DNA of 64,000 nucleotides from positions 62,001-126,000 of the IMG/VR virus record IMGVR_UViG_3300021963_000001. The stretch is one strand, 5' to 3'. The DNA comes from a virus. The translations under genes and the position numbers were made by a program. The notes under the pieces are model-generated. The model was not told the DNA's origin. It saw nothing but the letters and a program-made list of their open reading frames with translations, and made no database searches. This document shows positions 1-64,000 of this stretch, in pieces. Every line of letters starts with the position of its first letter. The first letter of the stretch is position 1.

Positions 1-635
1 AGATTACATCCGGTCAAAAGACCGGTCTTTTTGGCGTCTGCCGCAGCCCGTTTCGCATAATAGTCATCCCCCCAGATGGGCCGATAATGGCTGGGGCCGT
101 TAACTTCAATCGCAACCCCCTTAAACTTTCCAACCTTACGATTAATTAATATATCGATGTGCTGCCGTTCCAGCTGAACATGAAAGTCTACGGGATAACG
201 AGCTTGCGTCAGTCCGCGAATCAAATATTTTTCTAGTCTGCTTCCGGTATCGGCGGCTTCCCGAACGGCATCCAAAGCCTTTTTCTGCAAAGATTCTCGC
301 CGATCTTCCCCCATTGTTTCCCATTGCTTCTTGGAAATTTCCGAACGGCGTTTGCGTTCCTCCTCGGACATGGTTTCCCATTTCTCTGCCATTCGTTCGC
401 CGATTTGGGCCTTGCGCTCCGCAGAAAGCTTCTTGCCCTTGGTGGGGTGTTCCTGACGGCCAGTTTCCAAGGCGAGGACCTGAGCCTCCGACCGACTACG
501 GACAGGGATACCAAACTTGTTCAAGGCGCGACGCACCCGGTTGGGGTAGGTGCCTAGTTCAGCGGCAATGTCGTGGGTCGAGCGTCCCTTGTTGGCGTAC
601 TCTTCAACGAGATATTCATAGGTCAAACTTGACAT
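1..635 (-). CDS. Homing-endonuclease-like protein, truncated by window edge
   Basis: This gene starts at 635 and runs off the left edge, leaving about 211 visible residues. The start is an ATG behind a GAGAGG ribosome-binding site, and the gene overlaps the upstream glycosyltransferase by 13 bp. Residues 1-50 look like a helix-turn-helix (STHDIAAELG, then RVRRALNKFG). A middle segment rich in Lys and Glu (RKAQIGERMAEKW, SEISKKQWETM) resembles the NUMOD3-type DNA-binding repeats of homing endonucleases. The visible C-terminal part (IDILI, GVAIEVNGPSHY) has the D...E-x-N shape of Vsr/DUF559-like nucleases. I infer a site-specific endonuclease, possibly a free-standing homing enzyme; the missing C-terminus prevents a firm family call. 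Confidence 0.6.
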   Translation of the reverse strand, partial: MSSLTYEYLVEEYANKGRSTHDIAAELGTYPNRVRRALNKFGIPVRSRSEAQVLALETGRQEHPTKGKKLSAERKAQIGERMAEKWETMSEEERKRRSEISKKQWETMGEDRRESLQKKALDAVREAADTGSRLEKYLIRGLTQARYPVDFHVQLERQHIDILINRKVGKFKGVAIEVNGPSHYRPIWGDDYYAKRAAADAKKTGLLTGCN

Positions 636-1084
636 AACAACCTCTCAATCTGATCGGGATCAAAATCTTTGATGACTCTTTCGGTGTCAATCGGTCGCCC
701 CCAGGTGTTTTCCAGAATGCGACGATGATGAAGAGATCGCGCCAACAGGGGGAAAGTCACATAGAACGGTTGCAAATCACGCCAGGCAAACCCCTCATTG
801 CCCAACCATTCCAAGTCCCAACAGTAAAACCAAACTTTTCGCCCAGCCGGCGAGTTGCTTACCTTGGCCAAGCTTGACAGACTGGTAACGATGACAGGCG
901 TGTTCTGCGCATAAGCGTAGGCCGCATCAAATATTGGAAAGTGAGGTTGGGCTGGCGATGCCCCTTTGTCTTCAACAAAAACCGTTATCTCGTGGCCTCG
1001 TTTCGTAAGCTCGTTGCCACAATGAACTATGGCAAGGGAAAGGTGAGATGAAGCCAGGGTCGGGGTCAGAAAGTGGATTTTCAT
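623..1084 (-). CDS. GT-B glycosyltransferase N-terminal-domain protein
   Basis: The 153-residue product opens with the beta-alpha-beta start typical of GT-B glycosyltransferases (MKIHFLTPTLASSH, then ELTKRGHEITVFVED), the N-terminal Rossmann domain that binds the acceptor. The C-terminal nucleotide-sugar-binding half is absent, so the protein is less than half the usual family length. It may be a truncated or single-domain partner, and activity alone is doubtful. It overlaps the following kinase-like gene by 4 bp (1081-1084), consistent with coupled translation inside a glycan-modification operon. Confidence 0.5.
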   Translation of the reverse strand: MKIHFLTPTLASSHLSLAIVHCGNELTKRGHEITVFVEDKGASPAQPHFPIFDAAYAYAQNTPVIVTSLSSLAKVSNSPAGRKVWFYCWDLEWLGNEGFAWRDLQPFYVTFPLLARSLHHRRILENTWGRPIDTERVIKDFDPDQIERLLCQV

Positions 1085-1812
1085 GGCCTCAGCACGGCAC
1101 GGATGCCCGCTCCCTGTTGACTGATTTTAAACGGCAGACGCTCAACCCCAGTAATGTTCGCAATAGCATCGTGCCATTCAGACGGAGCCAGGCAAAACAA
1201 GGTATTTTCGCCACACCAAACACAGCCCCACGCCCCCTGCATCCTGGCGTCGGCGTAAATGCGGATAACTTCGTCTGGTGCTTGGTCGCGATAAAGCTTC
1301 CAGGCCTGTTCAAGAACATCGCCTGATTTTTCCCAATCGCCAGCAGCCATGGTTTTCACCAACATCCCAGCCATAATTGTGTAGCTGGTGGCGTGGCCAG
1401 AGTTCGGGGTTCTAACCCAGTTATTGGAGTTGCCTTCAACGCGCAGAAGAATCCCGTGTTTTTCAAGACCTTCAGCACACGGCAGCGCAAACGGACCATT
1501 GATTCCAATGCTGTCTCGTGCCACAGAAACCAGACCACCTACTCGTGAGCAAATTTCTGTCAAAGATTCCCCTTCCAGCTTGCCCGGATACCATTGCTCG
1601 TCTCTCAAGATTTTGCTTGCCAATTCGCACGCTTCTATCTGGCTCAAATGAGCGTCCGGGAAATCCTGGTAGCACTCGACTCTTTCCTTGTGGCGAACCG
1701 CCCATACACCAGCCTTAAGATGGACGCGGATAGTATGAATTTCTCCCTCTGAAGAGCCAGATAAATCGGTGCCAACCAGAGTAAAACTATATGGGGCAAA
1801 CGACACTTTCAT
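1081..1812 (-). CDS. GHMP-kinase-like sugar kinase (HddA-like), degenerate motif
   Basis: The 243-residue protein resembles GHMP sugar kinases such as D-glycero-D-manno-heptose 7-phosphate kinase. The N-terminus (SFAPYSFTLVGTDL) matches the family's opening strand and G-GTDL motif. SGHATSYTIMAGML sits where the GLGSSSSF phosphate-binding loop belongs but has lost most of its Gly and Ser residues. The C-terminal AGDWEKSGDVLEQAW and MQGAWGC...FCLAP match the family's closing region (AGAWGGK...GGFLLF). The ATG at 1812 gives an ATGA overlap with the previous gene and a GGAG site 10 bp upstream, better than the alternative ATG at 1821. With the nucleotidyltransferase at 4092-4796 it could form a sugar-activation pair. 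The degraded loop means catalysis is uncertain; the call is inference. Confidence 0.4.
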   Translation of the reverse strand: MKVSFAPYSFTLVGTDLSGSSEGEIHTIRVHLKAGVWAVRHKERVECYQDFPDAHLSQIEACELASKILRDEQWYPGKLEGESLTEICSRVGGLVSVARDSIGINGPFALPCAEGLEKHGILLRVEGNSNNWVRTPNSGHATSYTIMAGMLVKTMAAGDWEKSGDVLEQAWKLYRDQAPDEVIRIYADARMQGAWGCVWCGENTLFCLAPSEWHDAIANITGVERLPFKISQQGAGIRAVLRP

Positions 1813-2015
1813 TTCTGCCATGCTCCGCGACCCATGGTAAAATTCTTCGTGGCCTTTATGTCTTTGTTGCTGAACTCCCAGATTTCGCCGGTCTCGTAAA
1901 GAATGACGGCGAAGAGTTTTTCGGTCTCGACACCATAGTCGGTGACGAGCCACACCCTCCCACGGCCCTTGGGCGTGTCCACTTCTAGCGATTGCTTGGG
2001 TTCAAGAATAAACAT
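1809..2015 (-). CDS. Small hypothetical protein (68 aa)
   Basis: A short gene bridging its neighbours: it overlaps the transferase-like gene by 14 bp at its start and shares an ATGA with the kinase-like gene at its end. The product (starts MFILEPKQSLEV) looks like a small beta-rich domain, with alternating hydrophobic strands such as GRVWLVTDYG and KLFAVILYE. No family was recognised. Its coupled position argues that it is a real gene of the glycan operon. Confidence 0.6.
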   Translation of the reverse strand: MFILEPKQSLEVDTPKGRGRVWLVTDYGVETEKLFAVILYETGEIWEFSNKDIKATKNFTMGRGAWQK

Positions 2016-2691
2016 CTTCGTAGACGATCCTCGAGTCTCGTTCGCAAAGTCTGGCATAGAGGTCCTTGTCTTCGGACCAACTTTCGCCCGTCCAGAATTG
2101 GAAACCTTCATGGCGTGCTTTGTAGGTGCTGGCATTCTCATAACCTCCCATGACGTAGTACCAGCGGCAGCCGTTTGACCGGGCAAGCGTGGCCTCGACA
2201 TATGTACTAACCGAGCCGAGGGAGAGCTTGGGGTCGGCATAGTCCCAGGCGAACTGAACGCCAACGAAGGAGCGCGGATAGCTAAGGTAGGCAACGAAGG
2301 CGACCGCCTTGCCATCCACCTTGTAGGTGAGCCAGGAAAACTCTCGGTTGGCCGCCAGTTCCTCAAAAACATGCCCGCTTGCGAACTCGTGGCGAACAAG
2401 ATAACCAGCTACGATCCGCTCGTAAGCATCCTTGTCAGGCTTTTCCGCATGCCAACTGGCGCATTTTAAAGCCCGACGAAAGTTTTTCTCGGCCGTGCGC
2501 CCGAAGCTCATGCGCTCCAGATCGTAACGGACGGAACGAGCAGGGAACCATTTGCCAGCCCACGGCAGAAATCCCATCTCTAGCATCTGATCGTGGGATT
2601 CACCCTCCTGGATGACCCAGCAGGGGGCGTGAATCAGATCGTGCTGGGTGATCTTGCCCCAGCCCTCAATATGATCAAACTCGATCTTCAT
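2002..2691 (-). CDS. Arginyl-tRNA-protein transferase (ATE1)-like protein, GNAT-type fold
   Basis: The 229-residue product shares the C-terminal hallmarks of arginyl/leucyl-tRNA-protein transferases. SLGSVSTYVEATLAR matches the SLGTYS...LA element, and CRWYYVMGGY...YKARHEGFQFW matches the YYYLGY...YKARF-P element. The middle (FSWLTYKVDGKAVAFVAY) has the GNAT-like beta hairpin. The N-terminal half has no clear match to the Cys-rich domain of ATE enzymes. In the host pathway such enzymes attach an amino acid to protein N-termini as a degradation signal. Here, among glycosyltransferases, it might instead amino-acylate a glycan or virion protein. Fold call moderate, substrate unknown. Confidence 0.45.
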   Translation of the reverse strand: MKIEFDHIEGWGKITQHDLIHAPCWVIQEGESHDQMLEMGFLPWAGKWFPARSVRYDLERMSFGRTAEKNFRRALKCASWHAEKPDKDAYERIVAGYLVRHEFASGHVFEELAANREFSWLTYKVDGKAVAFVAYLSYPRSFVGVQFAWDYADPKLSLGSVSTYVEATLARSNGCRWYYVMGGYENASTYKARHEGFQFWTGESWSEDKDLYARLCERDSRIVYEDVYS

Positions 2692-3301
2692 CGGGCGGAA
2701 AACATGGTGCGTCAGTACTACTCAAAACCTCCAAATCGGCATCGACAGCTTTGCCAAGGGCAGGTCGGGCACCATCTAGAACGAACACAGCGGCGTCCAC
2801 CCAAGGCCAGTGACGAATATCATCAGGCGCATATTCGCCAGTAATCACGCAAAATGGTTCTTGATCGACTTGGATTTCTGGCGTCTGATGGCGCAACTTC
2901 AAGCAGGCTTGCTTGTAGTCTTCCGGTAGCCAGTAGCTGTAGGGGTCATAATCCAAGATAATTCTTTCTGTCTTGTAAATCTTGGCTTTGCCGAACTCGG
3001 CTTTCTCCAATTCTGCCAAGGCTTCTGCTGTCAACAGGGCGCGATGACTGAGCAGAACCGGGTGTTGCGATTTGGCCAAATGGCACACGGCCAAATAACC
3101 AGCTGTACCTGCGGGACAAATCGCCAGCTTCCAGAAAAACCGGGAACTAAAAGCCTTCAAGATTGGCAGAATTTCTCTTGGCTTGCCTTCCCAAGGCACA
3201 ATGACTTCAGTTTCAGGTGATGGACGATAAGCAGCAATCATGGATAGACACCGGGTCAGAGTGTCGAGATTTTCCGGCTTGTCCAAAACAATGCTCAGCA
3301 T
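2675..3301 (-). CDS. Divergent GT-A glycosyltransferase-like protein
   Basis: The 208-residue protein has the layout of a short GT-A (GT2-like) enzyme: an initial strand (MLSIVLDKPENLDTL), a second strand with an acidic end (TEVIVPWEG), and a later stretch (HPVLLSHRALLTAEAL) in the position of the DxD strand. However, no DxD is visible, so metal-dependent catalysis is doubtful. It overlaps both neighbours by 7-17 bp in the glycan operon. It may be a non-catalytic or strongly diverged relative; an unrelated fold cannot be excluded. Confidence 0.35.
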   Translation of the reverse strand: MLSIVLDKPENLDTLTRCLSMIAAYRPSPETEVIVPWEGKPREILPILKAFSSRFFWKLAICPAGTAGYLAVCHLAKSQHPVLLSHRALLTAEALAELEKAEFGKAKIYKTERIILDYDPYSYWLPEDYKQACLKLRHQTPEIQVDQEPFCVITGEYAPDDIRHWPWVDAAVFVLDGARPALGKAVDADLEVLSSTDAPCFPPDEDRV

Positions 3302-4095
3302 GTCAGCATGGCCCTCATGAACGCCTGGGCAGAATCGACCGGCGTGTACTGAATAAACAAATCAACCAACTCACCAAAGACTTCTTGTCGTTCAAATTCG
3401 CTGCTAAGAACGAGGTCTTCGACAAGCTTTATGTAAGTTTCAGGAAGGTTGCGAGAAGTCGGAAGGGAATTGTCTCCGGCAACTACAGGGATAGTCCCCA
3501 CTCGCAATGTCTCGTAAATTTTACGAACATCACTCGCCTCATCGGCAGACATGGCATGTACATAGGTCGAGGCCAAGGCACGCGCTCTTTCCTCGGTTGT
3601 CAGAGAGCCAGCGTAGTATGGAACAGGCCACGGCTTGTCGGCGTAGATACGGGCCACAAAACTCTCATTCTCAAACAGAGGGATAAAAAAAGCATCGTAG
3701 CCCGGACGGTATTGATCCAGAAAAATCACATCGGTCGCCAAATCGTTGCAATAAAGCGACTTGCCATCCAAACACATGAAAGGCCAACGGATGACAGGCA
3801 GCCCCTGCTCGTTGTCGTCGGTGGTGAACAGAAATGCCCCTGGCGGCAGCTTGTCCAAGAAAGTGAAACTATCCTGCCACAAGGCCAGTCGGCACTTGCC
3901 CTGATTGCGAAGCAGGGCGGGTGTGATGGCGGATGTCGGGCCGATAAAAAGGTCGGGTTTCTGTCTGGCAAAGGCCTCGTGGGTGGGCATCTTTGACGGA
4001 ACCCACAGGGCCGCATCATGTCCAAGCTGAACAAAACCGCGTGCCAAGGCGCCTGTCCCCACACCATTGTCATCATTCTCAATGAGAATATTCAT
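3295..4095 (-). CDS. GT-B-like glycosyltransferase (exostosin/GT10-like C-terminus)
   Basis: The 266-residue product begins with a GT-B-like strand and helix (MNILIENDDNGVGTGALARGF). Its C-terminal part contains EASDVRKIYETLRVGTIPVV, which resembles the (E)KL-DAL-AG-IPV nucleotide-sugar-binding signature of exostosin and fucosyltransferase-type GT-B enzymes. An ATGA overlap joins it to the nucleotidyltransferase gene. It probably transfers a sugar from a nucleotide donor; donor and acceptor are unknown. Confidence 0.45.
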   Translation of the reverse strand: MNILIENDDNGVGTGALARGFVQLGHDAALWVPSKMPTHEAFARQKPDLFIGPTSAITPALLRNQGKCRLALWQDSFTFLDKLPPGAFLFTTDDNEQGLPVIRWPFMCLDGKSLYCNDLATDVIFLDQYRPGYDAFFIPLFENESFVARIYADKPWPVPYYAGSLTTEERARALASTYVHAMSADEASDVRKIYETLRVGTIPVVAGDNSLPTSRNLPETYIKLVEDLVLSSEFERQEVFGELVDLFIQYTPVDSAQAFMRAMLTC

Positions 4096-4796
4096 GCTGT
4101 CACGCCCTTGCGCCTTAGCTTGGTAACCAAACTTTTAGCTCGTTCAATATCCTGAGTGCTGTCAATTTCTACGAGATTGGTCTTGTCTGGGTAAGCCGGC
4201 ACAATGATGCCATGCGCGTCAATAATTCCGTTAAGAACCTCATAGGCAAACCAACGGGCACTCTGATTGCGCGAAGCAACTCGCCGATACAAGTCAAGTT
4301 CCTTGTCTGCCAGTTGCACGGCCTGACCCCATTTGGGCCAGACCCCATAGCTGAAATGGCAGACTCGTTCTTGGTCGATGTTGCATCCGACTTCGCCAGA
4401 ACGATGATTCTGATTCTCGTCAATAATTGCGGCAGAACCTTCTTCTGGTAGGCATTCAAGAAAATCGGGTCCAAAAACCAAATCTCCACACATCAAAATC
4501 ACCTTCTTGGCGTTTGCGTGATTTACGCCAACAAGGAGAGAGCGGGCCACATTGGTATCTTCGTGGGATGAGTTTTCTACCCAGCCAACATCCTTTGGCA
4601 AAACCTTTATCACCCGATCCTTCTGGTAGCCAACAACCACGATGATTTCAGCTTTTGGCAATGCCTTGCGGGCGAACACAATCTGGCGACTGAGAACGGT
4701 CTCGCCGCCGCCGATTTCGATAAGGGCTTTTGGGCCTCGGGCCTTCATGCGGCGCCCAGCCCCAGCCGCGCTAATTACGACAGCAAGGTCTGGCAA
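4092..4796 (-). CDS. MobA/HddC-like sugar-phosphate nucleotidyltransferase
   Basis: The product (about 234 residues) is an NTP transferase. It has the N-terminal signature AVVISAAGAGRRM followed by GPKALIEIGG, equal to the family's G-G-GTRL...PK-L motif. MCGDLVFGPDF matches the metal-binding D strand, and SAAIIDENQ follows as expected. Such enzymes join a sugar 1-phosphate to a nucleoside to make the donor for glycosyltransferases. I chose a TTG start at 4796 because it has GAGGGA seven bases upstream; an ATG at 4865 would overlap the preceding gene by 91 bp and add residues unlike the family. It partners logically with the kinase-like gene at 1081-1812. Confidence 0.65.
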   Translation of the reverse strand: MPDLAVVISAAGAGRRMKARGPKALIEIGGGETVLSRQIVFARKALPKAEIIVVVGYQKDRVIKVLPKDVGWVENSSHEDTNVARSLLVGVNHANAKKVILMCGDLVFGPDFLECLPEEGSAAIIDENQNHRSGEVGCNIDQERVCHFSYGVWPKWGQAVQLADKELDLYRRVASRNQSARWFAYEVLNGIIDAHGIIVPAYPDKTNLVEIDSTQDIERAKSLVTKLRRKGVTA

Positions 4797-5524
4797 TGGC
4801 GATCCCTCATGATTTTTACCTGTTTGGCCATGAACTCGGATGGTGTGCGCCTGCTGAGCTGCCATGTTCCTTCGTTGACGCTCATCATTGGATCGGGCAG
4901 ATGTAGGATGACCCGGTCAGCAGCGATTCGCATCCACAATTCATAATCTTCGGCGGGAGGCAGGGCTTCATCGTACAAGCCGACATTTTCCAGAGCAGAT
5001 TTGCGAATCACGCAAGCGGAATGAACCATGTTGTCAAAAAAGAGTTCTCGTTTTACGAACGCCTTTTTGCAATGGCGGAACGAGACGCCATCACGCACCT
5101 GGAAGTAATCGGTATAAACCGCACCGGCCATCTCTCCATACTTTTCCAGTAGGTCTACGCAGGCTTTCAGTCTGCCTGGAAGGAAACGGTCGTCCGCATC
5201 CAAAATGGCAAAATATTTTGTCTTATCCCAACTGACTTTGATGGCCACATTTCGTGCAGCCGCTGGCCCTTGGGATTGGTGGGCAGAGAAAAGATTAACT
5301 TGGACATCCTTGATCGTGCCGCGGACAAAAGGTATTTGCAAAATTTCATCGTGGGCGGCGTTTTCCATTGATCCCAAAAGAGTGCGCACGGAGTCATCGG
5401 TTGAGCCATCATCAACAACAACGACCAGTCCTGGCTTTTCTGCTGCGGCTGATTCAACCGCGCCCACCAGAAAATGGCCGTAGTTGTGATTAGCAATCAC
5501 AACCGCAACATCCTCAAGCGACAT
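4775..5524 (-). CDS. Family 2 glycosyltransferase
   Basis: A 249-residue GT-A enzyme with textbook GT2 motifs: AVVIANHNYG at the start, VVVVDDGSTDDS for nucleotide binding, AILDADDRF (the DxD that holds metal and donor), and PPAEDYELWMR (the ED catalytic motif). Length fits a soluble, single-domain GT2. It overlaps the neighbouring genes by 11 and 22 bp. It should add a sugar with inversion of configuration; the acceptor is unknown. This is the most convincing glycosyltransferase of the left island. Confidence 0.85.
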   Translation of the reverse strand: MSLEDVAVVIANHNYGHFLVGAVESAAAEKPGLVVVVDDGSTDDSVRTLLGSMENAAHDEILQIPFVRGTIKDVQVNLFSAHQSQGPAAARNVAIKVSWDKTKYFAILDADDRFLPGRLKACVDLLEKYGEMAGAVYTDYFQVRDGVSFRHCKKAFVKRELFFDNMVHSACVIRKSALENVGLYDEALPPAEDYELWMRIAADRVILHLPDPMMSVNEGTWQLSRRTPSEFMAKQVKIMRDRHCQTLLS

Positions 5525-6311
5525 GAGGAAGTTTTCCGTCGATGATCAGGTATTTGGAATTCTGTGCCTGAGCGATTCGCCTCAGCTTTTCGGATATGCT
5601 GGCGATCTTCTCTTCGGTCCCTTCCCAAACCACTTCGTGGAAGCCTCCGGCCATGTTGAAGGCCATGGTTTGCACAAGCGTGCCATGAATCATGCCGGGG
5701 TCCACCAACACAACCCGCTGCCCCTGATCGTTGATGAGATGATCAAGATCGGACAGGTAACAGTTTTCCAGTTCCTTGCCAGCCTCGGCAAACAAGATGA
5801 AAACCGATTTCAGGTTGTTCCCTGCCCCCTCCTGAAGCGAGTCAAGTTCGGTGTATGATTCGTCCATTACAAATCGCAGCGAGTAGGGATAAGACAGGGA
5901 CAAGTCGCGCAGGGTGGCCAGAACATCCTTGGGCTTGACCACGGAACGGGGAGTGATAACGAACACAACTTCGTTCGGCTTAAGGCTTTGCTGCTCCAAC
6001 ATTTCTGCGGTGCGGGCGACATCAGACAATTCGCCACGCTCACAGGAGACGATGGCGGCGACGGCAAGGACTCGTTCCTTTCGCGCCTCGGCTATCGCTT
6101 GACCATCTTCAAGTTCCTTCATCCAATCCAAAGGACGGAATAGGGGGCAGAACCGATCAATCGTTTTGTAGGACTTTGTCCCGCCGATGTCTTCTAGCTC
6201 AATCTTTCCTTCTGACCGAAAATAGTCCAGCATGTTAGCGCGACAGCCGGTCTGGTCTCCGCTGACATTACGAATGGCGAAACGACATTTTTCACACGAA
6301 GTGCTGATCAT
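5514..6311 (-). CDS. Cys-motif N-domain protein fused to GT2-like region
   Basis: The N-terminal 60 residues hold four cysteines at 6, 9, 23 and 55 (CEKC, then QTGC, then FCPLFR), a small metal-binding module I recall preceding GT2 domains in other phages. Residues 80-265 have a GT-A-like order (LAVAAIVSCERGE at the start, PNEVVFVITPRSV as second strand) but no clear DxD (LFAEAGKELENCYLSDLDH is the nearest). It sits between GT2 and methyltransferase-like genes, with an ATGA overlap to the latter. Probably a glycosyltransferase-related protein with uncertain catalysis. Confidence 0.45.
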   Translation of the reverse strand: MISTSCEKCRFAIRNVSGDQTGCRANMLDYFRSEGKIELEDIGGTKSYKTIDRFCPLFRPLDWMKELEDGQAIAEARKERVLAVAAIVSCERGELSDVARTAEMLEQQSLKPNEVVFVITPRSVVKPKDVLATLRDLSLSYPYSLRFVMDESYTELDSLQEGAGNNLKSVFILFAEAGKELENCYLSDLDHLINDQGQRVVLVDPGMIHGTLVQTMAFNMAGGFHEVVWEGTEEKIASISEKLRRIAQAQNSKYLIIDGKLPHVA

Positions 6312-6760
6312 TGACGGATGGCCTCCACATAGCTGGTGAAATCGCTGACATAGGAACGGACGGGGGTCATGCCCAGGCTACTGAGCATGGTGCGAAGCTG
6401 GGGCAGAGTTCCTGCGCTGGTGCGCCTTTGTCCGCCGCCACCGCCGTAAATGAGTTGTATAAAATCAGAAATGTCGCCCAGAGTGACTTTCCGACAAACC
6501 TCAACAATCTCGCGAGTGCCGACAACCATCACGCCGCCTCTCGCTAGTCTGGAGACCCAGTGGGTCAACAGCTTGGTGCGGAACTCAAAAGGGTAATAAT
6601 CCAAGACATCGGTCGCTTGGATTTCCAGGGCCTCGCCCTCTTCGGCAAGCTGACTAAGATCGGCAGGATTGCCGGGTGATTCTTGACTGGCTGGATCGAC
6701 CTCGATAAAGCCGGGTAGGCCGAGCTTTTGGCCTCCCACAGTCATGCGGATTTTGACCAT
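6308..6760 (-). CDS. SAM-methyltransferase-like protein, truncated
   Basis: The start at 6760 is set by a perfect GGAGG five bases upstream. The 150-residue product resembles the short SAM-dependent methyltransferases that accompany glycan clusters. KLGLPGFIEVDP corresponds to the G-G---PGYINVD start, IQATDVLDYYPFEF to motif II-III, and LARGGVMVVGTRE to the strand after motif III. The glycine-rich SAM loop is poorly preserved. It overlaps the GT4 gene by 19 bp. It may modify a glycan, or it may have lost activity. Confidence 0.45.
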   Translation of the reverse strand: MVKIRMTVGGQKLGLPGFIEVDPASQESPGNPADLSQLAEEGEALEIQATDVLDYYPFEFRTKLLTHWVSRLARGGVMVVGTREIVEVCRKVTLGDISDFIQLIYGGGGGQRRTSAGTLPQLRTMLSSLGMTPVRSYVSDFTSYVEAIRQ

Positions 6761-7773
6761 TGCTTCCTCCACCACGGTGCGCGGGCGGCAACTTGCAATG
6801 CCTGTCCCCACTCCCGAACAAAACGCTCCAAACCAAACCGCTGACGGGCCTTTTCCGCAGCAGCTCTACCGATTACCTCGCAGTAGGCGGGATTGCCCAA
6901 AAGCCTTTTGACAATAGCGTTCATTTCCTCGGGAGTGTCCACAAGGAAACCGGTCACGCCATGTTCAATGGCTTCGGTCACCGCCCCAGCCCGGTAGGAA
7001 ACAACACAACAGCCAGAGGCCATGGCCTCAAGGACGGTGGTCGGGAAGGTGGAGCGGGTGGCCGTGTTCAGGAATATCAGACTTGTGCGGTATGCCTCGG
7101 TCAGCTCTTGCACGTTGGCGGCAGCTTTGGACAGCCCGGGCGTATCGCCCAGAACACGAGTGGAAAGATCGGCAGTAGCCAGTTTCCAGAATGAGAAACC
7201 GCAAGCGGCGTCTCGCTTGATCCAGTCGTTGACAACGCTCAGGCAGATCGGTTCACGCGGCACCCAAGGCTCATGCGGACAAAACTGATTCGTGTCAATG
7301 GCGTTGTATATGACACTAGTGTCGGGAAGGACCTGACTGTCCCATTCCAGTCGCTGATTGTCGGTGATGTAGACATTGTGGTCACCACGCCGAGAAGACA
7401 CTGCACGCCGGGTATTTTCGTCCCAGCCTTCTTCGGGCAAGGTGTGTTCCAAACGCAAGAGCGGCACATTGTAGAAGGTCGCAGCCTGTAAAGCCCGGTC
7501 AAACTGGCTATGGTGTTGACATAAGACGAGGTCCAAATCAATTTCTACGGGAATGGCTGGCGACGACGGATGGAAGGGGAGCAGCACATGATTGTCCGGC
7601 ATGGCGGCGTAGTGATGCACCCAGGGCTTGGCGTACTGGTCGTTCCACAACAAAAAAGTAGCGTTTATATCAGCCCAGGCACTCTGAAACCGTTCGTGCG
7701 TGGTAAAGGTCAGGACATTGACCCTCTCCGGCGAACGAACGGCGCTATTCAGAATGCTGGCTATGTTGGGCAT
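6742..7773 (-). CDS. Family 4 (GT-B) glycosyltransferase
   Basis: The 343-residue product has a GT4 C-terminal domain: PTTVLEAMASGCCVVSYR contains the E-x7-E region typical of retaining GT-B enzymes (FPTTVLEAMA), followed by GAVTEAIEHGVTGFLVD. The N-terminal half is shorter than usual (MPNIASILNSAVRS...) but retains a GT-B-like middle (VLCQHHSQFDRA). It is the first gene of a translationally coupled glycan run that continues to position 623. The acceptor is unknown. Confidence 0.75.
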   Translation of the reverse strand: MPNIASILNSAVRSPERVNVLTFTTHERFQSAWADINATFLLWNDQYAKPWVHHYAAMPDNHVLLPFHPSSPAIPVEIDLDLVLCQHHSQFDRALQAATFYNVPLLRLEHTLPEEGWDENTRRAVSSRRGDHNVYITDNQRLEWDSQVLPDTSVIYNAIDTNQFCPHEPWVPREPICLSVVNDWIKRDAACGFSFWKLATADLSTRVLGDTPGLSKAAANVQELTEAYRTSLIFLNTATRSTFPTTVLEAMASGCCVVSYRAGAVTEAIEHGVTGFLVDTPEEMNAIVKRLLGNPAYCEVIGRAAAEKARQRFGLERFVREWGQALQVAARAPWWRKQWSKSA

Positions 7774-7783
7774 AACAGTATCC

Positions 7784-7814
7784 GTTAATAGCGGCCGAAG
7801 CGACCGCTGCTAAC
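7784..7814 (-). promoter_or_regulatory. Intergenic hairpin between PhoH and GT4 genes
   Basis: In the 65-bp gap an inverted repeat pairs AGCGGTCG with CGGCCGCT (one G-U pair) around a 3-base loop, extended by GTTA/TAAC arms. No U-run follows on the minus strand, so it is not a classic intrinsic terminator. It could be an mRNA-processing or stability element separating the PhoH gene from the downstream glycan genes. Confidence 0.4.
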
Positions 7815-7838
7815 GATCTTACCCGGGAAGAGGGAGGC

Positions 7839-8582
7839 TTAGTCTCCCAAACGCTCAAGGATATGGCGAATTAAGCCATGGCGCTGAACGTCTTCTGGCC
7901 CCAGAGTGACCTTGGCGATGTCAGGATGACCCAACTTTTCCCACACCCAGATGAGCGGATTGCCTTCGCTGTGGGGCAAGTCTGTCTGGGTAACGTCTCC
8001 GCAAACAATGACCTTGGAGTTCTCGCCGAATCGGGTCAAAAACATCTTCATCTGTCGGCGGGTTACATTCTGAGCCTCGTCCAGAATGATCACCGAGTTA
8101 TGAAATGTCCGACCGCGCATCGTTTCCAGGGGGACCACTTCAATGGTCTCTTTGTTGCGACAGTGCTTAAGAAAGCCAGGGTCAAGAAAATCCCCGAAGG
8201 CATCAAACATGGGGGCCATGAAAGGATCGGTCTTTTCGCCCAAAGTTCCAGGCAGGGCGCCCAGTCTTTGACCACATTCCACGATGGGGCGGGTAAGAAT
8301 AACCTTCTCAATCTTGTTTTCAGACAACCAGTTGGCGGCCAGACCGCAGGGGATATAGGTTTTGCCACATCCAGCTGGGCCGGTGCAGATTGTTAATGTG
8401 CAAGCCTCGATGTTGTTGATGTAGTTCTGTTGGTTGGGCGTCCGAGCCTTAATTTTTTTGGTGTTCTTCTTGGATACAGCCCGTTGTTCGACGTCGGCGT
8501 CTCGTGCTTCCTGCCAAGGAATCTGGTCTTCGCCATCGAAGTCCTCAAGGAAGTCCGTCCACAGCTTGTTTTTGCGTCGCAT
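7839..8582 (-). CDS. phoH: PhoH-family ATPase
   Basis: The 247-residue protein has the PhoH layout: a Walker A loop GPAGCGKT at residues 68-75, ILTRPIVECG as the conserved strand after it, and a Walker B motif VIILDEAQN near residue 165, with RGRTFHNS just before. PhoH-like proteins are frequent in phages; related host proteins are linked to RNA metabolism, but the phage role is not settled. The start lies inside the end of the preceding GT-B gene, with GGAGG ten bases upstream. Confidence 0.9.
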   Translation of the reverse strand: MRRKNKLWTDFLEDFDGEDQIPWQEARDADVEQRAVSKKNTKKIKARTPNQQNYINNIEACTLTICTGPAGCGKTYIPCGLAANWLSENKIEKVILTRPIVECGQRLGALPGTLGEKTDPFMAPMFDAFGDFLDPGFLKHCRNKETIEVVPLETMRGRTFHNSVIILDEAQNVTRRQMKMFLTRFGENSKVIVCGDVTQTDLPHSEGNPLIWVWEKLGHPDIAKVTLGPEDVQRHGLIRHILERLGD

Positions 8583-9672
8583 GGGTTAAAGCCTCCAGGA
8601 AGGTCTTGCCGACCTTCAGGGGGTTGAATTGGAACGCCACATCCAGACCCCGCGCCGCTTTTACCTGGCGAAGGTCGTCCTCCATGTAAGCCCTTCGCAT
8701 CAGCCCAGCCATCTCCAAAGTGAACGGAACCTGCCAATACTCGTCGCCACGGTACAGTTCGGCAGGTTCGTCCTGCCCTCCCGTACAAGGCTCGTCGTAA
8801 GTTGGAATCAGATAACCGGTCTCCTCGGAGATATAGGACTGATATGTTCCGGTGTCGGGTACGATGGGGGTTTTGCCCATCGCCATAGCATCGAATGCGG
8901 GATATGACCAAGCTTCGCCACAGGAAGCCTGGACAAAACAGTTGGCGTATGCGTGGAGGCCCATGAGTTCGTCCTCACTCAATCTTTCGGTGAGAACGAC
9001 AACCTCCGGCAGATAGTGAAGCTTCATTCCGTTGGCGATTTCTTGCATCATCGCCTGGACGCGGTGTTGTTCACCGTTTGTCTTAATGATGAGGACTGTA
9101 TTGTCGGTGGGTCGGAATGCGCTGAAATAACTTTTGATCAGACCGCCCAAGTTCTTGCGCCGAACATTTTCGCTAATCGTGTAGAAGATAAATTTGCCAG
9201 CCTTGACATAAGGCTGGAGAAAACTGGGGACTGTGTGGGTTTTCATGTAGCGGTCGGGATCGCTGGGCAAGGGCAGGCTAGCCACAGGGACTTTGACATT
9301 GCTGTTCTTACAGGCCTCGGTCGAGATACCGGGCGTGGTGACCACAAGGTCCATCTGATTCAAACGCAGGTCCCACCCCGCCGAATTAAAGCGGGAAGCC
9401 TCGTAATAAAAGTTGGCCACATTCAGACCCAGTCTGCGGTCGAACAAGGTGACTGACGGGAGGGTGTGCTGGATGACCACATCCCATTTGGTGGGCGGGT
9501 TTTTTTCTTCCAGTCGATAGATTCTTTCTGGGCAGGATTGTTGACCGCCATTGAAAGTGATTGGACGACAGACGACATTGGCCCCGGCTGTCTCCAAAGC
9601 AATGGCTGATTCGCAACAAGCTCTTGCGTAGCCTGTGCCGTCGTGAAAATTTCCCACATAGAGAATATTCAT
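8545..9672 (-). CDS. GT-B glycosyltransferase (family 4-like)
   Basis: The 375-residue product starts MNILYVGNFHDGTGYARACC, the usual N-terminal Rossmann strand with a Gly-rich turn. The C-terminal donor domain shows FIFYTISENVRRKNLGGLI (linker strand) and CGEAWSYPAFDAMAMGKTPIV, equal to the E-x7-E donor-binding motif. An ATGA couples it to the large GT-B gene at 9669-11267, and its 3' end overlaps the phoH start by 38 bp. The long insert after GYLIPTYDEP is typical of phage GT-B enzymes. Confidence 0.75.
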   Translation of the reverse strand: MNILYVGNFHDGTGYARACCESAIALETAGANVVCRPITFNGGQQSCPERIYRLEEKNPPTKWDVVIQHTLPSVTLFDRRLGLNVANFYYEASRFNSAGWDLRLNQMDLVVTTPGISTEACKNSNVKVPVASLPLPSDPDRYMKTHTVPSFLQPYVKAGKFIFYTISENVRRKNLGGLIKSYFSAFRPTDNTVLIIKTNGEQHRVQAMMQEIANGMKLHYLPEVVVLTERLSEDELMGLHAYANCFVQASCGEAWSYPAFDAMAMGKTPIVPDTGTYQSYISEETGYLIPTYDEPCTGGQDEPAELYRGDEYWQVPFTLEMAGLMRRAYMEDDLRQVKAARGLDVAFQFNPLKVGKTFLEALTHATQKQAVDGLP

Positions 9673-11267
9673 GACCGCTGAGCCTCCCAGAACTCCACAC
9701 GCTCACGCTCCGCACAAAGTTGCGCCCAGGCATGCTTCCGTTCGTAGCCGCCCAGTCTGCCGCCAGGCCCGAAGCCGGTAAAACGTCCGGGAGTGAAGGT
9801 GGTATCGCAAAAAGTCCTTGAGAGGTCTCGGGTCATTCTCTGAGCCACAAAACCAGCCTGGGCCGAAGAAATACCCAGGGCTGACTGAAACGCCTCGTCA
9901 ACCCACTCTCTGTTAGTGAGATGATCAGGGGGCATTTGCAGAGGTGGCAATTTTCGTGCAGTATCTTGATATCTTTTTATAGGTGGTGAAAGTTTACTGA
10001 TTGCATTGTGCCAAATCCCACCCGCTAGATCATAGTCAAAAGTTTTGATGGCCAAATCTCGTTGCTTGGAGCCAATTGCTCTACGAGCAGCTGGAGGCAA
10101 CAAAAGAAGGTTGTTCAAAATTGCGATAAGATCATCGTTTTTAGGTAGGGCCATAACTCGGCCCGTTTCCAGTTCGGTGAATGTGCGCTCGACCGAAATG
10201 GCTTGGGCATCCAAAGCGGACGCCACACTGGACATGGCAGTAAAATCGACCGAGGTCACCGGAACACCACAGGAGGCAGCTTCCACCTGGGGCATTCCAA
10301 ATCCCTCGCAGACCGAGTATTGTACGAACACGTCCATGGATGAATACACCGGGCGCATGAACGCACGGGGCAGGCCAGCAGCCACGCCGGGAGTGGTTAA
10401 TTCCCCACTAGCACAGAAGGGGCAGTACCCCGAAGGTAGCTGCCAAAGCAAGGCAGAGGCCCTGTCGCACTTCTTGCACGCAAAAGTAAACAGGGTTCTG
10501 TGGGCCACATTGTAGCGAAGAAGGTATTTAGGGATGTCCCACCCAACATCCGGCCATGCCGTGTGACAATATAGATACAATCGATTGGCAATATGGGCTG
10601 GTGCGGACAGCAAGAACTTCTCAAAAGTTTCAAATAAATCCGGCAACAATTTCCGGCCTTGGTTTCGCATGACCGTCCCAATAACTAGGGCATCCTGCGA
10701 GATGTTGAGGGCCTTTCGCGCCTCCTTTTGGTCAAGTGGATGAAACACATCCGGCTCAGCACCAGGAGAAGCAACCCCAAACAAATTAAGACCAGGAAAC
10801 TTCTTCAGGACGTCAAAACCATACTGAGAGTAAGCGAGAATCGCATCGGCACGGTTGAGAATCGCAATCCATTCCTCATCTTGCGGCTCACCGTCTACTG
10901 GATGCATGAATACCCAACGGAAATAGTCGCGCAGGGGAGAATAGGCGATGAACGAATCCTGCCACGGATCACGCATGGAGATCACGACATCGGGCCGGAA
11001 CTTCACCACCGCTTCCTCAAAAGCCGTAGCTCCAAGAGCGGCGTTGGAGTTAATCAACGCAGACGATGGATAATCATCACCTCTGGTAGTCACAAAAAAG
11101 GCGGGCCAGGGAGACCCGGCCCGCCTTGGATCGTTTGGAGTGCCGTAACACGCCAATTCACCGATTTCGTGACCAACAGCTTTTAGTCTTCGGGCGATCT
11201 GTAGCGCATAAGTGGCGTAGCCGGTTTGCAGCCAAGTCGCCTCGCCAACTAGAAGGATGCGGGCCAT
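9669..11267 (-). CDS. Large GT-B glycosyltransferase with zinc-ribbon insertion
   Basis: The 532-residue enzyme begins MARILLVGEATWLQTGYATY and has the GT-B donor domain VCEGFGMPQVEAASCGVPV (E-x7-E type motif near the end of the fold). Between the two Rossmann halves lies ACKKCDR...GYCPFCASG, a CxxC-x~18-CxxC zinc ribbon inserted after TLFTFA. Residues beyond about 430 form an extra C-terminal region rich in Arg and Gly. Other GT-B genes follow downstream. The ribbon may recognise the acceptor; the target is unknown. Confidence 0.7.
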   Translation of the reverse strand: MARILLVGEATWLQTGYATYALQIARRLKAVGHEIGELACYGTPNDPRRAGSPWPAFFVTTRGDDYPSSALINSNAALGATAFEEAVVKFRPDVVISMRDPWQDSFIAYSPLRDYFRWVFMHPVDGEPQDEEWIAILNRADAILAYSQYGFDVLKKFPGLNLFGVASPGAEPDVFHPLDQKEARKALNISQDALVIGTVMRNQGRKLLPDLFETFEKFLLSAPAHIANRLYLYCHTAWPDVGWDIPKYLLRYNVAHRTLFTFACKKCDRASALLWQLPSGYCPFCASGELTTPGVAAGLPRAFMRPVYSSMDVFVQYSVCEGFGMPQVEAASCGVPVTSVDFTAMSSVASALDAQAISVERTFTELETGRVMALPKNDDLIAILNNLLLLPPAARRAIGSKQRDLAIKTFDYDLAGGIWHNAISKLSPPIKRYQDTARKLPPLQMPPDHLTNREWVDEAFQSALGISSAQAGFVAQRMTRDLSRTFCDTTFTPGRFTGFGPGGRLGGYERKHAWAQLCAERERVEFWEAQRS

Positions 11268-11276
11268 TGCTTATTC

Positions 11277-11705
11277 TCAGAAGGGGATTTCTTCGGCGTC
11301 ATTACCGCTGGCAAAACCGGGGCCGTCCTCTTGGTCGGCACCCACACCCGCTCCAACAGCAGAGCGGCTACTGCCCTTGGCTTCATTTTTGCCACCAAGG
11401 AAGGTGAAGTTGTTCACCCGGAAGCGCAAAGTCGAACGCTTGCTGCCGGTGGCCTTGTCGGTCCATGAGTCGGTGCGGGCGGTGGCCGTGACGGCGATCT
11501 TGGAACCCTTCTTCATGTACTCGGCAATGATGTCTGCCGATTTGTCCCAGGCTTCGCAATCGATGAAGGCGACTTCTTCCTCGCCGTTCTTGCTCTTGCG
11601 ACCGCCGTTCACCGCAATTGTGAATTTCACTACGCGGTGATCAGCCCCGACCGAGTGAACTTCAGGGTCACGCACAAAGTTCCCAATAAATACGCAATTG
11701 TTCAC
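11277..11705 (-). CDS. ssb: Single-stranded DNA-binding protein
   Basis: A 142-residue OB-fold protein: the N-terminus MNNCVFIGNFVRDPEV, then VVKFTIAVNG, then AFIDCEAWDKSAD and KKGSKIAVTATAR match bacterial-type SSB in order. The tail is Gly- and Asp-rich and ends DAEEIPF, keeping the acidic, Phe-terminated tip that SSBs use to recruit replication partners. It lies just downstream of the polymerase C-terminal gene, fitting its role in the phage replisome. Confidence 0.92.
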   Translation of the reverse strand: MNNCVFIGNFVRDPEVHSVGADHRVVKFTIAVNGGRKSKNGEEEVAFIDCEAWDKSADIIAEYMKKGSKIAVTATARTDSWTDKATGSKRSTLRFRVNNFTFLGGKNEAKGSSRSAVGAGVGADQEDGPGFASGNDAEEIPF

Positions 11706-11713
11706 AATTCACC

Positions 11714-13336
11714 TCATGTCATCTGAAAAACCTTGCGCACGACTAACGAGTTCCGTTTCGGGTCTCGTTCGCCCTGCACCAAAACCGTGTTGCCCTGAGT
11801 AAGGAGGTGCTTATATTCCTCCCACGGCTCAGAGAAACACACGACATCATCGAGAACGCCCGACGAGTCGGACAAAGTGAGGAACGCCATAAACGTCCCC
11901 TTCTTTGTTTTGAAGGACCGTGCGGCCCGAACTTCAACCCCCAGCAGGAGGAAGCCGGTCTTGCCAGCCCGAAATTCGCCACAGGTCGTATTCGCATCGC
12001 CCAGATCGCAACCGTCAACGCGGGAGCAGGTCAAGGCAAAACCAAAAACCTGTTCTTCAGCCCAAGCCATCCAGGCAGGATGATCGTTAATAGGAGTCGG
12101 TGGATTTTCCAACAAATCAGCTTGGCCACGAATTAAGGCGCCGCGCTTCACATTGGCGACCCCACCGCCTTCTTTCTTCGGTTTAGCCAGCTTGCGAAGC
12201 AAATCAATGAAGGTTTCACCCTCATAATTTTTGGCTGCCCACTCCGCTTCCTTGTCAGTCAGTTTGACATCCAATTCAGCCAACATCCGCTGGCGTTTTA
12301 TACCCGTCCAATCCAAGGCTCCGGCCATGATCAGCTTATGATTCACGGACGGCGTCTCGGCGGCGACATGGAGAAGCCACTCAGCCCAGGTGAAGGTGGT
12401 GGCTTTCTTGTCCAACTTCGCCTCGGCTTTGTTCATGGCTTCAAAGAGCTTGTGCAAGTTGGACTGGCCTAGCCCCTTGATATTACTCAAGCCAAAGTGG
12501 ATATCGACTCCGTCCGTCCAAAAGGTCAGTTGGCGACAGCGCACATCGGGGGGGAAGACTTCGATCCCAGCCCGCCTTGCGTCCTCGACCAGCTCCATCA
12601 CCTCTTGGTCAGGATCAACCTTGTCTTCAGCGAAGGACAACCAGGAGGTGTAAAACTGCACCGGGAAGTGGGACTTGAGATAGGCGGTGTCGTACCCAGT
12701 CAGCCCGTAGCTCATGCTGTGGGACTTGTTGAATTGATACCGACCGGACTTCTCAATCCAGCCCCAGATGGTCTCGGCCACATCCATGGAGACCACCTTG
12801 ATCTTTTCCGCTCCTTCCAGAAATAGTTTTTTGACCTCAGCCATTTCCTTCTGGTCTTTTTTGCCGATGGCCTTGCGCAACCGGTCAACCTGCTTGAGAT
12901 CGAAACCGGCCAACTTGGCCCCGATCTGCATGGACTGTTCCTGGTACACGAGAATCTGCTCAGTAGGAGACAGAATCTCGTCGAGAGCGGGGTCAAACGA
13001 CTCCACCGGCTCTTCCTTGTTGACGCGACGGCAGTAGTGTTCGGTCAAAGAAATGCCGTTTTCATCCTTGGCTGCCAAACAACCTGGACGCAAAAGGGCG
13101 CCCAGAGCCGAAAGGTGTTCGTTATTCCTGGGGCGTAACTTCTTAGCCCAAGTAGCACCCAAACGACTCTCTAGCTGAAAGACTCCCTTGGTATTGCCAA
13201 CCGACATGAGGTCCCACGCCAAGTTACAATCTGGCAAGTTGGAGACATCCACATCAAGCAGAGGCAAAGCCCCAGGCCGGGGCGGGTCTCCCACCACCGG
13301 CCAAACGCAACCACAAGGGAGGCTAAAATGACTCAT
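11714..13336 (-). CDS. dnaE: DNA polymerase III alpha subunit, C-terminal half (split gene)
   Basis: The 540-residue product matches DnaE from just before the VFQLES motif onward. It contains GVFQLESRL, LRPGCL, ILVYQEQSMQI, LRKAIGKK and YQFNKSHSMSYG in the family order, then a helix-hairpin-helix region (IKGLGQSN) and an OB fold near the end (FLLLGVEVRAARSFKTKKG, FMAFLTLSD). These are the finger, HhH and OB parts; the catalytic aspartates are in the separate gene 14272-16197. The ATG at 13336 overlaps the exonuclease stop as ATGA and replaces an upstream candidate at 13360. No intein remnant is visible, so the two products must assemble. Confidence 0.88.
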   Translation of the reverse strand: MSHFSLPCGCVWPVVGDPPRPGALPLLDVDVSNLPDCNLAWDLMSVGNTKGVFQLESRLGATWAKKLRPRNNEHLSALGALLRPGCLAAKDENGISLTEHYCRRVNKEEPVESFDPALDEILSPTEQILVYQEQSMQIGAKLAGFDLKQVDRLRKAIGKKDQKEMAEVKKLFLEGAEKIKVVSMDVAETIWGWIEKSGRYQFNKSHSMSYGLTGYDTAYLKSHFPVQFYTSWLSFAEDKVDPDQEVMELVEDARRAGIEVFPPDVRCRQLTFWTDGVDIHFGLSNIKGLGQSNLHKLFEAMNKAEAKLDKKATTFTWAEWLLHVAAETPSVNHKLIMAGALDWTGIKRQRMLAELDVKLTDKEAEWAAKNYEGETFIDLLRKLAKPKKEGGGVANVKRGALIRGQADLLENPPTPINDHPAWMAWAEEQVFGFALTCSRVDGCDLGDANTTCGEFRAGKTGFLLLGVEVRAARSFKTKKGTFMAFLTLSDSSGVLDDVVCFSEPWEEYKHLLTQGNTVLVQGERDPKRNSLVVRKVFQMT

Positions 13337-13989
13337 GCGATCAGGGTGCTTTTGGCACACGCCCCCTTGAAGTTGATCTTTTCAGCGTAAAAACGATGCA
13401 CTTTTAAGAAACGGACAATCAATTCTGCCGTCTGTTTCGTGTCTATCATCGCCGAGTGCGCCCCATCCTTGCTCAATCCGAAATAACCGCGAAGCGTATC
13501 CATCTTGCGGTCGGGCAGTTCCTCGCTGTTGTGAAACCAGAACTCCAGCATGTCTTCAAGGTCATAGACCTTTCGGCGATGGAAAAGGTTTTGATCACCG
13601 TTCTTGTCGGTGAAACCATACTTCTGACACAAGCGATTGAAGATTGGCAGATCAAACAGTCGGATGTTTTTGCCAGCGGCAATAGGGGCCGACCCGAACG
13701 AATTACCCTTGGGATTGAACCGCTTGATGAAGGTGGCAAAGCTCCTCCAAACGGCCTCCTGCTCAGGGGCTTTTTTCAATTGATCCCGCGTCTTACCGTT
13801 GACGGCCAGAGCCTGGTCTTGCAGGAGAGAGAAATCAGTCGGCTTGCACAGGCTGTAGAATGTGCCATCGGGCACGACCGACAGAGTCCGCGGGTTGATC
13901 GCCACCGCAGCAATCTCAATCGGTTCGGTGGTCCTGATGTCAAGACCACCAGTCTCAAAATCAAAACAAATGATGATGTTACTGGTCAT
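13333..13989 (-). CDS. DnaQ-like DEDDh 3'-5' exonuclease
   Basis: The 218-residue product has ICFDFETGG (motif I, D-x-E at residues 10 and 12), NIRLFDLPIFN (motif II) and HSAMID (motif III, H-x4-D), so it is a DEDDh proofreading-type exonuclease like the Pol III epsilon subunit. The start at 13989 makes an ATGA overlap with the upstream 97-residue gene; its stop makes an ATGA with the polymerase C-half. Its position between the two halves of the polymerase strongly suggests it proofreads for that enzyme. Confidence 0.88.
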   Translation of the reverse strand: MTSNIIICFDFETGGLDIRTTEPIEIAAVAINPRTLSVVPDGTFYSLCKPTDFSLLQDQALAVNGKTRDQLKKAPEQEAVWRSFATFIKRFNPKGNSFGSAPIAAGKNIRLFDLPIFNRLCQKYGFTDKNGDQNLFHRRKVYDLEDMLEFWFHNSEELPDRKMDTLRGYFGLSKDGAHSAMIDTKQTAELIVRFLKVHRFYAEKINFKGACAKSTLIA

Positions 13990-14279
13990 TCTCCACCCTC
14001 CACTTCCTCGACCCACAACCGGATTGATTCACCATCGTTGACGATTTCGTGTTTCAGTTCGCAAGTGGGCGATTCTCCGGCAGAGATGAAAGCATTGGTC
14101 ATATTGACCTCGCCGCCTGCCATGATCACCAAGGCCTTGATCATGTGGCCGAGTTCTTCGCCAAGCTTTTTCTTGCTTTCGGTCAATTCTGCCAAAGCAT
14201 CTAAAAGCGCAAGATTATGCGCCACAACCCTTTGCGGAAAGTCCATTTCTTCTGACTCTTCTTCAAATTTGTCAAACAC
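13986..14279 (-). CDS. Small hypothetical protein between polymerase halves
   Basis: A 97-residue acidic protein (MFDKFEEESEEMDF) with a predicted helical middle (LALLDALAELTESKKKLGEELGH is split here: LALLDALAELT, then KKKLGEELG). It overlaps the polymerase N-half stop by 8 bp and the exonuclease start by 4 bp. No family was recognised. Its fixed place inside the split polymerase operon suggests a replisome accessory or bridging role, which is inference only. Confidence 0.65.
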   Translation of the reverse strand: MFDKFEEESEEMDFPQRVVAHNLALLDALAELTESKKKLGEELGHMIKALVIMAGGEVNMTNAFISAGESPTCELKHEIVNDGESIRLWVEEVEGGE

Positions 14280-16197
14280 GCACGGCTCCCCCTTTTAGAA
14301 GCGAAACGGCCCCCTGAATTTTGTCAAGCGCAGCCACCCCAAGAATGTCAAACTTGACAAAACCCATGGCCTCAAGATCGGCCATCTCAACCCCACAAAT
14401 CCTGCGATTCGTAGACTTATCAAAGATCATAGGACAATTGTCAGCTAATGATCTAGGTGCAATCACAACACCAGCAGCATGTTTTGATTGATTTCGTTTG
14501 GTTCCTTCCAGTCGTATGGCTTGGGCGAATTCTGCCGCAAGAGGACCATCTAAAGTCCCATCATCTTTTAGACGGCACCATGGCGACAGTTCCTTCACAT
14601 TGTTTTCTAGCGCCCACATCAGGATGCTGGCCTCGCCAGTCTCCTCGCGCATTTCCTGGAGTTCATCGGCAATAGCAGCTTCATCAGGAATATGCTCAGT
14701 AATTTTATTTATTTCATCAAAAGTTCCTTTTTCATGAGCGCGTAAAACATCCTTGATGGCTGCTCTTCCTTGTAGGCGCGAGAAGGTAACCATCTGGGCC
14801 ACCTTGTCCTCGCCGTACCGTTCACGCATATGCTGAACGACCTCGTCACGGTGGGAGATGGGGAAGTCGCAGTCAATGTCAGGCAAGGACACGCGACCTG
14901 GCTGATTACGGCCTGCGTTATAAAAACGCTCAAACAATAAGCTGTATTTGACTGGGTCCACGTTGGTGATATCTAGAAGATAACTCACTAAACAGCCAGC
15001 ACCCGAACCACGCCCCTTACCGACCAACCAACCCTGACTCCGTGCCCAGTTGCAATATTCCTGCACGATCAAAAAGTAGGGAGATAAACCCGCCTCCATG
15101 ATGACGGCCAGTTCCCTCTTGATCCGATCTCCATAAACGCCATGATCGGCCTTGTCGGAGGTGATCCCGGGCAGCTTGCGTTTCCATCCTTCACGGCAAA
15201 GCTGGCGAACATAATCGTCAGCTGACATGTCGTTAGGGCAGTCGAACTGGGGCAGGAAGGGCTTGGACAGAATGTCGTAGTCCCCGCACAATTCGGCGAT
15301 TTCCAAGGTAGCATCGATCTCATGGGACTCGTGCAGGCCTTTGACTTCGTCAAAATCGGGAATGTGGTAGCGATTGCTGCGGAAAAAGCCACCCAACGAA
15401 ACATCTTCTTGCTTGGCGAGAGCAGCCTGAATGGTAGGCAGGGTTGTCTGCATGGCCGAACATAACAACACCCGCTGGTCAGCAGCGTCCTCTTGGGCCG
15501 GATAGTGGGCGTCTGGAGTGCTGACGGTCTTCAGGCCATGCTTCTTAGCGTAATAACGCAGGGCGCGAACCCCCACCATAGCGGCGGGCAGGTTCTCCTG
15601 ATCGACCGCCTGGATTTCTACCCAAACATTCTCAGCTCCAAACAAGTCGCGGTAACGCTTGGTGATATTGTTCAGGCGGGTTTCCCAGTCCGATGCCACC
15701 ATTGCTCGGGCCTGCTCGTAAGTCTGCGCCCCATAAACAGCCTTGGGGTTAATAAACAGAGCATTGAAAAAGTCGCTTCCCGGGTGGCCAGAGAAGACGA
15801 TCAGCTTGCCGTCTGCATGCTTGCCAAGAAGGTCAAGGTCAAGGCGGGGCTTGCGATAAAAATGGTTGGGGTCGTTACTAGCGTTTGAAGCCTGGATAAG
15901 GCGTTTCCAACCCTCCTCCCCCTTGGCCAACACGCACAAGTGCGATAGCGCACCGTTCTCCTGGCGCTTGTCAAACGCCGGACCTTGGCAGAGATAGAAC
16001 TCGCACCCCAGGATAGGTTTGATATTCTTCTTCCGCAAAGCCTTGGAAAAAGCGGCAACGCCAGAAAGCGTACCGTGATCCGTGATGGCGCAGGTCTTGT
16101 AGCCCAACTTTTCACAGCGGGCCGCAATAGCGTCCGGCTTAGAAAGGCCGTCAAGAAGAGAAAAATAACTGTGACAATGTAGCGGAACCCAACTCAT
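14272..16197 (-). CDS. dnaE: DNA polymerase III alpha subunit, N-terminal half (PHP and palm)
   Basis: The 641-residue product carries the PHP domain (PLHCHSYFSLLDG, ITDHGTLSG, LGCEFYL, SHLCVLAK) followed by the palm. GRGSGAG and LPDIDCDF supply two catalytic aspartates, KHAAGVVIAP follows, and MGFVKFDILGV near the C-terminus supplies the third. It ends about 20 residues later, before the VFQLES region carried by 11714-13336. The start at 16197 has a GGTGGGG site upstream; an earlier ATG at 16266 lies within the nucleotidase gene. PHP metal ligands look mostly intact. Confidence 0.9.
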   Translation of the reverse strand: MSWVPLHCHSYFSLLDGLSKPDAIAARCEKLGYKTCAITDHGTLSGVAAFSKALRKKNIKPILGCEFYLCQGPAFDKRQENGALSHLCVLAKGEEGWKRLIQASNASNDPNHFYRKPRLDLDLLGKHADGKLIVFSGHPGSDFFNALFINPKAVYGAQTYEQARAMVASDWETRLNNITKRYRDLFGAENVWVEIQAVDQENLPAAMVGVRALRYYAKKHGLKTVSTPDAHYPAQEDAADQRVLLCSAMQTTLPTIQAALAKQEDVSLGGFFRSNRYHIPDFDEVKGLHESHEIDATLEIAELCGDYDILSKPFLPQFDCPNDMSADDYVRQLCREGWKRKLPGITSDKADHGVYGDRIKRELAVIMEAGLSPYFLIVQEYCNWARSQGWLVGKGRGSGAGCLVSYLLDITNVDPVKYSLLFERFYNAGRNQPGRVSLPDIDCDFPISHRDEVVQHMRERYGEDKVAQMVTFSRLQGRAAIKDVLRAHEKGTFDEINKITEHIPDEAAIADELQEMREETGEASILMWALENNVKELSPWCRLKDDGTLDGPLAAEFAQAIRLEGTKRNQSKHAAGVVIAPRSLADNCPMIFDKSTNRRICGVEMADLEAMGFVKFDILGVAALDKIQGAVSLLKGGAVRV

Positions 16198-16217
16198 CAA
16201 TCCCCACCTTCCCCTGC

Positions 16218-16796
16218 TTATTCTTCCGCAACAAAATTGAAATAGCGAACTTGATCCTTGACCCACCCAAGGAACTTGTCCATGTCGCGAAAATGACCGT
16301 CAACAGTCAGATGTCCCCGGCTGTTGTAAAGTCTCGGAAAGAGAATAGTAGAACCGCCATGCTCCAAAAATCTCTTGGCGTTCACTTCGTAGTCGTCAAT
16401 AAGAATTTTGCCGTATCCGGCCATCAAATGCTTGGAGGCGCCCACAACAAAACGATGACTGTATTTGGGTAGGTGCTTATTGATCCAAGCAATCTTGCCC
16501 TCGGTGCAACCGGGAGTAGAGGCGGGAGCGGTCGCAATCACCACTCTTTCCCCAAACACTTCCTCCACAATACCCAACACCTTATCGTGTTCTTCAGTCT
16601 TGGGCAGGTTGGCCCAGAAGTCGTAGCCCATTGGCTCCCAGAACTTCTTCTCGTTGTCGCCAACAAATCCAAGTTTGTGGTGAAAATTCCAACAATCCAC
16701 ATCTTTGTGAGTCACAGGAAGATTGTGGAGGGCGATGGCCCCGGCGGTAAAATCCGCCAGGACCCCGTCCAAATCAAGGTAGCAGGTCAACTTCAC
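16218..16796 (-). CDS. HAD-superfamily 5'-nucleotidase (deoxyribonucleotidase-like)
   Basis: The 192-residue protein starts with YLDLDGVLADF, the DxDGVLAD motif I of HAD phosphatases of the 5'-deoxyribonucleotidase type. VVIATAPAS is motif II, EGKIAWI supplies the lysine, and ILIDDYEVNAKRF is the acidic motif IV. Such enzymes dephosphorylate nucleoside monophosphates and tune pool balance. It is coupled to MazG by an ATGA overlap, as expected for nucleotide-pool genes. Confidence 0.8.
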   Translation of the reverse strand: MKLTCYLDLDGVLADFTAGAIALHNLPVTHKDVDCWNFHHKLGFVGDNEKKFWEPMGYDFWANLPKTEEHDKVLGIVEEVFGERVVIATAPASTPGCTEGKIAWINKHLPKYSHRFVVGASKHLMAGYGKILIDDYEVNAKRFLEHGGSTILFPRLYNSRGHLTVDGHFRDMDKFLGWVKDQVRYFNFVAEE

Positions 16797-17119
16797 CGGT
16801 TGTCTCCGCTCCCTTGCAGAGTGCCACGCTCCTTGCGGCTGGTCAGCTTGGCCATGTTGCGCCTAGCCACATCGTCCAATGTAATGCCAAGGTCGGTAGC
16901 AAGATTAGCGATATACCAAAGAACATCTCCGAGTTCATCGATCAATTGCTCCTTCTTGTCGTCAGTCAACCTTCCACCGTCGTCGCGCAAGGTTTTCTTT
17001 ACCTTGTTGCATATTTCGCCCGCTTCGCCAGCCAGTCCGAGGGCCGGGTAGATCACCTTGGCCTCAAGCGGGTAAATGGCTGTTGTGCGGGCTTCCAGTT
17101 GATAATTGGATAGGCTCAT
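16793..17119 (-). CDS. mazG: MazG-like nucleotide pyrophosphohydrolase
   Basis: The 108-residue product has the MazG-fold core: LGLAGEAGEICNKVKK (ExxE12 helix start) and QLIDELGDVLWYIANLA (ExxD helix). These acidic residues bind magnesium for hydrolysis of nucleoside triphosphates. Phage MazG proteins may clean nucleotide pools or act on ppGpp; that is family knowledge only. The gene overlaps both neighbours by 4 bp. Confidence 0.85.
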   Translation of the reverse strand: MSLSNYQLEARTTAIYPLEAKVIYPALGLAGEAGEICNKVKKTLRDDGGRLTDDKKEQLIDELGDVLWYIANLATDLGITLDDVARRNMAKLTSRKERGTLQGSGDNR

Positions 17120-17604
17120 GGCTGTTCGACAAGCTCCTTTTGATCCGCGGCGTAAGTCGGGCCGTGACCCAAATCCGTGAGTCGCTCCTGCCGCAAGAGG
17201 TCCTCACTTTTCATAAAGCCCTTGAACTCGTAAGGGCCTGGAAACTCGCCCACAATGAGCGAGTAGACATCTAACCCGGCACACTTTTCTACCTTGCCAG
17301 GCACAGCCAATAATCGGCCGTTTTTGTATTTGGTTGCCTTCACATCCACCGTTGTCCCGCAATGAAGAGTTGCGTCAAATGCGGGCCGTTCCTCAAGTTG
17401 CATGTCCGGGAAGACATTGACCATTTTGCAGAAGGCAATTTCCGCTGCGATGCCTTCCAAGTCCGTCACCGAACAATCTTGAGGGCCAATCTTGCCATCC
17501 TTGGTGTTCGTTGACCTGTTCTTATCATACCTAGCTTTCGCTAGGAATCTTGCCAGTCTCTGCTCGGCTTCGTTCAATTCGGTTTTTGTTCCGATCTTTA
17601 ACAC
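17116..17604 (-). CDS. PD-(D/E)XK nuclease-like protein
   Basis: The 162-residue product contains GIAAEIAFCKMV (acidic helix), PAFDATLHCG and VDVKATKYKNG, the D-x~10-D-V-K pattern of PD-(D/E)XK nucleases. The length suits a single-domain enzyme. It may be a Holliday-junction-type or restriction-like nuclease within the recombination cluster; substrate unknown. It overlaps mazG by 4 bp. Confidence 0.6.
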   Translation of the reverse strand: MLKIGTKTELNEAEQRLARFLAKARYDKNRSTNTKDGKIGPQDCSVTDLEGIAAEIAFCKMVNVFPDMQLEERPAFDATLHCGTTVDVKATKYKNGRLLAVPGKVEKCAGLDVYSLIVGEFPGPYEFKGFMKSEDLLRQERLTDLGHGPTYAADQKELVEQP

Positions 17605-17621
17605 GCCGCTACCTCGGAAGA

Positions 17622-18662
17622 TTATATGGGCTGACTATTGGGTTCGTCAACCTTTTCGGTTCTGCCTCCACCAGAACCATAACCAGCCCAGGGTTCCCCC
17701 TTGGCGTACTTCGCAACAACTTTGTCTAAGCCAAGCTGGAGAATCTCGTTTCGATAATGATTGCAGGTGGACAGACCCGTCTCCGGGTGTTCATCTTTGT
17801 AGAAGGAGCAGAGGCGGCTGCACTTCCAGTTGTTAGGGTCGCGGTCGAGTATGCGGGAGGGGAACTGATCGTCTTTGATCTTCTCAAATTCCTTGCGGAT
17901 CATGTCTAGGGTTTCGGGCAAATCCGAACGCTGCATACACAAACTAAAAGGACCACCGTCCTGGACAAAGAAAATCGTCATCAGGATTTCGTCTTTGGGA
18001 TAAAGATGGCACAAAGCATAGTGATAAAGCCGCAGCTGGAAGTCGGAATACATGTCGTCGTATTCTTTGACTTTGTCCTTGGCCCAATCCCGCCGTTTAC
18101 CCGTCTTCCAGTCGATGTATTCAATCAGACCGGGCCGGATGCGAGTCACAAGGTCCATAGTGCCGCGCAGGATAAGATTGCCCTGGTAGGTACGACCATC
18201 GGGGAGAGTGTAATCGTACTGCGCCCACGGCTCCTTGATCTCAATCTCAAAATATTCCTCGGGCATGACAACCTGACGGTTGACTGGGCTGAACATGCCA
18301 TCATTGAAAAGCAGCACATCCCAGGTCCATTGTTCGCATTTCTTGCGGTCGCCCTTGGTCCAAGGGTGGACGCTGCGTTCCGGGTTGGTGTAATGATTCC
18401 AGCCCGCCTCGATAGCCAACTCCGGGGTGAAAGTGGCCGTGTCAAACTCCATCGCCACTTCAGGGTCGGAAAAAGTCTTTTCCTTGTTCTGGTGAGCCAG
18501 CTTCTTGCGGGCCAGCAATTCCAGCGCCTTATGGACAATATTGCCACTCTCGGCCTTTTTGCCCGAAGGTTCCTTGTGGCCAAGGTTGGATGTGAGAAAA
18601 AACTTGTGGGGGCACCACCCGTAAGAACCCACAGAGCTAGACCGTAAAAAAGTGACGATCAA
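17622..18662 (-). CDS. RecB/Cas4-type PD-(D/E)XK nuclease with Fe-S cysteines
   Basis: The 346-residue protein is a RecB-family exonuclease: GNIVHKALELLA (motif I His), IEYIDWKTGK (D-x-K core), and LRLYHYALCH (motif with Tyr). A cysteine near residue 17 (YGWCPHKF) and three near residues 295-320 (KCSRLC and STC) match the four-cysteine iron-sulfur site of AddB/Cas4-type nucleases. It probably resects DNA ends during recombination with UvsX. It overlaps the dNMP kinase by 4 bp. Confidence 0.8.
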   Translation of the reverse strand: MIVTFLRSSSVGSYGWCPHKFFLTSNLGHKEPSGKKAESGNIVHKALELLARKKLAHQNKEKTFSDPEVAMEFDTATFTPELAIEAGWNHYTNPERSVHPWTKGDRKKCEQWTWDVLLFNDGMFSPVNRQVVMPEEYFEIEIKEPWAQYDYTLPDGRTYQGNLILRGTMDLVTRIRPGLIEYIDWKTGKRRDWAKDKVKEYDDMYSDFQLRLYHYALCHLYPKDEILMTIFFVQDGGPFSLCMQRSDLPETLDMIRKEFEKIKDDQFPSRILDRDPNNWKCSRLCSFYKDEHPETGLSTCNHYRNEILQLGLDKVVAKYAKGEPWAGYGSGGGRTEKVDEPNSQPI

Positions 18663-19276
18663 CGACTCGCCCTCCGCAGATATTTAATCGTGGCATCAAG
18701 CTGCTCGTGGCGCGTCATGCCGGTATTGTCAACCAAAGCTTTGAATGGATAAGTCTCAAGAGAGGTTTCGCTGGAGTGAGAATCTCCGCTTATACCTCTG
18801 GTTAAACCGACCACCCACCCGCCTTCTTCCTCAATCGCCTCGCACTCGTTGGGAAAACGCAAATCGGCGACAACAGAGAGAACCTGGCCATCCTGGGCCT
18901 CCTCGTATTCCGCAATGGCATTCAAGGTGGCGTTGATGTGAACTTTCGCAATCATTTTGCGCAAAATATCCGTGCCAAAATATTGCAAGACTTCACGCAC
19001 TCTCATGTTGCCGAAAGGTCGCGGCTCTTCCATGAGAGAATAGGTCGGCATGTTTTCCCAAAAAAAATGACTATACCGCTCTTTGTCTTCTTGGGTTCCG
19101 TAAACCAATTCGGCTGGAAGACCCAGTAGTTTTACGGATACTTCTTTCAAGGTGTCGGCAAAATGAAAAACTCTACCACCCACAAAGTAGGGATTGATCC
19201 AATGGCGATGCTCAACCAAATCTTTGGCTAAAGTATCTTTACCCGCTCCTTTTTTGCCAGCAATTCCGACCAACAT
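18659..19276 (-). CDS. Deoxynucleoside monophosphate kinase
   Basis: The 205-residue protein starts with a P-loop (GIAGKKGAGKDTLAKDL) and has VREVLQYFGTDILR, then VVADLRFPNECEAI, typical of phage dNMP kinases and adenylate-kinase-like enzymes. It makes dNDPs for DNA synthesis alongside ribonucleotide reductase and ThyX. Its stop shares one base with the primase gene. Confidence 0.8.
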   Translation of the reverse strand: MLVGIAGKKGAGKDTLAKDLVEHRHWINPYFVGGRVFHFADTLKEVSVKLLGLPAELVYGTQEDKERYSHFFWENMPTYSLMEEPRPFGNMRVREVLQYFGTDILRKMIAKVHINATLNAIAEYEEAQDGQVLSVVADLRFPNECEAIEEEGGWVVGLTRGISGDSHSSETSLETYPFKALVDNTGMTRHEQLDATIKYLRRASR

Positions 19277-20331
19277 TATTTCAATCTCCCTAAGACCTGC
19301 TTCACTTCGTCGGCGGTGAGGTCGCCCGGATCACGACCTTGGCCTGGACTAACGGTCTGAACTCGAAATGATCGCGCAAGTTGTCCGACTATCTTCTGAG
19401 ATGCTAGTTGTCCAGCCTCATCATCGTCAAGTAAAACAACTACGCGATTTGCCCCAGAAGATTCTAACAGAACTTGCTGTGCATCACTCAATGAAACACC
19501 CAATATTGCAACTGCGTTGTGATAACCAGCTTCCCACAATCTCCAAACATCGCAGGGTCCCTCAACGAGAATGATCGTGCCATTCCTGCGGGCGTCTCGG
19601 AAAGCAGTGAATTGGTTGTACAAAACACGCGATCTCGAAAAACCTGCCGTGTGCATCCATTTGGGCTGAGAGTTGTTGAGAGTGCGTCCAGAAAAACCCA
19701 ATGCCATTCGACCAGCATGATCATAAATCGGTACTACGGCACGGTTTGCGAATGGCCCTTTAAAAGTGTCTCCAACATCAAAATGCTCAAGCACTTCTCT
19801 GCTGAATTTCCGATCAAGGAAAAAATTGCTGGGCAGCACATCCATGCGTGAACGTACCTGTTCTCGCGACCACTTACCTACGGGGCCGCTTTCCACGCAA
19901 AGAACACGAGCCTGGCTTACGAATTCCCTTTGGGATTTGTCGATAGATGGAAGTGGGTCGCCCCCCTTCAAACCGAGCAGGGTTTTAATGAATTTTTCAG
20001 TTTCTGAAACGCTAGCAATTTGGTTGCCCTCTGTTGACCAGCCATAACGCTGACGAGAAAGGGCACCACGGACAAACCCAAATGTGTCATCACGAAAAAC
20101 CTTTTCGCAACCCCTAGTAAAACATTGCCAGTAGCCCATGGAAGCGTTGTAGTAAATCCGACAACCTGCCGGATTGTCACCACCATGAACTGGGCAGGGG
20201 GCGAAAAACGAGTTTTCTGCGGGTCTATAGTCGAGGCCCAGATTGTCGAGGACTGTCTCCAAACGCTGAGTCGCAAGACTAGCCAATCTGCGAAGACGCT
20301 CAAAATTCTGCGGTGTCCTTGGTGGAACCAT
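19276..20331 (-). CDS. dnaG: DnaG-type DNA primase
   Basis: The product (about 351 residues from the preferred start) has a zinc-binding N-domain (APCPVHGGD, CRIYYN, then CFTRGCEK), a linker and a TOPRIM domain with IILVEGPCDVW and VVVLLDDDEAG (acidic metal site), ending GRDPGDLT. Shorter than cellular DnaG but typical of phage primases. I chose an ATG at 20331 (MVPPRTP); ATGs at 20400 and 20406 are possible but overlap the helicase more deeply. It makes RNA primers with the DnaB-type helicase encoded just upstream. Confidence 0.85.
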   Translation of the reverse strand: MVPPRTPQNFERLRRLASLATQRLETVLDNLGLDYRPAENSFFAPCPVHGGDNPAGCRIYYNASMGYWQCFTRGCEKVFRDDTFGFVRGALSRQRYGWSTEGNQIASVSETEKFIKTLLGLKGGDPLPSIDKSQREFVSQARVLCVESGPVGKWSREQVRSRMDVLPSNFFLDRKFSREVLEHFDVGDTFKGPFANRAVVPIYDHAGRMALGFSGRTLNNSQPKWMHTAGFSRSRVLYNQFTAFRDARRNGTIILVEGPCDVWRLWEAGYHNAVAILGVSLSDAQQVLLESSGANRVVVLLDDDEAGQLASQKIVGQLARSFRVQTVSPGQGRDPGDLTADEVKQVLGRLK

Positions 20332-21748
20332 CGAAACCTGACTTTGGTCCCCGCCCACGGAGGATGGCGTTGCGTGTCGGCCCCTCTTTGAGTCTGCCAT
20401 ATTCATACTGCCCCTGGATGTTGATGTAATCGCCCGAATCCAAACCCTTGCCGTGACGCGTCACAACTGGAATCAGTTTCAGGTTGTAGCGCACACCGTC
20501 CGGCCCCACCCCTTCTTCGGCCATCTCCTCCTGACTTTTCCACTTGTAAATGGAAAAATTTGAACAAAGCCAGATGATTCGATCTGACCCCGAAGCCGTC
20601 GATGTATCTTCGGCATTGATGCCGTCCCGATTAAGTTGGACGAACGCCAACACAGGAACCTGATAACGAACTGCAAAGTTGTGCAGGTTTGTCATCAGAA
20701 AACCAAGCACCTGGAATTCCGACAGGTTTTTGGTGATCGACCTGTCATCCATAAGCTTGATGTAGTCGAACACGATCATGCAGGGCTTTGTCTGACCAGA
20801 CTCATCAAAGCCCACATGGCGATACAACCAACGACGCATGGTGCCAAGAGTTTCCTCAAACGGCTGGCCCGCAATCGAAGCGTAATGGTACGGAACAGTC
20901 TTGAGTTTTTCCTTGGCGTTATAGACTGCCTTCGACTTCACCTCGTCGGCGCCAAATTTGCCGGTTTTGATCTCATCCACCGTGACATTGGACATGTTGG
21001 CCAACATCCGATGCCAATGTTCTTTGGCCGACATTTCCGTGTCGAGGTTGAGGACAGGAATACCCAGTTTGGCGATATGCAAAGCGATATTGTCAGCCAG
21101 CTGAGTCTTGCCGGTCTTGGGGCGGGCACCGATCACATTGACCGTGCCCTTCTGGAAACCACCACCAATGGCTGCGTCATATTGAGGCAGTCCCGAAGGA
21201 ATTCCCATAACCTCGGACGGATTCGCAGCCAGATAGTCAATGTATTCATCCAAATCTTTGGAGATGTGGCTGAGGTTCTCAGACTGGTTGCCCAAATTGC
21301 CGACGAAGTTAAAAACAGCCTCTTCACCAATCCCCAGGATTTCTCCAAGGGTTTCGTCCCCAGAAATGCTAGACAGCTTTTCTGCCGACTCTCGCATGAC
21401 CTCGCTAAATTCATTGGCCTTATGTAGCTTGACCAAACGCGCAGCCAGCTTACGAAGGTTGGACGGTTCTACGGGAGTGACCGTCAAGGCCCGCAAATAC
21501 TTTTGTTCTTCGGGGTTCTTGAAGATGTCAGCAAACCCCAGAGTCCCAGCCGCCGACAGAATGGAGGGGACATCGGCCTTGGAGCCGGGATCAGATAAGA
21601 CTTTCTCCAGGCATCGATAATAAACAGCATTGGAGCCACAGGTAAAACAGTCTGCGGACAAGACATCGGAGATGTCCACCCATGCCTCATGACCACCTTT
21701 GAGGAGGGCTGCCAGAACCGCTCTCTCCGCTGCCGGGTCCTGATTCAT
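20300..21748 (-). CDS. dnaB: DnaB-type replicative helicase
   Basis: The 482-residue protein begins DPAAERAVLAALL (the helical N-domain of DnaB) and carries the RecA-like C-domain with Walker A GARPKTGKTQ near residues 207-215, LNLDTEMSAKEHWHRM, IVFDYIKLM (Walker B) and AFVQLNR. The start at 21748 has a GGAGGGGG site; an upstream ATG at 21778 is inside the zinc-ribbon gene. No intein was seen at its P-loop, unlike UvsX. It unwinds the phage fork and should contact the primase gene product. Confidence 0.9.
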   Translation of the reverse strand: MNQDPAAERAVLAALLKGGHEAWVDISDVLSADCFTCGSNAVYYRCLEKVLSDPGSKADVPSILSAAGTLGFADIFKNPEEQKYLRALTVTPVEPSNLRKLAARLVKLHKANEFSEVMRESAEKLSSISGDETLGEILGIGEEAVFNFVGNLGNQSENLSHISKDLDEYIDYLAANPSEVMGIPSGLPQYDAAIGGGFQKGTVNVIGARPKTGKTQLADNIALHIAKLGIPVLNLDTEMSAKEHWHRMLANMSNVTVDEIKTGKFGADEVKSKAVYNAKEKLKTVPYHYASIAGQPFEETLGTMRRWLYRHVGFDESGQTKPCMIVFDYIKLMDDRSITKNLSEFQVLGFLMTNLHNFAVRYQVPVLAFVQLNRDGINAEDTSTASGSDRIIWLCSNFSIYKWKSQEEMAEEGVGPDGVRYNLKLIPVVTRHGKGLDSGDYINIQGQYEYGRLKEGPTRNAILRGRGPKSGFDGSTKDTAEF

Positions 21749-22155
21749 CGCCCCCTCCCCCTCATGCACCCTGGGCACATCAGTCCCGAATCAATGTCCC
21801 GACGCATGGCTACTTCGATAGCCGGGACAGAATGCTTCCCACCGCACTTGGGGCAGACAACATCAACAGGCTTGCGGTTTTGGGATGGGGGTCGTCGAGT
21901 CGAGGGTTTGACTTTCTTTAGGATTTTCTTATCGCTGGCGACATGGCCTTTTTCCAAGGTCAAATCATCTTTGAATTTGTTGACAAAACCAGAAGCTGGT
22001 TCGGTAGCAACTGGGGTTTTTCTTTTAGCCTTGGTTTTTGTTTCCGGCTGAGCCTGGCCACTACCAGCTAACAACTGGGCAGTTTGGGCAACCTTGGCCC
22101 AATCTTCCGAGGCCATCGCCATTGCCATCTGTTTGAGCAAATCTTTCTCTGTCAT
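21745..22155 (-). CDS. Zinc-ribbon protein upstream of helicase
   Basis: The 136-residue product has a helical start (LLKQMAMAMASEDWAKVAQTA), a Lys-rich linker and a C-terminal zinc ribbon (VVCPKCGGKH...LMCPGCMRGR). ATGA overlaps join it to the helicase and to the preceding gene. Position suggests a helicase-loading or replisome-binding role, but nothing in the sequence proves that. Confidence 0.6.
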   Translation of the reverse strand: MTEKDLLKQMAMAMASEDWAKVAQTAQLLAGSGQAQPETKTKAKRKTPVATEPASGFVNKFKDDLTLEKGHVASDKKILKKVKPSTRRPPSQNRKPVDVVCPKCGGKHSVPAIEVAMRRDIDSGLMCPGCMRGRGR

Positions 22156-22604
22156 AGCGATCTCCTCTTCGTTGCGGCCAAGGAAGCAAACATATCTGCG
22201 ACCTTTTCTAAACGCAAGGCAAGATAATCAATTCTTTCCAATCTACAAACCAATGTAACTTCCTGGCGTTTTAAATTGCTGGCAAAATCATCTTCCTGAA
22301 TGGCCAGCGCCATGCGCTCGTCGGGGGAGTTGTATCTGTAATTGGCGGTCTTGCTGGCCACGCACTTGAGTATGGCTTCGTTGCAGTATTTGATTTTGGC
22401 CTTGAGCTTATTGCAGGCCTTGGCCACATGGAACGCCAAGCTCGTCAACAGAACAGCAGCCTCGTTGCACTCTTCAGCCGACATGTGATTAAGTTCATGA
22501 TGAGACAGATTCAGGTAGCGCATTGCTCCCTGATCGTCTTGTGGAAATACCGTTTTTTCGTATTCATCCAGGGCCTCATCGACCTTTTTTGATGATTCGC
22601 TCAT
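22152..22604 (-). CDS. Hypothetical helical protein
   Basis: The 150-residue product (starts MSESSKKVDEALDEYE) is mostly helical, with Leu/Ala heptads (EEC-NEAAVLLTSLAFHVAKAC) and a C-terminal basic end. The ATG at 22604 overlaps the nuclease stop as ATGA. No family recognised. It belongs to the helicase/UvsX operon. Confidence 0.6.
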   Translation of the reverse strand: MSESSKKVDEALDEYEKTVFPQDDQGAMRYLNLSHHELNHMSAEECNEAAVLLTSLAFHVAKACNKLKAKIKYCNEAILKCVASKTANYRYNSPDERMALAIQEDDFASNLKRQEVTLVCRLERIDYLALRLEKVADMFASLAATKRRSL

Positions 22605-23005
22605 TGCCGTAATTTCTCCTCCCACTCTTCTTCCGTCCCGTTATAAGCCAGTTCAATAACCTCAAGGCCATTTAGCTCACACCATTCAAGCTTCTTTTTG
22701 TCCCTTTGCTTGGACTGAAGAAATCCCATTGGCGTGCCGTGAAAATGGGCCACAAAACGATAATGTTGTTCGCCGTGAGCTTCTACTACCAGCTTCCGCA
22801 ATGGCAGAAAAAAATCCACGCGCAAACCATCGGAACCAGGGAGACCGACCTCTTCCATGATGCGATCCACCGGATAGACTTTTCGCAAAACATTTCGGAC
22901 TTTGGCATGCAGGCCAGAGCGGAGAGGGGCATCCTCCCCGCCTGTGTGCGAACGCCCGGAGAAGGACCATGTGTAGGTTCTTCCGTCTAGCCCTCTGACT
23001 TTCAT
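22601..23005 (-). CDS. Vsr/DUF559-like PD-(D/E)XK endonuclease
   Basis: The 134-residue product has LRVDFFLPLRKLVVEAHGEQHY, shown here in pieces: VDFFLP then VVEAHGEQHY, the D...E-x-H-G-QHY signature of small phage nucleases found next to UvsX. QRDKKKLEWCELNGLEVIEL follows, as in Vsr/DUF559 folds. The start at 23005 shares an ATGA with the uvsX stop. It probably nicks or resolves DNA during recombination. Confidence 0.65.
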   Translation of the reverse strand: MKVRGLDGRTYTWSFSGRSHTGGEDAPLRSGLHAKVRNVLRKVYPVDRIMEEVGLPGSDGLRVDFFLPLRKLVVEAHGEQHYRFVAHFHGTPMGFLQSKQRDKKKLEWCELNGLEVIELAYNGTEEEWEEKLRQ

Positions 23006-25101
23006 GCGGGCTTGAGCATTCCGTTGATATCGGCCACGAGTGCGGCGATCCAAGTGGGGTTGTCCTGAAGCAGTTTGTACAGCTTCTCGGCCCCCTGGCA
23101 TTTGACCCGCTTGATCGACTCATCGTTCCACTTATCAACCCCCATAAGGTCGAGGTGGCTCTGCATGAATTCGCAAGTCATCCATGCTCCGGCCTTGTTG
23201 ATCAGACCCAGCTGAGTGCCTAAGTTGATCGCCTCATAAACATGGTCAACGCCAGTTCCGTAGCGGATGTAGCTGTCCACTTCCATGCCTGGCGGGCCGA
23301 GAGCGCAGGATTCAATCAGCCAGTGAACCTGTTGGCCGATCTGCTTCTCGTTGCCGGAAGCTCCCACCTTCCACGGACGGTCAAATTTCACCCGAAGTTG
23401 CACATCGGCCTGATATTTCAGGGTCATCGACCCCTTCTCCTGCCAACCGCCATAGCCGGACTGGGACTGAGTCAGGTGCATGATCGCCCACACCAGCGTG
23501 TTCTGCATGGGGACAATATTTGCTGCTTGACGGCAGAATCCGGCGAACTTTTTGTTGCCAGCCCCGCGATTCTCGTACCCGATTCCCTCGTCCAATTCCT
23601 TTTCATCGCACAGAGCAGAAACCGAGTCGATGATGATGAGACAGCCTGGGTGAGTTTTAATGCACTTGAGCGCCAACGTGAGGAAGTCGCCAGCCGTTAG
23701 AATCCGCTCGGGAGTGCTTTGGAAGACCGTGACCTTGTCCAGGTTCAGGCCTGCCGTACCCTTGAGGTTCATCGGCTTGAGGCGCCCCTCAATATTCAGG
23801 TAATAAACATGCCGGCCACCATACTCAGGCTTCTGGCATTGAGCAGCAAAAGATAGGGCGGTGGAAGTGTTGTGGGTGACGATGAAGTTGTCTGTCAAAT
23901 ATAGGCCGTCTTCACGGTAAACCTTGATGCAAACAGACTCTTCGTCCCGCACATAATCAATGGCCACGATCTTGCGGGTAAGGGGTTTTTTCATCCGTAT
24001 TTTGGCCCGGCTCTTTTTGCGGGGCAAACGGAAAAGTATAGAGGCATCGTTGATGCGGATGTGGCAACGGAACGAGCGGAACAGCTTGCCTTTATAGATG
24101 CGTCGGACAGGACGCACCACACACAAGCCGCCGACCGACTGAACCAGCCATTTGACCTGATCAGCCAAGCGTGCCGAAACAGTAGAAAATTCTACCGAAC
24201 CACCTTCACTGATCGTTCCATCGGTATCCATCAAGCCTTGCAGAACAGCCAGGCGAACTTCCGAGGAATTGTACAGATAGCAGTCAGGAACATGCTTGGT
24301 GTGGGCATGTCTGCCAATCAACCCGAGGCGCTTAAGGGCAGACTTCAACTGCCTAGCCCCCGTCAAGCTGTACTCGTGATTGCGATTTCTTTTGAGGTTC
24401 ACTTCACAGTTGGCATGATCTGCCACGGCAACTGCCAATTCCCTATCTATGCCGGAAAAACTCAATTGGGTTTGGGTCATAGAACCATTGCCCAGCATCA
24501 ACCCAACCACATAAGGATGGACGGGGACGGGGCGACTATTGAAGGAAACCGGATTAGGCAAGCGCACAGACCATTTAGGTCGATGTCCCCACCTATTGTT
24601 TTTTTCCTTGTAGTAAATATCGTCTTTAAAGTCTTTGAGAGCAATTACTTGGGGGCCTTTGCGACAACGAGCGGATACTTCCCAAAGGTGATCCAGCCCA
24701 CATTCTGCGCTGTCTCCGTTATCAAAAGTGACTCGATAAACAGCTTTGACTCCTTGAGGAAAAACGCCGACAACAGAAGTGACAGACCCATCTGGATGAC
24801 AGATGGCATCGCCAACAGCCAGATCGCCAATTTTGCGCGGCCCAGTAGGAGTGTAAACGGTTGCGGACACGGGCTGTTCTTTGCCAGTTTTGGGCTGGCC
24901 GGAGCAGGTAATCCACGAACCTTCAGGAATGCCGCCATGTAAACCGACGTCCAGAGCAGGACTGAGCGGAATGACCATCTTCTCGTCGTCGATAAGATCG
25001 CGGGCCGATACCGCCACCCCTTCGCCGTATTCCTTTGTCAGTTCCTTCTGGAGTTGCGCTTCCTCGGTAGCTGCTGACTTCTTATCCTTACTCACGCTCA
25101 A
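23002..25101 (-). CDS. uvsX: UvsX/RecA-like recombinase containing an intein
   Basis: The 699-residue precursor contains a RecA/UvsX recombinase split into residues 1-74 and 412-699. The first part ends in SGQPKTGK and the second begins TSTALSF, which together restore Walker A GQPKTGKTS. CLIIIDSVSALC is Walker B, and MQNTLVWAIMHLTQS follows as in the L1/L2 region. The spliced length of 362 residues fits a phage recombinase. The recombinase would pair homologous strands with SSB and the neighbouring nucleases. Without splicing the P-loop is broken, so the activity depends on the intein. The gene overlaps its neighbours by 4 and 14 bp. Confidence 0.88.
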   Translation of the reverse strand: MSVSKDKKSAATEEAQLQKELTKEYGEGVAVSARDLIDDEKMVIPLSPALDVGLHGGIPEGSWITCSGQPKTGKEQPVSATVYTPTGPRKIGDLAVGDAICHPDGSVTSVVGVFPQGVKAVYRVTFDNGDSAECGLDHLWEVSARCRKGPQVIALKDFKDDIYYKEKNNRWGHRPKWSVRLPNPVSFNSRPVPVHPYVVGLMLGNGSMTQTQLSFSGIDRELAVAVADHANCEVNLKRNRNHEYSLTGARQLKSALKRLGLIGRHAHTKHVPDCYLYNSSEVRLAVLQGLMDTDGTISEGGSVEFSTVSARLADQVKWLVQSVGGLCVVRPVRRIYKGKLFRSFRCHIRINDASILFRLPRKKSRAKIRMKKPLTRKIVAIDYVRDEESVCIKVYREDGLYLTDNFIVTHNTSTALSFAAQCQKPEYGGRHVYYLNIEGRLKPMNLKGTAGLNLDKVTVFQSTPERILTAGDFLTLALKCIKTHPGCLIIIDSVSALCDEKELDEGIGYENRGAGNKKFAGFCRQAANIVPMQNTLVWAIMHLTQSQSGYGGWQEKGSMTLKYQADVQLRVKFDRPWKVGASGNEKQIGQQVHWLIESCALGPPGMEVDSYIRYGTGVDHVYEAINLGTQLGLINKAGAWMTCEFMQSHLDLMGVDKWNDESIKRVKCQGAEKLYKLLQDNPTWIAALVADINGMLKPA
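23869..24879 (-). other. Intein with class 3 signatures and LAGLIDADG endonuclease motifs
   Basis: Residues 75-411 of the recombinase precursor form a 337-residue insertion between the Lys and Thr of Walker A. The first residue is Glu, not the Cys or Ser of ordinary inteins. Block B has LDHLW, block F has ESVCIKV...GLYLTDNFIVTHN, and the C-terminus is THN followed by Thr. Trp at B:12, Cys at F:4 and Thr before the penultimate His are the class 3 (WCT) set. Two LAGLIDADG-like motifs are visible: VGLMLGNGS near residue 198 and LQGLMDTDG near residue 288. The first has Asn where Asp is usual, so cleavage may be impaired while splicing stays intact. Confidence 0.82.
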
Positions 25102-25543
25102 GGTCCTCCAACTTACTCTTCAACGAACGACGAGGAACGAAGGCGGGCCGGGGTGTGGTCGTCTCCGTTTTTGTTTCAGGTGGGGGCGGTGGGGGTGCCG
25201 CCGCTAAGCTGGCCATTTCAGCGTCATACTTTTCCTGTTCCCGGGCTATGACATCCTTAAGAAATGGGGCGCCAAACGAAAAAGCCTTTTGTCCGTCCTT
25301 GGACCGGATAGCCCTGGACAGAACAGTAGGTGAATGTTTTTCCAGCAGTTTGACAGCCAGGCGCAACTGCAACAAGAAAACCTTGTTCCAGCGAGGCAAA
25401 TCCCAAAACTTGGCAGGTAAAGAGGTTTTTTCCTTGGCTGCCTGCCGCTCACACATTACTTCGGCTAGTATCTGCTGGGGCGTGACGAAACCCCCGCCGT
25501 AACGGCTCGGATAACGACTGTGTTCCGTTTCCTGCTTTGCCAT
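25088..25543 (-). CDS. Hypothetical protein upstream of uvsX
   Basis: The 151-residue product is helical in the first two-thirds (TPQQILAEVMCERQAAKEK, FLLQLRLAVKLLEKHS) and ends in a Pro-rich, charged tail (AAPPPPPPETK). It overlaps uvsX by 14 bp. The tail could bind a partner. No family recognised. Confidence 0.6.
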   Translation of the reverse strand: MAKQETEHSRYPSRYGGGFVTPQQILAEVMCERQAAKEKTSLPAKFWDLPRWNKVFLLQLRLAVKLLEKHSPTVLSRAIRSKDGQKAFSFGAPFLKDVIAREQEKYDAEMASLAAAPPPPPPETKTETTTPRPAFVPRRSLKSKLEDLERE

Positions 25544-25578
25544 ACCTCTGAAACCCCTCAGAGAATATATGGCTTTAC

Positions 25579-25989
25579 CTAGTTGATTATCAAGGATGTT
25601 CCGACAGTTTCTTTGTCAGCACGATTACGCTGATCAGAATTGACAACCAAAAGCTCGGGAACCACCACGGTAGAAGTGTGGACGGTTTCTCCATCGTCAT
25701 CTAAATGACCAAGAATGAACAGGTTGTATTGCTGAATGTTCGCCGACAGGGAGGCGCCCACCCCAGGCCTAAAGAAGTAACCCTTTGCGTCTCTTGGACT
25801 TACTTCAAGTCTGGATGAACGAAAACGCACACATACTGCCGTAATCTTGTCGTCTAGGCTGGCAATATTTGCCCAGTCTTCATTGGTGCCTTCCACGGTT
25901 ACGAAATTCCCGCTGGCCATTTCAACCAGGAGAAAAGCGCAGTCCATGGGGGCTGCCGAAAGAACTTGAGCTAATGTGCCGTATTTCAC
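25579..25989 (-). CDS. Hypothetical protein (136 aa)
   Basis: A beta-rich 136-residue product (MKYGTLAQVLSAAPMD, FLLVEMASGNFVTVEG, ITAVCVRFRSSRLEV). It shares an ATGA with the upstream HTH gene. It lies at the end of a run of small genes before uvsX. No family recognised. Confidence 0.55.
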   Translation of the reverse strand: MKYGTLAQVLSAAPMDCAFLLVEMASGNFVTVEGTNEDWANIASLDDKITAVCVRFRSSRLEVSPRDAKGYFFRPGVGASLSANIQQYNLFILGHLDDDGETVHTSTVVVPELLVVNSDQRNRADKETVGTSLIIN

Positions 25990-26294
25990 TTTCGATTGCC
26001 CGTGTAAATATCCTTGGCGTAACGGCCAAGAAAATCATTACCAGCTCGGGTGGCTTTGCCATGCTCATCGCCCTCAATGGCGGCGGCTTCGGTCATGACA
26101 GTCACGCCTTGGGCGGGGCGACCAAATTTGCCAGGCGAGTTTGCCTTGGCTCGTCGATAAGCCTCGGCAATCTGGTCGGGATGACAACCCAAATCCTCGG
26201 CGATTTCGCCCACGCTCTTCAGTCCGGCCAGCGATTCAATGTAGTAATGCTCGGCCTTGGTAAGATTCTTGGGTTCTAGCTTCTTCTTCGCCAT
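25986..26294 (-). CDS. Helix-turn-helix protein
   Basis: The 102-residue product is basic at the N-terminus (MAKKKLEPKNLTKAEHYY) and has a helix-turn-helix (SVGEIAEDLGCHPDQIAEAYRRA) like those of phage terminase-small-subunit-type or regulator proteins. The ATG at 26294 has AGAGGG seven bases upstream; a GTG at 26300 overlapping the previous stop is an alternative. It could bind DNA; no partner is evident. Confidence 0.55.
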   Translation of the reverse strand: MAKKKLEPKNLTKAEHYYIESLAGLKSVGEIAEDLGCHPDQIAEAYRRAKANSPGKFGRPAQGVTVMTEAAAIEGDEHGKATRAGNDFLGRYAKDIYTGNRK

Positions 26295-26296
26295 TG

Positions 26297-26662
26297 TCAC
26301 GCCCTCTGAGCCATCCGCAAAAGCGCGGCATTGCCCGTTTTCAGAAATTCCACATAGCTATCAAAAGACGACTTACCGACTTCTCGCCAACTGAAACGCA
26401 TCTTGCCGGTGTGACTGTCGAAGCGAATCAAGTCATCGTGGTGGTGGGCGGCTGGGTTGTAAAACAGACCGGTATCCAATCCTCGAGTGCAGACTCGGAC
26501 TTCAAATTTTTGCAGCCCGGTTTTTTCGTGAACGGTGACGCGGGCCACACAGCCGTGACTGTCAGGCTCGATGACCCCACCCTTCTTGTCGTAGGCGACA
26601 ACATCAACAGGATTGGCTTTTTGGGCCAAAAATTTCTTGGCGTCATCGGCGATCCTGCCCAT
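26297..26662 (-). CDS. Hypothetical protein (121 aa)
   Basis: The ATG at 26662 overlaps the upstream stop as TGATG with GGAGG nearby. The product (MGRIADDAKKFLAQKA...) has beta strands (CVARVTVHEKTGLQKFEVRV) and a His-rich loop (NPAAHHHDDLIRF). No family recognised; part of the small-gene operon before uvsX. Confidence 0.55.
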   Translation of the reverse strand: MGRIADDAKKFLAQKANPVDVVAYDKKGGVIEPDSHGCVARVTVHEKTGLQKFEVRVCTRGLDTGLFYNPAAHHHDDLIRFDSHTGKMRFSWREVGKSSFDSYVEFLKTGNAALLRMAQRA

Positions 26663-26994
26663 CACACACCTCCTGGGGCCGTGTAAAACAGAACCTTTTC
26701 GCCTTCAACATCCATATGGGTCACCTGAGTAACCAGATGGGTATCTTCGGGATCGTTTTCGTTGGGCTTTTGCGCCCCGCTGTAACGAAACAACCCCGTG
26801 ACTTCCTTCTCAAAACTGGTGTCCCCGCAGTAGCAGCACTTGGCCTTGACCTTCCAGGTGAAGGGTTGGTCGGGTTGGACAGACCAGACATCGACCAGTG
26901 ACTTCTGGCAGTTGGAACATTCCAAGATGGTATGGGGGCCGTCTTGAAAACCATACTTGGGGGGCGGTGTGGGGTTCACGGCGTTTGTGCGCAT
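26662..26994 (-). CDS. Zinc-ribbon protein
   Basis: The 110-residue product has two CxxC pairs, LECSNCQKS and KCCYCGDTS, about 24 residues apart, making one zinc ribbon. The second half is beta-rich (KEVTGLFRYSG). It overlaps the genes on both sides. Function unknown. Confidence 0.55.
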   Translation of the reverse strand: MRTNAVNPTPPPKYGFQDGPHTILECSNCQKSLVDVWSVQPDQPFTWKVKAKCCYCGDTSFEKEVTGLFRYSGAQKPNENDPEDTHLVTQVTHMDVEGEKVLFYTAPGGV

Positions 26995-27191
26995 GACTTC
27001 ATCAACTCCTCAATGACTTCATTCAGTCGTCGCTGACAAGTCCAGCGGTCAGTTGCGTTAATCTTTAACGTCAATCGCTTGCGATCTACGGGATTGCCAG
27101 AAGCTGATCCATCTGGCAGTTTCTCGTGAACTTCGGCGAACAGATAAATTACCGCAACATGCGGATTGGTCTCATCATTGGGGATATTCAA
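26976..27191 (-). CDS. Small hypothetical protein (71 aa)
   Basis: The product is a short alpha/beta protein (HVAVIYLFAEVHEKLPDG, RKRLTLKINATDRW, RRLNEVIEELMKS). It overlaps the zinc-ribbon gene by 19 bp and the FmdB-like gene by 4 bp. Family unknown. Confidence 0.5.
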   Translation of the reverse strand: MNIPNDETNPHVAVIYLFAEVHEKLPDGSASGNPVDRKRLTLKINATDRWTCQRRLNEVIEELMKSCAQTP

Positions 27192-27565
27192 TTTTTGTCC
27201 CCTTTCTCAATGTACTTCTTGACATTTTTAACTGTCTTTAGATCAAGAGGCTTGTCGCCATCGCGCCACCAAGGTTTCTTTCCTGGCTCCTTACCCAACA
27301 ACTGTTGGGCCTTGATCTTGTCCTGTTCTTTTTGGGCAGCCATCTCATCAATTTTGGTCTTGCCCGCTTCCTTGGCGTTCCGCTCACCCAATTGACCGAT
27401 AGTAGTTGGGTCTTGCTGACAAAAAGCCGCAATGCCGCAACCGATCAGTCGCTCAAGAGTTTTTTTCTTGCAGTCAGGACAAGCTTTTTTCTTTGGTTCG
27501 TCAAAGGACTGATAAACCTCGAATTGGTAACCGCAATTTTTACAGCGGTAATCGTAGGTCGGCAT
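27188..27565 (-). CDS. FmdB-type zinc-ribbon regulatory protein
   Basis: The N-terminus MPTYDYRCKNCGYQFEV then KACPDCKKK is the FmdB/CxxC_CxxC family zinc ribbon; the spacing and the MPTYDY start are diagnostic. The rest is a Lys- and Glu-rich helix ending GDKN. FmdB relatives are regulatory-type proteins of unclear target. The gene starts one base into the YodC-like gene's stop. Confidence 0.75.
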   Translation of the reverse strand: MPTYDYRCKNCGYQFEVYQSFDEPKKKACPDCKKKTLERLIGCGIAAFCQQDPTTIGQLGERNAKEAGKTKIDEMAAQKEQDKIKAQQLLGKEPGKKPWWRDGDKPLDLKTVKNVKKYIEKGDKN

Positions 27566-27810
27566 CAGTAGTCCTCATCTTCCTCATCAAACTCAATATC
27601 GCTGTCGGCACAACCAATCGACCAGCGAGTCTCGGTCAGGCTGACAGCCCGAGGAGAAAGGCTTTCGCGCAACAAATTCCCGTTCAAATCGGCATACACT
27701 AGGACTAGGCTGCCATCATCGGCGAAAGCCGTTATTGTCATGGGAGGAGAGCCGCTGTTCAGGCAGACTACATCCCCAATGTCAAATTCACCGTTGTCCC
27801 TCGACATCAT
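27565..27810 (-). CDS. YodC/DUF2158-like small protein
   Basis: The 81-residue product has FDIGDVVCLNSGSPPMTITA then LVLVYADLNGNLLRESLSPRAV, matching DUF2158 (YodC) in which FKxGDVVxLKSGGPxMTV opens the domain. The acidic C-terminus (DIEFDEEDEDY) is extra. The start overlaps the GT7-like gene by 23 bp with GAGGGG upstream. Function of the family is unknown. Confidence 0.7.
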   Translation of the reverse strand: MMSRDNGEFDIGDVVCLNSGSPPMTITAFADDGSLVLVYADLNGNLLRESLSPRAVSLTETRWSIGCADSDIEFDEEDEDY

Positions 27811-28522
27811 TTTCCCCTCGCGTGCGCCAGAAAGTATGAAAATCAGCTGGGTCAGGCTCTTCGGCTACGGGAGGAGCCTGGGTGGTGGTTGGAGCGGTGG
27901 TAGTCGTAGGGCTTTCGGTGGTGGTTGACACGGAGGATTCCGTAGGAACAACCTGGACTTCCTTGCCGTTGACGCCGTCCAAAGGCTTGGTGGATACGAT
28001 CTTGTAGGACAGATTGCTCAATCCGTCTTTGGAGCGATCATATCCAGAATTAAGTCGCTTGGTAGCTTTGAAGTATTCCTCGGATTCGTGTGAGTTTTCC
28101 GGGAAAGAAGCTTCGCGACGGAACATGAGGATGCGGGCTTTGTGGATGCGATTGTACAGGTCATGAACATGCACACAGGTGCCCGGATAACCGTTGGAAA
28201 ACCCGTTGACCTCTTCAAAAATTTCCGAGGTCATCATTTGGATGTGTCGCATCTCAACGAAAGCATTTTCGGGAGAATAGTCGGCGTCTTCCACCGGGAC
28301 ATGGTCGGTGGGATGAAAGACATAATAAGCAGCATCGCTTACCTGATAACCGACATTTGAAAGCCATCCTTCATTGGTTGGACCTTCATCGCCCTGACGA
28401 ACCACGATAACCTCGTAGTTCAGACCAGGATTCTTGCGGTCAATCTGCTCTTTCAGGGCCTTGAGAAAACCCGAAAGGTCGTTGCGCAGACCGGAAGGAA
28501 CAATAATGGCAGTCTTGTGCAT
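27788..28522 (-). CDS. GT7 (beta-4-galactosyltransferase)-like protein with Thr-rich tail
   Basis: The 244-residue product begins TAIIVPSGLRNDLSGFLKAL, like the start of family 7 galactosyltransferases. NEGWLSNVGY, AAYYVFHPTDHVP and FEEVNGFSNGYPGTCVHVHDLYNRI (given in pieces: EEVNGFSNGYPG, then HDLYNRI) follow the N-GKLLNVG, FHDVDLLP and INGFPN-Y-G-DDDIYNR blocks. The DVD and EDDD metal motifs are altered, so activity is uncertain. Residues near 200-235 form a Thr/Pro-rich tail (TTTESPTTTTAPTTTQ) like the linkers of the virion protein at 30973-35010. Such tails are common O-glycosylation sites. Confidence 0.5.
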   Translation of the reverse strand: MHKTAIIVPSGLRNDLSGFLKALKEQIDRKNPGLNYEVIVVRQGDEGPTNEGWLSNVGYQVSDAAYYVFHPTDHVPVEDADYSPENAFVEMRHIQMMTSEIFEEVNGFSNGYPGTCVHVHDLYNRIHKARILMFRREASFPENSHESEEYFKATKRLNSGYDRSKDGLSNLSYKIVSTKPLDGVNGKEVQVVPTESSVSTTTESPTTTTAPTTTQAPPVAEEPDPADFHTFWRTRGENDVEGQR

Positions 28523-28525
28523 GGC

Positions 28526-29053
28526 TTACTTCCGCTTCTTGGACTTATTTTGGATCGACTGGGAGGTGCGGATCGCCCACTCCACTCCCGAAGTACCACC
28601 CCATCCTAACCACGCCACAATAGCTGGGATTGTCCAAGGTTTGCTTTTGGCTTCGGGCTTGTTGCGGGCCTTCTCGTAATTGGATCGATGACGATTGAAG
28701 GAAGCCATCCGCTTGACGGTTGAGGCAGACAGTCTAGCCCCATTGGCCAGATCGCGGGCGCGTGCCCAGCCCACAGGTGTCATGCCCTTGCATTCCTTAC
28801 CGTACTTTTCTTTCCACTTAAGCACTTTTCGAGCATTATTGCGGGCAGATTCGGGGGGATCATAACCTTCGGAGGCTTGGGTGGACTTGATGAGAGCGTC
28901 AGAGATTTCGCTTTTCAAGATGTCCAGGGCCTCGTTCACCCTGTTGCCGTCAATGTTTTTGGCGACATCTTGGGTGGGAAGACCAGCTTCGGCGAGAAAG
29001 CTTTCAACTTCCGTGATAAAAATATCAAGGGGCGATTTCCGTTTGCGATTCAT
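28526..29053 (-). CDS. Conserved phage protein with KPW...AWLxWGG motif
   Basis: The 175-residue product contains GMTPVGWARARDLANG, LSASTVKRMASFNRH, and KPWTIPAIVAWLGWGG. I recall this motif series from other tailed phages, where the motif series is GMTPVGxARAxxLANG, LSxSTVxRM and KPW...VAWLLWGG in proteins next to head or protease genes. The N-terminus (LDIFITEVESFLAEAG) is helical. Function not known. Confidence 0.6.
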   Translation of the reverse strand: MNRKRKSPLDIFITEVESFLAEAGLPTQDVAKNIDGNRVNEALDILKSEISDALIKSTQASEGYDPPESARNNARKVLKWKEKYGKECKGMTPVGWARARDLANGARLSASTVKRMASFNRHRSNYEKARNKPEAKSKPWTIPAIVAWLGWGGTSGVEWAIRTSQSIQNKSKKRK

Positions 29054-29124
29054 ATCAATTCTCTATTTTGGAAATGGGTCCTACCGATAATAACCTACAT
29101 AACCATGGTCGTGTTCTGCCAATA

Positions 29125-29163
29125 AAAAGACCCGGGTGTCCGAAATAGACAACCCGAGTCTTT
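29125..29163 (-). terminator. Intrinsic terminator after ribonucleotide reductase
   Basis: On the minus strand AAAGACTCGGGT pairs with ACCCGGGTCTTT (one G-U) around a loop, followed directly by TTTTTATT. It lies 18 bp after the reductase stop and ends that transcription unit. Confidence 0.8.
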
Positions 29164-29180
29164 CTGTTGGGAACAAACAA

Positions 29181-30830
29181 TTAAGAACCGCAAGTTCCGC
29201 CCTTGCCGCCAATCACGCAAACATCATGTTCCAGGTATTCCACTCCTTGCTGCTTGGCAGCTTCGTCGTAGTCTACCGAGACCAGGGGCTGGCCACCGCG
29301 GGCGCCATCTGGGTAAACCGTGAAGCCACGCAAACGGGGGGCGTACTTGGACAGGGTTGCGGCGAAGTCCTCGATCTTGTCCTCGTTGTTCAACTCCGAT
29401 CCCCAGCTGGGCATGTTGATCGTCGACGAGATGGACTGGTCAACATAGTCTTGGGTGTCAGCCTGGAATTTGAGGCGGCGCTCATAATCCCGAGCCAGGT
29501 CGATGGCCGACTCAATCTTGTGGGGGTCCACGCCATAACGCTCGATCAGGTCCTTGGCGGCGCTGTCCACGACATATTGATAGTGCCACTGGGTACCGTT
29601 CTTGAGGTAGCGTCGTTTGTAAGCCACGGCAAAGACCGGTTCGATGCCGGTGGTCGTGCCAGCCAGAATACCGATGGAGCCGGTGGGGGCAATCGCCCGC
29701 TTGGCCACGGGTTCGCTGATGCCCAGCTTGGCCGAGAACGAACGGGAAACGGCATCAGACTCGTCCCGGTAGATCGCCAGCCACTTGTGGAGGTCATCGG
29801 TGACTTCGTAGCGACTGCCCCGCTGGACGAGCCATTCGTGCATACCCATGAGGCCAAGGCCAAGTCGGCGATTCTTCTCGCGAATTTTGTAAACCTTGTC
29901 GTAGGGCAGATGCGCCACCATGGTGCCACAGATCAGGAACTTGGTCGCTAGTTCAACAATTTGACGGAACTCTTCGGGGGTCTCAATACGAGACATATTG
30001 AGACTGCCCAGATTGCACACATCGGAGTCGTCCTCCGAGGTTACTTCCGTGCAGGCATTGCGCAGAGTCTCGTTCTGCTTGTCGCCGAAGTTGAAAGACC
30101 ACCCAGGCTCTCCGGTCTCCATCGCCTGACGGCAGTTGATCAAGAAGACTTCATTCTTGTGGCGGTCGGGTAGGTTCAGCCAAGCATCATCGTAGTTGGC
30201 CGAGATGTTGGTCATGTCCAACGGGGCGGGATAGTTAAAATCGGCAACCTTGCAGTCCCACACCGTCTTGTCGGTTCCTGGCACCTTCATGGAGTGCCAA
30301 TCCTTGGCGTATAAAAAGGTCTTGATGTCCTGATGCTGCCAGTTGAGGCTGGCGTAGATCGCCGACCGCCGAGAGCCACCCTGCATGACCTCGCGACCTA
30401 TCTCGTTAATCATCCTCATCTTAGAGACAGGGCCAGAGGCCTCCCCACCCGTCCGCTTCAGAGGCGTGCCTTTGGGGCGGTAAATGGAGTAATCGACGCC
30501 GATGCCACCACCAGTCGCCAGACAGGACTCGGCTTTCCACGACAGCATGGCCCAGTCTTCACGCGTATCAGATTCTGCTCTCAACAGATAGCAATTGTTA
30601 AATGCTTTAATGGGTCTGCCAGCATAATATATATAGCGACCACCGGGCAGGAATTTCATCTCGGCAATGGCCTGAGTCAGGGTCGCTTTTTCGTCGGGGG
30701 TCATCCATTCCCGACAAACATCTTCAACCAGCACTTTAGCCAGTTTTTCCCAGGTTTCGCACCCCTCATGCCGGTACTTATAGTTAAAGATATCTTCTGA
30801 AAACTTATTGCGAAAAACGCTAACAGACAT
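29181..30830 (-). CDS. nrdJ: Class II (adenosylcobalamin-dependent) ribonucleotide reductase
   Basis: The 549-residue protein carries FNNCYLLRA (first active-site Cys), NACTEVTSED (finger-loop N-x-C-x-E, thiyl-radical Cys) and DVCNLGSLNMSR (second redox Cys). GSIGILAGTTTGIEP and NLGSLN fit class II enzymes; the C-terminus CVIGGKGGTCGS supplies the redox Cys pair. There is no N-terminal ATP-cone and no separate small subunit, as expected for class II. The start at 30830 has GGAGG upstream. It makes dNTP precursors for phage DNA synthesis. Confidence 0.9.
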   Translation of the reverse strand: MSVSVFRNKFSEDIFNYKYRHEGCETWEKLAKVLVEDVCREWMTPDEKATLTQAIAEMKFLPGGRYIYYAGRPIKAFNNCYLLRAESDTREDWAMLSWKAESCLATGGGIGVDYSIYRPKGTPLKRTGGEASGPVSKMRMINEIGREVMQGGSRRSAIYASLNWQHQDIKTFLYAKDWHSMKVPGTDKTVWDCKVADFNYPAPLDMTNISANYDDAWLNLPDRHKNEVFLINCRQAMETGEPGWSFNFGDKQNETLRNACTEVTSEDDSDVCNLGSLNMSRIETPEEFRQIVELATKFLICGTMVAHLPYDKVYKIREKNRRLGLGLMGMHEWLVQRGSRYEVTDDLHKWLAIYRDESDAVSRSFSAKLGISEPVAKRAIAPTGSIGILAGTTTGIEPVFAVAYKRRYLKNGTQWHYQYVVDSAAKDLIERYGVDPHKIESAIDLARDYERRLKFQADTQDYVDQSISSTINMPSWGSELNNEDKIEDFAATLSKYAPRLRGFTVYPDGARGGQPLVSVDYDEAAKQQGVEYLEHDVCVIGGKGGTCGS

Positions 30831-30936
30831 GACAAAAACCTCCAAGAAACCGACGCCGGATCGGTCCTGAGTAAAACGCTAGTCAATGACGGCAAGGGAA
30901 AATTACACCGACACCCCATGTTGGGACTGGTGAAAT

Positions 30937-30958
30937 AATAGGGATGAAAAACCCTATT
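30937..30958 (-). terminator. Candidate terminator after the large virion protein
   Basis: AATAGGG pairs with CCCTATT around an 8-base T-rich loop, 15 bp beyond the virion gene stop. The U-tract after it is weak (ATTTC), so this is a moderate terminator or a bidirectional hairpin. The 142-bp gap between the two genes also holds the reductase GGAGG site; no convincing promoter was seen. Confidence 0.4.
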
Positions 30959-30972
30959 TTCTAACCGATTTT

Positions 30973-33900
30973 TTATCCGTGAAAAGCATTACCACAACCA
31001 GAATTGTTGCAGTCATTGAGACTGGCGTAAGTCCCGCCCGGTCCATTTACTTCCTGACAATCGTAAATGGGATCAAAGCCAGCCATGCCGATTATTGCGC
31101 AGTTGTAAGTTTTAACTGCCGGAGTTCCTGTCGTACCTGGAGAAGTAGTTTCAGGAGTAGAAGTCGTGGCTGGGGGAGTTGTATTTGGGTTGGTTGTTGT
31201 GGTGGTTGTTGGCGCAATAGTCGTTGTGGTGGTAACCGGTTCTGGAGCCGGAGTCGTGGTTGTTGTGGTAGTAGTCGTCGTAGTTGTGGTAGTAGTCGTG
31301 GTGGTCGTAGTTGTGGTAGTAGTGGAAGTAGTCGTACTAGTAGTGGTTGTTGTCGGCTCAGCTGTCGTGGTAGTCGTAGTCGGCGCAGCCGTCGTAGTGG
31401 TCTGTCCACAGACTTCATCGCACGCATACATATTTTCATATGGACCAGAAATAATATTAAAATTTGATTCTGGAGGTGGCATTGAATTAAATGTCTGACA
31501 TGTATAAAAAGCACCCGAGGGGCCGGAGTAATAAGCGCAATACCAACCAGCCACAAACGGTTCAGCTGTTGTAGTAGTTGTGGTCGGCGCAGCCGTAGTA
31601 GTGGTCGTGGTTGTGGTTGTTGTCGGCGCAGCCGTCGTAGTTGTGGTGGTCGTGGTAGTAGTCGGTGGACAACCAGATTGCTGACATGCAATTTCATTAG
31701 GATAAGGACCCGACAATAAATCATAATAAGTGTTATTGTTATCAAACCTATCTCCAACTTCCGGTTGAGAGCTAAAATATAAGCATCCAAAACCAGAACC
31801 AACGATACGTCCATACATAGAATAACAATAATGACCAGCCACAAATGGCGCAGCCGTCGTGGTTGTTGTCGTTGTCGTAGTCGTGGACACACAAGCCGCA
31901 TTGCACGCCGACAGCGAGGCGTAGGGGCCTGCATAACTCACCAGCGGATTTGCCGCAGGCCGACTGGCAATATAACTGCAACTCTTTGTGTTCTGGTAAG
32001 TGTCATCTACGCAGTAGTAGCCAGCCACCCAAGGCTGTGCCGTGGTCGTGGGAGGGGGCGTGGTGTCATCAGGAGGATTTCCTCCCTTGCAGGTAGAACT
32101 ATAAATAATGGCTTGTCGTTCTGGATCATTGGCATCGTTTAGTGTGTGCAGGACGCCAGTAAAGGTTTCCATATGGCGCGTGGACGGATTGCTTCCACCC
32201 ATCGCAAAAACAAGCTCTTGTGTCTGGGACTTGCTGGAATCGTAATAGTAATATTGGTCACCATAGTAAGTTGTGATCTCTCCAACACCCAGCTCATTCC
32301 CTCCAGAATGAGCCGTGGTGACTACGCCTTCAAGAAGACGCATGGCAAATTTGCTGTTGATTAAATGCTTTAGATTAAGATTGTAGGTCGCAGCCACATT
32401 AGCATTGATTCCGCCGAATTTCCATCTGTTTGGCATGAACCAATTCTGTTCGTCGGCGCTCAACTCGTAATGGACTTCTGGAGTTTGGAGCTTGAGATGG
32501 ATTGTCTTGGCAGAATCTACCGTGTTGGTGAATTTGAACACAATAATCTCACCAGCCGAGCAAGATAGCCTTTTTTGTTGCGAGTCAAAAAGATTTGTGT
32601 AAGTTACGCTCGGACTTCCAGAGGCATTCCAGTTCCGATAAATATCCAGGCGAATTCCACCGGTCTGGTATCCTCCCGCATTCAAATAATAATTAGCAGC
32701 ATATTGAGAACGGAATCGGAAATACTTGATTTCATTTGCGCCAATCAGATTATAAAGGATCGTATAGTTAGTCGGGTAAACAACCGGTTCGATAGCTGTG
32801 TCTGCCTCGTATTGATAAGCAGCCAAAGCCGAATCACCACCATCATCTCTATGTACCGACCAGACCGTCTTGGTGTCGTTGGTTGAAGTCAATACTTCCA
32901 GAGACCAACTATCAATATTGACAACAAATGCCCCGCCCGTAGTGTTAGCGATCAGCCCCAAGGTCCATTCACCGTTGGGCGAATCGTTGAAAAGATCGGT
33001 CAAATTAGTTCCGTAGGGACTAGCTGAATCATCCCAATAATTTTGAGACTGGTTGTTATTGGGGTTGGGTCGGAAAGAACCAGAGGCGCCAAAAGTTAGA
33101 ACAGGGTCGGCACTGTTGTTGGTTATCGTGTAATTCTGACCAACACCATCAACAGGAACAGATAGTTGGCCAGCAATCAGCACATCCTTACCGGCTGGAG
33201 ACCGAAGGATCAACACAGTATTGCTGGTGGTAGCCGTGGCGGCAAGATTGTACAGTCTGAGGGTCAACCCCGAAATAACTCCGGCCATTCCAGAGAAAGT
33301 CAGTTTGCCGCGCCGCAAAGCACTTCCTGTCGATTGAGGAGGTCCGAAATAATAAGTAACATTGTCAATAGTGGTTTCACTTAACAGCATCTGAACTTCT
33401 GGAACTTCAGATGGCCAGGCTGGCGGTGGTGGCAGGGTCGCCGGGTCCATATTCAATCGCACATACATGTTGGGCTGGGCACATTCCGTGCAAGTGCCAT
33501 TGTAAATAAAAGCAGCATTTTCCCCCTCAAACGGGTGAATGGCACAATCATAGCTAAACGGAACATTGTCATTTAGTGTCACAGTAAGAGTCACATCCCC
33601 ACCATAAAAACCATCAGCGACATTGCCGCTGGCGCCGTTTGTTGTCGCTTTGACCAGCCGACTAAAACCCTGACTATCAAAAACTCGGAATGGGTGGGCT
33701 GATGTATTTTGAAGGTGAAACTTATAAGTTTTGTTGGCTACCCATTTTGGGTTCTCGGGAGTGATCTCAAACCAATTCGTGTTATTGCTACTAAATTCAA
33801 ATCGATAGGAGCCATTATTGGCGTCCACGGCACGCACATAGGTTTCTTCGGGCAAGCAATTTCCTGCGACAACAGGAGAAACAGTCGTGGTCGTTGTCGT

Positions 33901-35010
33901 GGTCGGGCTAGCAGTAGTGGTCGTTGTTGTCGTACCAATAATGGGCGTGGCAGTTGTCGTGGTTGTCGTGGTGGTTGATGTGGTCGTGCTGGTTGTAGTC
34001 GTGGTGGTGGTTGTGGTCGTGGTTGTGCAACATGCCCCTAGTACGCGGTAGCCAGCCGCCACGGCATCGTACACAAGGGTGACACCCCCCAAGGGGTAGA
34101 CCGGATAATCGTCGAGATCAAGAACAAGCAGCTTGCTTCCGGCAGGAGTCAAGCCTGAATTGTGCTTGAGGTAGAAGGTATCGGTCTCGCTGACATTCAG
34201 CACATAGACGGTCTCACCGTCGGCGATCTTCTCAACTCCATTGATCTCAAAGCCATTGATGGGCGGGTCAACCCTAACGATGGTTTTTCCGTATCTCATC
34301 AACTCATTAGTGCTGAGACCAGACAGGGCGGGGGTGTGACTAGACAAGGCCACCGCCGAGTTGGCCAGCATTTGGTAGCTGCCGACATGTCGCCATGCAG
34401 TAGAATGTTCGCTCACCAAAACGCCGTCTACGCGGACAAGGCTATATCCTACCGGCCTGCCCGCATCTCTATCCCAGACGACCTTTTGGAGGGCAACTGA
34501 ATTGGTGTTGTCTCGATAAGCAAATACATCAACACACTTACCAGCAGCTTCTGTTGCAGAGACCGAAGGTGTTGGGTCGATAGTGAATTTGCGCCAGCGA
34601 TTTTCTGTGGTGTCCCAGAGTGCAATGTTATCTCCTTGCAATGGGGCCAGGTAAACTGTCCCGGAACCCGCCACCTCTGTGTCGGTCGCCGAGAAAGATA
34701 AGGCGGCGTTAGCCACTCCGTTGTTGTCGAGGGTATCCAGCAAGCCGTCTCTGGTTACCGTGTGGGCAATGGGATCGCCGGAATAATGAAGGACGGCAGA
34801 TGTACCCTCCCGACCGCGCAGCACCGTCAGGGTGTTCGTTTCCGCATCGACAGCGGTTACCCGCATAACTTCTTGGCCGCAGGTAACCTCAAATGGGGCA
34901 GGGGGAAATTTCAAGATGTTAACAACTGTAATTTCAGTGTCGGTCGAACTAATCGGCCCAGCAAGGAAGGTGACGGCTTGATTGGAAAAGCGGTGTAGTT
35001 GCCCGGCCAT
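30973..35010 (-). CDS. Large modular virion protein with poly-Thr linkers and Cys-rich beads
   Basis: The 1345-residue product is modular. Residues 1-327 (GQLHRFSNQAVTFLAG start) are related to the neighbour at 35012-36097 and look like a baseplate or adhesin attachment domain. Two cysteines then lead into poly-Thr linker 329-380. Residues about 385-507 resemble a cupredoxin-like module (SYDCAIHPFEG). About 537-709 resembles a proprotein-convertase P-domain (GVISGLTLRLYN, DSPNGEWTLGL). A beta-rich stretch follows, then four Cys-rich beads (YYCVDD, HYCYSM, WYCAYY and YNCAII, each ending ACxxxC or CNNSGC) joined by Thr/Pro runs. I infer a tail fibre or decoration protein. The beads may be disulfide-bonded, and the Thr runs are candidate glycosylation sites. 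Confidence 0.7.
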   Translation of the reverse strand: MAGQLHRFSNQAVTFLAGPISSTDTEITVVNILKFPPAPFEVTCGQEVMRVTAVDAETNTLTVLRGREGTSAVLHYSGDPIAHTVTRDGLLDTLDNNGVANAALSFSATDTEVAGSGTVYLAPLQGDNIALWDTTENRWRKFTIDPTPSVSATEAAGKCVDVFAYRDNTNSVALQKVVWDRDAGRPVGYSLVRVDGVLVSEHSTAWRHVGSYQMLANSAVALSSHTPALSGLSTNELMRYGKTIVRVDPPINGFEINGVEKIADGETVYVLNVSETDTFYLKHNSGLTPAGSKLLVLDLDDYPVYPLGGVTLVYDAVAAGYRVLGACCTTTTTTTTTTTTSTTTSTTTTTTTTATPIIGTTTTTTTASPTTTTTTTVSPVVAGNCLPEETYVRAVDANNGSYRFEFSSNNTNWFEITPENPKWVANKTYKFHLQNTSAHPFRVFDSQGFSRLVKATTNGASGNVADGFYGGDVTLTVTLNDNVPFSYDCAIHPFEGENAAFIYNGTCTECAQPNMYVRLNMDPATLPPPPAWPSEVPEVQMLLSETTIDNVTYYFGPPQSTGSALRRGKLTFSGMAGVISGLTLRLYNLAATATTSNTVLILRSPAGKDVLIAGQLSVPVDGVGQNYTITNNSADPVLTFGASGSFRPNPNNNQSQNYWDDSASPYGTNLTDLFNDSPNGEWTLGLIANTTGGAFVVNIDSWSLEVLTSTNDTKTVWSVHRDDGGDSALAAYQYEADTAIEPVVYPTNYTILYNLIGANEIKYFRFRSQYAANYYLNAGGYQTGGIRLDIYRNWNASGSPSVTYTNLFDSQQKRLSCSAGEIIVFKFTNTVDSAKTIHLKLQTPEVHYELSADEQNWFMPNRWKFGGINANVAATYNLNLKHLINSKFAMRLLEGVVTTAHSGGNELGVGEITTYYGDQYYYYDSSKSQTQELVFAMGGSNPSTRHMETFTGVLHTLNDANDPERQAIIYSSTCKGGNPPDDTTPPPTTTAQPWVAGYYCVDDTYQNTKSCSYIASRPAANPLVSYAGPYASLSACNAACVSTTTTTTTTTTAAPFVAGHYCYSMYGRIVGSGFGCLYFSSQPEVGDRFDNNNTYYDLLSGPYPNEIACQQSGCPPTTTTTTTTTTAAPTTTTTTTTTTAAPTTTTTTAEPFVAGWYCAYYSGPSGAFYTCQTFNSMPPPESNFNIISGPYENMYACDEVCGQTTTTAAPTTTTTTAEPTTTTTSTTTSTTTTTTTTTTTTTTTTTTTTTTTTPAPEPVTTTTTIAPTTTTTTNPNTTPPATTSTPETTSPGTTGTPAVKTYNCAIIGMAGFDPIYDCQEVNGPGGTYASLNDCNNSGCGNAFHG
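30976..32040 (-). repeat. Alternating Thr-rich and Cys-rich repeat region
   Basis: Within the virion gene this stretch encodes four Cys-rich units of about 40-55 residues (pattern WYC...C...GPY/GTY...C...C), separated by runs of Thr with a few Ala, Pro and Ser. The Thr codons alternate among ACA, ACC, ACG and ACT rather than repeating one triplet. Confidence 0.75.
33871..34026 (-). repeat. Upstream poly-Thr linker
   Basis: Codes for residues about 329-380: a near-pure Thr run with Ser and Ala/Pro breaks, just after a CC pair. Thr codons are again mixed. It separates the N-terminal attachment domain from the cupredoxin-like module. Confidence 0.75.
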
Positions 35011-35011
35011 T

Positions 35012-36097
35012 TTAGTTGCCCTGGTAAAGAATTAGATCAGCTTGCCCGTCGGCGTAAGCCAGTAAATTGCCCAGCCCGTCCTCCAATGCGTTCTGAACGA
35101 GGTCTGGATCGTTATTGCGTGGGGAGCGAACAAAACAATTGTTGACAATACGCCAGGCTCTGCTCACCACATCGTAAACGCACACGACCCCACCCCCAGG
35201 CGGCACCGTCAGGTCGCCCTTGCTTGGGAGTAGGAACTTCTCGTTGGTCAACGCCGACGCAGAGGAGTGTTTCAGCAACACCGCTTGCGAAGATGAAATG
35301 TTGCTCAGGATAACCGTCTTGCCGTCACGGGCAGATTGCAGGCCATGAATGATCACGCCAGCCACGGTGGGGTTAAGGCGGACTACCTTAAAACCCTCAT
35401 GTCGCACGGTGGGGTTGTTAGTAGCGGCCAAACTAACCCGGTAGGCTCCCGGGGTAAATAGACTGCCCTGTCGTTGGATTGTGCCAACATATCGTCTAGG
35501 GACAATGTTGAAATTGTCTGTTCTTATTTTGACTCCGTCTTTCAAGGCCATGGAAGGTCGCGTAAGAGTCGGAGACCAGACTGCCATGAAAAACAAGGTT
35601 TCCTGCATGGATTCGTTCCAATGGGCGAACAAATCCGCACATTCCCCGTCATTCAAAATAGGTGGAAGAGTTTCGACCCCAACCGGGAAACGTCGCCATT
35701 CATTAGCCATCGGGTCGATCAGGAAGATTCCGTTGCCTTGGACAGGCTCGACCTTAATGGAGGTAGCCGGGACAGGACGGACAGAAGCATACCCCTTGTC
35801 ATCGGAAAGGGTCAAAAGGGCTTTTTTGGTTAAGACTGGGATTACTGGGCGACCCTGGAGATGTTTAGTCGCCGCAGTAGATTCTTGGCCGCGTGAAACG
35901 GTCAGCAAAGCATCAGATAATTGCAGTCGAATTTGTATGGCTCGGACAGTCAGAATTTCCGAGTCAATAACGATGTCGAACGGGGTGTTTTGCGGAAAAG
36001 TTGCGGAATAATTAACGACCAGCTGAGTTGAGGCTGTATCGACCGTCTCTTTCAGAGTCGTTACAGCCCCACCAAACCGTCGAAAATTATCCGCCAT
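35012..36097 (-). CDS. Virion protein related to the N-domain of the 1345-aa protein
   Basis: The 361-residue product (MADNFRRFGGAVTTLKETVD) follows the same order as residues 1-327 of the neighbour: DIVIDSEILTVRAI, LLTVSRGQESTAATKH, LSDDKGYASVRP, and GVVIxG/ILHGL-type middle, ending near a C-terminal APP-like tail that lacks poly-Thr. It probably pairs with the large protein in the same virion part (baseplate or fibre). The start at 36097 has GAGGGGCGG upstream. Confidence 0.65.
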   Translation of the reverse strand: MADNFRRFGGAVTTLKETVDTASTQLVVNYSATFPQNTPFDIVIDSEILTVRAIQIRLQLSDALLTVSRGQESTAATKHLQGRPVIPVLTKKALLTLSDDKGYASVRPVPATSIKVEPVQGNGIFLIDPMANEWRRFPVGVETLPPILNDGECADLFAHWNESMQETLFFMAVWSPTLTRPSMALKDGVKIRTDNFNIVPRRYVGTIQRQGSLFTPGAYRVSLAATNNPTVRHEGFKVVRLNPTVAGVIIHGLQSARDGKTVILSNISSSQAVLLKHSSASALTNEKFLLPSKGDLTVPPGGGVVCVYDVVSRAWRIVNNCFVRSPRNNDPDLVQNALEDGLGNLLAYADGQADLILYQGN

Positions 36098-36440
36098 CGT
36101 CGAACCGCCCCTCGGCAAAGGCTAATCGGAGGGCCTCGGTCGCCTGCTGCGCCTTTTCTTCGGAAAAACCGGCCCGGATCAACTTCTTATACACCTTGTG
36201 GTGGGCGTACATCCGGGTGACAGGGCCATTGCCGTGCGCTAGCCCTCGAAGGGCAGAACGGGCTTTTTTGCATTCCCAAAGCAATCGGAGTGCCTGAATT
36301 CCAATGGAGATGATCATGAGAATCGTGAATGGGTCAAAACCCACCAGATTCTCTTCCAAATACCCTTGGAGGATTGGATATTGCCCGCTCACGGCAGGCT
36401 TAATTACGGATTCGTCAGGATTGTGATTTTCTTCGGTCAT
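36087..36440 (-). CDS. Membrane-associated small protein
   Basis: The 117-residue product has one hydrophobic segment (PFTILMIISIGIQALRLLW) near residues 37-55, then a basic, Ala-rich helix (EEKAQQATEALRLAFAEG). The N-terminus is polar. It could be a holin-like or membrane-anchoring factor; no family was recognised. It overlaps both neighbours. Confidence 0.5.
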   Translation of the reverse strand: MTEENHNPDESVIKPAVSGQYPILQGYLEENLVGFDPFTILMIISIGIQALRLLWECKKARSALRGLAHGNGPVTRMYAHHKVYKKLIRAGFSEEKAQQATEALRLAFAEGRFDDGG

Positions 36441-36636
36441 TTTTCATCCCCGTATAGGTTCTTCGCCACCAAACCTTGAGTTTGGAGTCCCAAAACCAAA
36501 GTTCAAGATTGGCTGGGTTCTGAGCAAGAGACGAACCCCAACCAGCTTGCCATTCAGATGACGGAACCAGATTGAAATCTTCTTTGGGCTGATCGGATTG
36601 ACCGAGAAGCGCCATGCTCAAAAACAAATCTTTCAT
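36415..36636 (-). CDS. Small hypothetical protein (73 aa)
   Basis: A Trp-rich product (SEWQAGWGSSLAQNPANLEL, WWRRTYTGM) that overlaps the membrane gene by 26 bp and shares an ATGA-like junction with the protease gene. Nothing else can be said of its role. Confidence 0.45.
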   Translation of the reverse strand: MKDLFLSMALLGQSDQPKEDFNLVPSSEWQAGWGSSLAQNPANLELWFWDSKLKVWWRRTYTGMKNDRRKSQS

Positions 36637-37568
36637 TTGCCGACCAAATCAAAGAGGTGCATGGGTATGTCCTGGCTGGGGAAGCCGTTGAACTGGCTGA
36701 TCAGGAAGGTGTCTCCCTGGCCAATCATGCGCTCAATCGTCTTCCGCTTGACCTTCAGGGTGCCGCGGGGCATCTCCTCGCCCGTGCCGGGGTTCTTGAC
36801 CACGCCGTGGACATCGCCCCAGGAATTGGCAATGTAGACATGTTCCTGGTCGAGCAGGCAATAATCGTAGATGCACATTTGATGCGCCCAAGACCCGCTG
36901 GGGTCGTGATAGCCATCGCCCCCCGGAGTCATCTCAAATCCTTGGTTGCTGGCGACTGTGCAAGAATAGCCATTAGCCAATCCCGCAACCAGATCGTCCC
37001 AGCTTTTCACCTTGGCCGCAGACTGTACGAGATACTTCTTGCCAACATCGATGAACTTGGTATCGGGACCTTTGGCTCCCCAACGACGAGCAATGTCCTT
37101 GCCATAGGGTGGACAGTCATCCTTGTTGGCGAAGATGGAGCCAAATTTCATCACGCCTGCCGCAGCCCACGAACCGATGCTGCCATCACCACCCAGCCTG
37201 CCGCCGCCGATCTGCACGCGGCTGATTCCGTAGATATAGGGGGCGAAGACTGGATGAAACTCCTCGGCGTCCTTACGCATGAGGATGTCCACACAGGAGA
37301 GGTACTCGATGGCGTGCTTCATCCCCCACGCGACACAGTCCCCAATCAGTTGGACGCTCAGCTTGCCACCGATGTCCCGTCCCAGAACCTTGCGGGCCAC
37401 TTGGTAGTTCTGGGAGAACTTGGGGGGATCGGCCACCACATCGCCAACGATCTGGAAGTCGAGGAAGTTGTAGCTGTCCTTGATCAGGGTGAACTGTTCG
37501 GCAGCTACCTCTTCACCCAGCCAGCCCGACTCGTTGCCGTCAATGTAGCCCTTGATGATATCGTCCAT
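36633..37568 (-). CDS. Papain-like (C1-family) cysteine protease
   Basis: The 311-residue product has all the C1 peptidase landmarks: VQLIGDCVAWG (Gln oxyanion hole and catalytic Cys), SWAHQMCIYDY (catalytic His) and VYIANSWGD (Asn plus the SWG turn). No signal peptide is visible. It lacks the usual propeptide, so it may be active as made or may act inside the virion. Papain-like proteases are unusual in tailed phages; they could process host surface proteins during entry or virion proteins. Confidence 0.75.
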   Translation of the reverse strand: MDDIIKGYIDGNESGWLGEEVAAEQFTLIKDSYNFLDFQIVGDVVADPPKFSQNYQVARKVLGRDIGGKLSVQLIGDCVAWGMKHAIEYLSCVDILMRKDAEEFHPVFAPYIYGISRVQIGGGRLGGDGSIGSWAAAGVMKFGSIFANKDDCPPYGKDIARRWGAKGPDTKFIDVGKKYLVQSAAKVKSWDDLVAGLANGYSCTVASNQGFEMTPGGDGYHDPSGSWAHQMCIYDYCLLDQEHVYIANSWGDVHGVVKNPGTGEEMPRGTLKVKRKTIERMIGQGDTFLISQFNGFPSQDIPMHLFDLVGK

Positions 37569-37575
37569 TATGACC

Positions 37576-38391
37576 TCACTTAACGGCTTTCAGCCCAATG
37601 GCAATCTCCCGCCAAGCGTCTGCGTAGTCCTCGGCGGTTGAGATTTTCTTAGACTTGTACATTTGATACAGAGACTTCTGCAATTCAGACCCAAACTCTT
37701 CTAAGGGGTTGGGATCGACATTGGCAGAGGCAAGGGCGGCGTTATTGGCTTGCTTGGTCGCCTCTAGGATTTGATCGCCAGTCTTGTAGGCGCCAGCAGC
37801 AACGGCACTCGCAATAGACTCAAAGGATTCAGCAAGGGCATTTGCAGCTTTAGCCCTAGGTTCTTTGACTTTGCCAACGAAGTGTTGATAGGTGATTTTG
37901 GCCAGTCCGAACCGCCCGTCCGGCAGCGTGGGGGTGGGGTTCGGAGCGGGACCCGGGCCTGGTGGGGTGGGTTGGGGATTTGGACCCGGGTTTGGTTCGG
38001 ACTGGCCAATTTGTAGCTCAGCAGTTAAGAGTTGACTCCTAACTTGAGCATCTTTGATTTTGTCCCCTTCCTTATCAATATATAGATAAGAGACGGCCGC
38101 AATGACAAGCATCTTTTTCGACTGAACACCAGCACCGAAGAAAATGCCGTCTCCTTGTTGCCGAACACGCTTTGGCGTATTGCCCTCAAAGACCTTCCAG
38201 TCCACGCTGACAGAGGCAAGGTTTGGCGACCGATTCTCCATCGGAGAAAGAGCCAAATCAACCAATTCGCCCAGGGGTACGGGCTTCTCAGCCCCCACAA
38301 TCGACTGCTTGGGCAAAGGATATTTATCTTGACCAAAAGCAGTCAGGGCGGACAAAGCAAGGCAAGAGAGAGCAAAAAACGCGCTGCGCAC
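37576..38391 (-). CDS. Secreted protein with signal peptide and Pro-rich linker
   Basis: The 271-residue product starts with a type I signal peptide (MRSAFFALSCLALSALTAFGQ), then a beta-rich domain to about residue 130, a Pro/Gly/Asn linker (PNPGPNPQPTPPGPGPAPNP), and a helical C-domain (AKAANALAESFESIASAVAAG). The layout resembles secreted proteins of planctomycetes and their phages. It is next to the papain-like protease, which could be its partner. Confidence 0.65.
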   Translation of the reverse strand: MRSAFFALSCLALSALTAFGQDKYPLPKQSIVGAEKPVPLGELVDLALSPMENRSPNLASVSVDWKVFEGNTPKRVRQQGDGIFFGAGVQSKKMLVIAAVSYLYIDKEGDKIKDAQVRSQLLTAELQIGQSEPNPGPNPQPTPPGPGPAPNPTPTLPDGRFGLAKITYQHFVGKVKEPRAKAANALAESFESIASAVAAGAYKTGDQILEATKQANNAALASANVDPNPLEEFGSELQKSLYQMYKSKKISTAEDYADAWREIAIGLKAVK

Positions 38392-38399
38392 AAATCACC

Positions 38400-38657
38400 T
38401 CAATTAACAGGGCCAATCTTGGTGGGGACAAACTGGGTTAAAGCCAAGTTGAGTTCAGCCAGGCTAGGCTCCTTGCCGTCTTCAAAGAGGTTAAGGATGT
38501 AGCAAGCGAATTCTGCAAACCAAGGTTGACCGGCCAGCTTGGTCAAAGCATCAATGGCTTTGTCATCGGTAGTGCCTGGCAGAATCTTCTTTAGCCAAGT
38601 TGCAGTTCCAACCACAATCTCGACATAACGCTTTACCTGATCAACATCAGTAGCCAT
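38400..38657 (-). CDS. Small helical hypothetical protein (85 aa)
   Basis: From an ATG at 38657 with GGAG seven bases upstream, the product (MATDVDQVKRYVEIVVG) is helical with a mid-region AIDALTKLAGQPWFAEFACYI. No family was recognised. It lies between the secreted protein and a sigma-like gene. Confidence 0.5.
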   Translation of the reverse strand: MATDVDQVKRYVEIVVGTATWLKKILPGTTDDKAIDALTKLAGQPWFAEFACYILNLFEDGKEPSLAELNLALTQFVPTKIGPVN

Positions 38658-38698
38658 TTCTGTGTCTCCAAGAGGGTATTTCGCACGGATCACCCATA

Positions 38699-39214
38699 CT
38701 AACCTTCCTGGGCCATGAGTCGTTCTTTGAGGTTTTTCATGGCCTCATTCTTCCTTTTCCTGGCCATTTGCTTTGACCAGCCAAACTTGGCCGAGACTTC
38801 CCTCAGAGAGCGACTTTCTAGAAAATAAAACTGCACGATCTCACGATCCTCATCGTTCAGTTGATCAACCGCCTCTCTAATCCATTCATCGTCAACGGTG
38901 GGGAAGCTCTCCTCGCCCACATCAGACTGGCTAGCTTGTTCTAGAGGGACAGTCATAGATAGAACTTTTGTGGAATTTTTCCGAAGCTCCCGCTTACATT
39001 CCCATTCGCAGAAACGAAATAGGGAGGTGGTGAACTTCTGGTTGTAGCTAGGGTCGTGGCATTGCAGGGTGCGCCAGAGAGCATAAAGACTGCAAGTGTA
39101 AAGATCATCGGGATGTAGGAGCGCAGCGTAGCGCGAGGTTACTTTCCGCATGATATTGCGATTGTCCTCGATCTTAAGGGCCTCCTCCAGCTGCTCAGTC
39201 GTAACATCACGCAT
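38699..39214 (-). CDS. ECF-type sigma factor (first of three)
   Basis: The 171-residue product has region 2-like HPDDLYTCSLYALWRTLQ with FTTSLFRFCEWECKREL, and region 4-like QLNDEDREIVQFYFLESRSLREVSAKFGWSKQM, a sigma HTH. The start at 39214 overlaps the previous stop by 8 bp with GGGAG upstream. It probably redirects host RNA polymerase to phage promoters. The other sigma-like genes are at 47679-48197 and 53082-53603. Confidence 0.65.
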   Translation of the reverse strand: MRDVTTEQLEEALKIEDNRNIMRKVTSRYAALLHPDDLYTCSLYALWRTLQCHDPSYNQKFTTSLFRFCEWECKRELRKNSTKVLSMTVPLEQASQSDVGEESFPTVDDEWIREAVDQLNDEDREIVQFYFLESRSLREVSAKFGWSKQMARKRKNEAMKNLKERLMAQEG

Positions 39215-39824
39215 GACCGCACTTCTCCCAGCTTGAGGAGACGATTCGGTCTGCGAGTCCATCGTCTGTGAGTGCTTTGAGAAGGGACTCTCGGTCGCTG
39301 CCACTACAGGCCCAGAGCCGTCCGTCTGGCATTCGGCAGATTGCCCAAACTTCATTCTTATGTTCCTCTGCGAGTTGTTTCTCAAGAAGGCGAACTGCCG
39401 CATCTTGTTTTTTGCTGACCGGCTTGGTTGGGGGAGGCTCCGGAACTCCACACAATGCGTGGTCGATGGCAGTTTGAACTGACTGAGTGTCAAACAAATT
39501 GGCAATGCCGACCCACATCCGGTAACGAGTCCAGACCCGGAGGATTTCCACCCCCTCGATCTGCTCGACTGCCGAAACAACTTCTTTCGTGATGTCGAAA
39601 TTGGTGTGGCAAACCCAGAGCTTGTACAGCTTGCTGCCCAGCCCGTGTTCGCCCATGGGGATAAGGCCATAGGGACCAGCAATCATGCGGACATGTCTGG
39701 CCTGCTCTTCCTCGTCGACGCCAAAAGAGTCAATAGTGGACTGTTCGCCAGACTGTTCGGGGTCCTTCCCGTCCTTCCAGCTCATGGGGTCTTGCCATTT
39801 GAGCCATTGCGTCTTGCGCTTCAT
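39207..39824 (-). CDS. Conserved phage protein (HTNFDIT motif)
   Basis: The 205-residue product contains KLYKLWVCHTNFDITKEV and EGVEILRVWTRYRMWVGIANLF. I know this HTNFDIT plus TRYRFRIGI pattern from many tailed-phage proteins of unknown role. The C-terminal part is helical and charged (LLEKQLAEEHKNEVW). It overlaps the thymidylate synthase gene by 4 bp. Confidence 0.65.
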   Translation of the reverse strand: MKRKTQWLKWQDPMSWKDGKDPEQSGEQSTIDSFGVDEEEQARHVRMIAGPYGLIPMGEHGLGSKLYKLWVCHTNFDITKEVVSAVEQIEGVEILRVWTRYRMWVGIANLFDTQSVQTAIDHALCGVPEPPPTKPVSKKQDAAVRLLEKQLAEEHKNEVWAICRMPDGRLWACSGSDRESLLKALTDDGLADRIVSSSWEKCGHA

Positions 39825-40615
39825 GTCCCAGCTTCTCCCTGGAAAAATTTTCGATACTGCTTCCAGCCTCGGAAATTACCGATATCAACATCTCCCTTGA
39901 GTGCCACAGCCGTGTGTTCAAAGGGCGACCAATGACCAGATGCGGCCAAGCTGTCGTGAAGATCGAAATCCTTCTGGTAATTGATCTGGCCATCAAAGGT
40001 CTGGTAGGACACGCGGGCGGCGCGGGCGGTAGCAACCTTAAGGCGTTCTTCGTTGCTCAAACCTTCGCATTTGTCGCCGAAGGGAATATGCCATTCCCCT
40101 GGATTCAGGAAGGCTGGCACGCTGGCCTCCATTGCGTCCCTCATCTCATAAGCAAGCTTCTGCATCTCTGGTTGAGCGTCTGGATGACAACGCAACTTGA
40201 AGAAATTCTGCCATTCTGTGGCAGTAACGAGTACGGTCACTTTCATCCATGGCTCCAGCAATCTATTGACAATCTGCTTGTGAACGCCGATGGAGAGCAT
40301 TTCCTTGGCCTTGAAGACGGCCTGGTCGCGGGCTTGAAGCCAAATAGACTCGGCTACCGGCTGGTCGGAAGGGGAAAGCTCCGCAAATGCCTGCATGCCG
40401 GACTGGTTTTTCCCCCAGTGGACAGGCATAGCGGGGTCTTTTTCTACCTGCTCGATGATCTTATTGGTCGGAATGGCCCGGCTGCTGGCAGCGTTTCGAC
40501 TGAAAAGTCGATGCGTGTTGAACTCGGCCAAAATAAAACGAGGGAAATTAATCACCAGCGTGGTGATGCGGTTCCCAGCGGGGTTGACTGAATCGGCGAT
40601 GATTTCGGCTGACAT
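39821..40615 (-). CDS. thyX: Flavin-dependent thymidylate synthase (ThyX)
   Basis: The 264-residue product carries FNTHRLFSRNAASSRAIPT, the phage-type variant of the ThyX RHR-x7-S-R-S motif, plus TATEWQNFFKLRCHPDAQPEM and SPFEHTAVAL. It makes dTMP from dUMP with flavin and a folate. Length is family-typical. Start codon shares one base with the upstream gene. The motif has THR in place of RHR, as seen in other phage ThyX proteins. Confidence 0.85.
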   Translation of the reverse strand: MSAEIIADSVNPAGNRITTLVINFPRFILAEFNTHRLFSRNAASSRAIPTNKIIEQVEKDPAMPVHWGKNQSGMQAFAELSPSDQPVAESIWLQARDQAVFKAKEMLSIGVHKQIVNRLLEPWMKVTVLVTATEWQNFFKLRCHPDAQPEMQKLAYEMRDAMEASVPAFLNPGEWHIPFGDKCEGLSNEERLKVATARAARVSYQTFDGQINYQKDFDLHDSLAASGHWSPFEHTAVALKGDVDIGNFRGWKQYRKFFQGEAGT

Positions 40616-41028
40616 TACATATCCTTTCTGAACAAAAAGGCTTCTGTTGGACTTACTACTGGTTCTTGCTCGTTGGTGCCGGGCAAAGCCAATTCCATGG
40701 CAACATGCATGGCCTTCATGGCATATTCAAATTCCGAGTGTCGATCATTGATAATGCCGCAACGAGCGAGAGCGAAATTGATAACGGCCAGCAACTTGCC
40801 AGTCTGAAGCAGACCCAAGAGGGTTCCTAGCTTTTCGGCATTGTCCACGGCTTGGGAGGTGGTTTCCGGCGTCGGCACATCCATTGTGCAACGGATGTCG
40901 TCACCTTCAAGCGTGATGTGGACAGCCAGTTTGACCTCTTTCAAATCTTTTGGGCTGCTAGCAGCATGCTTTTTAGGTGCAGGGGGTCGGCCGCGCTTGG
41001 CCTTCCCAGACTTGTCCAACTTTTCCAT
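40615..41028 (-). CDS. Hypothetical protein (137 aa), basic N-terminus
   Basis: A basic Lys/Pro-rich start (MEKLDKSGKAKRGRPPAPKKH) includes RGRPP, an AT-hook-like pattern. A beta-hairpin and helical C-terminus follow (AVHITLEGDDIRCTM, LLQTGKLLAVINFALARC). It overlaps the next gene by 88 bp. It might bind AT-rich DNA; inference only. Confidence 0.5.
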   Translation of the reverse strand: MEKLDKSGKAKRGRPPAPKKHAASSPKDLKEVKLAVHITLEGDDIRCTMDVPTPETTSQAVDNAEKLGTLLGLLQTGKLLAVINFALARCGIINDRHSEFEYAMKAMHVAMELALPGTNEQEPVVSPTEAFLFRKDM

Positions 41029-41345
41029 TCGTAACCCTCCTCACGCACAGGCAACTCCTCTGGGATCATTCCCCCATATACGAGGAGTTGGGACCATGGA
41101 TCGACAGATTCAGAAATCGCAGCAGCAAGCCTAAGTTCCACCCATCCTTTGTCGGCAATCCGGGCACCCACGCCGGTTAACTTGCGAAGAAGATCAGACG
41201 CAGTCTGGAGACCGTCTTCACCAGGGATAGCCGGAGTGGTTGGCATGCGGTATGGCTGATTCTTGGTGGCCAAAAATTTGATCTCTTGGTTGCCACCAAA
41301 GGGGACGCAGGCCACGACCAGCCCGATCTTTAGGTCACAGGACAT
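40941..41345 (-). CDS. Nudix-like hypothetical protein (134 aa)
   Basis: The product (MSCDLKIGLVVACVPFGGN) has PAIPGEDGLQTASDLLRKLTGV, which resembles a weakened Nudix box, with the E-x7-REUxEE residues mostly lost. The C-terminus runs 88 bp into the preceding gene's reading area in a different frame. Confidence in the family is low; confidence in a real gene is moderate because the start has plausible spacing and the protein keeps a beta-alpha layout. Confidence 0.4.
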   Translation of the reverse strand: MSCDLKIGLVVACVPFGGNQEIKFLATKNQPYRMPTTPAIPGEDGLQTASDLLRKLTGVGARIADKGWVELRLAAAISESVDPWSQLLVYGGMIPEELPVREEGYEWKSWTSLGRPSAADPLHLKSMLLAAQKI

Positions 41346-42414
41346 AGGACACCCCCAAGGTTTCGCAAATCTTTTGGGCGGCAGTTTCCCAGGAGAGTTT
41401 TTTGGCTGTGTCGATGCCGACTTCGTTCAAACTCATGACGCCTTCCTTCCGTAGACGATGCATGGTTTTCATGCCGTTTGCCAAAGCCTCGATGGTTAAT
41501 TGTGTGAGTTGGTGCCAATTTCCGTTGCCGAAAAACCATTTGCCATCCCAGGCTTTTTCTTTGCCGCCGACAGGAACAAGTATGGAGTTCTCGCCATTGA
41601 GGTAATCGGTATGGGCGGTCACCGGGGTGGCAATCACATGTCGCCCCATAGACAGAAGCTCAAGTGCCTCTAGATTCCAACCTTCCCCGCGACTGGGAAA
41701 GACTCCGCAGTGACAGGTGGCAAAAAGATCAGCGACTTCTTTGTGGGTCTGCAATCGCATGGGGATGCGAATCTTGCTTCCAAGCAGCGATTTCTTGTAG
41801 TAGTCCACCCATTCGTTTGTTTCTTCCGGCGACAAGAAGGGGTTGTCGCACAGCATGACCAATTCCACATCATCATCGGGGCCGAAAGCCCGCATGAAAG
41901 CCTGGAGAAGGACATCGTGACCCTTGCGAATTTCCCATTTCCCAGCGTTGATAAACCGAGTAGGGCCGCCAACAGGCAAGGGTTTCTCGGCGAATACTTC
42001 GCGATCAACACCGCAATGGATTGTTTCAATTTGACTGGTCACGCCGTTTTTGCGCATGACCTCCTTGGCCCAGTTCCCAAAGGCAAAAACATAATCCATT
42101 TGATTGAGTTGGTAGACTTCTTCCAGCTTCAGCGTGTCCAGCTCAAAGAATGTGGCTGCGGAACGCTTGCCGCGGGTAGGATGTTGCGCCAAATCCCAAG
42201 CATGCCATAGACGAAAAGATGGCGTGTGAGCGTTGTAAAATTTGGCCCGCTCCGAAGCTTTTTGAAAAAGCTCAAGCTCGTCGCTTGGGACAACAGCATT
42301 GCCAATAGGAAACAGAGACGGTTCAGTCCCGATTTTGTGAAATGCTTTTACCAAATTTCGGCCAACAGTTCCGTAACCCAAATCGTTGACGGGCGTGCAG
42401 ACATTGATCGCCAT
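41335..42414 (-). CDS. Family 4 (GT-B) glycosyltransferase
   Basis: The 359-residue product starts with the GT-B fold (MAINVCTPVNDLGYGTVGRN) and includes the donor-binding stretch FPSRGEGWNLEALELLSMGRHVI with E-x7-E. TRFINAGKWEIRKGHDVLL is the linker strand. Its start overlaps the upstream stop as TGATG with GGAGG nearby. It belongs to a second glycan cassette with the two genes upstream. Confidence 0.8.
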   Translation of the reverse strand: MAINVCTPVNDLGYGTVGRNLVKAFHKIGTEPSLFPIGNAVVPSDELELFQKASERAKFYNAHTPSFRLWHAWDLAQHPTRGKRSAATFFELDTLKLEEVYQLNQMDYVFAFGNWAKEVMRKNGVTSQIETIHCGVDREVFAEKPLPVGGPTRFINAGKWEIRKGHDVLLQAFMRAFGPDDDVELVMLCDNPFLSPEETNEWVDYYKKSLLGSKIRIPMRLQTHKEVADLFATCHCGVFPSRGEGWNLEALELLSMGRHVIATPVTAHTDYLNGENSILVPVGGKEKAWDGKWFFGNGNWHQLTQLTIEALANGMKTMHRLRKEGVMSLNEVGIDTAKKLSWETAAQKICETLGVSYVL

Positions 42415-43283
42415 CAATTTCCTCCGTGAAAATACTGCTTGCAATTTCCCCAGTAGGGATGGTCGGCTGAGGTTGCATTCCCATAAACGCAGTAATGACT
42501 AGTGAAATGAATGCCGTGGTTTATATGGACTGATGGGTTTTGACTTTCCCATGTCAGTCGCGTGTGATTTTGTGGTTCGACCAGCCCAGCATTGGTATGG
42601 ATGGCGTTGGGGAGGATTGATTCCAGATGGCGAATTGCGTCGTTAAAACGCAAGGTCATTTGATGGAAGGGTTGGTCGTGTTGTTTGCGGGGTTGAAAGC
42701 CCTCCCGACAAACCCCCTGGTAATTCATGTTGGTCATCACTTCCCCGTCAGAAAAAACGGGGAATTTGAAATAGTCCATGGGATAAAGAACATCATGTTC
42801 CAAGAAGGAAACATATTCGTATTTGGCCATTGATCTGGCGGCGTATAAACATTGCAAAATTTGCAGGACTTGATTGAGGTGGGAGAGTGTCTGCGTCCAA
42901 GAATAGACTTCAGTGAAGGGATTGCCGGGTATCGATTTCCACGGGCAAGTAACGACATCAGCCCCGCAAAAATCGCTGGCTTTTTTGATTGACTCAAGAG
43001 ATTTCAAGATGCTAGTTTCGCAGCCCGCAGGATTGTAGGTATAAAAAACCCCCAATCTTGTGGCCGTTCGCTTGGGCAGGGTGACATATTCCCCTTCGGT
43101 AACTCTGAGAGTTTCCTGCTCGTCGCCAATCTGGTAGGCCAGATCAAAAGTTTTGACGGTGCCTGGCTGGGGGTCGCCAAAGACATGATTCCCGACCCGG
43201 AAAAACAACAGGCCTTCCTTGACCAAGAACTTGACCGTATCAGTGACATCGCGTTGACCGTAAGTTGCCCTAAGAATTTTCAT
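42414..43283 (-). CDS. DUF3395-like domain fused to GT-A-type region
   Basis: Residues 1-75 (KILRATYGQRDVTDTVKFL, FGDPQPGTVKTFDLAYQIG, EGEYVTLP) match the DUF3395-type module I recall from bacterial and chaperone-related proteins. Residues 90-289 have a GT-A-like pattern, with EYVSFLEHDVLYPMDYF as the HDV/DxD strand. The start at 43283 gives TGATG with the upstream stop and GAGGG seven bases ahead. The DUF3395-like part may sense or bind the acceptor; no precedent for this exact fusion is known to me. Confidence 0.55.
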   Translation of the reverse strand: MKILRATYGQRDVTDTVKFLVKEGLLFFRVGNHVFGDPQPGTVKTFDLAYQIGDEQETLRVTEGEYVTLPKRTATRLGVFYTYNPAGCETSILKSLESIKKASDFCGADVVTCPWKSIPGNPFTEVYSWTQTLSHLNQVLQILQCLYAARSMAKYEYVSFLEHDVLYPMDYFKFPVFSDGEVMTNMNYQGVCREGFQPRKQHDQPFHQMTLRFNDAIRHLESILPNAIHTNAGLVEPQNHTRLTWESQNPSVHINHGIHFTSHYCVYGNATSADHPYWGNCKQYFHGGN

Positions 43284-44014
43284 CAGGCGCCCTCGCCTGC
43301 TTTTTTGAGATGGCAATAATCCTGCGCCCAATGAGTTTGCAGTACGATCTCGCCTGTCCTGAGCCGCCCCTCCTGATTCTTCTGGGAGACATATTCCTTG
43401 ACGGAATGGCTGACAGAATCGTTGTCCCATTTACTAACGTGGTAATTCCCAGTGACGTCCCAGCGGTAAATGTAAAAATAGTCAGACTGGGGTATTTCGG
43501 TGCTGAAGTGGCCGTATTCCTTGTAGAGGTCGTAGATCAGTTTCCGATCCACATTCATCCGATCCACTTCCTCGTAGCCACCGACCCCCCAAAAGGTATC
43601 CCGGTGAATGGCTAAGCAAGAGTGAAAAAGGTTGTAGGCCGGCTCGACTAAATTTTCCGCCGACAGGTAGAAGGCATTCCAGGTGTGGAACAAGCCATTT
43701 TTGAGGCGTTCAATGCTGTAGGAAAGCCGGTGGGGCAAAAAGATGTCGTCATCGTCCCAGACACACAGCACTTCTCCTGTCGCCGCCTTGGCTGTCAGAT
43801 TGAACTTGCGGCCCAGACAACAGACCTCTTCAGGCAGATTGACAATGCGAACCTGGGGATGATCAAAGATTAGCTTTTGTGAGGGGAGATCGTTGACAAT
43901 AACCAATTCCTTCTCGCCCAAGTAATCTTGGATAAGAAAGGAATGGATGGCCTCCTCTAAGCATTCGGGACGGCCGTAGGTTGGGCAAAGACAACTGACC
44001 TTGGGCAAACTCAC
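43283..44014 (-). CDS. Family 2 glycosyltransferase (GTG start)
   Basis: The 243-residue enzyme has CLCPTYGRPECLEEAI, LVIVNDLPSQKL, LCVWDDDDIFLPH (DxD-type) and VGGYEEVDRMNVDRKL. A GTG at 44014 with AGGA upstream sets the start. The domain order is GT2. It shares TGATG with the DUF3395 fusion, so the two may act in one chain-building pathway. Confidence 0.8.
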   Translation of the reverse strand: MSLPKVSCLCPTYGRPECLEEAIHSFLIQDYLGEKELVIVNDLPSQKLIFDHPQVRIVNLPEEVCCLGRKFNLTAKAATGEVLCVWDDDDIFLPHRLSYSIERLKNGLFHTWNAFYLSAENLVEPAYNLFHSCLAIHRDTFWGVGGYEEVDRMNVDRKLIYDLYKEYGHFSTEIPQSDYFYIYRWDVTGNYHVSKWDNDSVSHSVKEYVSQKNQEGRLRTGEIVLQTHWAQDYCHLKKAGEGA

Positions 44015-44079
44015 AGATTGTTCCTGTCAGGAGAAATATAATGTCTCTGACAGAATGATAGATAGGATGCTACAAAGGA

Positions 44080-44259
44080 TCAATTATCATTTTTGTTTGG
44101 AATTTCAATCACGCGGACATTGCGATAACCTTCCTGGATGTAGTCATCGGCCCGCTTCCAGGCTTTTTGCCAACCCATACCCCGATCTGGAAAAGACGCC
44201 AGCTTGACAGACCGGCGTTTTTCTGGGGGCGTCCCGTGTACCTCGTACACAGCAGACAT
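44080..44259 (-). CDS. Small hypothetical protein (59 aa)
   Basis: An ATG-started frame with 59 codons: the product begins MSAVYEVHGTPPEKRRS and ends VIEIPNKNDN, with a helical middle (GMGWQKAWKRADDYIQEG). GGTGACCC precedes the start. It lies between a GT2 gene and the membrane-helix gene. The continuous frame and beta-helix-beta look support a real gene. Confidence 0.5.
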   Translation of the reverse strand: MSAVYEVHGTPPEKRRSVKLASFPDRGMGWQKAWKRADDYIQEGYRNVRVIEIPNKNDN

Positions 44260-44275
44260 GGGTCACCCGCCTTTT

Positions 44276-44605
44276 TTAGATTTTGGCAGTTTCTTCAGCT
44301 TGTTTTTCTAGCTTGTGAAACTGGCGGCTGTGATTCCGAACATTGATGTTTATTTCGGCCATGTTTTGGGCCAACATGTCCTGATTTCGGACGAGAAGGT
44401 CCTGATTACGGACAATCAGGTCTTGGTTGTCGGAGATTTTCTCGACCGCCCCGCTGATCTTGTCGAGGAATTGAATGTGACGATTGGCGACAGGAAGTAA
44501 AATCTTATCGGCAGCCCAGTTAACTGACCGATAAAGCGCCCATCCACAAATGGCAAGCAGGGTGATCGGAAGGCCAAAACGCTCAAGAATAACTAGATAA
44601 TCCAT
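44276..44605 (-). CDS. Membrane-anchored coiled-coil protein
   Basis: From an ATG at 44605 with GGAGG eight bases upstream, the 109-residue product has one membrane segment (LPITLLAICGWALYRSVNW) near residues 12-30 and then a heptad helix with near-identical units (NQDLIVRNQDLLVRNQDML). Holin- or spanin-like topology is possible; the coiled coil may oligomerise. No family was recognised. Confidence 0.6.
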   Translation of the reverse strand: MDYLVILERFGLPITLLAICGWALYRSVNWAADKILLPVANRHIQFLDKISGAVEKISDNQDLIVRNQDLLVRNQDMLAQNMAEININVRNHSRQFHKLEKQAEETAKI

Positions 44606-44657
44606 GGCCAAGCCTCCGACGGTGCCAGGTAGGGATTGCCTACCCAGCAATACACCG

Positions 44658-44933
44658 TCAGCTTGCCGTAACCCCCTTCAAAATGGAGGTTTGCAGCCAG
44701 CCACGAATGAGCATGTTTTCCATGCATTGGGCGACTTCTTTCGCCCCTCCCCGGATGGGTCCGTCATCCGGATGTTTCTTAACCCAGGACAGCACAATGT
44801 CGGCCATTTGGCGGGCAGAAACCGGACCTTCAGGCATGAGACTATAGATCAGACTTTCCGTCGGAGTGTCGAATCTGGTCGATGGTCTCTTGGCCGACTT
44901 CACGAAATACACGGTCTGGTTCAGGCTCATCAT
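44658..44933 (-). CDS. Hypothetical protein (91 aa)
   Basis: Strong GGAGGATAG site before ATGATG. The product (MSLNQTVYFVKSAKRPSTRFDTP) has a helical region (ARQMADIVLSWVKKHP, EVAQCMENMLIRGW). It overlaps the DUF5522 gene by 92 bp. Function unknown. Confidence 0.5.
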   Translation of the reverse strand: MMSLNQTVYFVKSAKRPSTRFDTPTESLIYSLMPEGPVSARQMADIVLSWVKKHPDDGPIRGGAKEVAQCMENMLIRGWLQTSILKGVTAS

Positions 44934-45075
44934 CTATCCTCCTACCCATATTGACCGGGTAAGGGCAGTGACGGCACCCGCCATGACAACATTTTCCGCG
45001 ACTTAGGAGGTAAGTCCTTGTCAGAACATAACTTCCGTTTTCAATATAATAATCGCGGCCTTCTACTAAGTTCAC
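44842..45075 (-). CDS. DUF5522-like protein (GTG start)
   Basis: A GTG at 45075 makes a GTGA overlap with the previous stop. The product has NLVEGRDYYIENGSYVLTRTYLLSRG (given in pieces: LVEGRDYYIENG, YVLTRTYLLSRG) followed by KCCHGGCRHCPYP, the four-cysteine DUF5522 pattern. The C-terminal tail after the cysteines is extra. It may bind a metal ion; function is unknown. Confidence 0.65.
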   Translation of the reverse strand: MNLVEGRDYYIENGSYVLTRTYLLSRGKCCHGGCRHCPYPVNMGRRIDDEPEPDRVFREVGQETIDQIRHSDGKSDL

Positions 45076-45428
45076 GAAAGCGTCAACAGATAGAGTGTTT
45101 TGTAAGACAAAGCTAGGGCGTTGTCGATAATGTTTTGATGGTAGCTTTGCACCCCAGGAATCATTTGCGGTGCAGCCTTCAGGATAGCGCAAAACTCTTT
45201 CAGGTAGGCTGAAAAATCCACATTGGCCGGGACATTCATTGGCGCATCCAGGTTCAAGATGCCATATTCGCCCTGGATCACTTCGGCCAGCTCATCAGCA
45301 ATAGCCAGAATGCCATCATAAAACTCGTTAGATGCTTTGTGTGCCGCAAAAGAACGGGTCGCCAAATGAAAATGGTGAGCAACCTGCCTAGCTTCAAATA
45401 ACTTATGAATCAGGGTGGAGAAATCCAT
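45072..45428 (-). CDS. Dps/ferritin-like helical phage protein (DUF5856-like)
   Basis: The 118-residue product has ARQVAHHFHLATRSFAAHKASN, in pieces, and DGILAIADELAEVIQGEYG, the helices of DUF5856-like, Dps-type proteins common in phages. Metal-binding residues of true Dps are partly kept (HHFHLA, E-x-D-E). It may pack as a four-helix bundle; metal use unproven. Confidence 0.55.
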   Translation of the reverse strand: MDFSTLIHKLFEARQVAHHFHLATRSFAAHKASNEFYDGILAIADELAEVIQGEYGILNLDAPMNVPANVDFSAYLKEFCAILKAAPQMIPGVQSYHQNIIDNALALSYKTLYLLTLS

Positions 45429-45443
45429 GGGATTAAACCTCTT

Positions 45444-45710
45444 TTATTGAATGCTGTCGCCGAGAAAGAATTTACCAATAGAGGTAGCGGCGGGTGGGTT
45501 GGTCTGCTTGATACTGACTTGCGACGCAGTAGGAGTCTCTACTCCGCTAGGCATAACGGAATAGTCAGCACCGAAAGCGACCTTTTTGAGGATTTGCTTT
45601 TGCTCGGCATAGAACTGCTCGGTAATGACCTGAGTGTTCTGGGTGAGCGCACCCGACCCGTGGGGAACCATCTGGCCGGAAACAACAGGATTGCCGTAAA
45701 GATCGGGCAT
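45444..45710 (-). CDS. Small hypothetical protein (88 aa)
   Basis: A polar, low-complexity product (MPDLYGNPVVSGQMVPHGSG, ILKKVAFGADYSVMPSG). GAGGATC site and a hairpin just upstream (45722-45756). Function unknown; could be a virion-associated small protein. Confidence 0.45.
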   Translation of the reverse strand: MPDLYGNPVVSGQMVPHGSGALTQNTQVITEQFYAEQKQILKKVAFGADYSVMPSGVETPTASQVSIKQTNPPAATSIGKFFLGDSIQ

Positions 45711-45721
45711 TTTTTGATCCT

Positions 45722-45756
45722 CGGGGGGTGTAAACCGTAAGGTAATACACCACCCC
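45722..45756 (-). promoter_or_regulatory. Leader hairpin before the 88-aa gene
   Basis: GGTGTA/TACACC plus outer G/C runs form an inverted repeat with ACC/GGT inside, between the genes at 45771 and 45444-45710. No U-run follows on the minus strand. It may attenuate or stabilise the downstream message. Confidence 0.45.
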
Positions 45757-45770
45757 CAAGGACTGAAAAA

Positions 45771-46064
45771 TTAAACGGCTGCCTTGCTTTTAACCAGATC
45801 AGTTTTGATTAGGTTGAGTCGTCCTATCAGTGTGTTCAGCGCAGCGATATCAATTGGCTTGCCGTGTTTCCTTTTTAGTTTCTTGAGCTTTACCCCCAAA
45901 GTTCGATAGGATGAAGCCCTAGACAAAACAATTTCTTTAGCCATCATTGGCGCATTTTTTGTCTTTGCCAGAGCCTTCATTTTATCGACAACTTCTGAGA
46001 CAGTATTGCTAGTTTCCCAGGCAAGAACAAATTCTTCGGGCGAAATCTTGTAATCAGTCTTCAT
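45771..46064 (-). CDS. Small hypothetical protein (97 aa)
   Basis: An ATG at 46064 follows GGAGGTGG. The product (MKTDYKISPEEFVLAWE) is helical and Lys-rich (LKKLKRKHGKPIDIAAL, NLIKTDLVKSKAAV). It resembles the small NTD helices of regulators; no family recognised. It is the only gene between two terminators on this stretch. Confidence 0.5.
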   Translation of the reverse strand: MKTDYKISPEEFVLAWETSNTVSEVVDKMKALAKTKNAPMMAKEIVLSRASSYRTLGVKLKKLKRKHGKPIDIAALNTLIGRLNLIKTDLVKSKAAV

Positions 46065-46295
46065 ATCCCACCTCCGTAGTAAAAACCTCCCACTCCAACA
46101 TTCGATTACGACAAAAATCCTATTGATGAACACCATCAATAATTTTTATCGCCAATTTAGCATCAAGAGTTTTTGACCAATCGTCAAGGGGTGACTTGTA
46201 TTTAATAAGATTATATCTTTTGTTATAATAAAGTATAAAGCCCGCCAGAATTACTCTGGCGGGCAATTGCATTTTAGTGACTTGCCGACCGGATA
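46065..46295 (-). promoter_or_regulatory. AT-rich intergenic region carrying a terminator
   Basis: This 231-bp gap has no coding frame. The minus-strand part nearest 46064 is AT-rich and could hold the promoter of the 97-aa gene; no 17-18 bp-spaced sigma70 pair was certain. The 46230-46264 terminator lies inside it. Confidence 0.5.
46230..46264 (-). terminator. Intrinsic terminator after the DUF932-like gene
   Basis: GCCCGCCAGA pairs with TCTGGCGGGC around a 5-base loop, followed by TTTATACTTT on the minus strand. It lies 32 bp past the stop of 46296-47480. Confidence 0.8.
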
Positions 46296-47480
46296 TTAAA
46301 CAGCAAGCCCCAAAACTTTATCCACAGCTTCAGAACGCATGGCTTTTGCTCTGGCCTTTAGGTTGTCCCAATCATTGAGACTAAGTCCGGCCAAGCGACC
46401 TCCGATAGTATCGAAAGCGTACCATTGCTCGTTACTTAGACTTTGTCCGGCGCGAGTGAAGGCATTCACCACCCCAAACAAAGTATTCTTGGAAGAATCT
46501 GCCGCCAAAACTTCTTCCTGGTAAGCAGCCAAGACCTTAGACATCGGTTCTTTGGTGACTTTAAACTCCTGAGCCAGAGCGGCGAAAACCGGATAGATGG
46601 AACCACTATCCCATTTCTTGGATCGTGTTTCCAACAACTGACCAATACCGCGAGGCAGGAGGGGGATTTGAGTCTCCAAGTTGCCTCGGATGGCGACATA
46701 GAGAACTTCGTAATCTGGCTGGCCGTTGTGGCGCATCTTGAGGGCAATGCCCTTGGTTTGATCCCAGATGCAACCATTTTGGCAGATAGCCCTAAAAACT
46801 GACGGCAACGAGGAAAGGTGTCGCAGGCCAATCTCGGAATTGCCAACGGAGAGCATCCCGCCGTAGTCGCTATCTGATTCTTTCCGGATAGAATCGGGAA
46901 TAAGGACATTGCCATAAATGGTGTCGGCATCTCCTCTCCAATGCGAAAGAAGGCCGTTGGGGATGATTTCTTTGAGGGTTTTCAACAGCCACTCATTATC
47001 AACTTCCATGTAGCGTTCGCTCAAAACGGCACGGAGAGTGCCGTCTTCACGGGTGCGCCAAAGAAGATTCTTTTCCTGATTGAGGTGGCGAAGACCATTC
47101 TCTATCACTCGCACAAGAACTTCATGATCTTGTGGGTCTTTGCTGCCGTACAATTTGGTTGGCAGGAAATTGCCGACCCCAGCCCAGCGGGCCATCTGAT
47201 TAAGAGCGTGAGAAGTCGGACGGAACTCTTTGCCTGAATCATGGTCTCGGATGACCATGTTTCCAATGCTGTCCAGGCTAGGACGAAACTGAGAGACAGG
47301 CGCCTCAAAGTCCACATTTTTGGACCGGCCCTCATAGAGCTTTTCCAAGCCCTGGTCAAAGGTGATGCATTTGTCCAACCATTTTCGGCTGACATTCTTG
47401 AAGCCGTCTTTGCTTCCCATTTCTTGGTTCTGGTGAACAAAATCGCCATTTTTACCGCTGCCAACAAGTGTATCGCTCAT
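46296..47480 (-). CDS. DUF932-like phage/plasmid protein
   Basis: The 394-residue product contains FRPTSHALNQMARWAGVG, LLWRTREDGTLRAVLSERY and LRHLSSLPSVFRAICQNGC (in pieces), the DUF932-type signatures found in phages and plasmids. No activity is known. A sigma70-like promoter lies just upstream and a terminator just downstream, so it is a monocistronic unit, unlike the packed operons around it. Confidence 0.65.
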   Translation of the reverse strand: MSDTLVGSGKNGDFVHQNQEMGSKDGFKNVSRKWLDKCITFDQGLEKLYEGRSKNVDFEAPVSQFRPSLDSIGNMVIRDHDSGKEFRPTSHALNQMARWAGVGNFLPTKLYGSKDPQDHEVLVRVIENGLRHLNQEKNLLWRTREDGTLRAVLSERYMEVDNEWLLKTLKEIIPNGLLSHWRGDADTIYGNVLIPDSIRKESDSDYGGMLSVGNSEIGLRHLSSLPSVFRAICQNGCIWDQTKGIALKMRHNGQPDYEVLYVAIRGNLETQIPLLPRGIGQLLETRSKKWDSGSIYPVFAALAQEFKVTKEPMSKVLAAYQEEVLAADSSKNTLFGVVNAFTRAGQSLSNEQWYAFDTIGGRLAGLSLNDWDNLKARAKAMRSEAVDKVLGLAV

Positions 47481-47540
47481 CTTGAACCTTGCTCCACTTA
47501 TCCCACTCTTGACGGTTGCTCCAATGCTTCCGCCTCACAC

Positions 47541-47570
47541 ATACTATGACAACCCATACAGACTTGACAA
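47541..47570 (-). promoter_or_regulatory. Candidate sigma70 promoter for the DUF932-like gene
   Basis: TTGTCA at 47565-47570 and TAGTAT at 47541-47546 are 18 bp apart on the minus strand, 60 bp before the gene start. Close to the TTGACA/TATAAT consensus. Confidence 0.6.
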
Positions 47571-47616
47571 TAGGATTTTACTAATTTTGTTTGTTTGGCT
47601 AAATAATCGAATTATT

Positions 47617-47649
47617 AAAAAAGCACCCTCCACCAAAGTGAAGAGTGCT
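47617..47649 (-). terminator. Intrinsic terminator after the second sigma-like gene
   Basis: AGCACTCT and AGGGTGCT pair (G-U allowed) around a loop and are followed by TTTTTT on the minus strand. It lies 30 bp past the stop of 47679-48197. Confidence 0.7.
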
Positions 47650-47678
47650 ACGAAGGAGTTTTTCAGTAAAACTACCGC

Positions 47679-48197
47679 CTAAAACTTACCTTTGCTCATC
47701 AGTTTCAAGCGCAACTCGCGAACCTGGCCAAATATCTGATGAATTCTTTGCTTAGATAAGCCGATTTCTCGGACAATATCTATGACATTGTTGCCACGCC
47801 TGACCATCTCAATTACCTGCCGGTTTTTCTCGCTCAGTCGCCTCATGAGAACTTCAGGTCTATCGTCATATTCTTCTGGATAAAAAACAGCATCGTAATC
47901 AGCAATATCATGGGCGGCTTTCTGCTTCCTCTCTTTTTTGTAAACATCCAGAAAAGTCCACCTCAAACACTTAGTCAGATAAGTCAAAAAATTCGTCTTC
48001 CGACTAGCGTCATAGCTCTGCATTGCCCGCCAAAGAGCAATTCCAGCAATGTGAACAGCTTCTTCTTTTCCGAGCTTGCCGACCCAATTTTGACTGCACT
48101 TATGCAGACAAGCTTCGTATTTTTTGTAATACTCGCTGTACTCTTGGTCGGACACTTCCCGGACTGGCTTGACGCCAATAATGCTTGCTAAACTCAT
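47679..48197 (-). CDS. ECF-type sigma factor (second of three)
   Basis: The 172-residue product has region 2-like HIAGIALWRAMQSYDASRKTNFLTYL and region 4-like SEKNRQVIEMVRRGNNVIDIVREIGLSKQ (given in shortened pieces: ALWRAMQSYDA, SEKNRQVIEMV, DIVREIGLSK). It starts TAATG against the upstream stop with GGAGGCGAG. It is the last gene of its transcript, which ends at 47617-47649. Possibly an anti-early or late-gene regulator; which promoters it reads is unknown. Confidence 0.6.
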   Translation of the reverse strand: MSLASIIGVKPVREVSDQEYSEYYKKYEACLHKCSQNWVGKLGKEEAVHIAGIALWRAMQSYDASRKTNFLTYLTKCLRWTFLDVYKKERKQKAAHDIADYDAVFYPEEYDDRPEVLMRRLSEKNRQVIEMVRRGNNVIDIVREIGLSKQRIHQIFGQVRELRLKLMSKGKF

Positions 48198-48526
48198 TAC
48201 TCGCCTCCTTTCGCAATCACAGGAGAGGGGGCGGTGTGACCAAATTGTTTGACAGCGGCGTGATACCCCTCGACATATCCGGTGGCGTGATCTGAATTGC
48301 CAGATTTTAAAAGGGCGTCGCGGTAACCATCTTCGTAGCTAGGCTTGGAGCGGATTTCTGCCAACTCATCATTGAGCAGTTGGCCTCGCTGTTTTTCTAT
48401 GTTGTAGCTGGCCTCCAACGCCTGGAGCCTATATTGCATGTGCTGACGCGGGGGAATGGTAAAAAACCAAAGGCATGTCGCCCATCCCAGCACGCCAACA
48501 AGAATCAATATGTTTTTCAGACTCAC
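48197..48526 (-). CDS. Single-pass membrane protein (GTG start)
   Basis: GTG at 48526 overlaps the upstream stop as GTGA. The 109-residue product has one membrane helix at residues 4-22 (NILILVGVLGWATCLWF) and a soluble helical rest (LEASYNIEKQRGQLLNDELAEI). An Rz- or lysis-protein-like role is possible; no lysis motif is firm. Confidence 0.5.
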   Translation of the reverse strand: MSLKNILILVGVLGWATCLWFFTIPPRQHMQYRLQALEASYNIEKQRGQLLNDELAEIRSKPSYEDGYRDALLKSGNSDHATGYVEGYHAAVKQFGHTAPSPVIAKGGE

Positions 48527-48954
48527 GGCCTATTCTCCACCTTTTTCAACAACCACCGACAATCCCCCACCACATCTGCATTCCAGCTACGAAAGCTAAA
48601 CAAATGACCCAGGGATAGGTGGCAAATTGGACAAAGCGTGATCAGATTATTCTGATCCAGCTCAAGTTCGGGTTTCAGGTGGAACGGTTCCACATGATGG
48701 ACCTGAACCTGTTTCAACCTTCCGCAACCTGAGCAGGCCGGGAAAAGTTCTAGGTGTCTTTTTCTGACTCCGGGCCATTGCGGCGACCTTGGTTGTGCGC
48801 CATAGACATCTGGAGCGTCCAAAGCCCCCAGCATGTTGATCAATAAATCGGTTAACTGATCCAATGTTTGAGCAGAAACAACAACAGGCCTCCCTTCGTT
48901 GTCGCCAACAAAAAAAAGCCCGTCATCGCCCAAGCAAACACGGTACAAAATCAC
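48523..48954 (-). CDS. HNH endonuclease
   Basis: The 143-residue product has a C-terminal HNH domain: PACSGCGRLKQVQVHHVEPF (zinc site and the HH dyad), LDQNNLITLCPICHLSLGH (Asn and second zinc pair). Spacing is as in phage HNH enzymes. GTG start overlaps the upstream stop as GTGA. It could be a homing or packaging-linked HNH; no terminase is in this window. Confidence 0.8.
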   Translation of the reverse strand: MILYRVCLGDDGLFFVGDNEGRPVVVSAQTLDQLTDLLINMLGALDAPDVYGAQPRSPQWPGVRKRHLELFPACSGCGRLKQVQVHHVEPFHLKPELELDQNNLITLCPICHLSLGHLFSFRSWNADVVGDCRWLLKKVENRP

Positions 48955-49466
48955 TCACCAAGTGAATTACGCAAATCACGCAGAGCTTTTTCGATCAAGG
49001 ACAAAGTTTCAGTCAGGGTGCTGCCCTTGGACTTCTCTTTTTTCTTGCTGGCGCGTGGATGCGCATCAGGCAACAGATCGTTGTCCTGCTTATAGTTGGG
49101 GTTGGACGGCCTGCCGTTTCGCAGCAAATAAAGAAACGCCTTAATTCGATTCAGGCCCCAACGAGTCCTGTCCATGCCTGGCGCATGACTGGTGCTAAAA
49201 GCACCGGCTCCTCGACGGAAGACCGATTTCAGCATGGCCATATTGGCTTTAAACTTGGGATTTTTTGCGTTGTGTTCTTCCATCAGCTTGCGGATTTTCT
49301 TTTCCGTTTCCGCAGAAACTTCAATGGAATCATTAGGCTTAGAAGCAGAGTCTTTGGGATTTTTCTTGCTTCCACGCTTTCTTTCGTCTGGTTTTGCTGG
49401 TTTTTTTCTGGGGTCATTTTTATTTGGTCTGCCATATTGCAAAGCCTTAGCAATTTCTTCGTCCAC
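48951..49466 (-). CDS. Phage head-related-type basic protein (GTG start)
   Basis: The 171-residue product begins after a GTG at 49466 that has AGGAGA upstream; a TTG at 49499 is the alternative. It is Lys-rich and contains FRRGAGAFSTSHAPGMDRTRWGLNRI (in pieces: RGAGAFSTSH, RTRWGLNRI) and NGRPSNPNYKQDNDLLP, a motif set I recall from phage structural proteins. Function uncertain; may bind DNA. Confidence 0.5.
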   Translation of the reverse strand: MDEEIAKALQYGRPNKNDPRKKPAKPDERKRGSKKNPKDSASKPNDSIEVSAETEKKIRKLMEEHNAKNPKFKANMAMLKSVFRRGAGAFSTSHAPGMDRTRWGLNRIKAFLYLLRNGRPSNPNYKQDNDLLPDAHPRASKKKEKSKGSTLTETLSLIEKALRDLRNSLGE

Positions 49467-49504
49467 AACGATTCTCCTGTTGTTAGTGATTTGACTCAAA
49501 ATAA

Positions 49505-49534
49505 AGCATACGATTTTACCTAGGAATCTATCAA
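49505..49534 (-). promoter_or_regulatory. Candidate sigma70 promoter upstream of the basic protein
   Basis: TTGATA at 49529-49534 and TATGCT at 49505-49510 are 18 bp apart on the minus strand, about 39 bp before the GTG start. Confidence 0.5.
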
Positions 49535-49566
49535 GGTATTTTTGTGAGTTTTTTTAAAAAATACCT
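49534..49566 (-). promoter_or_regulatory. A/T-rich inverted repeat
   Basis: AGGTATTTTT and AAAAATACCT pair around a short loop next to the promoter. No classic U-run follows, but the element could terminate transcription from either side or bind a regulator. Confidence 0.4.
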
Positions 49567-49633
49567 AATATTACTAAATTGAATTTTTGATGATTGTTTT
49601 TAGATTGTAAATTGACAGAAAAATAACAAATAT

Positions 49634-50089
49634 TTATTCATTCAATTCTTTTAGTCCAACCCTAATCAATATTTGCTTTCCTTCAACTTCATCACCATTA
49701 TATCTGTAAATTGATCCAGATTCGTGAACAAATCCAAGCGTAGAAGGCAGGTGAAAATAGCGAGATGGATCGTTATCAAAAGAGCGATGCCTTTCGTAAT
49801 AGTCAAGCGGCGCAACTTTAAAGTATGAATTGCCTACGGCATCTTCACCAGCATGGACAAATCCCCAGGAAAAATAATCGGTAGCAGAACCAGATTCATT
49901 GGCCAGCATAATCCGAACGGTTTCTAGGAAACCCTCAGCCTCATCCTGTGAGCTGTGGTGACCGATTACCATCTTGACTACCCAATTGCCATCATCGGTT
50001 TCAACGACGCGACCTTTCAGGACACGCACGCCGACAGGACGAGTGCCACGCTCACAGGCCTTCAGGAATTCCATTTCTTTTTTGGTCAC
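49634..50089 (-). CDS. Hypothetical protein (151 aa)
   Basis: A GTG at 50089 makes a GTGA overlap with the upstream stop and has GAGGGG eight bases ahead; the alternative GTG at 50098 is less well placed. The product (MTKKEMEFLKACERGTRP) has several beta strands (VVKMVIGHHSSQDEAEGF, YFKVAPLDYYERH). Function unknown. Confidence 0.5.
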   Translation of the reverse strand: MTKKEMEFLKACERGTRPVGVRVLKGRVVETDDGNWVVKMVIGHHSSQDEAEGFLETVRIMLANESGSATDYFSWGFVHAGEDAVGNSYFKVAPLDYYERHRSFDNDPSRYFHLPSTLGFVHESGSIYRYNGDEVEGKQILIRVGLKELNE

Positions 50090-50382
50090 GAATCCCACCC
50101 CTCAGCTGGCCCCTGAGTCTTGGTCATTATGGAAATCCTTTCTTCTAACTCTTTTACATTGCCTTTCAGGCTAGAAATCTCTTCAACAAGTTCGTTATTT
50201 TCAAGCAGAAGATTATTAATCTGAACAAATAGTTCAGGAAGCAGCTTGCGACACTTTAAGACGAAATCCATGTCCAGTTGATCGAGTCCGCCCAAACCAC
50301 TCCGGTAATAAGCGTCTTCATAACAATGGACAGGCGAAGCAAGAGAGATGGCTTTCTGCAATTCGTAATACGCATTATTCAT
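50086..50382 (-). CDS. Coiled-coil hypothetical protein
   Basis: The 98-residue product has a helical N-part (CRKLLPELFVQINNLLLEN) and a coiled-coil C-part (LVEEISSLKGNVKELEER). Function unknown; it precedes a GTGA overlap with the next gene. Confidence 0.5.
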   Translation of the reverse strand: MNNAYYELQKAISLASPVHCYEDAYYRSGLGGLDQLDMDFVLKCRKLLPELFVQINNLLLENNELVEEISSLKGNVKELEERISIMTKTQGPAEGWDS

Positions 50383-50675
50383 CGCAGCCCCCTGCTCATA
50401 GCGACAAACTCTCCCAACAAGTCGCGCATTTCTTCGGCGTCAGACTCGCTGAGCATGACTTCCTGGTAGCAACGGGCACGACCTGTAAAAACATAAGCCA
50501 GAGCATTCCATACTCTTGCGAGGAAAGAAGGATGTGGGGCCAAGTGGATAGCCAGACAACATTCAAGCTCTACCAACCCAAACGCAGAATCATTCCATTC
50601 ATCTAAAGTAAGAACAGCGTGATGATGGTAATTAGCGCATTGACAAAAAGCGGCTACTCGGCGAGGCGGTTTCAT
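50379..50675 (-). CDS. Conserved phage protein (FTGRARCY motif)
   Basis: The 98-residue product starts with an ATGA overlap with the methyltransferase stop and has WNALAYVFTGRARCYQEVML, a pattern I know from tailed-phage proteins of unknown role (WHALKYVFGYKxRYGDxDE). The rest is helical. Confidence 0.55.
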   Translation of the reverse strand: MKPPRRVAAFCQCANYHHHAVLTLDEWNDSAFGLVELECCLAIHLAPHPSFLARVWNALAYVFTGRARCYQEVMLSESDAEEMRDLLGEFVAMSRGLR

Positions 50676-51205
50676 TGCTTGACCCACTTAAGCCAAGAAT
50701 TATCAGAAAAAACAAGGTCTGGTTTTTCAAATGCTTCATCGACAGCCTGAATAACTCCAGGCCAACTGGGATGGTAATCGTGACCGCAAATCGCCAGCTT
50801 GCAACGCAGAAGCCAGAATTCAATGTCGGCCTTCACGCCCTTGTAGGTGTGTTCCCCATCGATGTAAGTTGCGTCAACGGAAAGGAGCCAGGGATGGTCA
50901 GCGAAATCGGACGAGGTTCCCTTTAGCTTGGTCAGCCGATAACAATCCATGGTCCGCTTGTCAAAAGCTTCCTCGACCAAGGTCATATTGTGGCTGCTAG
51001 CGTTATCGTTGGGGTCGTAGCCGGCTTTCCAGGGATCGATACAGAAGATCATGGCGTTGGGGAGGAAGGCGTGCCAGAGTACAGCAGACTCCCCAGCAAA
51101 GCATCCGATCTCAACAAAGGACCAAACCGTCCCTTTGTCGAGTAGCGTCCTTGCTAGCTCCTGAATCCCAAGAATGCTGAGCTTGTCTTGCCGCATGGGA
51201 TACAT
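50672..51205 (-). CDS. Class I SAM-dependent methyltransferase
   Basis: The 177-residue product has SFVEIGCFAGESAVLW (motif I) and MIFCIDPWKAG (motif II). YIDGEHTYKGVKADIEFW and LAICGHDYHPSWPGV follow, as in Methyltransf_24/cephalosporin-hydroxylase-like proteins that modify sugars. ATG at 51205 with AGGA upstream. It could decorate the glycans made by the glycosyltransferases; substrate unknown. Confidence 0.7.
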   Translation of the reverse strand: MYPMRQDKLSILGIQELARTLLDKGTVWSFVEIGCFAGESAVLWHAFLPNAMIFCIDPWKAGYDPNDNASSHNMTLVEEAFDKRTMDCYRLTKLKGTSSDFADHPWLLSVDATYIDGEHTYKGVKADIEFWLLRCKLAICGHDYHPSWPGVIQAVDEAFEKPDLVFSDNSWLKWVKQ

Positions 51206-51224
51206 GAGACATTTCCTAGGTAAG

Positions 51225-51254
51225 AAAAAAGGCGGCAACCTTGCGGTCGCCGCC
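51225..51254 (-). terminator. Intrinsic terminator after tRNA-Met
   Basis: GGCGGCGACC pairs with GGTTGCCGCC (one G-U) around a GCAA loop, followed by TTTTTT on the minus strand, 3 bp after the tRNA 3' end. Confidence 0.8.
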
Positions 51255-51257
51255 CAT

Positions 51258-51329
51258 TTCGGGAGGCTGGATTTGAACCAGCGACCTCCAGGTTATGGGC
51301 CTGGCGAGCTACCACTGCTCCACTCCCGT
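51258..51329 (-). tRNA. tRNA-Met (CAU), initiator-like
   Basis: The minus strand folds as a 72-nt tRNA with anticodon CAU in loop CCCATAA, stem CCAGG/CCTGG, T-arm GCTGG-TTCAAAT-CCAGC and D-stem GAGC/GCTC. The acceptor stem pairs at positions 2-7 but positions 1-72 are A and A, so unpaired. A11-U24 in the D-stem and the 1-72 mismatch are initiator-tRNA features; the anticodon stem has only two of the three usual G-C pairs (AGG/CCT). CCA is not encoded. It could act as formyl-methionyl initiator; elongator or Ile2 function is less likely. Confidence 0.75.
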
Positions 51330-51334
51330 GAAAA

Positions 51335-51362
51335 CGCACGATAAGGGATGGCAAATCGTGCG
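51335..51362 (-). promoter_or_regulatory. Hairpin just upstream of tRNA-Met
   Basis: CGCACGAT and ATCGTGCG pair perfectly around a 12-base loop and are followed by TTTTC, ending 5 bases before the tRNA. It could be a terminator of the upstream gene or part of the tRNA leader cut by RNase P. Confidence 0.6.
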
Positions 51363-51366
51363 CTCA

Positions 51367-51416
51367 TCGCTAGCTGTGCCGACCGGGTTCCCCAGTCCAA
51401 AACACTAGGCTAGCAA
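51367..51416 (-). ncRNA. Two-stem RNA leader element
   Basis: An outer stem TTGCTAGC/GCTAGCGA (G-U once) encloses a hairpin GACTGGG-GAA-CCCGGTC. The element lies between the secreted-protein gene and the tRNA leader hairpin. The nested pairing is clear by eye; the function is unknown. Confidence 0.45.
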
Positions 51417-51420
51417 TTTT

Positions 51421-51777
51421 TCAGTAGCGACAGCATGCGTAGAACATGCCGTTGCGCCCTTGTGCAACGCCAATTTCGCGGGGCGAACCGCCAAAACGGG
51501 GCTTGCAGCAGGAATTAATGGCAGCCTGGGGGGTAGAACCCATTCCCACACCCTCAAAGCGATAACCGCCACGGAAAAAATGGCCAATCCTGCCAATCCC
51601 GGCCAAATAGGCCGCTACTTCCTGAGCATTAGTAACCGTGGTGACGGTGGTTGTGGTTTTAGTCTGGGTCACGGTTTTGGTGGCTGGGACCACAACCGCC
51701 TTGCGGCGGAAGGGGCCAGCCGAAGCCGCAGAAGCCACCATTGCCAGGGCCAACAAACCAAAAGCAAATCGCTTCAT
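51421..51777 (-). CDS. Small secreted protein, planctomycete-like
   Basis: From an ATG at 51777 the 118-residue product has a signal peptide (MKRFAFGLLALAMVASAASA), a Thr/Val-rich stretch and a C-terminal domain with GGYRFEGVGMGSTPQAAINSCC (in pieces) and MFYACCRY. The FEGVG...AAI-CC pattern with a Cys-rich end is one I associate with small planctomycete secreted proteins. It may be a host-derived decoy or surface-modifying protein. Terminator-like hairpin 51794-51817 precedes it. Confidence 0.6.
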   Translation of the reverse strand: MKRFAFGLLALAMVASAASAGPFRRKAVVVPATKTVTQTKTTTTVTTVTNAQEVAAYLAGIGRIGHFFRGGYRFEGVGMGSTPQAAINSCCKPRFGGSPREIGVAQGRNGMFYACCRY

Positions 51778-51793
51778 GTTTACCTCGTCCATG

Positions 51794-51817
51794 AAAAAAA
51801 GGCACAGGCCGCCTGCC
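51794..51817 (-). terminator. Candidate intrinsic terminator
   Basis: GGCAGG and CCTG-TGCC pair with a 2-base bulge and are followed by TTTTTTT on the minus strand, between the 33-aa gene and the secreted-protein gene. Confidence 0.5.
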
Positions 51818-51861
51818 CACGCCGACTCCATATGATAGAAACGCCGATGTAACCGTCTAGG

Positions 51862-51963
51862 TTATCTCCAAGAATTTTTTCGGAGAAGCATCCAAGTAAT
51901 AAAAGTGAAACTGGCCACACAAGCTAGGTCAGATATGCATCGATACAAATCGTATTCCTTCAC
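51862..51963 (-). CDS. Very small membrane-type protein (33 aa, GTG start)
   Basis: A GTG at 51963 overlaps the upstream stop as GTGA and has GGAGG nine bases before it. The product (MKEYDLYRCISDLACVAS) has a hydrophobic run (ACVASFTFITWMLL) long enough to be a membrane segment. Coupling and the good ribosome-binding site are the evidence; function unknown. Confidence 0.45.
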   Translation of the reverse strand: MKEYDLYRCISDLACVASFTFITWMLLRKNSWR

Positions 51964-52502
51964 GGCAAGAACCTCCATGTAGGTGTGGGATTAGGAAGCC
52001 AACCAGCCTCATAGGCTTCACTCCCTAAAATTTCCCGCAACGCATCTAACTTTAACCGCTTGGAATACAATGGAATGTTCCTGTATTGGTCATCAAGTAA
52101 ATCGTAAACTTTATAAATCAAATCATTATCTCGCTGAACAATCTTCCAAAAATCCCGGGATTCACCGTAACTTTGCAAGATGTTGCGACGACAGACCTCA
52201 TCAAAAGGTCGGTTGTACTTCATCGCCCAGATCATGTAACAGGTTGTCCCTTCCACATAAAAATCTATATAGAAAAACTTCTTGGCATCTGCCAGTTTTG
52301 CCCGACAGTTCAGCGTCTCCTCGTAGGCGTTTCGAGCCTTGTTCAGATTGGTGCATTCGGGGTATGCGAACAACTCCAGGTCCTGGGCGACCTGAGCCAA
52401 AAGCTGTTGAAAGAATAGGTTGTCTTGAACGACTGCCGGGGGGAGCCACACTCGCTCAACAATGATCAGGTAGACGAGGACAAGCTTAGCCAGCCCCAGC
52501 AT
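51960..52502 (-). CDS. Membrane-anchored hypothetical protein
   Basis: Counted from an internal ATG at 52502, the 180-residue product has an N-terminal helix (MLGLAKLVLVYLIIVERVW) and a soluble helical body (RNAYEETLNCRAKLADAKKF). The ribosome-binding site is weak, but the gene overlaps the desaturase stop by 17 bp, so it may be translated by coupling. Perhaps a partner of the desaturase. Confidence 0.5.
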   Translation of the reverse strand: MLGLAKLVLVYLIIVERVWLPPAVVQDNLFFQQLLAQVAQDLELFAYPECTNLNKARNAYEETLNCRAKLADAKKFFYIDFYVEGTTCYMIWAMKYNRPFDEVCRRNILQSYGESRDFWKIVQRDNDLIYKVYDLLDDQYRNIPLYSKRLKLDALREILGSEAYEAGWLPNPTPTWRFLP

Positions 52503-53031
52503 GATCTGGCCGTTCTTGTTTTGGTTTGACCCGAATAGTCCAGTAAACGACCCATTCCAAAAAACGCCAAAAGCCAATGGCATCTAAAACAGGATTGAGC
52601 CAGCTGGACATCACGCAGAAATGGCTGGCGTAGGGGCTGATGTGGTGGCGGGCGTGGTGACGGGCATTTTGCAAAATGCCGGTGTCCTGAAGGACGCGGA
52701 TCGGGCGGGGGATGCCAGCGCGGTGGGTGAAGGCGTGTAGCTCGTTAGCCTGGGCCGCGCAAAAGGCAACCAACGCCCACCACCACTGCTCCTGGTAAGC
52801 CAAGAGAGCGGCGACGGTCAGACAGGGGATGAGGGTGGTGTTATTGCGGGTCCAGTAGCTTCCACGCAGAAAAGCTCGAGGTTCGGCGTGGTGAAGTTCG
52901 TTCGGGGCGGCCACCAGGGGGCCGAAAACTGGCCATTTAGGGTTGGCGTACCGATCCTCAAACCAGTGAAACAGACCGGTCAGGAAGTCGGCGGTGAGCC
53001 AAGCTGTCAGAACAAAACCAATCCAATACAT
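52486..53031 (-). CDS. Kua/TMEM189/CarF-family lipid desaturase
   Basis: The 181-residue membrane protein follows the Kua/TMEM189 (PEDS1, CarF) order of metal-binding histidines: FHWFEDRYANP, VAAPNELHHAEP, NELHAFTHR, and LQDTGILQNARHHARHHISPY. SSWLNPVLDAIGFWRFLE closes the domain. CarF/PEDS1 members introduce the vinyl-ether double bond of plasmalogens. All key His are visible, so the enzyme may be active on host membrane lipids. A phage copy is unusual. Four or so hydrophobic segments fit the family. Confidence 0.75.
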   Translation of the reverse strand: MYWIGFVLTAWLTADFLTGLFHWFEDRYANPKWPVFGPLVAAPNELHHAEPRAFLRGSYWTRNNTTLIPCLTVAALLAYQEQWWWALVAFCAAQANELHAFTHRAGIPRPIRVLQDTGILQNARHHARHHISPYASHFCVMSSWLNPVLDAIGFWRFLEWVVYWTIRVKPKQERPDHAGAG

Positions 53032-53081
53032 CGTGGGCCTGCCTGTGGCTGACCCACCCCAACATTAATAACCCAAATGGA

Positions 53082-53603
53082 TTATTCCTTGTTCACTAAG
53101 GTCGAAATGGCCTTGATGGCCCGGGAATACTTCATGCGTAACGCATCGGTCTTTTCTGCATTTAGCCGTTTGGCTATTTGATCCCAGTCCAAACCGTCAC
53201 TCCTCATGCAGAAAATAGGCCACAAATCACCATTAAGATGACTACGCAGACAATGTAAAGACTCATCGCCACACAGATTTTCCAACACATTTCCATTGTT
53301 GTCGGATAAATCAACATCCAGATTGTTAGAAACACGACGACAGTCGCGCTTTTTCCTCTGAATCTGTCGCAGTTTGTCTTTGGATAACTGGGCAGCCATC
53401 CGCTTGACGAGACAATCCTGGTGTTCTTTTGGCATGGTCTGCCTTTTGTCGGCGGGAACCTTGCGGATGAAGTTTATCGACAGTTCCTGGCAGAAGTCTT
53501 CAACTTCCCACTCCCTTTTCAGCAGTGGCCTCTTCTTCATAATGGCATTTAGATAGCCATTGGTATATAAAGATACAACAGGATCATATGTGTTAGCAAC
53601 CAT
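53082..53603 (-). CDS. ECF-like sigma factor (third of three)
   Basis: The 173-residue product has a helical region 2-like segment (LLKREWEVEDFCQELSINF, then CLVKRMAAQLSKDKLRQI) and a C-terminal HTH (LWPIFCMRSDGLDWDQIAKRLNAEKTDALRM, in pieces). It is the least typical of the three sigma-like proteins. A TTGACA promoter and a hairpin lie just upstream. Confidence 0.5.
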   Translation of the reverse strand: MVANTYDPVVSLYTNGYLNAIMKKRPLLKREWEVEDFCQELSINFIRKVPADKRQTMPKEHQDCLVKRMAAQLSKDKLRQIQRKKRDCRRVSNNLDVDLSDNNGNVLENLCGDESLHCLRSHLNGDLWPIFCMRSDGLDWDQIAKRLNAEKTDALRMKYSRAIKAISTLVNKE

Positions 53604-53634
53604 AAATGCCTTGATCTTATAGGGACGCGATCAG

Positions 53635-53648
53635 GGTCATTCATGACC
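53635..53648 (-). promoter_or_regulatory. Perfect 6+6 inverted repeat (operator-like)
   Basis: GGTCAT-TC-ATGACC lies between the promoter and the sigma-like start. Its symmetry suits a dimeric regulator site; none is identified. Confidence 0.4.
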
Positions 53649-53676
53649 GGCAAATTATCCATAACAAAATTAAGAA

Positions 53677-53693
53677 CATTGGGGGCAACAATG
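53677..53693 (-). promoter_or_regulatory. Attenuator-like hairpin in the sigma leader
   Basis: CATTG pairs with CAATG around a C/G-rich loop and is followed on the minus strand by TTCTTAATTTT. It could modulate expression of the third sigma-like gene. Confidence 0.35.
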
Positions 53694-53707
53694 CTCTCAA
53701 TTTCCCC

Positions 53708-53736
53708 ACGCTAGATGTTGGTCGTTATGGTGTCAA
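53708..53736 (-). promoter_or_regulatory. Candidate sigma70 promoter for third sigma-like gene
   Basis: A perfect TTGACA at 53731-53736 and TAGCGT at 53708-53713 are 17 bp apart, 104 bp before the gene start. Confidence 0.55.
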
Positions 53737-53763
53737 GTAGAATATTCAAATTGCGTAATTTAG

Positions 53764-53930
53764 AAAAACCTGAAGAGAGACTCGAACTCTCATGACCAGA
53801 CTGTGCGATCCGGTATCTTCTGGCGGGGAAACGGTCGCACCCTATCCCCGCCTGGCCCTTGGCTGCTTCTGCAATCGACCACCCACAAGCATAATGAGAA
53901 GTCAAAAGAAGCAACTTAGATCATTCAGGC
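53764..53930 (-). ncRNA. tRNA-like structured RNA candidate (about 167 nt)
   Basis: On the minus strand the ends pair as CCTGAA/TTCAGG, followed by a U-run. A canonical T-arm (GAGAG-TTCGAGT-CTCTC) sits just inside the 3' end. Further pairs are TGATC/GGTCA, TGCTTC/GAAGCA, and GGCGGGGA/TCCCCGCC. The loop of the last stem (GTGCGA) can pair with TCGCAC downstream, a possible pseudoknot. There is no D-arm, anticodon arm or tmRNA tag frame, and it is too short for tmRNA. It lies between the 78-aa gene and the promoter of the third sigma-like gene. Confidence 0.5.
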
Positions 53931-53957
53931 ACAAGGTATTAACCGAGTAGGCTGAGG

Positions 53958-54194
53958 TTAAGAGCCAAGTTGCTCACGGAGCCTGATGACTTCCTCGGCT
54001 AGTCCACGGACCCAGAGGACACCAAAGTCTTCAATCATCTTTTTGGCACAGTCGGCCAGGAGGGGGTTGTCAGTCCTCTGTGCGGTCAGGGCGCACATCA
54101 GGGCTGCTTCGGTCCTCTCCGGGGTCATCTGGTAGCCTGCCATCCGCGGCCTCCCTTCTTGCTGTCGGCGCTGAATAGCTTTTTTATGTGACAT
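53958..54194 (-). CDS. Hypothetical protein (78 aa)
   Basis: From an ATG at 54194 with AAGGGGC upstream, the product (MSHKKAIQRRQQEGRPRM) has a basic N-terminus and helical remainder (ERTEAALMCALTAQRTDN, EEVIRLREQLGS). It is the last gene before the structured RNA. Confidence 0.5.
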   Translation of the reverse strand: MSHKKAIQRRQQEGRPRMAGYQMTPERTEAALMCALTAQRTDNPLLADCAKKMIEDFGVLWVRGLAEEVIRLREQLGS

Positions 54195-54215
54195 TATATG
54201 CCCCTTCTGCATATT

Positions 54216-54353
54216 TTATGCGGTTTTTTCATCTCGACGAATAGCTTCTTGAATAGCGACCCCCTCCAAGTCGTAAACATTGCAGTAACAAGCCACGACT
54301 ATTTTTCCAAACCAGATGGGTTGGTGGCCACAGAAGGGACAGGGTTCACTCAT
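54216..54353 (-). CDS. Small zinc-finger-type protein (45 aa)
   Basis: The 45-residue product has CPFCGHQP near the start and VVACYCNVYD in the middle, forming one CxxC-x~15-C-x-C zinc site. It overlaps no gene, and its frame is continuous from ATG to stop. Such mini-fingers are common phage host-modifiers; function unproven. Confidence 0.5.
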   Translation of the reverse strand: MSEPCPFCGHQPIWFGKIVVACYCNVYDLEGVAIQEAIRRDEKTA

Positions 54354-54375
54354 CAATTATCTCCTTTGTTCGTAG

Positions 54376-54522
54376 TCAGCCCGTAGCCCAATGAATCCAC
54401 GCCTTAAGGGTCGGCCAGAGCCACTGGATTAACAGAACCAATCCGGCCCCCGCTATAAGCGCCACCAAAACGAGGCTGACCAGCATGGAGGTCATGGCTC
54501 TACCGATCTCGTTGCCGTCCAT
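54376..54522 (-). CDS. Small single-pass membrane protein (48 aa)
   Basis: The 48-residue product has a long hydrophobic core (LVSLVLVALIAGAGLVLLI). GGAGGTGAG precedes the ATG at 54522, which shares a TGATG with the upstream stop. The topology fits a holin- or host-membrane factor. Confidence 0.55.
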   Translation of the reverse strand: MDGNEIGRAMTSMLVSLVLVALIAGAGLVLLIQWLWPTLKAWIHWATG

Positions 54523-54821
54523 CACTCACCTCCTTCGCCCGGCAGCGGGCCGATTGCCTGCCTTATTTCATCAGCTAATTGTGCGTGGTCTGTACAGGTT
54601 CCGCCGTGGTTGGCAACTTGCATATCCTCGTAAGCGACATACGGAAGCGCACGCTTCAGCAGGTCACGCAGCTTGTCGTTAGCCTTCTTAAGCTCCACAA
54701 GCCTATTGCACCATTTGCTGGTTTTGCTCCGGACTTCTTCCAGTCGAAGCCATATAGCCACAACCCTCGGGTCTTCGTGGTTGGAGGCAAACTCCTTCAT
54801 CTCTTTTATGCCGAATATCAC
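54522..54821 (-). CDS. Hypothetical protein (99 aa, GTG start)
   Basis: A GTG at 54821 overlaps the upstream stop as GTGA with AAGGAG eight bases before. The product (MIFGIKEMKEFASNHEDPR) has a heptad-rich middle (LRLEEVRSKTSKW, LVELKKANDKLRDLLKR) and a polar end. Function unknown. Confidence 0.5.
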   Translation of the reverse strand: MIFGIKEMKEFASNHEDPRVVAIWLRLEEVRSKTSKWCNRLVELKKANDKLRDLLKRALPYVAYEDMQVANHGGTCTDHAQLADEIRQAIGPLPGEGGE

Positions 54822-55033
54822 TCCACATCTCCTTCGCCGTGAATAACCGATATCGCCCAATCTGGCAGAAAGCGTTGACCGCGCACAGTGCAGGCGGGGG
54901 CTTGGGACTGGACAACCAGGCGCACCCGCAACAACTCCCTCGCCAATCCCCTGATGGCCTCTTCCTGGATTTCGTAAGGCTTATGACTGCCCGTCTTCAC
55001 CATCCGCATCAGGTCTTTGTTGGTCAATGTCAT
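54818..55033 (-). CDS. Hypothetical protein (71 aa)
   Basis: Starting MTLTNKDLMRMVKTG, the product has a helical middle (EEAIRGLARELLRVRLVV) and a C-terminal beta part. It overlaps the two-helix membrane gene by 53 bp. Function unknown. Confidence 0.45.
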   Translation of the reverse strand: MTLTNKDLMRMVKTGSHKPYEIQEEAIRGLARELLRVRLVVQSQAPACTVRGQRFLPDWAISVIHGEGDVE

Positions 55034-55247
55034 CTCGCCATTCCCTGAGTTGTCCAATCACTAAGCTTATCATCTTCCACGACAAGAGAAACAATAAGCC
55101 GAAGGCGAGGGTGGGCCAGCCCCTCTCCGTCATACCAGTAACCAACTCAATAACCCCAAGCACGATCAGCCAGGACGATATGTGTAACAAACAGAACGCC
55201 GCAATGTCCGTCCCACGGTCTACCCATTCATCATCTGGAGAACTCAT
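54981..55247 (-). CDS. Two-helix membrane protein
   Basis: The 88-residue product has hydrophobic segments at about 16-36 (AFCLLHISSWLIVLGVIEL) and 45-62 (WPTLAFGLLFLLSWKM), with charged ends. It may be a membrane anchor or host-interaction protein. Confidence 0.55.
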   Translation of the reverse strand: MSSPDDEWVDRGTDIAAFCLLHISSWLIVLGVIELVTGMTERGWPTLAFGLLFLLSWKMISLVIGQLREWRDDIDQQRPDADGEDGQS

Positions 55248-55456
55248 TTCTTGTCCTTGTTCAGAACTTCAATGGCCCAGGTCCGGCTCGGGGCGTTTTT
55301 CATGATCGCCTCTTCCAAATCGATAATCCTTTGATCTTTATTGACACTCACAAAATAACAGACAACCATCATGACAAAAATCATGATGCCGTAAATGATC
55401 CTGAAAGTCTCACTCACACGAAGTTGCTTCTTCAGAAACTTTTCGTAGTCACTCAT
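55244..55456 (-). CDS. Single-helix membrane protein
   Basis: From an ATG at 55456 the 70-residue product has one hydrophobic run (RIIYGIMIFVMMVVCYFV) and a charged helix at each end. Overlaps both neighbours slightly. Confidence 0.5.
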   Translation of the reverse strand: MSDYEKFLKKQLRVSETFRIIYGIMIFVMMVVCYFVSVNKDQRIIDLEEAIMKNAPSRTWAIEVLNKDKK

Positions 55457-55664
55457 GTTCCTGTTGTTCCGCAAGGATTTCTTTTTCTGTCAAATATAGG
55501 GAGTCTGCCGCCGCCTCTCTGGCCGTCAGATACGAGGATTCCGTCCCGTCCTCGGCAATCTGCCAGGTGTCGGACCCATCGTGGTACTCGACCTGGACAT
55601 GCCACTTCCAGTTGCCATCGCCCAGGTTCTTGACGGTGACTTCTGTCTGCAAAATGTTGTTCAT
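55449..55664 (-). CDS. Small beta-rich hypothetical protein (71 aa)
   Basis: The product starts MNNILQTEVTVKNLGDG and includes NWKWHVQVEYHDGSDTWQ and a charged helix (AAADSLYLTEKEILAEQ). AGGTTTGAG precedes the ATG at 55664. Function unknown. Confidence 0.5.
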   Translation of the reverse strand: MNNILQTEVTVKNLGDGNWKWHVQVEYHDGSDTWQIAEDGTESSYLTAREAAADSLYLTEKEILAEQQEHE

Positions 55665-55665
55665 C

Positions 55666-56199
55666 TCAAACCTGTTCAAGATAGTAAATGAGACTAGTCA
55701 AGTCGTCCATTCTGTCTGTCAGGATCAAAGTCCTTGGGGTTTTGTTGCCCAGTTGGGGGATGGGCGTGTTGAGAATATTGGGATGCTGGACAATCAGCCT
55801 GATTAAGGATTCCATCTTGTCCATCTTAATGTCTTGCAGTCCCGCCAGAGAGTTGAGTTGCTCGTTGTACTGCTGCAAGGCTTCAACCGTTTCAATCAGG
55901 GCTGGAACATCCTCGCGGGCGTGGGCGATGAACAAGGTGTCCTCATCCCAACGCTGGGCTTCATGGTACGCCAACGGTGGGGACTGGAGCAGGGTGATAG
56001 CCACTACCTTCTCGGGTTTGCTGTCCTTGTCGCCGGGAGACATCCCATGCGTATTGCTGTGTTCAAACGGAGTAGGTTCTGTGGTCACAAAGAGGGCGTT
56101 CATGCACATGTCATCATCGGTGGCTGCCGCAAACCAGGGGCCGGGTGTGGCCTCGCTGGCTCTTTTGCGGATCGCCTTCAGTTCTTCACTGTTCAGCAT
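55666..56199 (-). CDS. Ead/Ea22-like protein
   Basis: The 177-residue product has LKAIRKRASEATPGPWFAA and FIAHAREDVPALIETVEAL, a sequence pair typical of Ead/Ea22-like phage accessory proteins. AAGGA seven bases before the ATG at 56199. The middle is polar and Glu-rich. No activity is known. Confidence 0.65.
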   Translation of the reverse strand: MLNSEELKAIRKRASEATPGPWFAAATDDDMCMNALFVTTEPTPFEHSNTHGMSPGDKDSKPEKVVAITLLQSPPLAYHEAQRWDEDTLFIAHAREDVPALIETVEALQQYNEQLNSLAGLQDIKMDKMESLIRLIVQHPNILNTPIPQLGNKTPRTLILTDRMDDLTSLIYYLEQV

Positions 56200-56201
56200 G
56201 A

Positions 56202-56480
56202 TCAGTCCTTCTCTACCAAGAGTGGTTTGACAGCCGGGTAATCGAAAGAAGACAAAGCCTTGTCCATGTTCTTGTCGTAATTTTCGCAAAGGGTTTTCAG
56301 GTAGGCAACGAAGTCGTCCAATTCTTCCCTGTTGAAAGCCCAGCGTTTGGTTTGGATGACAATATACGCCCCGTCCCCGGCGTCCTCGACCTTGATGTTC
56401 AAGGTTTGAATCTCATCCCTGCTGGCATTTGAATCTGCTGGCTGGTCAATCTTGATCCGGGTTTGCCATGGGGTAAACAT
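56202..56480 (-). CDS. Hypothetical protein (92 aa)
   Basis: Starting MFTPWQTRIKIDQPADS, the product has beta strands (TLNIKVEDAGDGAYIVIQT) and a helix (EELDDFVAYLKTLCENYD). GGGAGGA precedes the ATG at 56480. Function unknown. Confidence 0.5.
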   Translation of the reverse strand: MFTPWQTRIKIDQPADSNASRDEIQTLNIKVEDAGDGAYIVIQTKRWAFNREELDDFVAYLKTLCENYDKNMDKALSSFDYPAVKPLLVEKD

Positions 56481-56481
56481 C

Positions 56482-56814
56482 CTATTCCTCCCACCTTCGG
56501 ACATAATCTGCGCTGAGGTCTTGCCAAACAGAAGTGAAGTAATCGACGATGTCCTCGGGGGACATGCCTTCGACGGATTGGAGAACGATGGTCAGCCATT
56601 TTTCTTGACCGCACACGCGGAGTTTCATCTGGGACTCGGCGTCCCACCCCTCGTGATCCGCTCCGTATTTGCGAAAATTCCACCACCGTACTGTGATGGG
56701 AAAACGGCGACCGACTGAATCCTTGACCGTGTAAGTCCAAAAACGGTCGCAAGTGTACATCGATGACAACTGGCCTTCCTTGAAGCCAAATTGCTCAAGA
56801 GCTAACGGATTCAT
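56482..56814 (-). CDS. Hypothetical protein (110 aa)
   Basis: From an ATG at 56814 with AAGGAG upstream, the product (MNPLALEQFGFKEGQLSS) is Trp/Arg-rich (RRFPITVRWWNFRKYG) with a helical C-part. Function unknown. Confidence 0.5.
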   Translation of the reverse strand: MNPLALEQFGFKEGQLSSMYTCDRFWTYTVKDSVGRRFPITVRWWNFRKYGADHEGWDAESQMKLRVCGQEKWLTIVLQSVEGMSPEDIVDYFTSVWQDLSADYVRRWEE

Positions 56815-56832
56815 CCCTGACTCCTTGAATGG

Positions 56833-56863
56833 AAAGGGGGCGGCCTCACAAGAAGCCACCCCC
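56833..56863 (-). terminator. Candidate intrinsic terminator
   Basis: GGGGGTGGC pairs with GCCGCCCCC (one G-U) around a 10-base loop and is followed by TTT on the minus strand, just past the stop of 56876-57199. Confidence 0.55.
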
Positions 56864-56875
56864 GACCATCATCGA

Positions 56876-57199
56876 TTAAGCACGATCAGATGGAGTTCCG
56901 GCGTTGATCTCGACATTGATCGCTTCGCTAGGAACAACCTGGACATCCAGAGTGGCGATCAGGGAGCTAACGCCCTCGCCGATCCGCGCATCGCAAGAGA
57001 ATTTGACCTGGGCGTTGCCCACCTTGCCGGTGGTTTTTACCAAGGCCTTCAGGGAGTTGGCGGCGTCCACTACCACCTCGATCACCGAGGGGTCGGACGA
57101 GGTCCACTCAACCCCCTCCACGGGAGCCTCGTTGCCAGCCTTGTTCACCGGCTTAACAACCAGATCAACCTGTTGAACATCAGTCAGAGTCAGAGCCAT
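56876..57199 (-). CDS. Ig-like (BIG2-type) domain protein
   Basis: The 107-residue product from an ATG at 57199 with AGGAGA upstream has LTDVQQVDLVVKPVNKAG and VEWTSSDPSVIEVVVD, the BIG2/Ig-like order in which WTSSDPSVA is a hallmark. NAQVKFSCDARIGEG and ATLDVQVVP close the sandwich. Often a virion decoration; here it stands alone next to the methyltransferase gene. Confidence 0.55.
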   Translation of the reverse strand: MALTLTDVQQVDLVVKPVNKAGNEAPVEGVEWTSSDPSVIEVVVDAANSLKALVKTTGKVGNAQVKFSCDARIGEGVSSLIATLDVQVVPSEAINVEINAGTPSDRA

Positions 57200-57249
57200 G
57201 AGACGATCTCCTAAAGGGACACAAAAAACACCCCCGCGCAGGGGCAAGA

Positions 57250-59574
57250 TCAAAGAACACCTTTCTCTTCGGCGTCAATTCGTTCGCCAATCCAGGACAT
57301 GCAATTACAAGCCATGCTGTTTCCAAGGGCTTTGTATCTCGGGCTGTCGGGAGAATCCTGCTTTTTCTTGTAGGGGATGTTCGTCCAACCGCAAGGAAAT
57401 CCCTGGAGCGACTCGCACTCCTCCGGAGTAAGCCTGCGGACAACCATTGAGGGTGGTTTGCTCATGACATTCGGGACATTGTTCCCACCCGTTCCCCATT
57501 GCGCTTCTACGGTTGGGCTAACTCCGACATTGACCCGCACCCCATCTCGCCTAGTGGCGTGATAGGCTACTCCTTGAGTGGCTGCTGCATCTACGGTGTA
57601 GCTGGAGCCGTCATCGTTCCATCCACGACCGTTCTGCTTTTTGTCAATATCCCGTACATCTTGCACAGAAACGGCCATGTGCTTTGGTGGATTGTGTCTT
57701 TCGTCCCACCCATTCAGGCAAGCTGCGACTTCGGTTTCGTTGAAAGTCGGAGCCTCGTCTTTGCTGTGTGGATTGGTTGACTTCACATAAGCGACGGCGG
57801 CCGTCGCACAGCCCGTTTTGCTCCCGCACCCGATTGAGTGGCACTTGCCGTCATCTGATGGAATTGGGTCTTGGGTGGGATGAAACACGGCTACGCCGTG
57901 AACGCAAGCCTGAGTCACCGTGTGGGCTGGATCACCCGGATTGCCAACCCCCACTCCTTGGCGGTTCATCTCATCGTGCTTTTCGGGATCACGACCAGCA
58001 TTGCGGAGATCAAGCGGGATTGGTTGACCAATCACATGACTTGGTCTGCTGGGCCTGTCCTCGCCTTCTGCGCGTAAGGTGCCGGAGACATTGTCCTCCA
58101 TCCAGTAACCTTGGCCCGACTCTCGCATTGCTACTGATTGTTCGGAAACAGGCAGCATGTATCCGGCGGCTGCATGATCTGCGCTGTTGCTCCAACCACC
58201 AGAATTGGCGCAGGACTTCATCGTTCCGGCCACATCCGGCACTTCGACAGGCTGCATGACAGTAGGCCCGCTGGCATTCACGCTGGAGCCTGGCGTTCCC
58301 ATCGTCGCCGCCACATCGCCCGTGATCGCCCCGTTGTAGCAATCCGTCCCCACGGCGTGGAGGACGATAGGCTCGTGACCGTGCATCTCTCTGCGCAAAG
58401 TTCCGACCGTGCCATCCTGAAGGGTCTGCATGACGGAACCGCCCTGATCCATCAAAACCAAGTTCTCATTCACCGACACGGCAACCAACGGGGTGTTCCG
58501 TCCGCTGGCATTGCTGTTGGTGTTCAGGGTGTTGGCGATGTTGTTCGTCCGCACCTCTCCTACTTGGTTCTGGGCAAAGGCCATGGCCTCCACCACGGCA
58601 GCCACCTGAGCCGTGATTTCTGCCGACTGAGGACTGCGACTGGGATCGTTGGCAGCCGTCAGGGTCGGCGCAACAACCCCAGGAACAAACATGGGGCAGG
58701 CACTATCAACATGCTGATCCTCCAGCCCCTGCTTGTTTGCAAACGAGGCATTGAGTGAACAACTGACATCAGCTGGCCAGTTCAATTTGCCCTGAAGAAC
58801 CGCCGGAAAACGATTCTTTTCCGGCATGGTTTGCCCCTTGGCAAGGACGGCGTCCAAGGTCTGGCTGACCTGGCTACCGTCCCACCAACAACCTACGACT
58901 GGGTCTTGTCCTCGGGATTCTCCTGTTCGCTCGACGCCTCGACTACTGCTAACAAGGCTCGGTGCAACATCTCTGGCAACGCCTTGCCCCGTTTTTCTGC
59001 GCGTCGGAGGATTCCCGCACAAGCTTTCGGACTTAAAAAGTATCTTGGCGGCACTACCCCTCTCTCCAAGACATCCGACAACGAACACACGGCGTCTACG
59101 TTGTGGGACGGCGTGTGGAAACTGTTGTGTTCGGACCCATTGAGCGTCAAGAACCCGGTAGGCGAGGTCATACCCCAGGTCCCCCAACGCCCCGAGGAGG
59201 GTTCCAAAATCCCGTCCTCCGTTTGATGTGAGAACACCGGGGACATTTTCCCAGATGATATATTTAGGTCGGTAACGCCCAGCGATTCCAACATAGTCAA
59301 GCATGAGGCCCCCGCGGGGGTCAGAGAGTCCTTTCCTGAGTCCCGCAACGCTGAAGCTCTGACAAGGCGTGCCGCCGACGAGGACTTCGATCTTTTCATC
59401 TGGCCACTCTCTCCACTTCGTCATGTCGCCCCAGTTTGGCACCCCAGGGAAATGGTGTTTCAAAACTGCGGCAGGAAACGGCTCAATCTCGGAAAAGGCC
59501 ACAGGGGTCCATCCCAGATGATGCCAGGCTCTGCTGGCAGCTTCGATACCGCTACATACGCTCAAGTAACGCAT
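57250..59574 (-). CDS. dcm: C5 cytosine DNA methyltransferase with very long recognition region
   Basis: The 774-residue enzyme starts MRYLSVCSGIEAASRAWHHL and has GGTPCQSFSVAGLR (motif IV), YIIWENVPGVL (VI) and AVPQRRRRVFVVG (VIII), then a region of about 500 residues before LTPEECESLQGFP (IX) and YKALGNSMACN (X). Family members usually have a target-recognition region of 100-200 residues. The long insert carries several short T(L/M/V) units, as listed in the findings. It would methylate DNA cytosines, perhaps to escape restriction, with more than one target possible. The ATG shares a TAATG with the upstream stop. Confidence 0.88.
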   Translation of the reverse strand: MRYLSVCSGIEAASRAWHHLGWTPVAFSEIEPFPAAVLKHHFPGVPNWGDMTKWREWPDEKIEVLVGGTPCQSFSVAGLRKGLSDPRGGLMLDYVGIAGRYRPKYIIWENVPGVLTSNGGRDFGTLLGALGDLGYDLAYRVLDAQWVRTQQFPHAVPQRRRRVFVVGCLGERGSAAKILFKSESLCGNPPTRRKTGQGVARDVAPSLVSSSRGVERTGESRGQDPVVGCWWDGSQVSQTLDAVLAKGQTMPEKNRFPAVLQGKLNWPADVSCSLNASFANKQGLEDQHVDSACPMFVPGVVAPTLTAANDPSRSPQSAEITAQVAAVVEAMAFAQNQVGEVRTNNIANTLNTNSNASGRNTPLVAVSVNENLVLMDQGGSVMQTLQDGTVGTLRREMHGHEPIVLHAVGTDCYNGAITGDVAATMGTPGSSVNASGPTVMQPVEVPDVAGTMKSCANSGGWSNSADHAAAGYMLPVSEQSVAMRESGQGYWMEDNVSGTLRAEGEDRPSRPSHVIGQPIPLDLRNAGRDPEKHDEMNRQGVGVGNPGDPAHTVTQACVHGVAVFHPTQDPIPSDDGKCHSIGCGSKTGCATAAVAYVKSTNPHSKDEAPTFNETEVAACLNGWDERHNPPKHMAVSVQDVRDIDKKQNGRGWNDDGSSYTVDAAATQGVAYHATRRDGVRVNVGVSPTVEAQWGTGGNNVPNVMSKPPSMVVRRLTPEECESLQGFPCGWTNIPYKKKQDSPDSPRYKALGNSMACNCMSWIGERIDAEEKGVL
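58893..59399 (-). CDS. ORF overprinted on the methyltransferase gene
   Basis: An alternate minus-strand frame inside the methyltransferase gene encodes 168 residues from an ATG at 59399. The C-part (DVLERGVVPPRYFLSPKACAGILRRAEKRGKALP, in pieces: PPRYFLSPKACAGILRR, EKRGKALPEMLHRAL) matches a small protein I recall from many phage genomes that carry related methyltransferases. It is coherent and free of stops for its whole length. It may be a dual-coding region; whether it is translated cannot be told from sequence alone. Confidence 0.45.
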   Translation of the reverse strand: MKRSKSSSAARLVRASALRDSGKDSLTPAGASCLTMLESLGVTDLNISSGKMSPVFSHQTEDGILEPSSGRWGTWGMTSPTGFLTLNGSEHNSFHTPSHNVDAVCSLSDVLERGVVPPRYFLSPKACAGILRRAEKRGKALPEMLHRALLAVVEASSEQENPEDKTQS

Positions 59575-59792
59575 TATTTTCGATCCTTGATAGGTCCCAA
59601 AGTAAAATCGACTTCTAGGCCCGAGTTCCTGTGCAGATGTGCCGTGTAGTAATCTACGAACCAACCCGGCACAATTTTCACGGACACAATTCGCCAACCA
59701 TCGGTTTCAGCATCAGCAATATTCTTGAACCATCTGCGGATACGGAAATCCTTGATTGTTAATAACTCTGTTCCGGTGGATAGATTGATCAT
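59574..59792 (-). CDS. Small hypothetical protein (72 aa)
   Basis: The product (MINLSTGTELLTIKDFR) is a small alpha/beta protein (WFKNIADAETDGWRIVSV, VDFTLGPIKDRK). Its start shares an ATGA with the upstream stop and its own stop a TAATG with the methyltransferase start. Function unknown. Confidence 0.5.
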   Translation of the reverse strand: MINLSTGTELLTIKDFRIRRWFKNIADAETDGWRIVSVKIVPGWFVDYYTAHLHRNSGLEVDFTLGPIKDRK

Positions 59793-60277
59793 TGCTGGCT
59801 CAAAGCAAAAAGCTGAGCAGTTGTCGTGGAATAGAACCTATCATCCGGCCCGAAGCTGACCCGCTTCCCCTCGTCGGTAATCTGAATGCCATTCAGGGTG
59901 ATGGATTTGTCGGCCTCGTTGGCCGGGTTGGTGATGGCCGAGATGGGAATGGTAAAAGTCTCAAAGGCCCCGTTGACCAACTCAAAACTTTCAAAGCCTT
60001 GGAGGGCACGGATGGAAAGCAAACGCCCCTTGGGTTCGTCGCTGGCCAGAATGGCCTGGACATCCGCAAAAGGCGCCCAGGTTGGCTTGAGGGCCTCGTA
60101 AATCAACTGTTGCTGCCAAAGATTGTCCCGCTGCCCCATTTCCTTCTTGGCCTCATCAAGACCTCGGGAAACATTGACATACGCATCAGTAATGCGTTGG
60201 TGCAGGGCTGTGTTTTGGGAGATTTGAAGAAGACTGTCTAGGATATCCCGCGCATCTTCAAGAAGTTGATTGGACAT
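59789..60277 (-). CDS. Hypothetical protein (162 aa)
   Basis: From an ATG at 60277 with AAGGGTG upstream, the product (MSNQLLEDARDILDSLL) is helical in the first half and beta-rich later (FETFTIPISAITNPANEA). A near-consensus promoter (60319-60347) lies just before it. It heads an operon that ends with the methyltransferase. Confidence 0.55.
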   Translation of the reverse strand: MSNQLLEDARDILDSLLQISQNTALHQRITDAYVNVSRGLDEAKKEMGQRDNLWQQQLIYEALKPTWAPFADVQAILASDEPKGRLLSIRALQGFESFELVNGAFETFTIPISAITNPANEADKSITLNGIQITDEGKRVSFGPDDRFYSTTTAQLFALSQQ

Positions 60278-60318
60278 TATTAACACCCTTAATCTTAAAC
60301 GATGTAATAGACTAATCT

Positions 60319-60347
60319 ATTATATTGCTAAGCAGGGTGTTTGTTAA
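60319..60347 (-). promoter_or_regulatory. Strong sigma70-type promoter
   Basis: TTAACA at 60342-60347 and a perfect TATAAT at 60319-60324 are 17 bp apart on the minus strand, 42 bp before the 60277 start. This is the clearest promoter in the window. Confidence 0.8.
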
Positions 60348-60363
60348 GCAAAAAAATCGGAAT

Positions 60364-60831
60364 TTACTCTGGACGAGAAAATAGAATGCCGTCCAAATCC
60401 CGCCCATACATGTTTCGGACTAGTCGCCCCTGCCAGCCTTTGGCTTGGAAAAAAGCGATACTGTCTGAATCGTGTTCACGCACCTGAGCTAAAAATTTGT
60501 TGCTCACACTGCGCGTCAGAATCTCTTCAAGCAAGGCAGAGCCAAGCCCGCGGCGACGGAAAAGAGGGTGTACAACCAGTCGCTCGATGGTCGTGCTGGA
60601 ACGATCTTTGTTCTTGCTGATCACGGCGTAGCCGCCCACCACCGGCCCCTCGCAAGCCACATAAAACACCGTAGATTTCCGGCGAACTTCAGAGATGAAT
60701 TTCTGTTCGTCCCAATAAGATGGGTGGATGATTTCACCGAAATCTGAGTCGATATAGGTCCACGCCCCCCGTTCGACCTCAAGAACATCGGGCAGGTGTC
60801 GCTTGACCATGTATTCGATGCTGATATCCAT
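60364..60831 (-). CDS. GNAT acetyltransferase
   Basis: From an ATG at 60831 with AGGAG eight bases upstream, the 155-residue product has ERLVVHPLFRRRGLGSALLEEI, the GNAT motif A (R/Q-x-x-G-x-G/A) that binds acetyl-CoA, and SIEYMVKRHLPDVLEVE as the family start. RimI-like size. Targets may be ribosomal proteins, peptides or small amines. It stands next to a macrodomain gene. Confidence 0.8.
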   Translation of the reverse strand: MDISIEYMVKRHLPDVLEVERGAWTYIDSDFGEIIHPSYWDEQKFISEVRRKSTVFYVACEGPVVGGYAVISKNKDRSSTTIERLVVHPLFRRRGLGSALLEEILTRSVSNKFLAQVREHDSDSIAFFQAKGWQGRLVRNMYGRDLDGILFSRPE

Positions 60832-60947
60832 CAGTTCGACTCCTAGGTGGATCATCAGCATATACCCCAGCATGTTTGGGTGGATCACTCGTCATATATT
60901 ACCCAGAATTGATGTAGATAAGTGCTTTAGGCAGCAGCAGTAGCGAT

Positions 60948-61379
60948 TTAGAAAAGGATGGTGAAGCGGTCGTCCAAGATGCCTTCAAGAAGTGGTCGGA
61001 TTTGAACCCAGCGCAAACCACCATGTCCGCAACCGAGTCTGGGCAGGTAAACTTCTTCGATTTTGTTTTCCCAGGCCCAGTGGGCCAAGAATAAAACCGA
61101 GCGTTGAATTAGTCCTAGGTCTGATTTTTCTGAAAAGTGATGCTTAACTGGCACGGAAATAACCTGCAACCAAGCTACAGCGCATGGGACATTCCCGTGA
61201 TCCCGCACATGGTAGCCCCAGGTTCGGTCTAGCCCAGGCCATTTCTCCTTGGCCTCACGAGCTATGCCAGCACCCATGATCAACCGAGGGCCTTTGACCG
61301 AATGGGTAATCACCCCGCTGGTCGGTATGCCCACCCACCCGTGTTTTTGCGCAAAAATATCACCCCTGCGTTCGCGCAT
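60948..61379 (-). CDS. Macrodomain (ADP-ribose-binding) protein
   Basis: The 143-residue product has GDIFAQKHGWVGIPTSGVITH, given in pieces, then GPRLIMGAGIAREAK (phosphate-binding loop) and VYLPRLGCGHGGLRWVQ (second ADP-ribose loop), which is the macrodomain order. It could bind or remove ADP-ribose, and phages use such proteins against NAD-depleting or ADP-ribosylating defences; that role is inference here. Confidence 0.75.
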   Translation of the reverse strand: MRERRGDIFAQKHGWVGIPTSGVITHSVKGPRLIMGAGIAREAKEKWPGLDRTWGYHVRDHGNVPCAVAWLQVISVPVKHHFSEKSDLGLIQRSVLFLAHWAWENKIEEVYLPRLGCGHGGLRWVQIRPLLEGILDDRFTILF

Positions 61380-61915
61380 TTGATTCTTTTGAATCCTTGT
61401 TTCAATTTAACTATCAACCCTGATTGCCAGTCTTCACCTTGCAGTTGCTTATCCAAAGACTTTACGCCGACAAGAGAGGCTCTCAGCCTGCTGGGAGACT
61501 TCTCCCGTAGACGCTAGCCGACCGCAGGGAGGCGTTCTTCAAAACCTTGCAACCCTGTTTTGCCATCAATCCTCTGCAAAGACATGAGGACCCCCGGAAA
61601 AGAAGAAAAACAGCGCAGGAAGGAATTCCTTTTTGGCTCCCGGGTCATCCTGTCGGACGATGCTTTTCCCTGGAGACGGAGGATTGCGATTCCCCCTCCC
61701 GGCCGTGAAGTCCTCTGTACCATACCGGGCACTACGCTTACGACAGATTGCTCTGAAGGACCACTACACGACGGTCGGGGTCTTCGACCTACGCCATTGA
61801 CCGCAGTCCTGCTGGCGTGACAGCTTGCCCGAGCCTGGTGGGCTATGTACGGAACTTTGTCCTGCATCACTATAACCATGTGGAGTCACGAATGTAAAAC
61901 CGGAAAAATGATCTA
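61380..61915 (-). promoter_or_regulatory. Gene-free divergent region with RNA-like structure
   Basis: This 536-bp gap separates the macrodomain gene from the only plus-strand gene. Two overlapping frames inside it have no recognisable protein signals. The minus-strand transcript has several hairpins, such as CAGA-GCAA-TCTG, GTG-GTCCT/AGGAC-TTCAC and a GATTC-AAAA-GAATC hairpin just before the macrodomain start. A promoter-like pair at 61869-61898 would read it. It may be a long RNA or leader; the function is unknown. Confidence 0.4.
61869..61898 (-). promoter_or_regulatory. Candidate promoter of the macrodomain leader
   Basis: TTTACA at 61893-61898 and TATAGT at 61869-61874 are 18 bp apart on the minus strand, about 490 bp before the macrodomain start. 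Confidence 0.5.
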
Positions 61916-62389
61916 ATGAAAAGAATGAACCTAACTACTGTTCAAGACAAATCTTGCGGCGAATGTGATGTTTGCTGTCGAATCCTTGAGGTTCGCGAAT
62001 TAGACAAGCCTGAATACACGGACTGCGCCCACAGGAAAAGAGGGGGTGGTTGCGGTATTTGGACCGACCCATCCCGTCCTTCTGTGTGTGGCAGTTGGAA
62101 CTGTGCTTTTTTGTATGGGTGGATTCCTGAACATCTGCGACCGGACAAGAGCGGTGTGATGTTGTATCCGGTTGCGGCCCACCAGACTCCGGCTGGGTTA
62201 GCGCATTTGGCCGGGCAGGAGGTCTGGGCTGGCGCCCTCGACTCCCCACCCGGCCAGGAACTGTTTCAGAATTTGTCGAAGAAGATGCTGACGGTGGTCC
62301 GGCTTTACGGCACTCAGATGTTCCGTGCGGCCGGAGCCAATGTCGAGGTCTGGAGGGAACGGGTCACTCAAAATCCTTCCCAGTCTTAG
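61916..62389 (+). CDS. YkgJ-like metal-binding protein
   Basis: The only plus-strand gene. The 157-residue product has KSCGECDVCCRILEV, then HRKRGGGCGIW and RPSVCGSWNC, the YkgJ-type cysteine series (CxxCxxxCC...C...C...C) of zinc/iron-chelating proteins, and RPDKSGVMLYP as the family's conserved later strand. A role in metal handling or in modifying a partner protein is possible. The 3' end overlaps the convergent gene by 26 bp. Confidence 0.7.
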   Translation: MKRMNLTTVQDKSCGECDVCCRILEVRELDKPEYTDCAHRKRGGGCGIWTDPSRPSVCGSWNCAFLYGWIPEHLRPDKSGVMLYPVAAHQTPAGLAHLAGQEVWAGALDSPPGQELFQNLSKKMLTVVRLYGTQMFRAAGANVEVWRERVTQNPSQS

Positions 62390-62714
62390 GATCGACATTC
62401 GGGATGTCAATTTCGTCCAGCTTGATCTGATCCATCACCACCGCAGAGAAGGCTTCCCAGCCTCCTTCTGGCAGCGGCTCCACCGTGTCGGTGTCGGCGT
62501 TGTACGCCTCACCAATCGACTTCACTCTGGGATTGATCGGCTTGCCGACCCATTCCTCGCTAGAACGCCCCGTGAAACAGCATTCAAAGTCTTTCAGTTT
62601 CCATGAAATGTCGCCAGTCATGGTGACCGTGGCGAACCATGTGGTGCCGTTGATCGTGGCTTGGATTTCCTCCAGGTCCCATTCCCAGGTATTCTTTTCC
62701 GGTTCCTCAACCAT
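62364..62714 (-). CDS. Hypothetical protein (116 aa)
   Basis: The product (MVEEPEKNTWEWDLEEIQ) is acidic, beta-rich (TWFATVTMTGDISWKLKD) and has two Cys (FECCFTG). GGGAGGCAGCG precedes the ATG. The 3' end overlaps the plus-strand gene. Function unknown. Confidence 0.55.
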   Translation of the reverse strand: MVEEPEKNTWEWDLEEIQATINGTTWFATVTMTGDISWKLKDFECCFTGRSSEEWVGKPINPRVKSIGEAYNADTDTVEPLPEGGWEAFSAVVMDQIKLDEIDIPNVDPKTGKDFE

Positions 62715-62728
62715 CGCTGCCTCCCGTG

Positions 62729-63193
62729 TTAGAATTCACCACGACGACACCTGTTGCACCGCACCAGCCCCTTGGCTAGTCCGCGCACCCCGCACTCCGT
62801 GCAGCAGTTGTCCACCATATCAACATCCCGATGGGGCAGATAACCCCCCTTCAGCCAAGGGAAGGTCTTGTAGTACTCCTCCCGACCGCCCCAGATGCGA
62901 TACAGCCGTTCCTGCTGCACGGCGGCCTTGCGCTTGTCCAGATCGGCCTCGCCGCACCGGGAGACAATCTCGGCCATGACGGTGTTCTCGTCGCCGACCG
63001 GCCTGGATTTGTCGCCGATCTCGCCGTGGTAAACCCGGATCAGGCCGGACTCGTCCTTGCCATCGAACCAGTATCGTCCGGTGTCGCTGGAATACGAACC
63101 CGAACTCGACGGCCCTCCTGGGCTGCTCCGAACTTTCCGCATGAAGCGGATGCCATCGATCATCACACAATCCAAATCTGTCAAGCTTTCCAT
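62729..63193 (-). CDS. Protein with C-terminal zinc ribbon
   Basis: The 154-residue product has an acidic body (VMAEIVSRCGEADLDKRKA, RIWGGREEYYKTFP) and a C-terminal zinc ribbon (DNCCTECGVRG...VRCNRCRRG). AGGAGGG precedes the ATG. Function unknown; may bind nucleic acid. Confidence 0.55.
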   Translation of the reverse strand: MESLTDLDCVMIDGIRFMRKVRSSPGGPSSSGSYSSDTGRYWFDGKDESGLIRVYHGEIGDKSRPVGDENTVMAEIVSRCGEADLDKRKAAVQQERLYRIWGGREEYYKTFPWLKGGYLPHRDVDMVDNCCTECGVRGLAKGLVRCNRCRRGEF

Positions 63194-63207
63194 CGCAAAC
63201 CCTCCTG

Positions 63208-63489
63208 TTAGGACAACTCGTCAAAAACCAGATGCTTTTCTCTTGTCAGCGATTCCCAGTCTTTGTGCCCCTCCTCGTAGAAAATCACCGGGAAGGGAGC
63301 GTAGTCTGGCGAGTCTTTTTCGTTGTAGCCAGGCGCGCCGATTAGTATGTCACATAATTCCTTGCGGATCACCGCCACACCATTCCTAGAGAGGGATGCG
63401 GTGAATGTCGGGGCGCATTTCCGCATGTTCTCCCACCACAGGTCGGCATTGTTCTCGCAGTCGATCACCACCGCCACATACTTGCTCAT
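63208..63489 (-). CDS. Hypothetical protein (93 aa)
   Basis: ATG at 63489 shares an ATGA with the HTH gene stop, behind GGGGGGAATG. The product (MSKYVAVVIDCENNADLW) has an alpha/beta start and a polar end. It may be a small nuclease-like or binding domain; not recognised. Confidence 0.5.
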   Translation of the reverse strand: MSKYVAVVIDCENNADLWWENMRKCAPTFTASLSRNGVAVIRKELCDILIGAPGYNEKDSPDYAPFPVIFYEEGHKDWESLTREKHLVFDELS

Positions 63490-63803
63490 TTCATTCCCCC
63501 CACTATTTCCTTGACCACCCCGCGGTTCATTTCCGGTATCTCCTGCTTGTTCCGCACAGCCCTGAAGCTGATGCCTGGTATTCTCAGACATCTTTCGCCT
63601 CCTTGGGGAGGTTTTTCCAGATAGCCTTTTTTCTCAAGTTGCCAAACCCTCTGTGTCACCGCATGTCTTGTTGTCCCAATGATCAGGGCTAGCTCGTCCC
63701 GGCTCGGTTGGTAGCCGTTCTTTTCTGTTAGAGAGATGATCAGCTTCAGAACCTCCTTCTGTTTGTCTGTGATCTCCTCAATCGGCTTTCTTCCTCTTGG
63801 CAT
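63486..63803 (-). CDS. LexA-type N-terminal DNA-binding protein
   Basis: The 105-residue product is the LexA N-domain layout alone: TDKQKEVLKLIISLTEKNGYQPSRDELA, in pieces, then RHAVTQRVWQLEKKGYLEK and CLRIPG. No LexA peptidase follows, so it is a stand-alone winged-helix regulator. AAGGAG precedes the ATG. It may repress nearby genes. Confidence 0.65.
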   Translation of the reverse strand: MPRGRKPIEEITDKQKEVLKLIISLTEKNGYQPSRDELALIIGTTRHAVTQRVWQLEKKGYLEKPPQGGERCLRIPGISFRAVRNKQEIPEMNRGVVKEIVGGMK

Positions 63804-63812
63804 TGTTTCTCC

Positions 63813-63998
63813 TTATGCGATCAGTTCCGGATTGTGCCTTGAAACGCGTCCCCGCTTCCTACCGTTGACAACCATCTGTATGCCTTCCAGCGAACGCCAG
63901 TTTGCCAGGGCCTTCTTCATGGACGCCACGCTGGGGAAAGTAATCGTCAACCTGCCTTCTTTGGCTAGGACAGTAAGATGGGCAAATGAACCGGCCAC
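63813..63998 (-). CDS. Small protein at window edge, possibly partial
   Basis: A GTG at 63998 begins a 61-residue frame (AGSFAHLTVLAKEGRLTI, MKKALANWRSLEGIQMVVNG). The sequence stops two bases upstream, so an earlier start may exist and the gene may be truncated. Nothing more can be concluded. Confidence 0.4.
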   Translation of the reverse strand: MAGSFAHLTVLAKEGRLTITFPSVASMKKALANWRSLEGIQMVVNGRKRGRVSRHNPELIA

Positions 63999-64000
63999 CT

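Follow-up and report, generated by a model that had tools for sequence, protein, structure and literature searches.

The locus described here raises two questions, namely whether the insertion in the ATP-binding loop of a phage recombinase is a genuine class 3 intein, and why its LAGLIDADG endonuclease domain has been kept although one catalytic Asp is gone. The window (the whole stretch of DNA that was analysed, 64,000 nucleotides in length) belongs to a 149-kb virus record and carries, on the minus strand at 23002-25095, a uvsX/recA-type recombinase gene that contains an intein. The minus-strand frame at 23002-25101 comprises 699 codons without interruption. When the intein is removed, the recombinase contains a Walker A motif and shows similarity to the RecA core (PF00154, Pfam RecA, 1.6e-6), with a match in the TIGR02012 region and a match to PHROG 97, UvsX-like recombinase (8.3e-23). 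The recombinase probably starts at the GTG at 25093-25095, the in-frame TTG at 25099-25101 being the less likely choice. The GTG was preferred because a GGAGG resembling a Shine-Dalgarno site precedes it by 9 nt, because the codon overlaps the stop of the preceding gene, and because the relatives L116 and L250 have an ATG at the matching position; the precursor would therefore comprise 697 aa and the mature recombinase probably 360 aa. An earlier reading of the locus, made from the sequence only, had given a mature length of 362 residues, which assumes the TTG start and is replaced here by the shorter value.

The intein occupies 1011 bp (23869-24879, minus strand) and corresponds to residues 75-411 of the frame, that is, to 337 aa from Glu1 to Asn337, with the junctions SGQPKTGK^EQPVSA...FIVTHN^TSTALSF. 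The N-extein (24880-25095, minus strand) ends in CSGQPKTGK, thus including Walker A through its Lys, and the C-extein (23002-23868, minus strand, including the stop codon) begins with TSTALSFAAQ, its first residue (the +1 Thr, 23866-23868) being the Walker A Thr of the recombinase. In IMG/VR, close relatives are interrupted by the insertion at the identical site. Uninterrupted UvsX proteins, which are 62-63% identical to the window's C-extein, read SGKPKTGK/TVTTLCFA (L250-L252) or SGHPKTGK/TLTALSFA (L253-L261) at the same site, and the nearest upstream Cys of the window protein (in ITCSG) is conserved extein sequence that is present in these proteins as well. Both splice junctions are therefore fixed by the empty-site relatives, which leave no room for a Cys1 at another boundary. 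The sequence-only reading had placed a 337-residue insertion exactly between Lys and Thr of GQPKTGKT, with Glu rather than Cys/Ser as its first residue and Thr at +1. This placement is borne out, since both ends are set by the uninterrupted relatives, Glu1 is found in every member of the clade, and the +1 Thr is read from the sequence at the junction THN^T.

Class 3 inteins are defined by Trp at B:12 (N3:12), Cys at F:4 (C2:4), and Thr at G:5 (C1:5), in addition to the His that is usual at B:10 (PMC7891396, PMC3196547). On the minus strand of the window, the intein has His64-Leu-Trp66 in block B (Trp66 at position 12, HLW, 24682-24684), Cys317 at position 4 of block F (23929-23931), which is the predicted first nucleophile and branch point, and Thr335-His336-Asn337 in block G (23869-23877), which provide Thr G:5, the penultimate His, and the terminal Asn; Glu1 and Thr+1 complete the set. 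Position 1 has no Cys, Ser, or Thr, as expected of class 3 and contrary to the N-terminal Cys or Ser of class 1. When 41 class 3-type relatives, taken from contigs of viruses and bacteria, were aligned, H64, W66, C317, T335, H336, and N337 were invariant, so the signature pattern is not a chance occurrence, and the Trp in block B, the Cys in block F, and the Thr-His-Asn at the end hold as first proposed. A profile built from this alignment was scored against solved intein structures using HMMER. The class 3 DnaB inteins 6rix, 6riy, and 6bs8 were found, WCT-engineered gp41-1 scored 14 bits higher than wild-type gp41-1 (80.7 versus 66.4 bits), and the Cys317 column of the profile aligned with the Cys of gp41-1 C1A/F65W/D107C (6riz). 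The AlphaFold2 model of the intein (pLDDT 94.5, pTM 0.92) was matched by Foldseek to PI-SceI, TliVMA, and the class 3 DnaB inteins MsmDnaB1 and MchDnaB1. Every readable signature of the Trp-Cys-Thr splicing set is present, and solved class 3 inteins are recovered with the profile as well as with the predicted fold; these results support the identification of the element as a genuine intein of this less common type, from which we infer its splicing chemistry. The intein in UvsX is a further member of the known class 3 group, and no earlier report of a class 3 intein in a UvsX-type recombinase was found in the literature searched.

Two other accounts of the insertion were considered. A class 1 intein with Cys1 at a different boundary, which had been named beforehand as a refutation, was looked for and was ruled out by the empty-site UvsX proteins, which set the junctions and assign the nearest upstream Cys to the extein; W, C, and T are, moreover, all there. 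Some class 3-type relatives do have a Cys at position 1 (L027), and inteins of mixed class 1/3 character, with which Tori and Perler dealt in 2011, are reportedly known, but for the window element the chance of a class 1 identity is vanishingly small. Hardly more probable is an insertion that does not splice and leaves the gene inactive. Such decay has a precedent in the class 3 intein Arth_1007 (PMC3196547); here, however, the splicing residues are all intact and invariant across the family, the dN/dS of the C-extein is about 0.01-0.04, and in the 149-kb record, which may be incomplete, a single intein of this kind and a single recombinase of the UvsX family were found.

The reading preferred here, with a probability of roughly 0.75, is that the UvsX P-loop holds a full-length class 3 intein that splices in cis and has kept its endonuclease domain, though the cleavage activity has probably been lost or is weak. 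Cys317 in block F would attack the Lys-Glu1 peptide bond, the N-extein would then be transferred to Thr+1, Asn337 would cyclise, and the exteins would be joined as GQPKTGKT. The P-loop is broken in the unspliced precursor, which should not bind ATP; recombinase activity would therefore wait on splicing, and each working recombinase would depend on it.

The LAGLIDADG endonuclease domain spans about intein residues 116-300 (23980-24534, minus strand), and its two-motif fold was confirmed with Pfam LAGLIDADG_3 and with AlphaFold2 (mean pLDDT 94.5) and Foldseek, which matched it to PI-SceI, PI-PfuI, and I-DmoI. In the HMMER alignment to PI-SceI (PI-SceI residue numbers were counted off the printed alignment), Asn131 of the LGNG motif (codon AAT, 24487-24489, minus strand) corresponds to Asp218, Asp220 of the block E motif LMDTDG (24220-24222, minus strand) to Asp326, and Lys195 to Lys301. 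The observation that the first LAGLIDADG-like motif reads LGNGS without the catalytic Asp is thereby confirmed. The block C Asp is the sole change among the aligned catalytic residues, the block D Lys and the block E Asps being kept, and an acidic residue is accordingly found in only one of the two catalytic centres (Asp220 in block E, as against Asn131 in block C). Among about 113 distinct class 3-type inteins that were retrieved, motif C is GDG in 98, and GNG occurs in this UvsX clade only. All nine distinct GNG stretches have Asn131, encoded by AAT or AAC, and they form one clade in the intein tree (support 100/100). Judged from these sequences, the change from Asp to Asn at residue 131 had a single origin, on the branch leading to the GNG inteins of UvsX. 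The same Asp has been lost elsewhere, in the Streptomyces class 3-type inteins L192, L195, L196, L201, L202, and L206, where motif C is LGAG or LGGG. In PI-SceI, substitutions of Asp218 leave DNA binding but abolish cleavage with Mg2+. Double-strand cleavage has probably been lost, or would be weak, in the Asn131 intein.

Selection on the domain was estimated mainly as dN/dS from close, independent tip pairs, which for the GNG clade were few (n=4) and differed within the domain by 5 nonsynonymous versus 51 synonymous changes. These pairs gave a dN/dS of 0.030 (90% CI 0.011-0.067) for the endonuclease domain, 0.098 for the N splicing domain, and 0.039 for the C-extein. The codon ML estimate for the GNG endonuclease domain was 0.047, and lnL was lower by 86 when dN/dS was fixed at 0.2 and by 507 when it was fixed at 1. 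No frameshift or large deletion was seen within the endonuclease domain in the members read. The domain is thus under purifying selection comparable to that on the recombinase, despite the loss of the catalytic Asp, which was unexpected. The suggestion that the endonuclease may be impaired is upheld with a qualification: the catalytic Asp is gone and cleavage is probably lost or weak, but the domain is not decaying.

A sister clade of UvsX inteins (L115-L153) has lost both catalytic motifs, which read LGAG or LLTIG and GILKVAG or GILSFAH. The fold is kept in this motif-less clade (pLDDT 88.9, with Foldseek matches to TliVMA, PI-SceI, and PhoVMA), and close pairs gave a domain dN/dS of 0.079 (CI 0.055-0.114) versus 0.015 in its own C-extein, the codon ML value for the domain being 0.055. 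A pairwise dN/dS of 0.48, which would have indicated relaxed selection in the motif-less clade, was traced to saturated distant pairs, and this interpretation was rejected on the close-pair and codon ML values. Since both the GNG and the motif-less domains are constrained, domains without a complete active site are preserved. Constraint is, however, expected for any domain folded in an essential protein, so that selection alone is silent on what the domain does.

UvsX proteins with GNG inteins and those with motif-less inteins group together in the C-extein tree, where the empty-site proteins L253-L261 adjoin the motif-less clade (100/99) and the empty-site proteins L250-L252 fall outside this group. 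In the intein tree, the GDG intein of L027 adjoins the GNG clade. Forcing all intein carriers into one clade on the exteins gave a borderline result (AU p = 0.051), and forcing the GNG and motif-less inteins together in the intein tree was not rejected (AU p = 0.077). These borderline values are compatible with one acquisition of the intein among the UvsX proteins or with two, and together with the placement of L027 they make a transfer of the intein between UvsX lineages possible. The history of the UvsX genes looks like one of intein gain, inactivation, and later precise loss. The intein presumably reached the UvsX lineage by homing while it still had an intact endonuclease, and the block C Asp would later have changed to Asn in the clade ancestor, with double-strand cleavage probably lost or weakened from that point on.

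Why the domain was kept after this change can be answered in several ways. Retention for a purpose other than double-strand cutting is the likeliest, be it splicing support, DNA binding, or perhaps nicking, and support of intein folding and splicing or continued DNA binding would be the most plausible forms of it. It is unlikely, but worth serious consideration, that the Asn131 endonuclease still acts on DNA, either as a site-specific nickase through the remaining centre or as a weak cutter, and still promotes homing into uvsX genes that lack the intein. The loss of Mg2+ cleavage in Asp218 substitutions of PI-SceI speaks against such an activity, and the motif-less sister clade, which has no catalytic Asp, is also constrained, so that the constraint needs no catalysis. 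On the other side, the block C Asp alone has been changed, with the block E Asps and the block D Lys kept, the domain is strongly constrained and basic, intein-free UvsX relatives are available as targets, and the Mob homing endonucleases of T4-like phages have been discussed as nicking enzymes (PMC2988022). Ordinary decay after fixation, in which a dead endonuclease would be on its way to being lost, as the homing-cycle model describes, is improbable and is largely refuted by dN/dS values of 0.03 (GNG) and 0.08 (motif-less), far below the neutral value of 1; Asn131 is also invariant, and neither a frameshift nor a large deletion was seen in the domain among the members read. What such decay would explain is the absence of the catalytic Asp throughout the clade, the sister clade without both motifs and with a shorter sequence there, and the position of the empty UvsX proteins L253-L261 next to the motif-less clade, as after a later loss of the intein, and a solved structure with a degenerated domain is known in PhoVMA (PMC8966425). 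A more specific idea is put forward tentatively, as possible but still doubtful, namely that the LAGLIDADG domain with just one of its two catalytic Asps replaced by Asn, fixed in the clade and under selection, is a site-specific nickase or a non-cutting module for DNA binding and splicing control that couples uvsX maturation to DNA, rather than a homing endonuclease in decay.

Immediately downstream of the recombinase, a nuclease-like gene (22601-23005, minus strand; VDFFLPLRKLVVEAHGEQHY) has matches to PHROG homing endonuclease/HNH families, and its ATG overlaps the uvsX stop. This gene was considered as a trans-homing helper for the defective intein endonuclease and was rejected in that role, because it also adjoins uvsX in intein-free relatives (L250-L261, L264, and others). 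As it lies beside uvsX with and without the intein, it is a conserved neighbour with no intein association, and this suggests a gene that works in partnership with uvsX rather than a mobile helper. Elsewhere in the window, DNA polymerase III alpha is encoded in two ORFs on the minus strand, one for the PHP/palm half and one for the finger/C-terminal half, which are separated by a DnaQ-like exonuclease ORF (11714-13360, 13333-14016, and 14272-16266); inspection by eye revealed no intein fragments at the break. A 1345-aa ORF (30973-35010, minus strand) with long threonine runs and cysteine-containing repeats probably encodes a structural or fibre protein, and an 815-aa cytosine-5 methyltransferase-like ORF (57250-59697, minus strand) has a very long variable insert between its catalytic motifs.

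With this intein, a recombinase would be added to the phage proteins in which the ATP-binding loop has to be restored by class 3 splicing. A single UvsX family holds intact GDG domains, GNG domains, motif-less domains, and empty sites, and thus represents a natural series of the homing cycle. The nine distinct Asn-variant sequences come with clean empty-site controls, and since domains with incomplete active sites are preserved, a class 3 intein can be used to test directly whether splicing relies on the endonuclease scaffold, as has been proposed.

The closest known counterparts in splicing type are the inteins of MP-Be DnaB and Deinococcus Snf2 and the solved MsmDnaB1 (6bs8) and MchDnaB1 (6rix/6riy), which share the WCT residues, the lack of a nucleophilic residue 1, the phage setting, and the HINT fold with the window intein; the latter differs in that its host is a UvsX/RecA-type recombinase instead of a helicase and in that one Asp of its endonuclease is replaced. 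The Walker A Lys/Thr site is favoured by inteins, including those of mycobacteriophage terminases such as TerL1-a (PMC5050341), in which the P-loop is interrupted between Lys and Thr as in the window but in a gene other than uvsX. Class 3 relatives occupy the Walker A loops of UvsX, DnaB-like, terminase-like, and other P-loop proteins. In the window, the DnaB-like helicase gene (20300-21778, minus strand) has an uninterrupted P-loop, ARPKTGKT, that closely resembles the insertion site in uvsX (identity at 28 of 60 bases around the junction), and in L051 the homologous DnaB-like site is occupied by a class 3 intein, so that related inteins are found in both genes. In L092 (2866-6366), a terminase-like protein is interrupted by a class 3 intein in its P-loop and, further along, by a second insertion that resembles an intein. 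In L013 (5001-7058), Walker A and the N-junction of the intein are missing owing to a 42-bp deletion that also creates a stop, possibly reflecting a defective phage or an assembly artefact.

The UvsX inteins of L027, L028, L029, L031, L033, L035, and L039 have the same site and class as the window intein and are 37-43% identical to it, but their motif C is GDG and their endonucleases are presumably active, whereas that of the window is GNG. One of them, the UvsX-type intein at 2998-4002 of L027, combines Cys1 with the full WCT set and is thus a mixture of class 1 and class 3. PI-SceI and TliVMA/PhoVMA have a two-motif LAGLIDADG domain at the same position in the HINT fold as the window intein but are class 1 inteins, and the single Asp-to-Asn change that is common to a whole clade under purifying selection sets the window intein apart from them. 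The active site of PhoVMA is degenerated, splicing of TliVMA depends on its endonuclease domain, and a scaffold role in splicing has been suggested for MvuTFIIB inteins as well (PMC8966425). The pI is 10.23 for the DNA-binding TliVMA versus 5.45 for the degenerated PhoVMA (PMC8966425), and the endonuclease domain of the GNG clade, with a pI of about 9.6-10.5, is basic like the former and unlike the latter.
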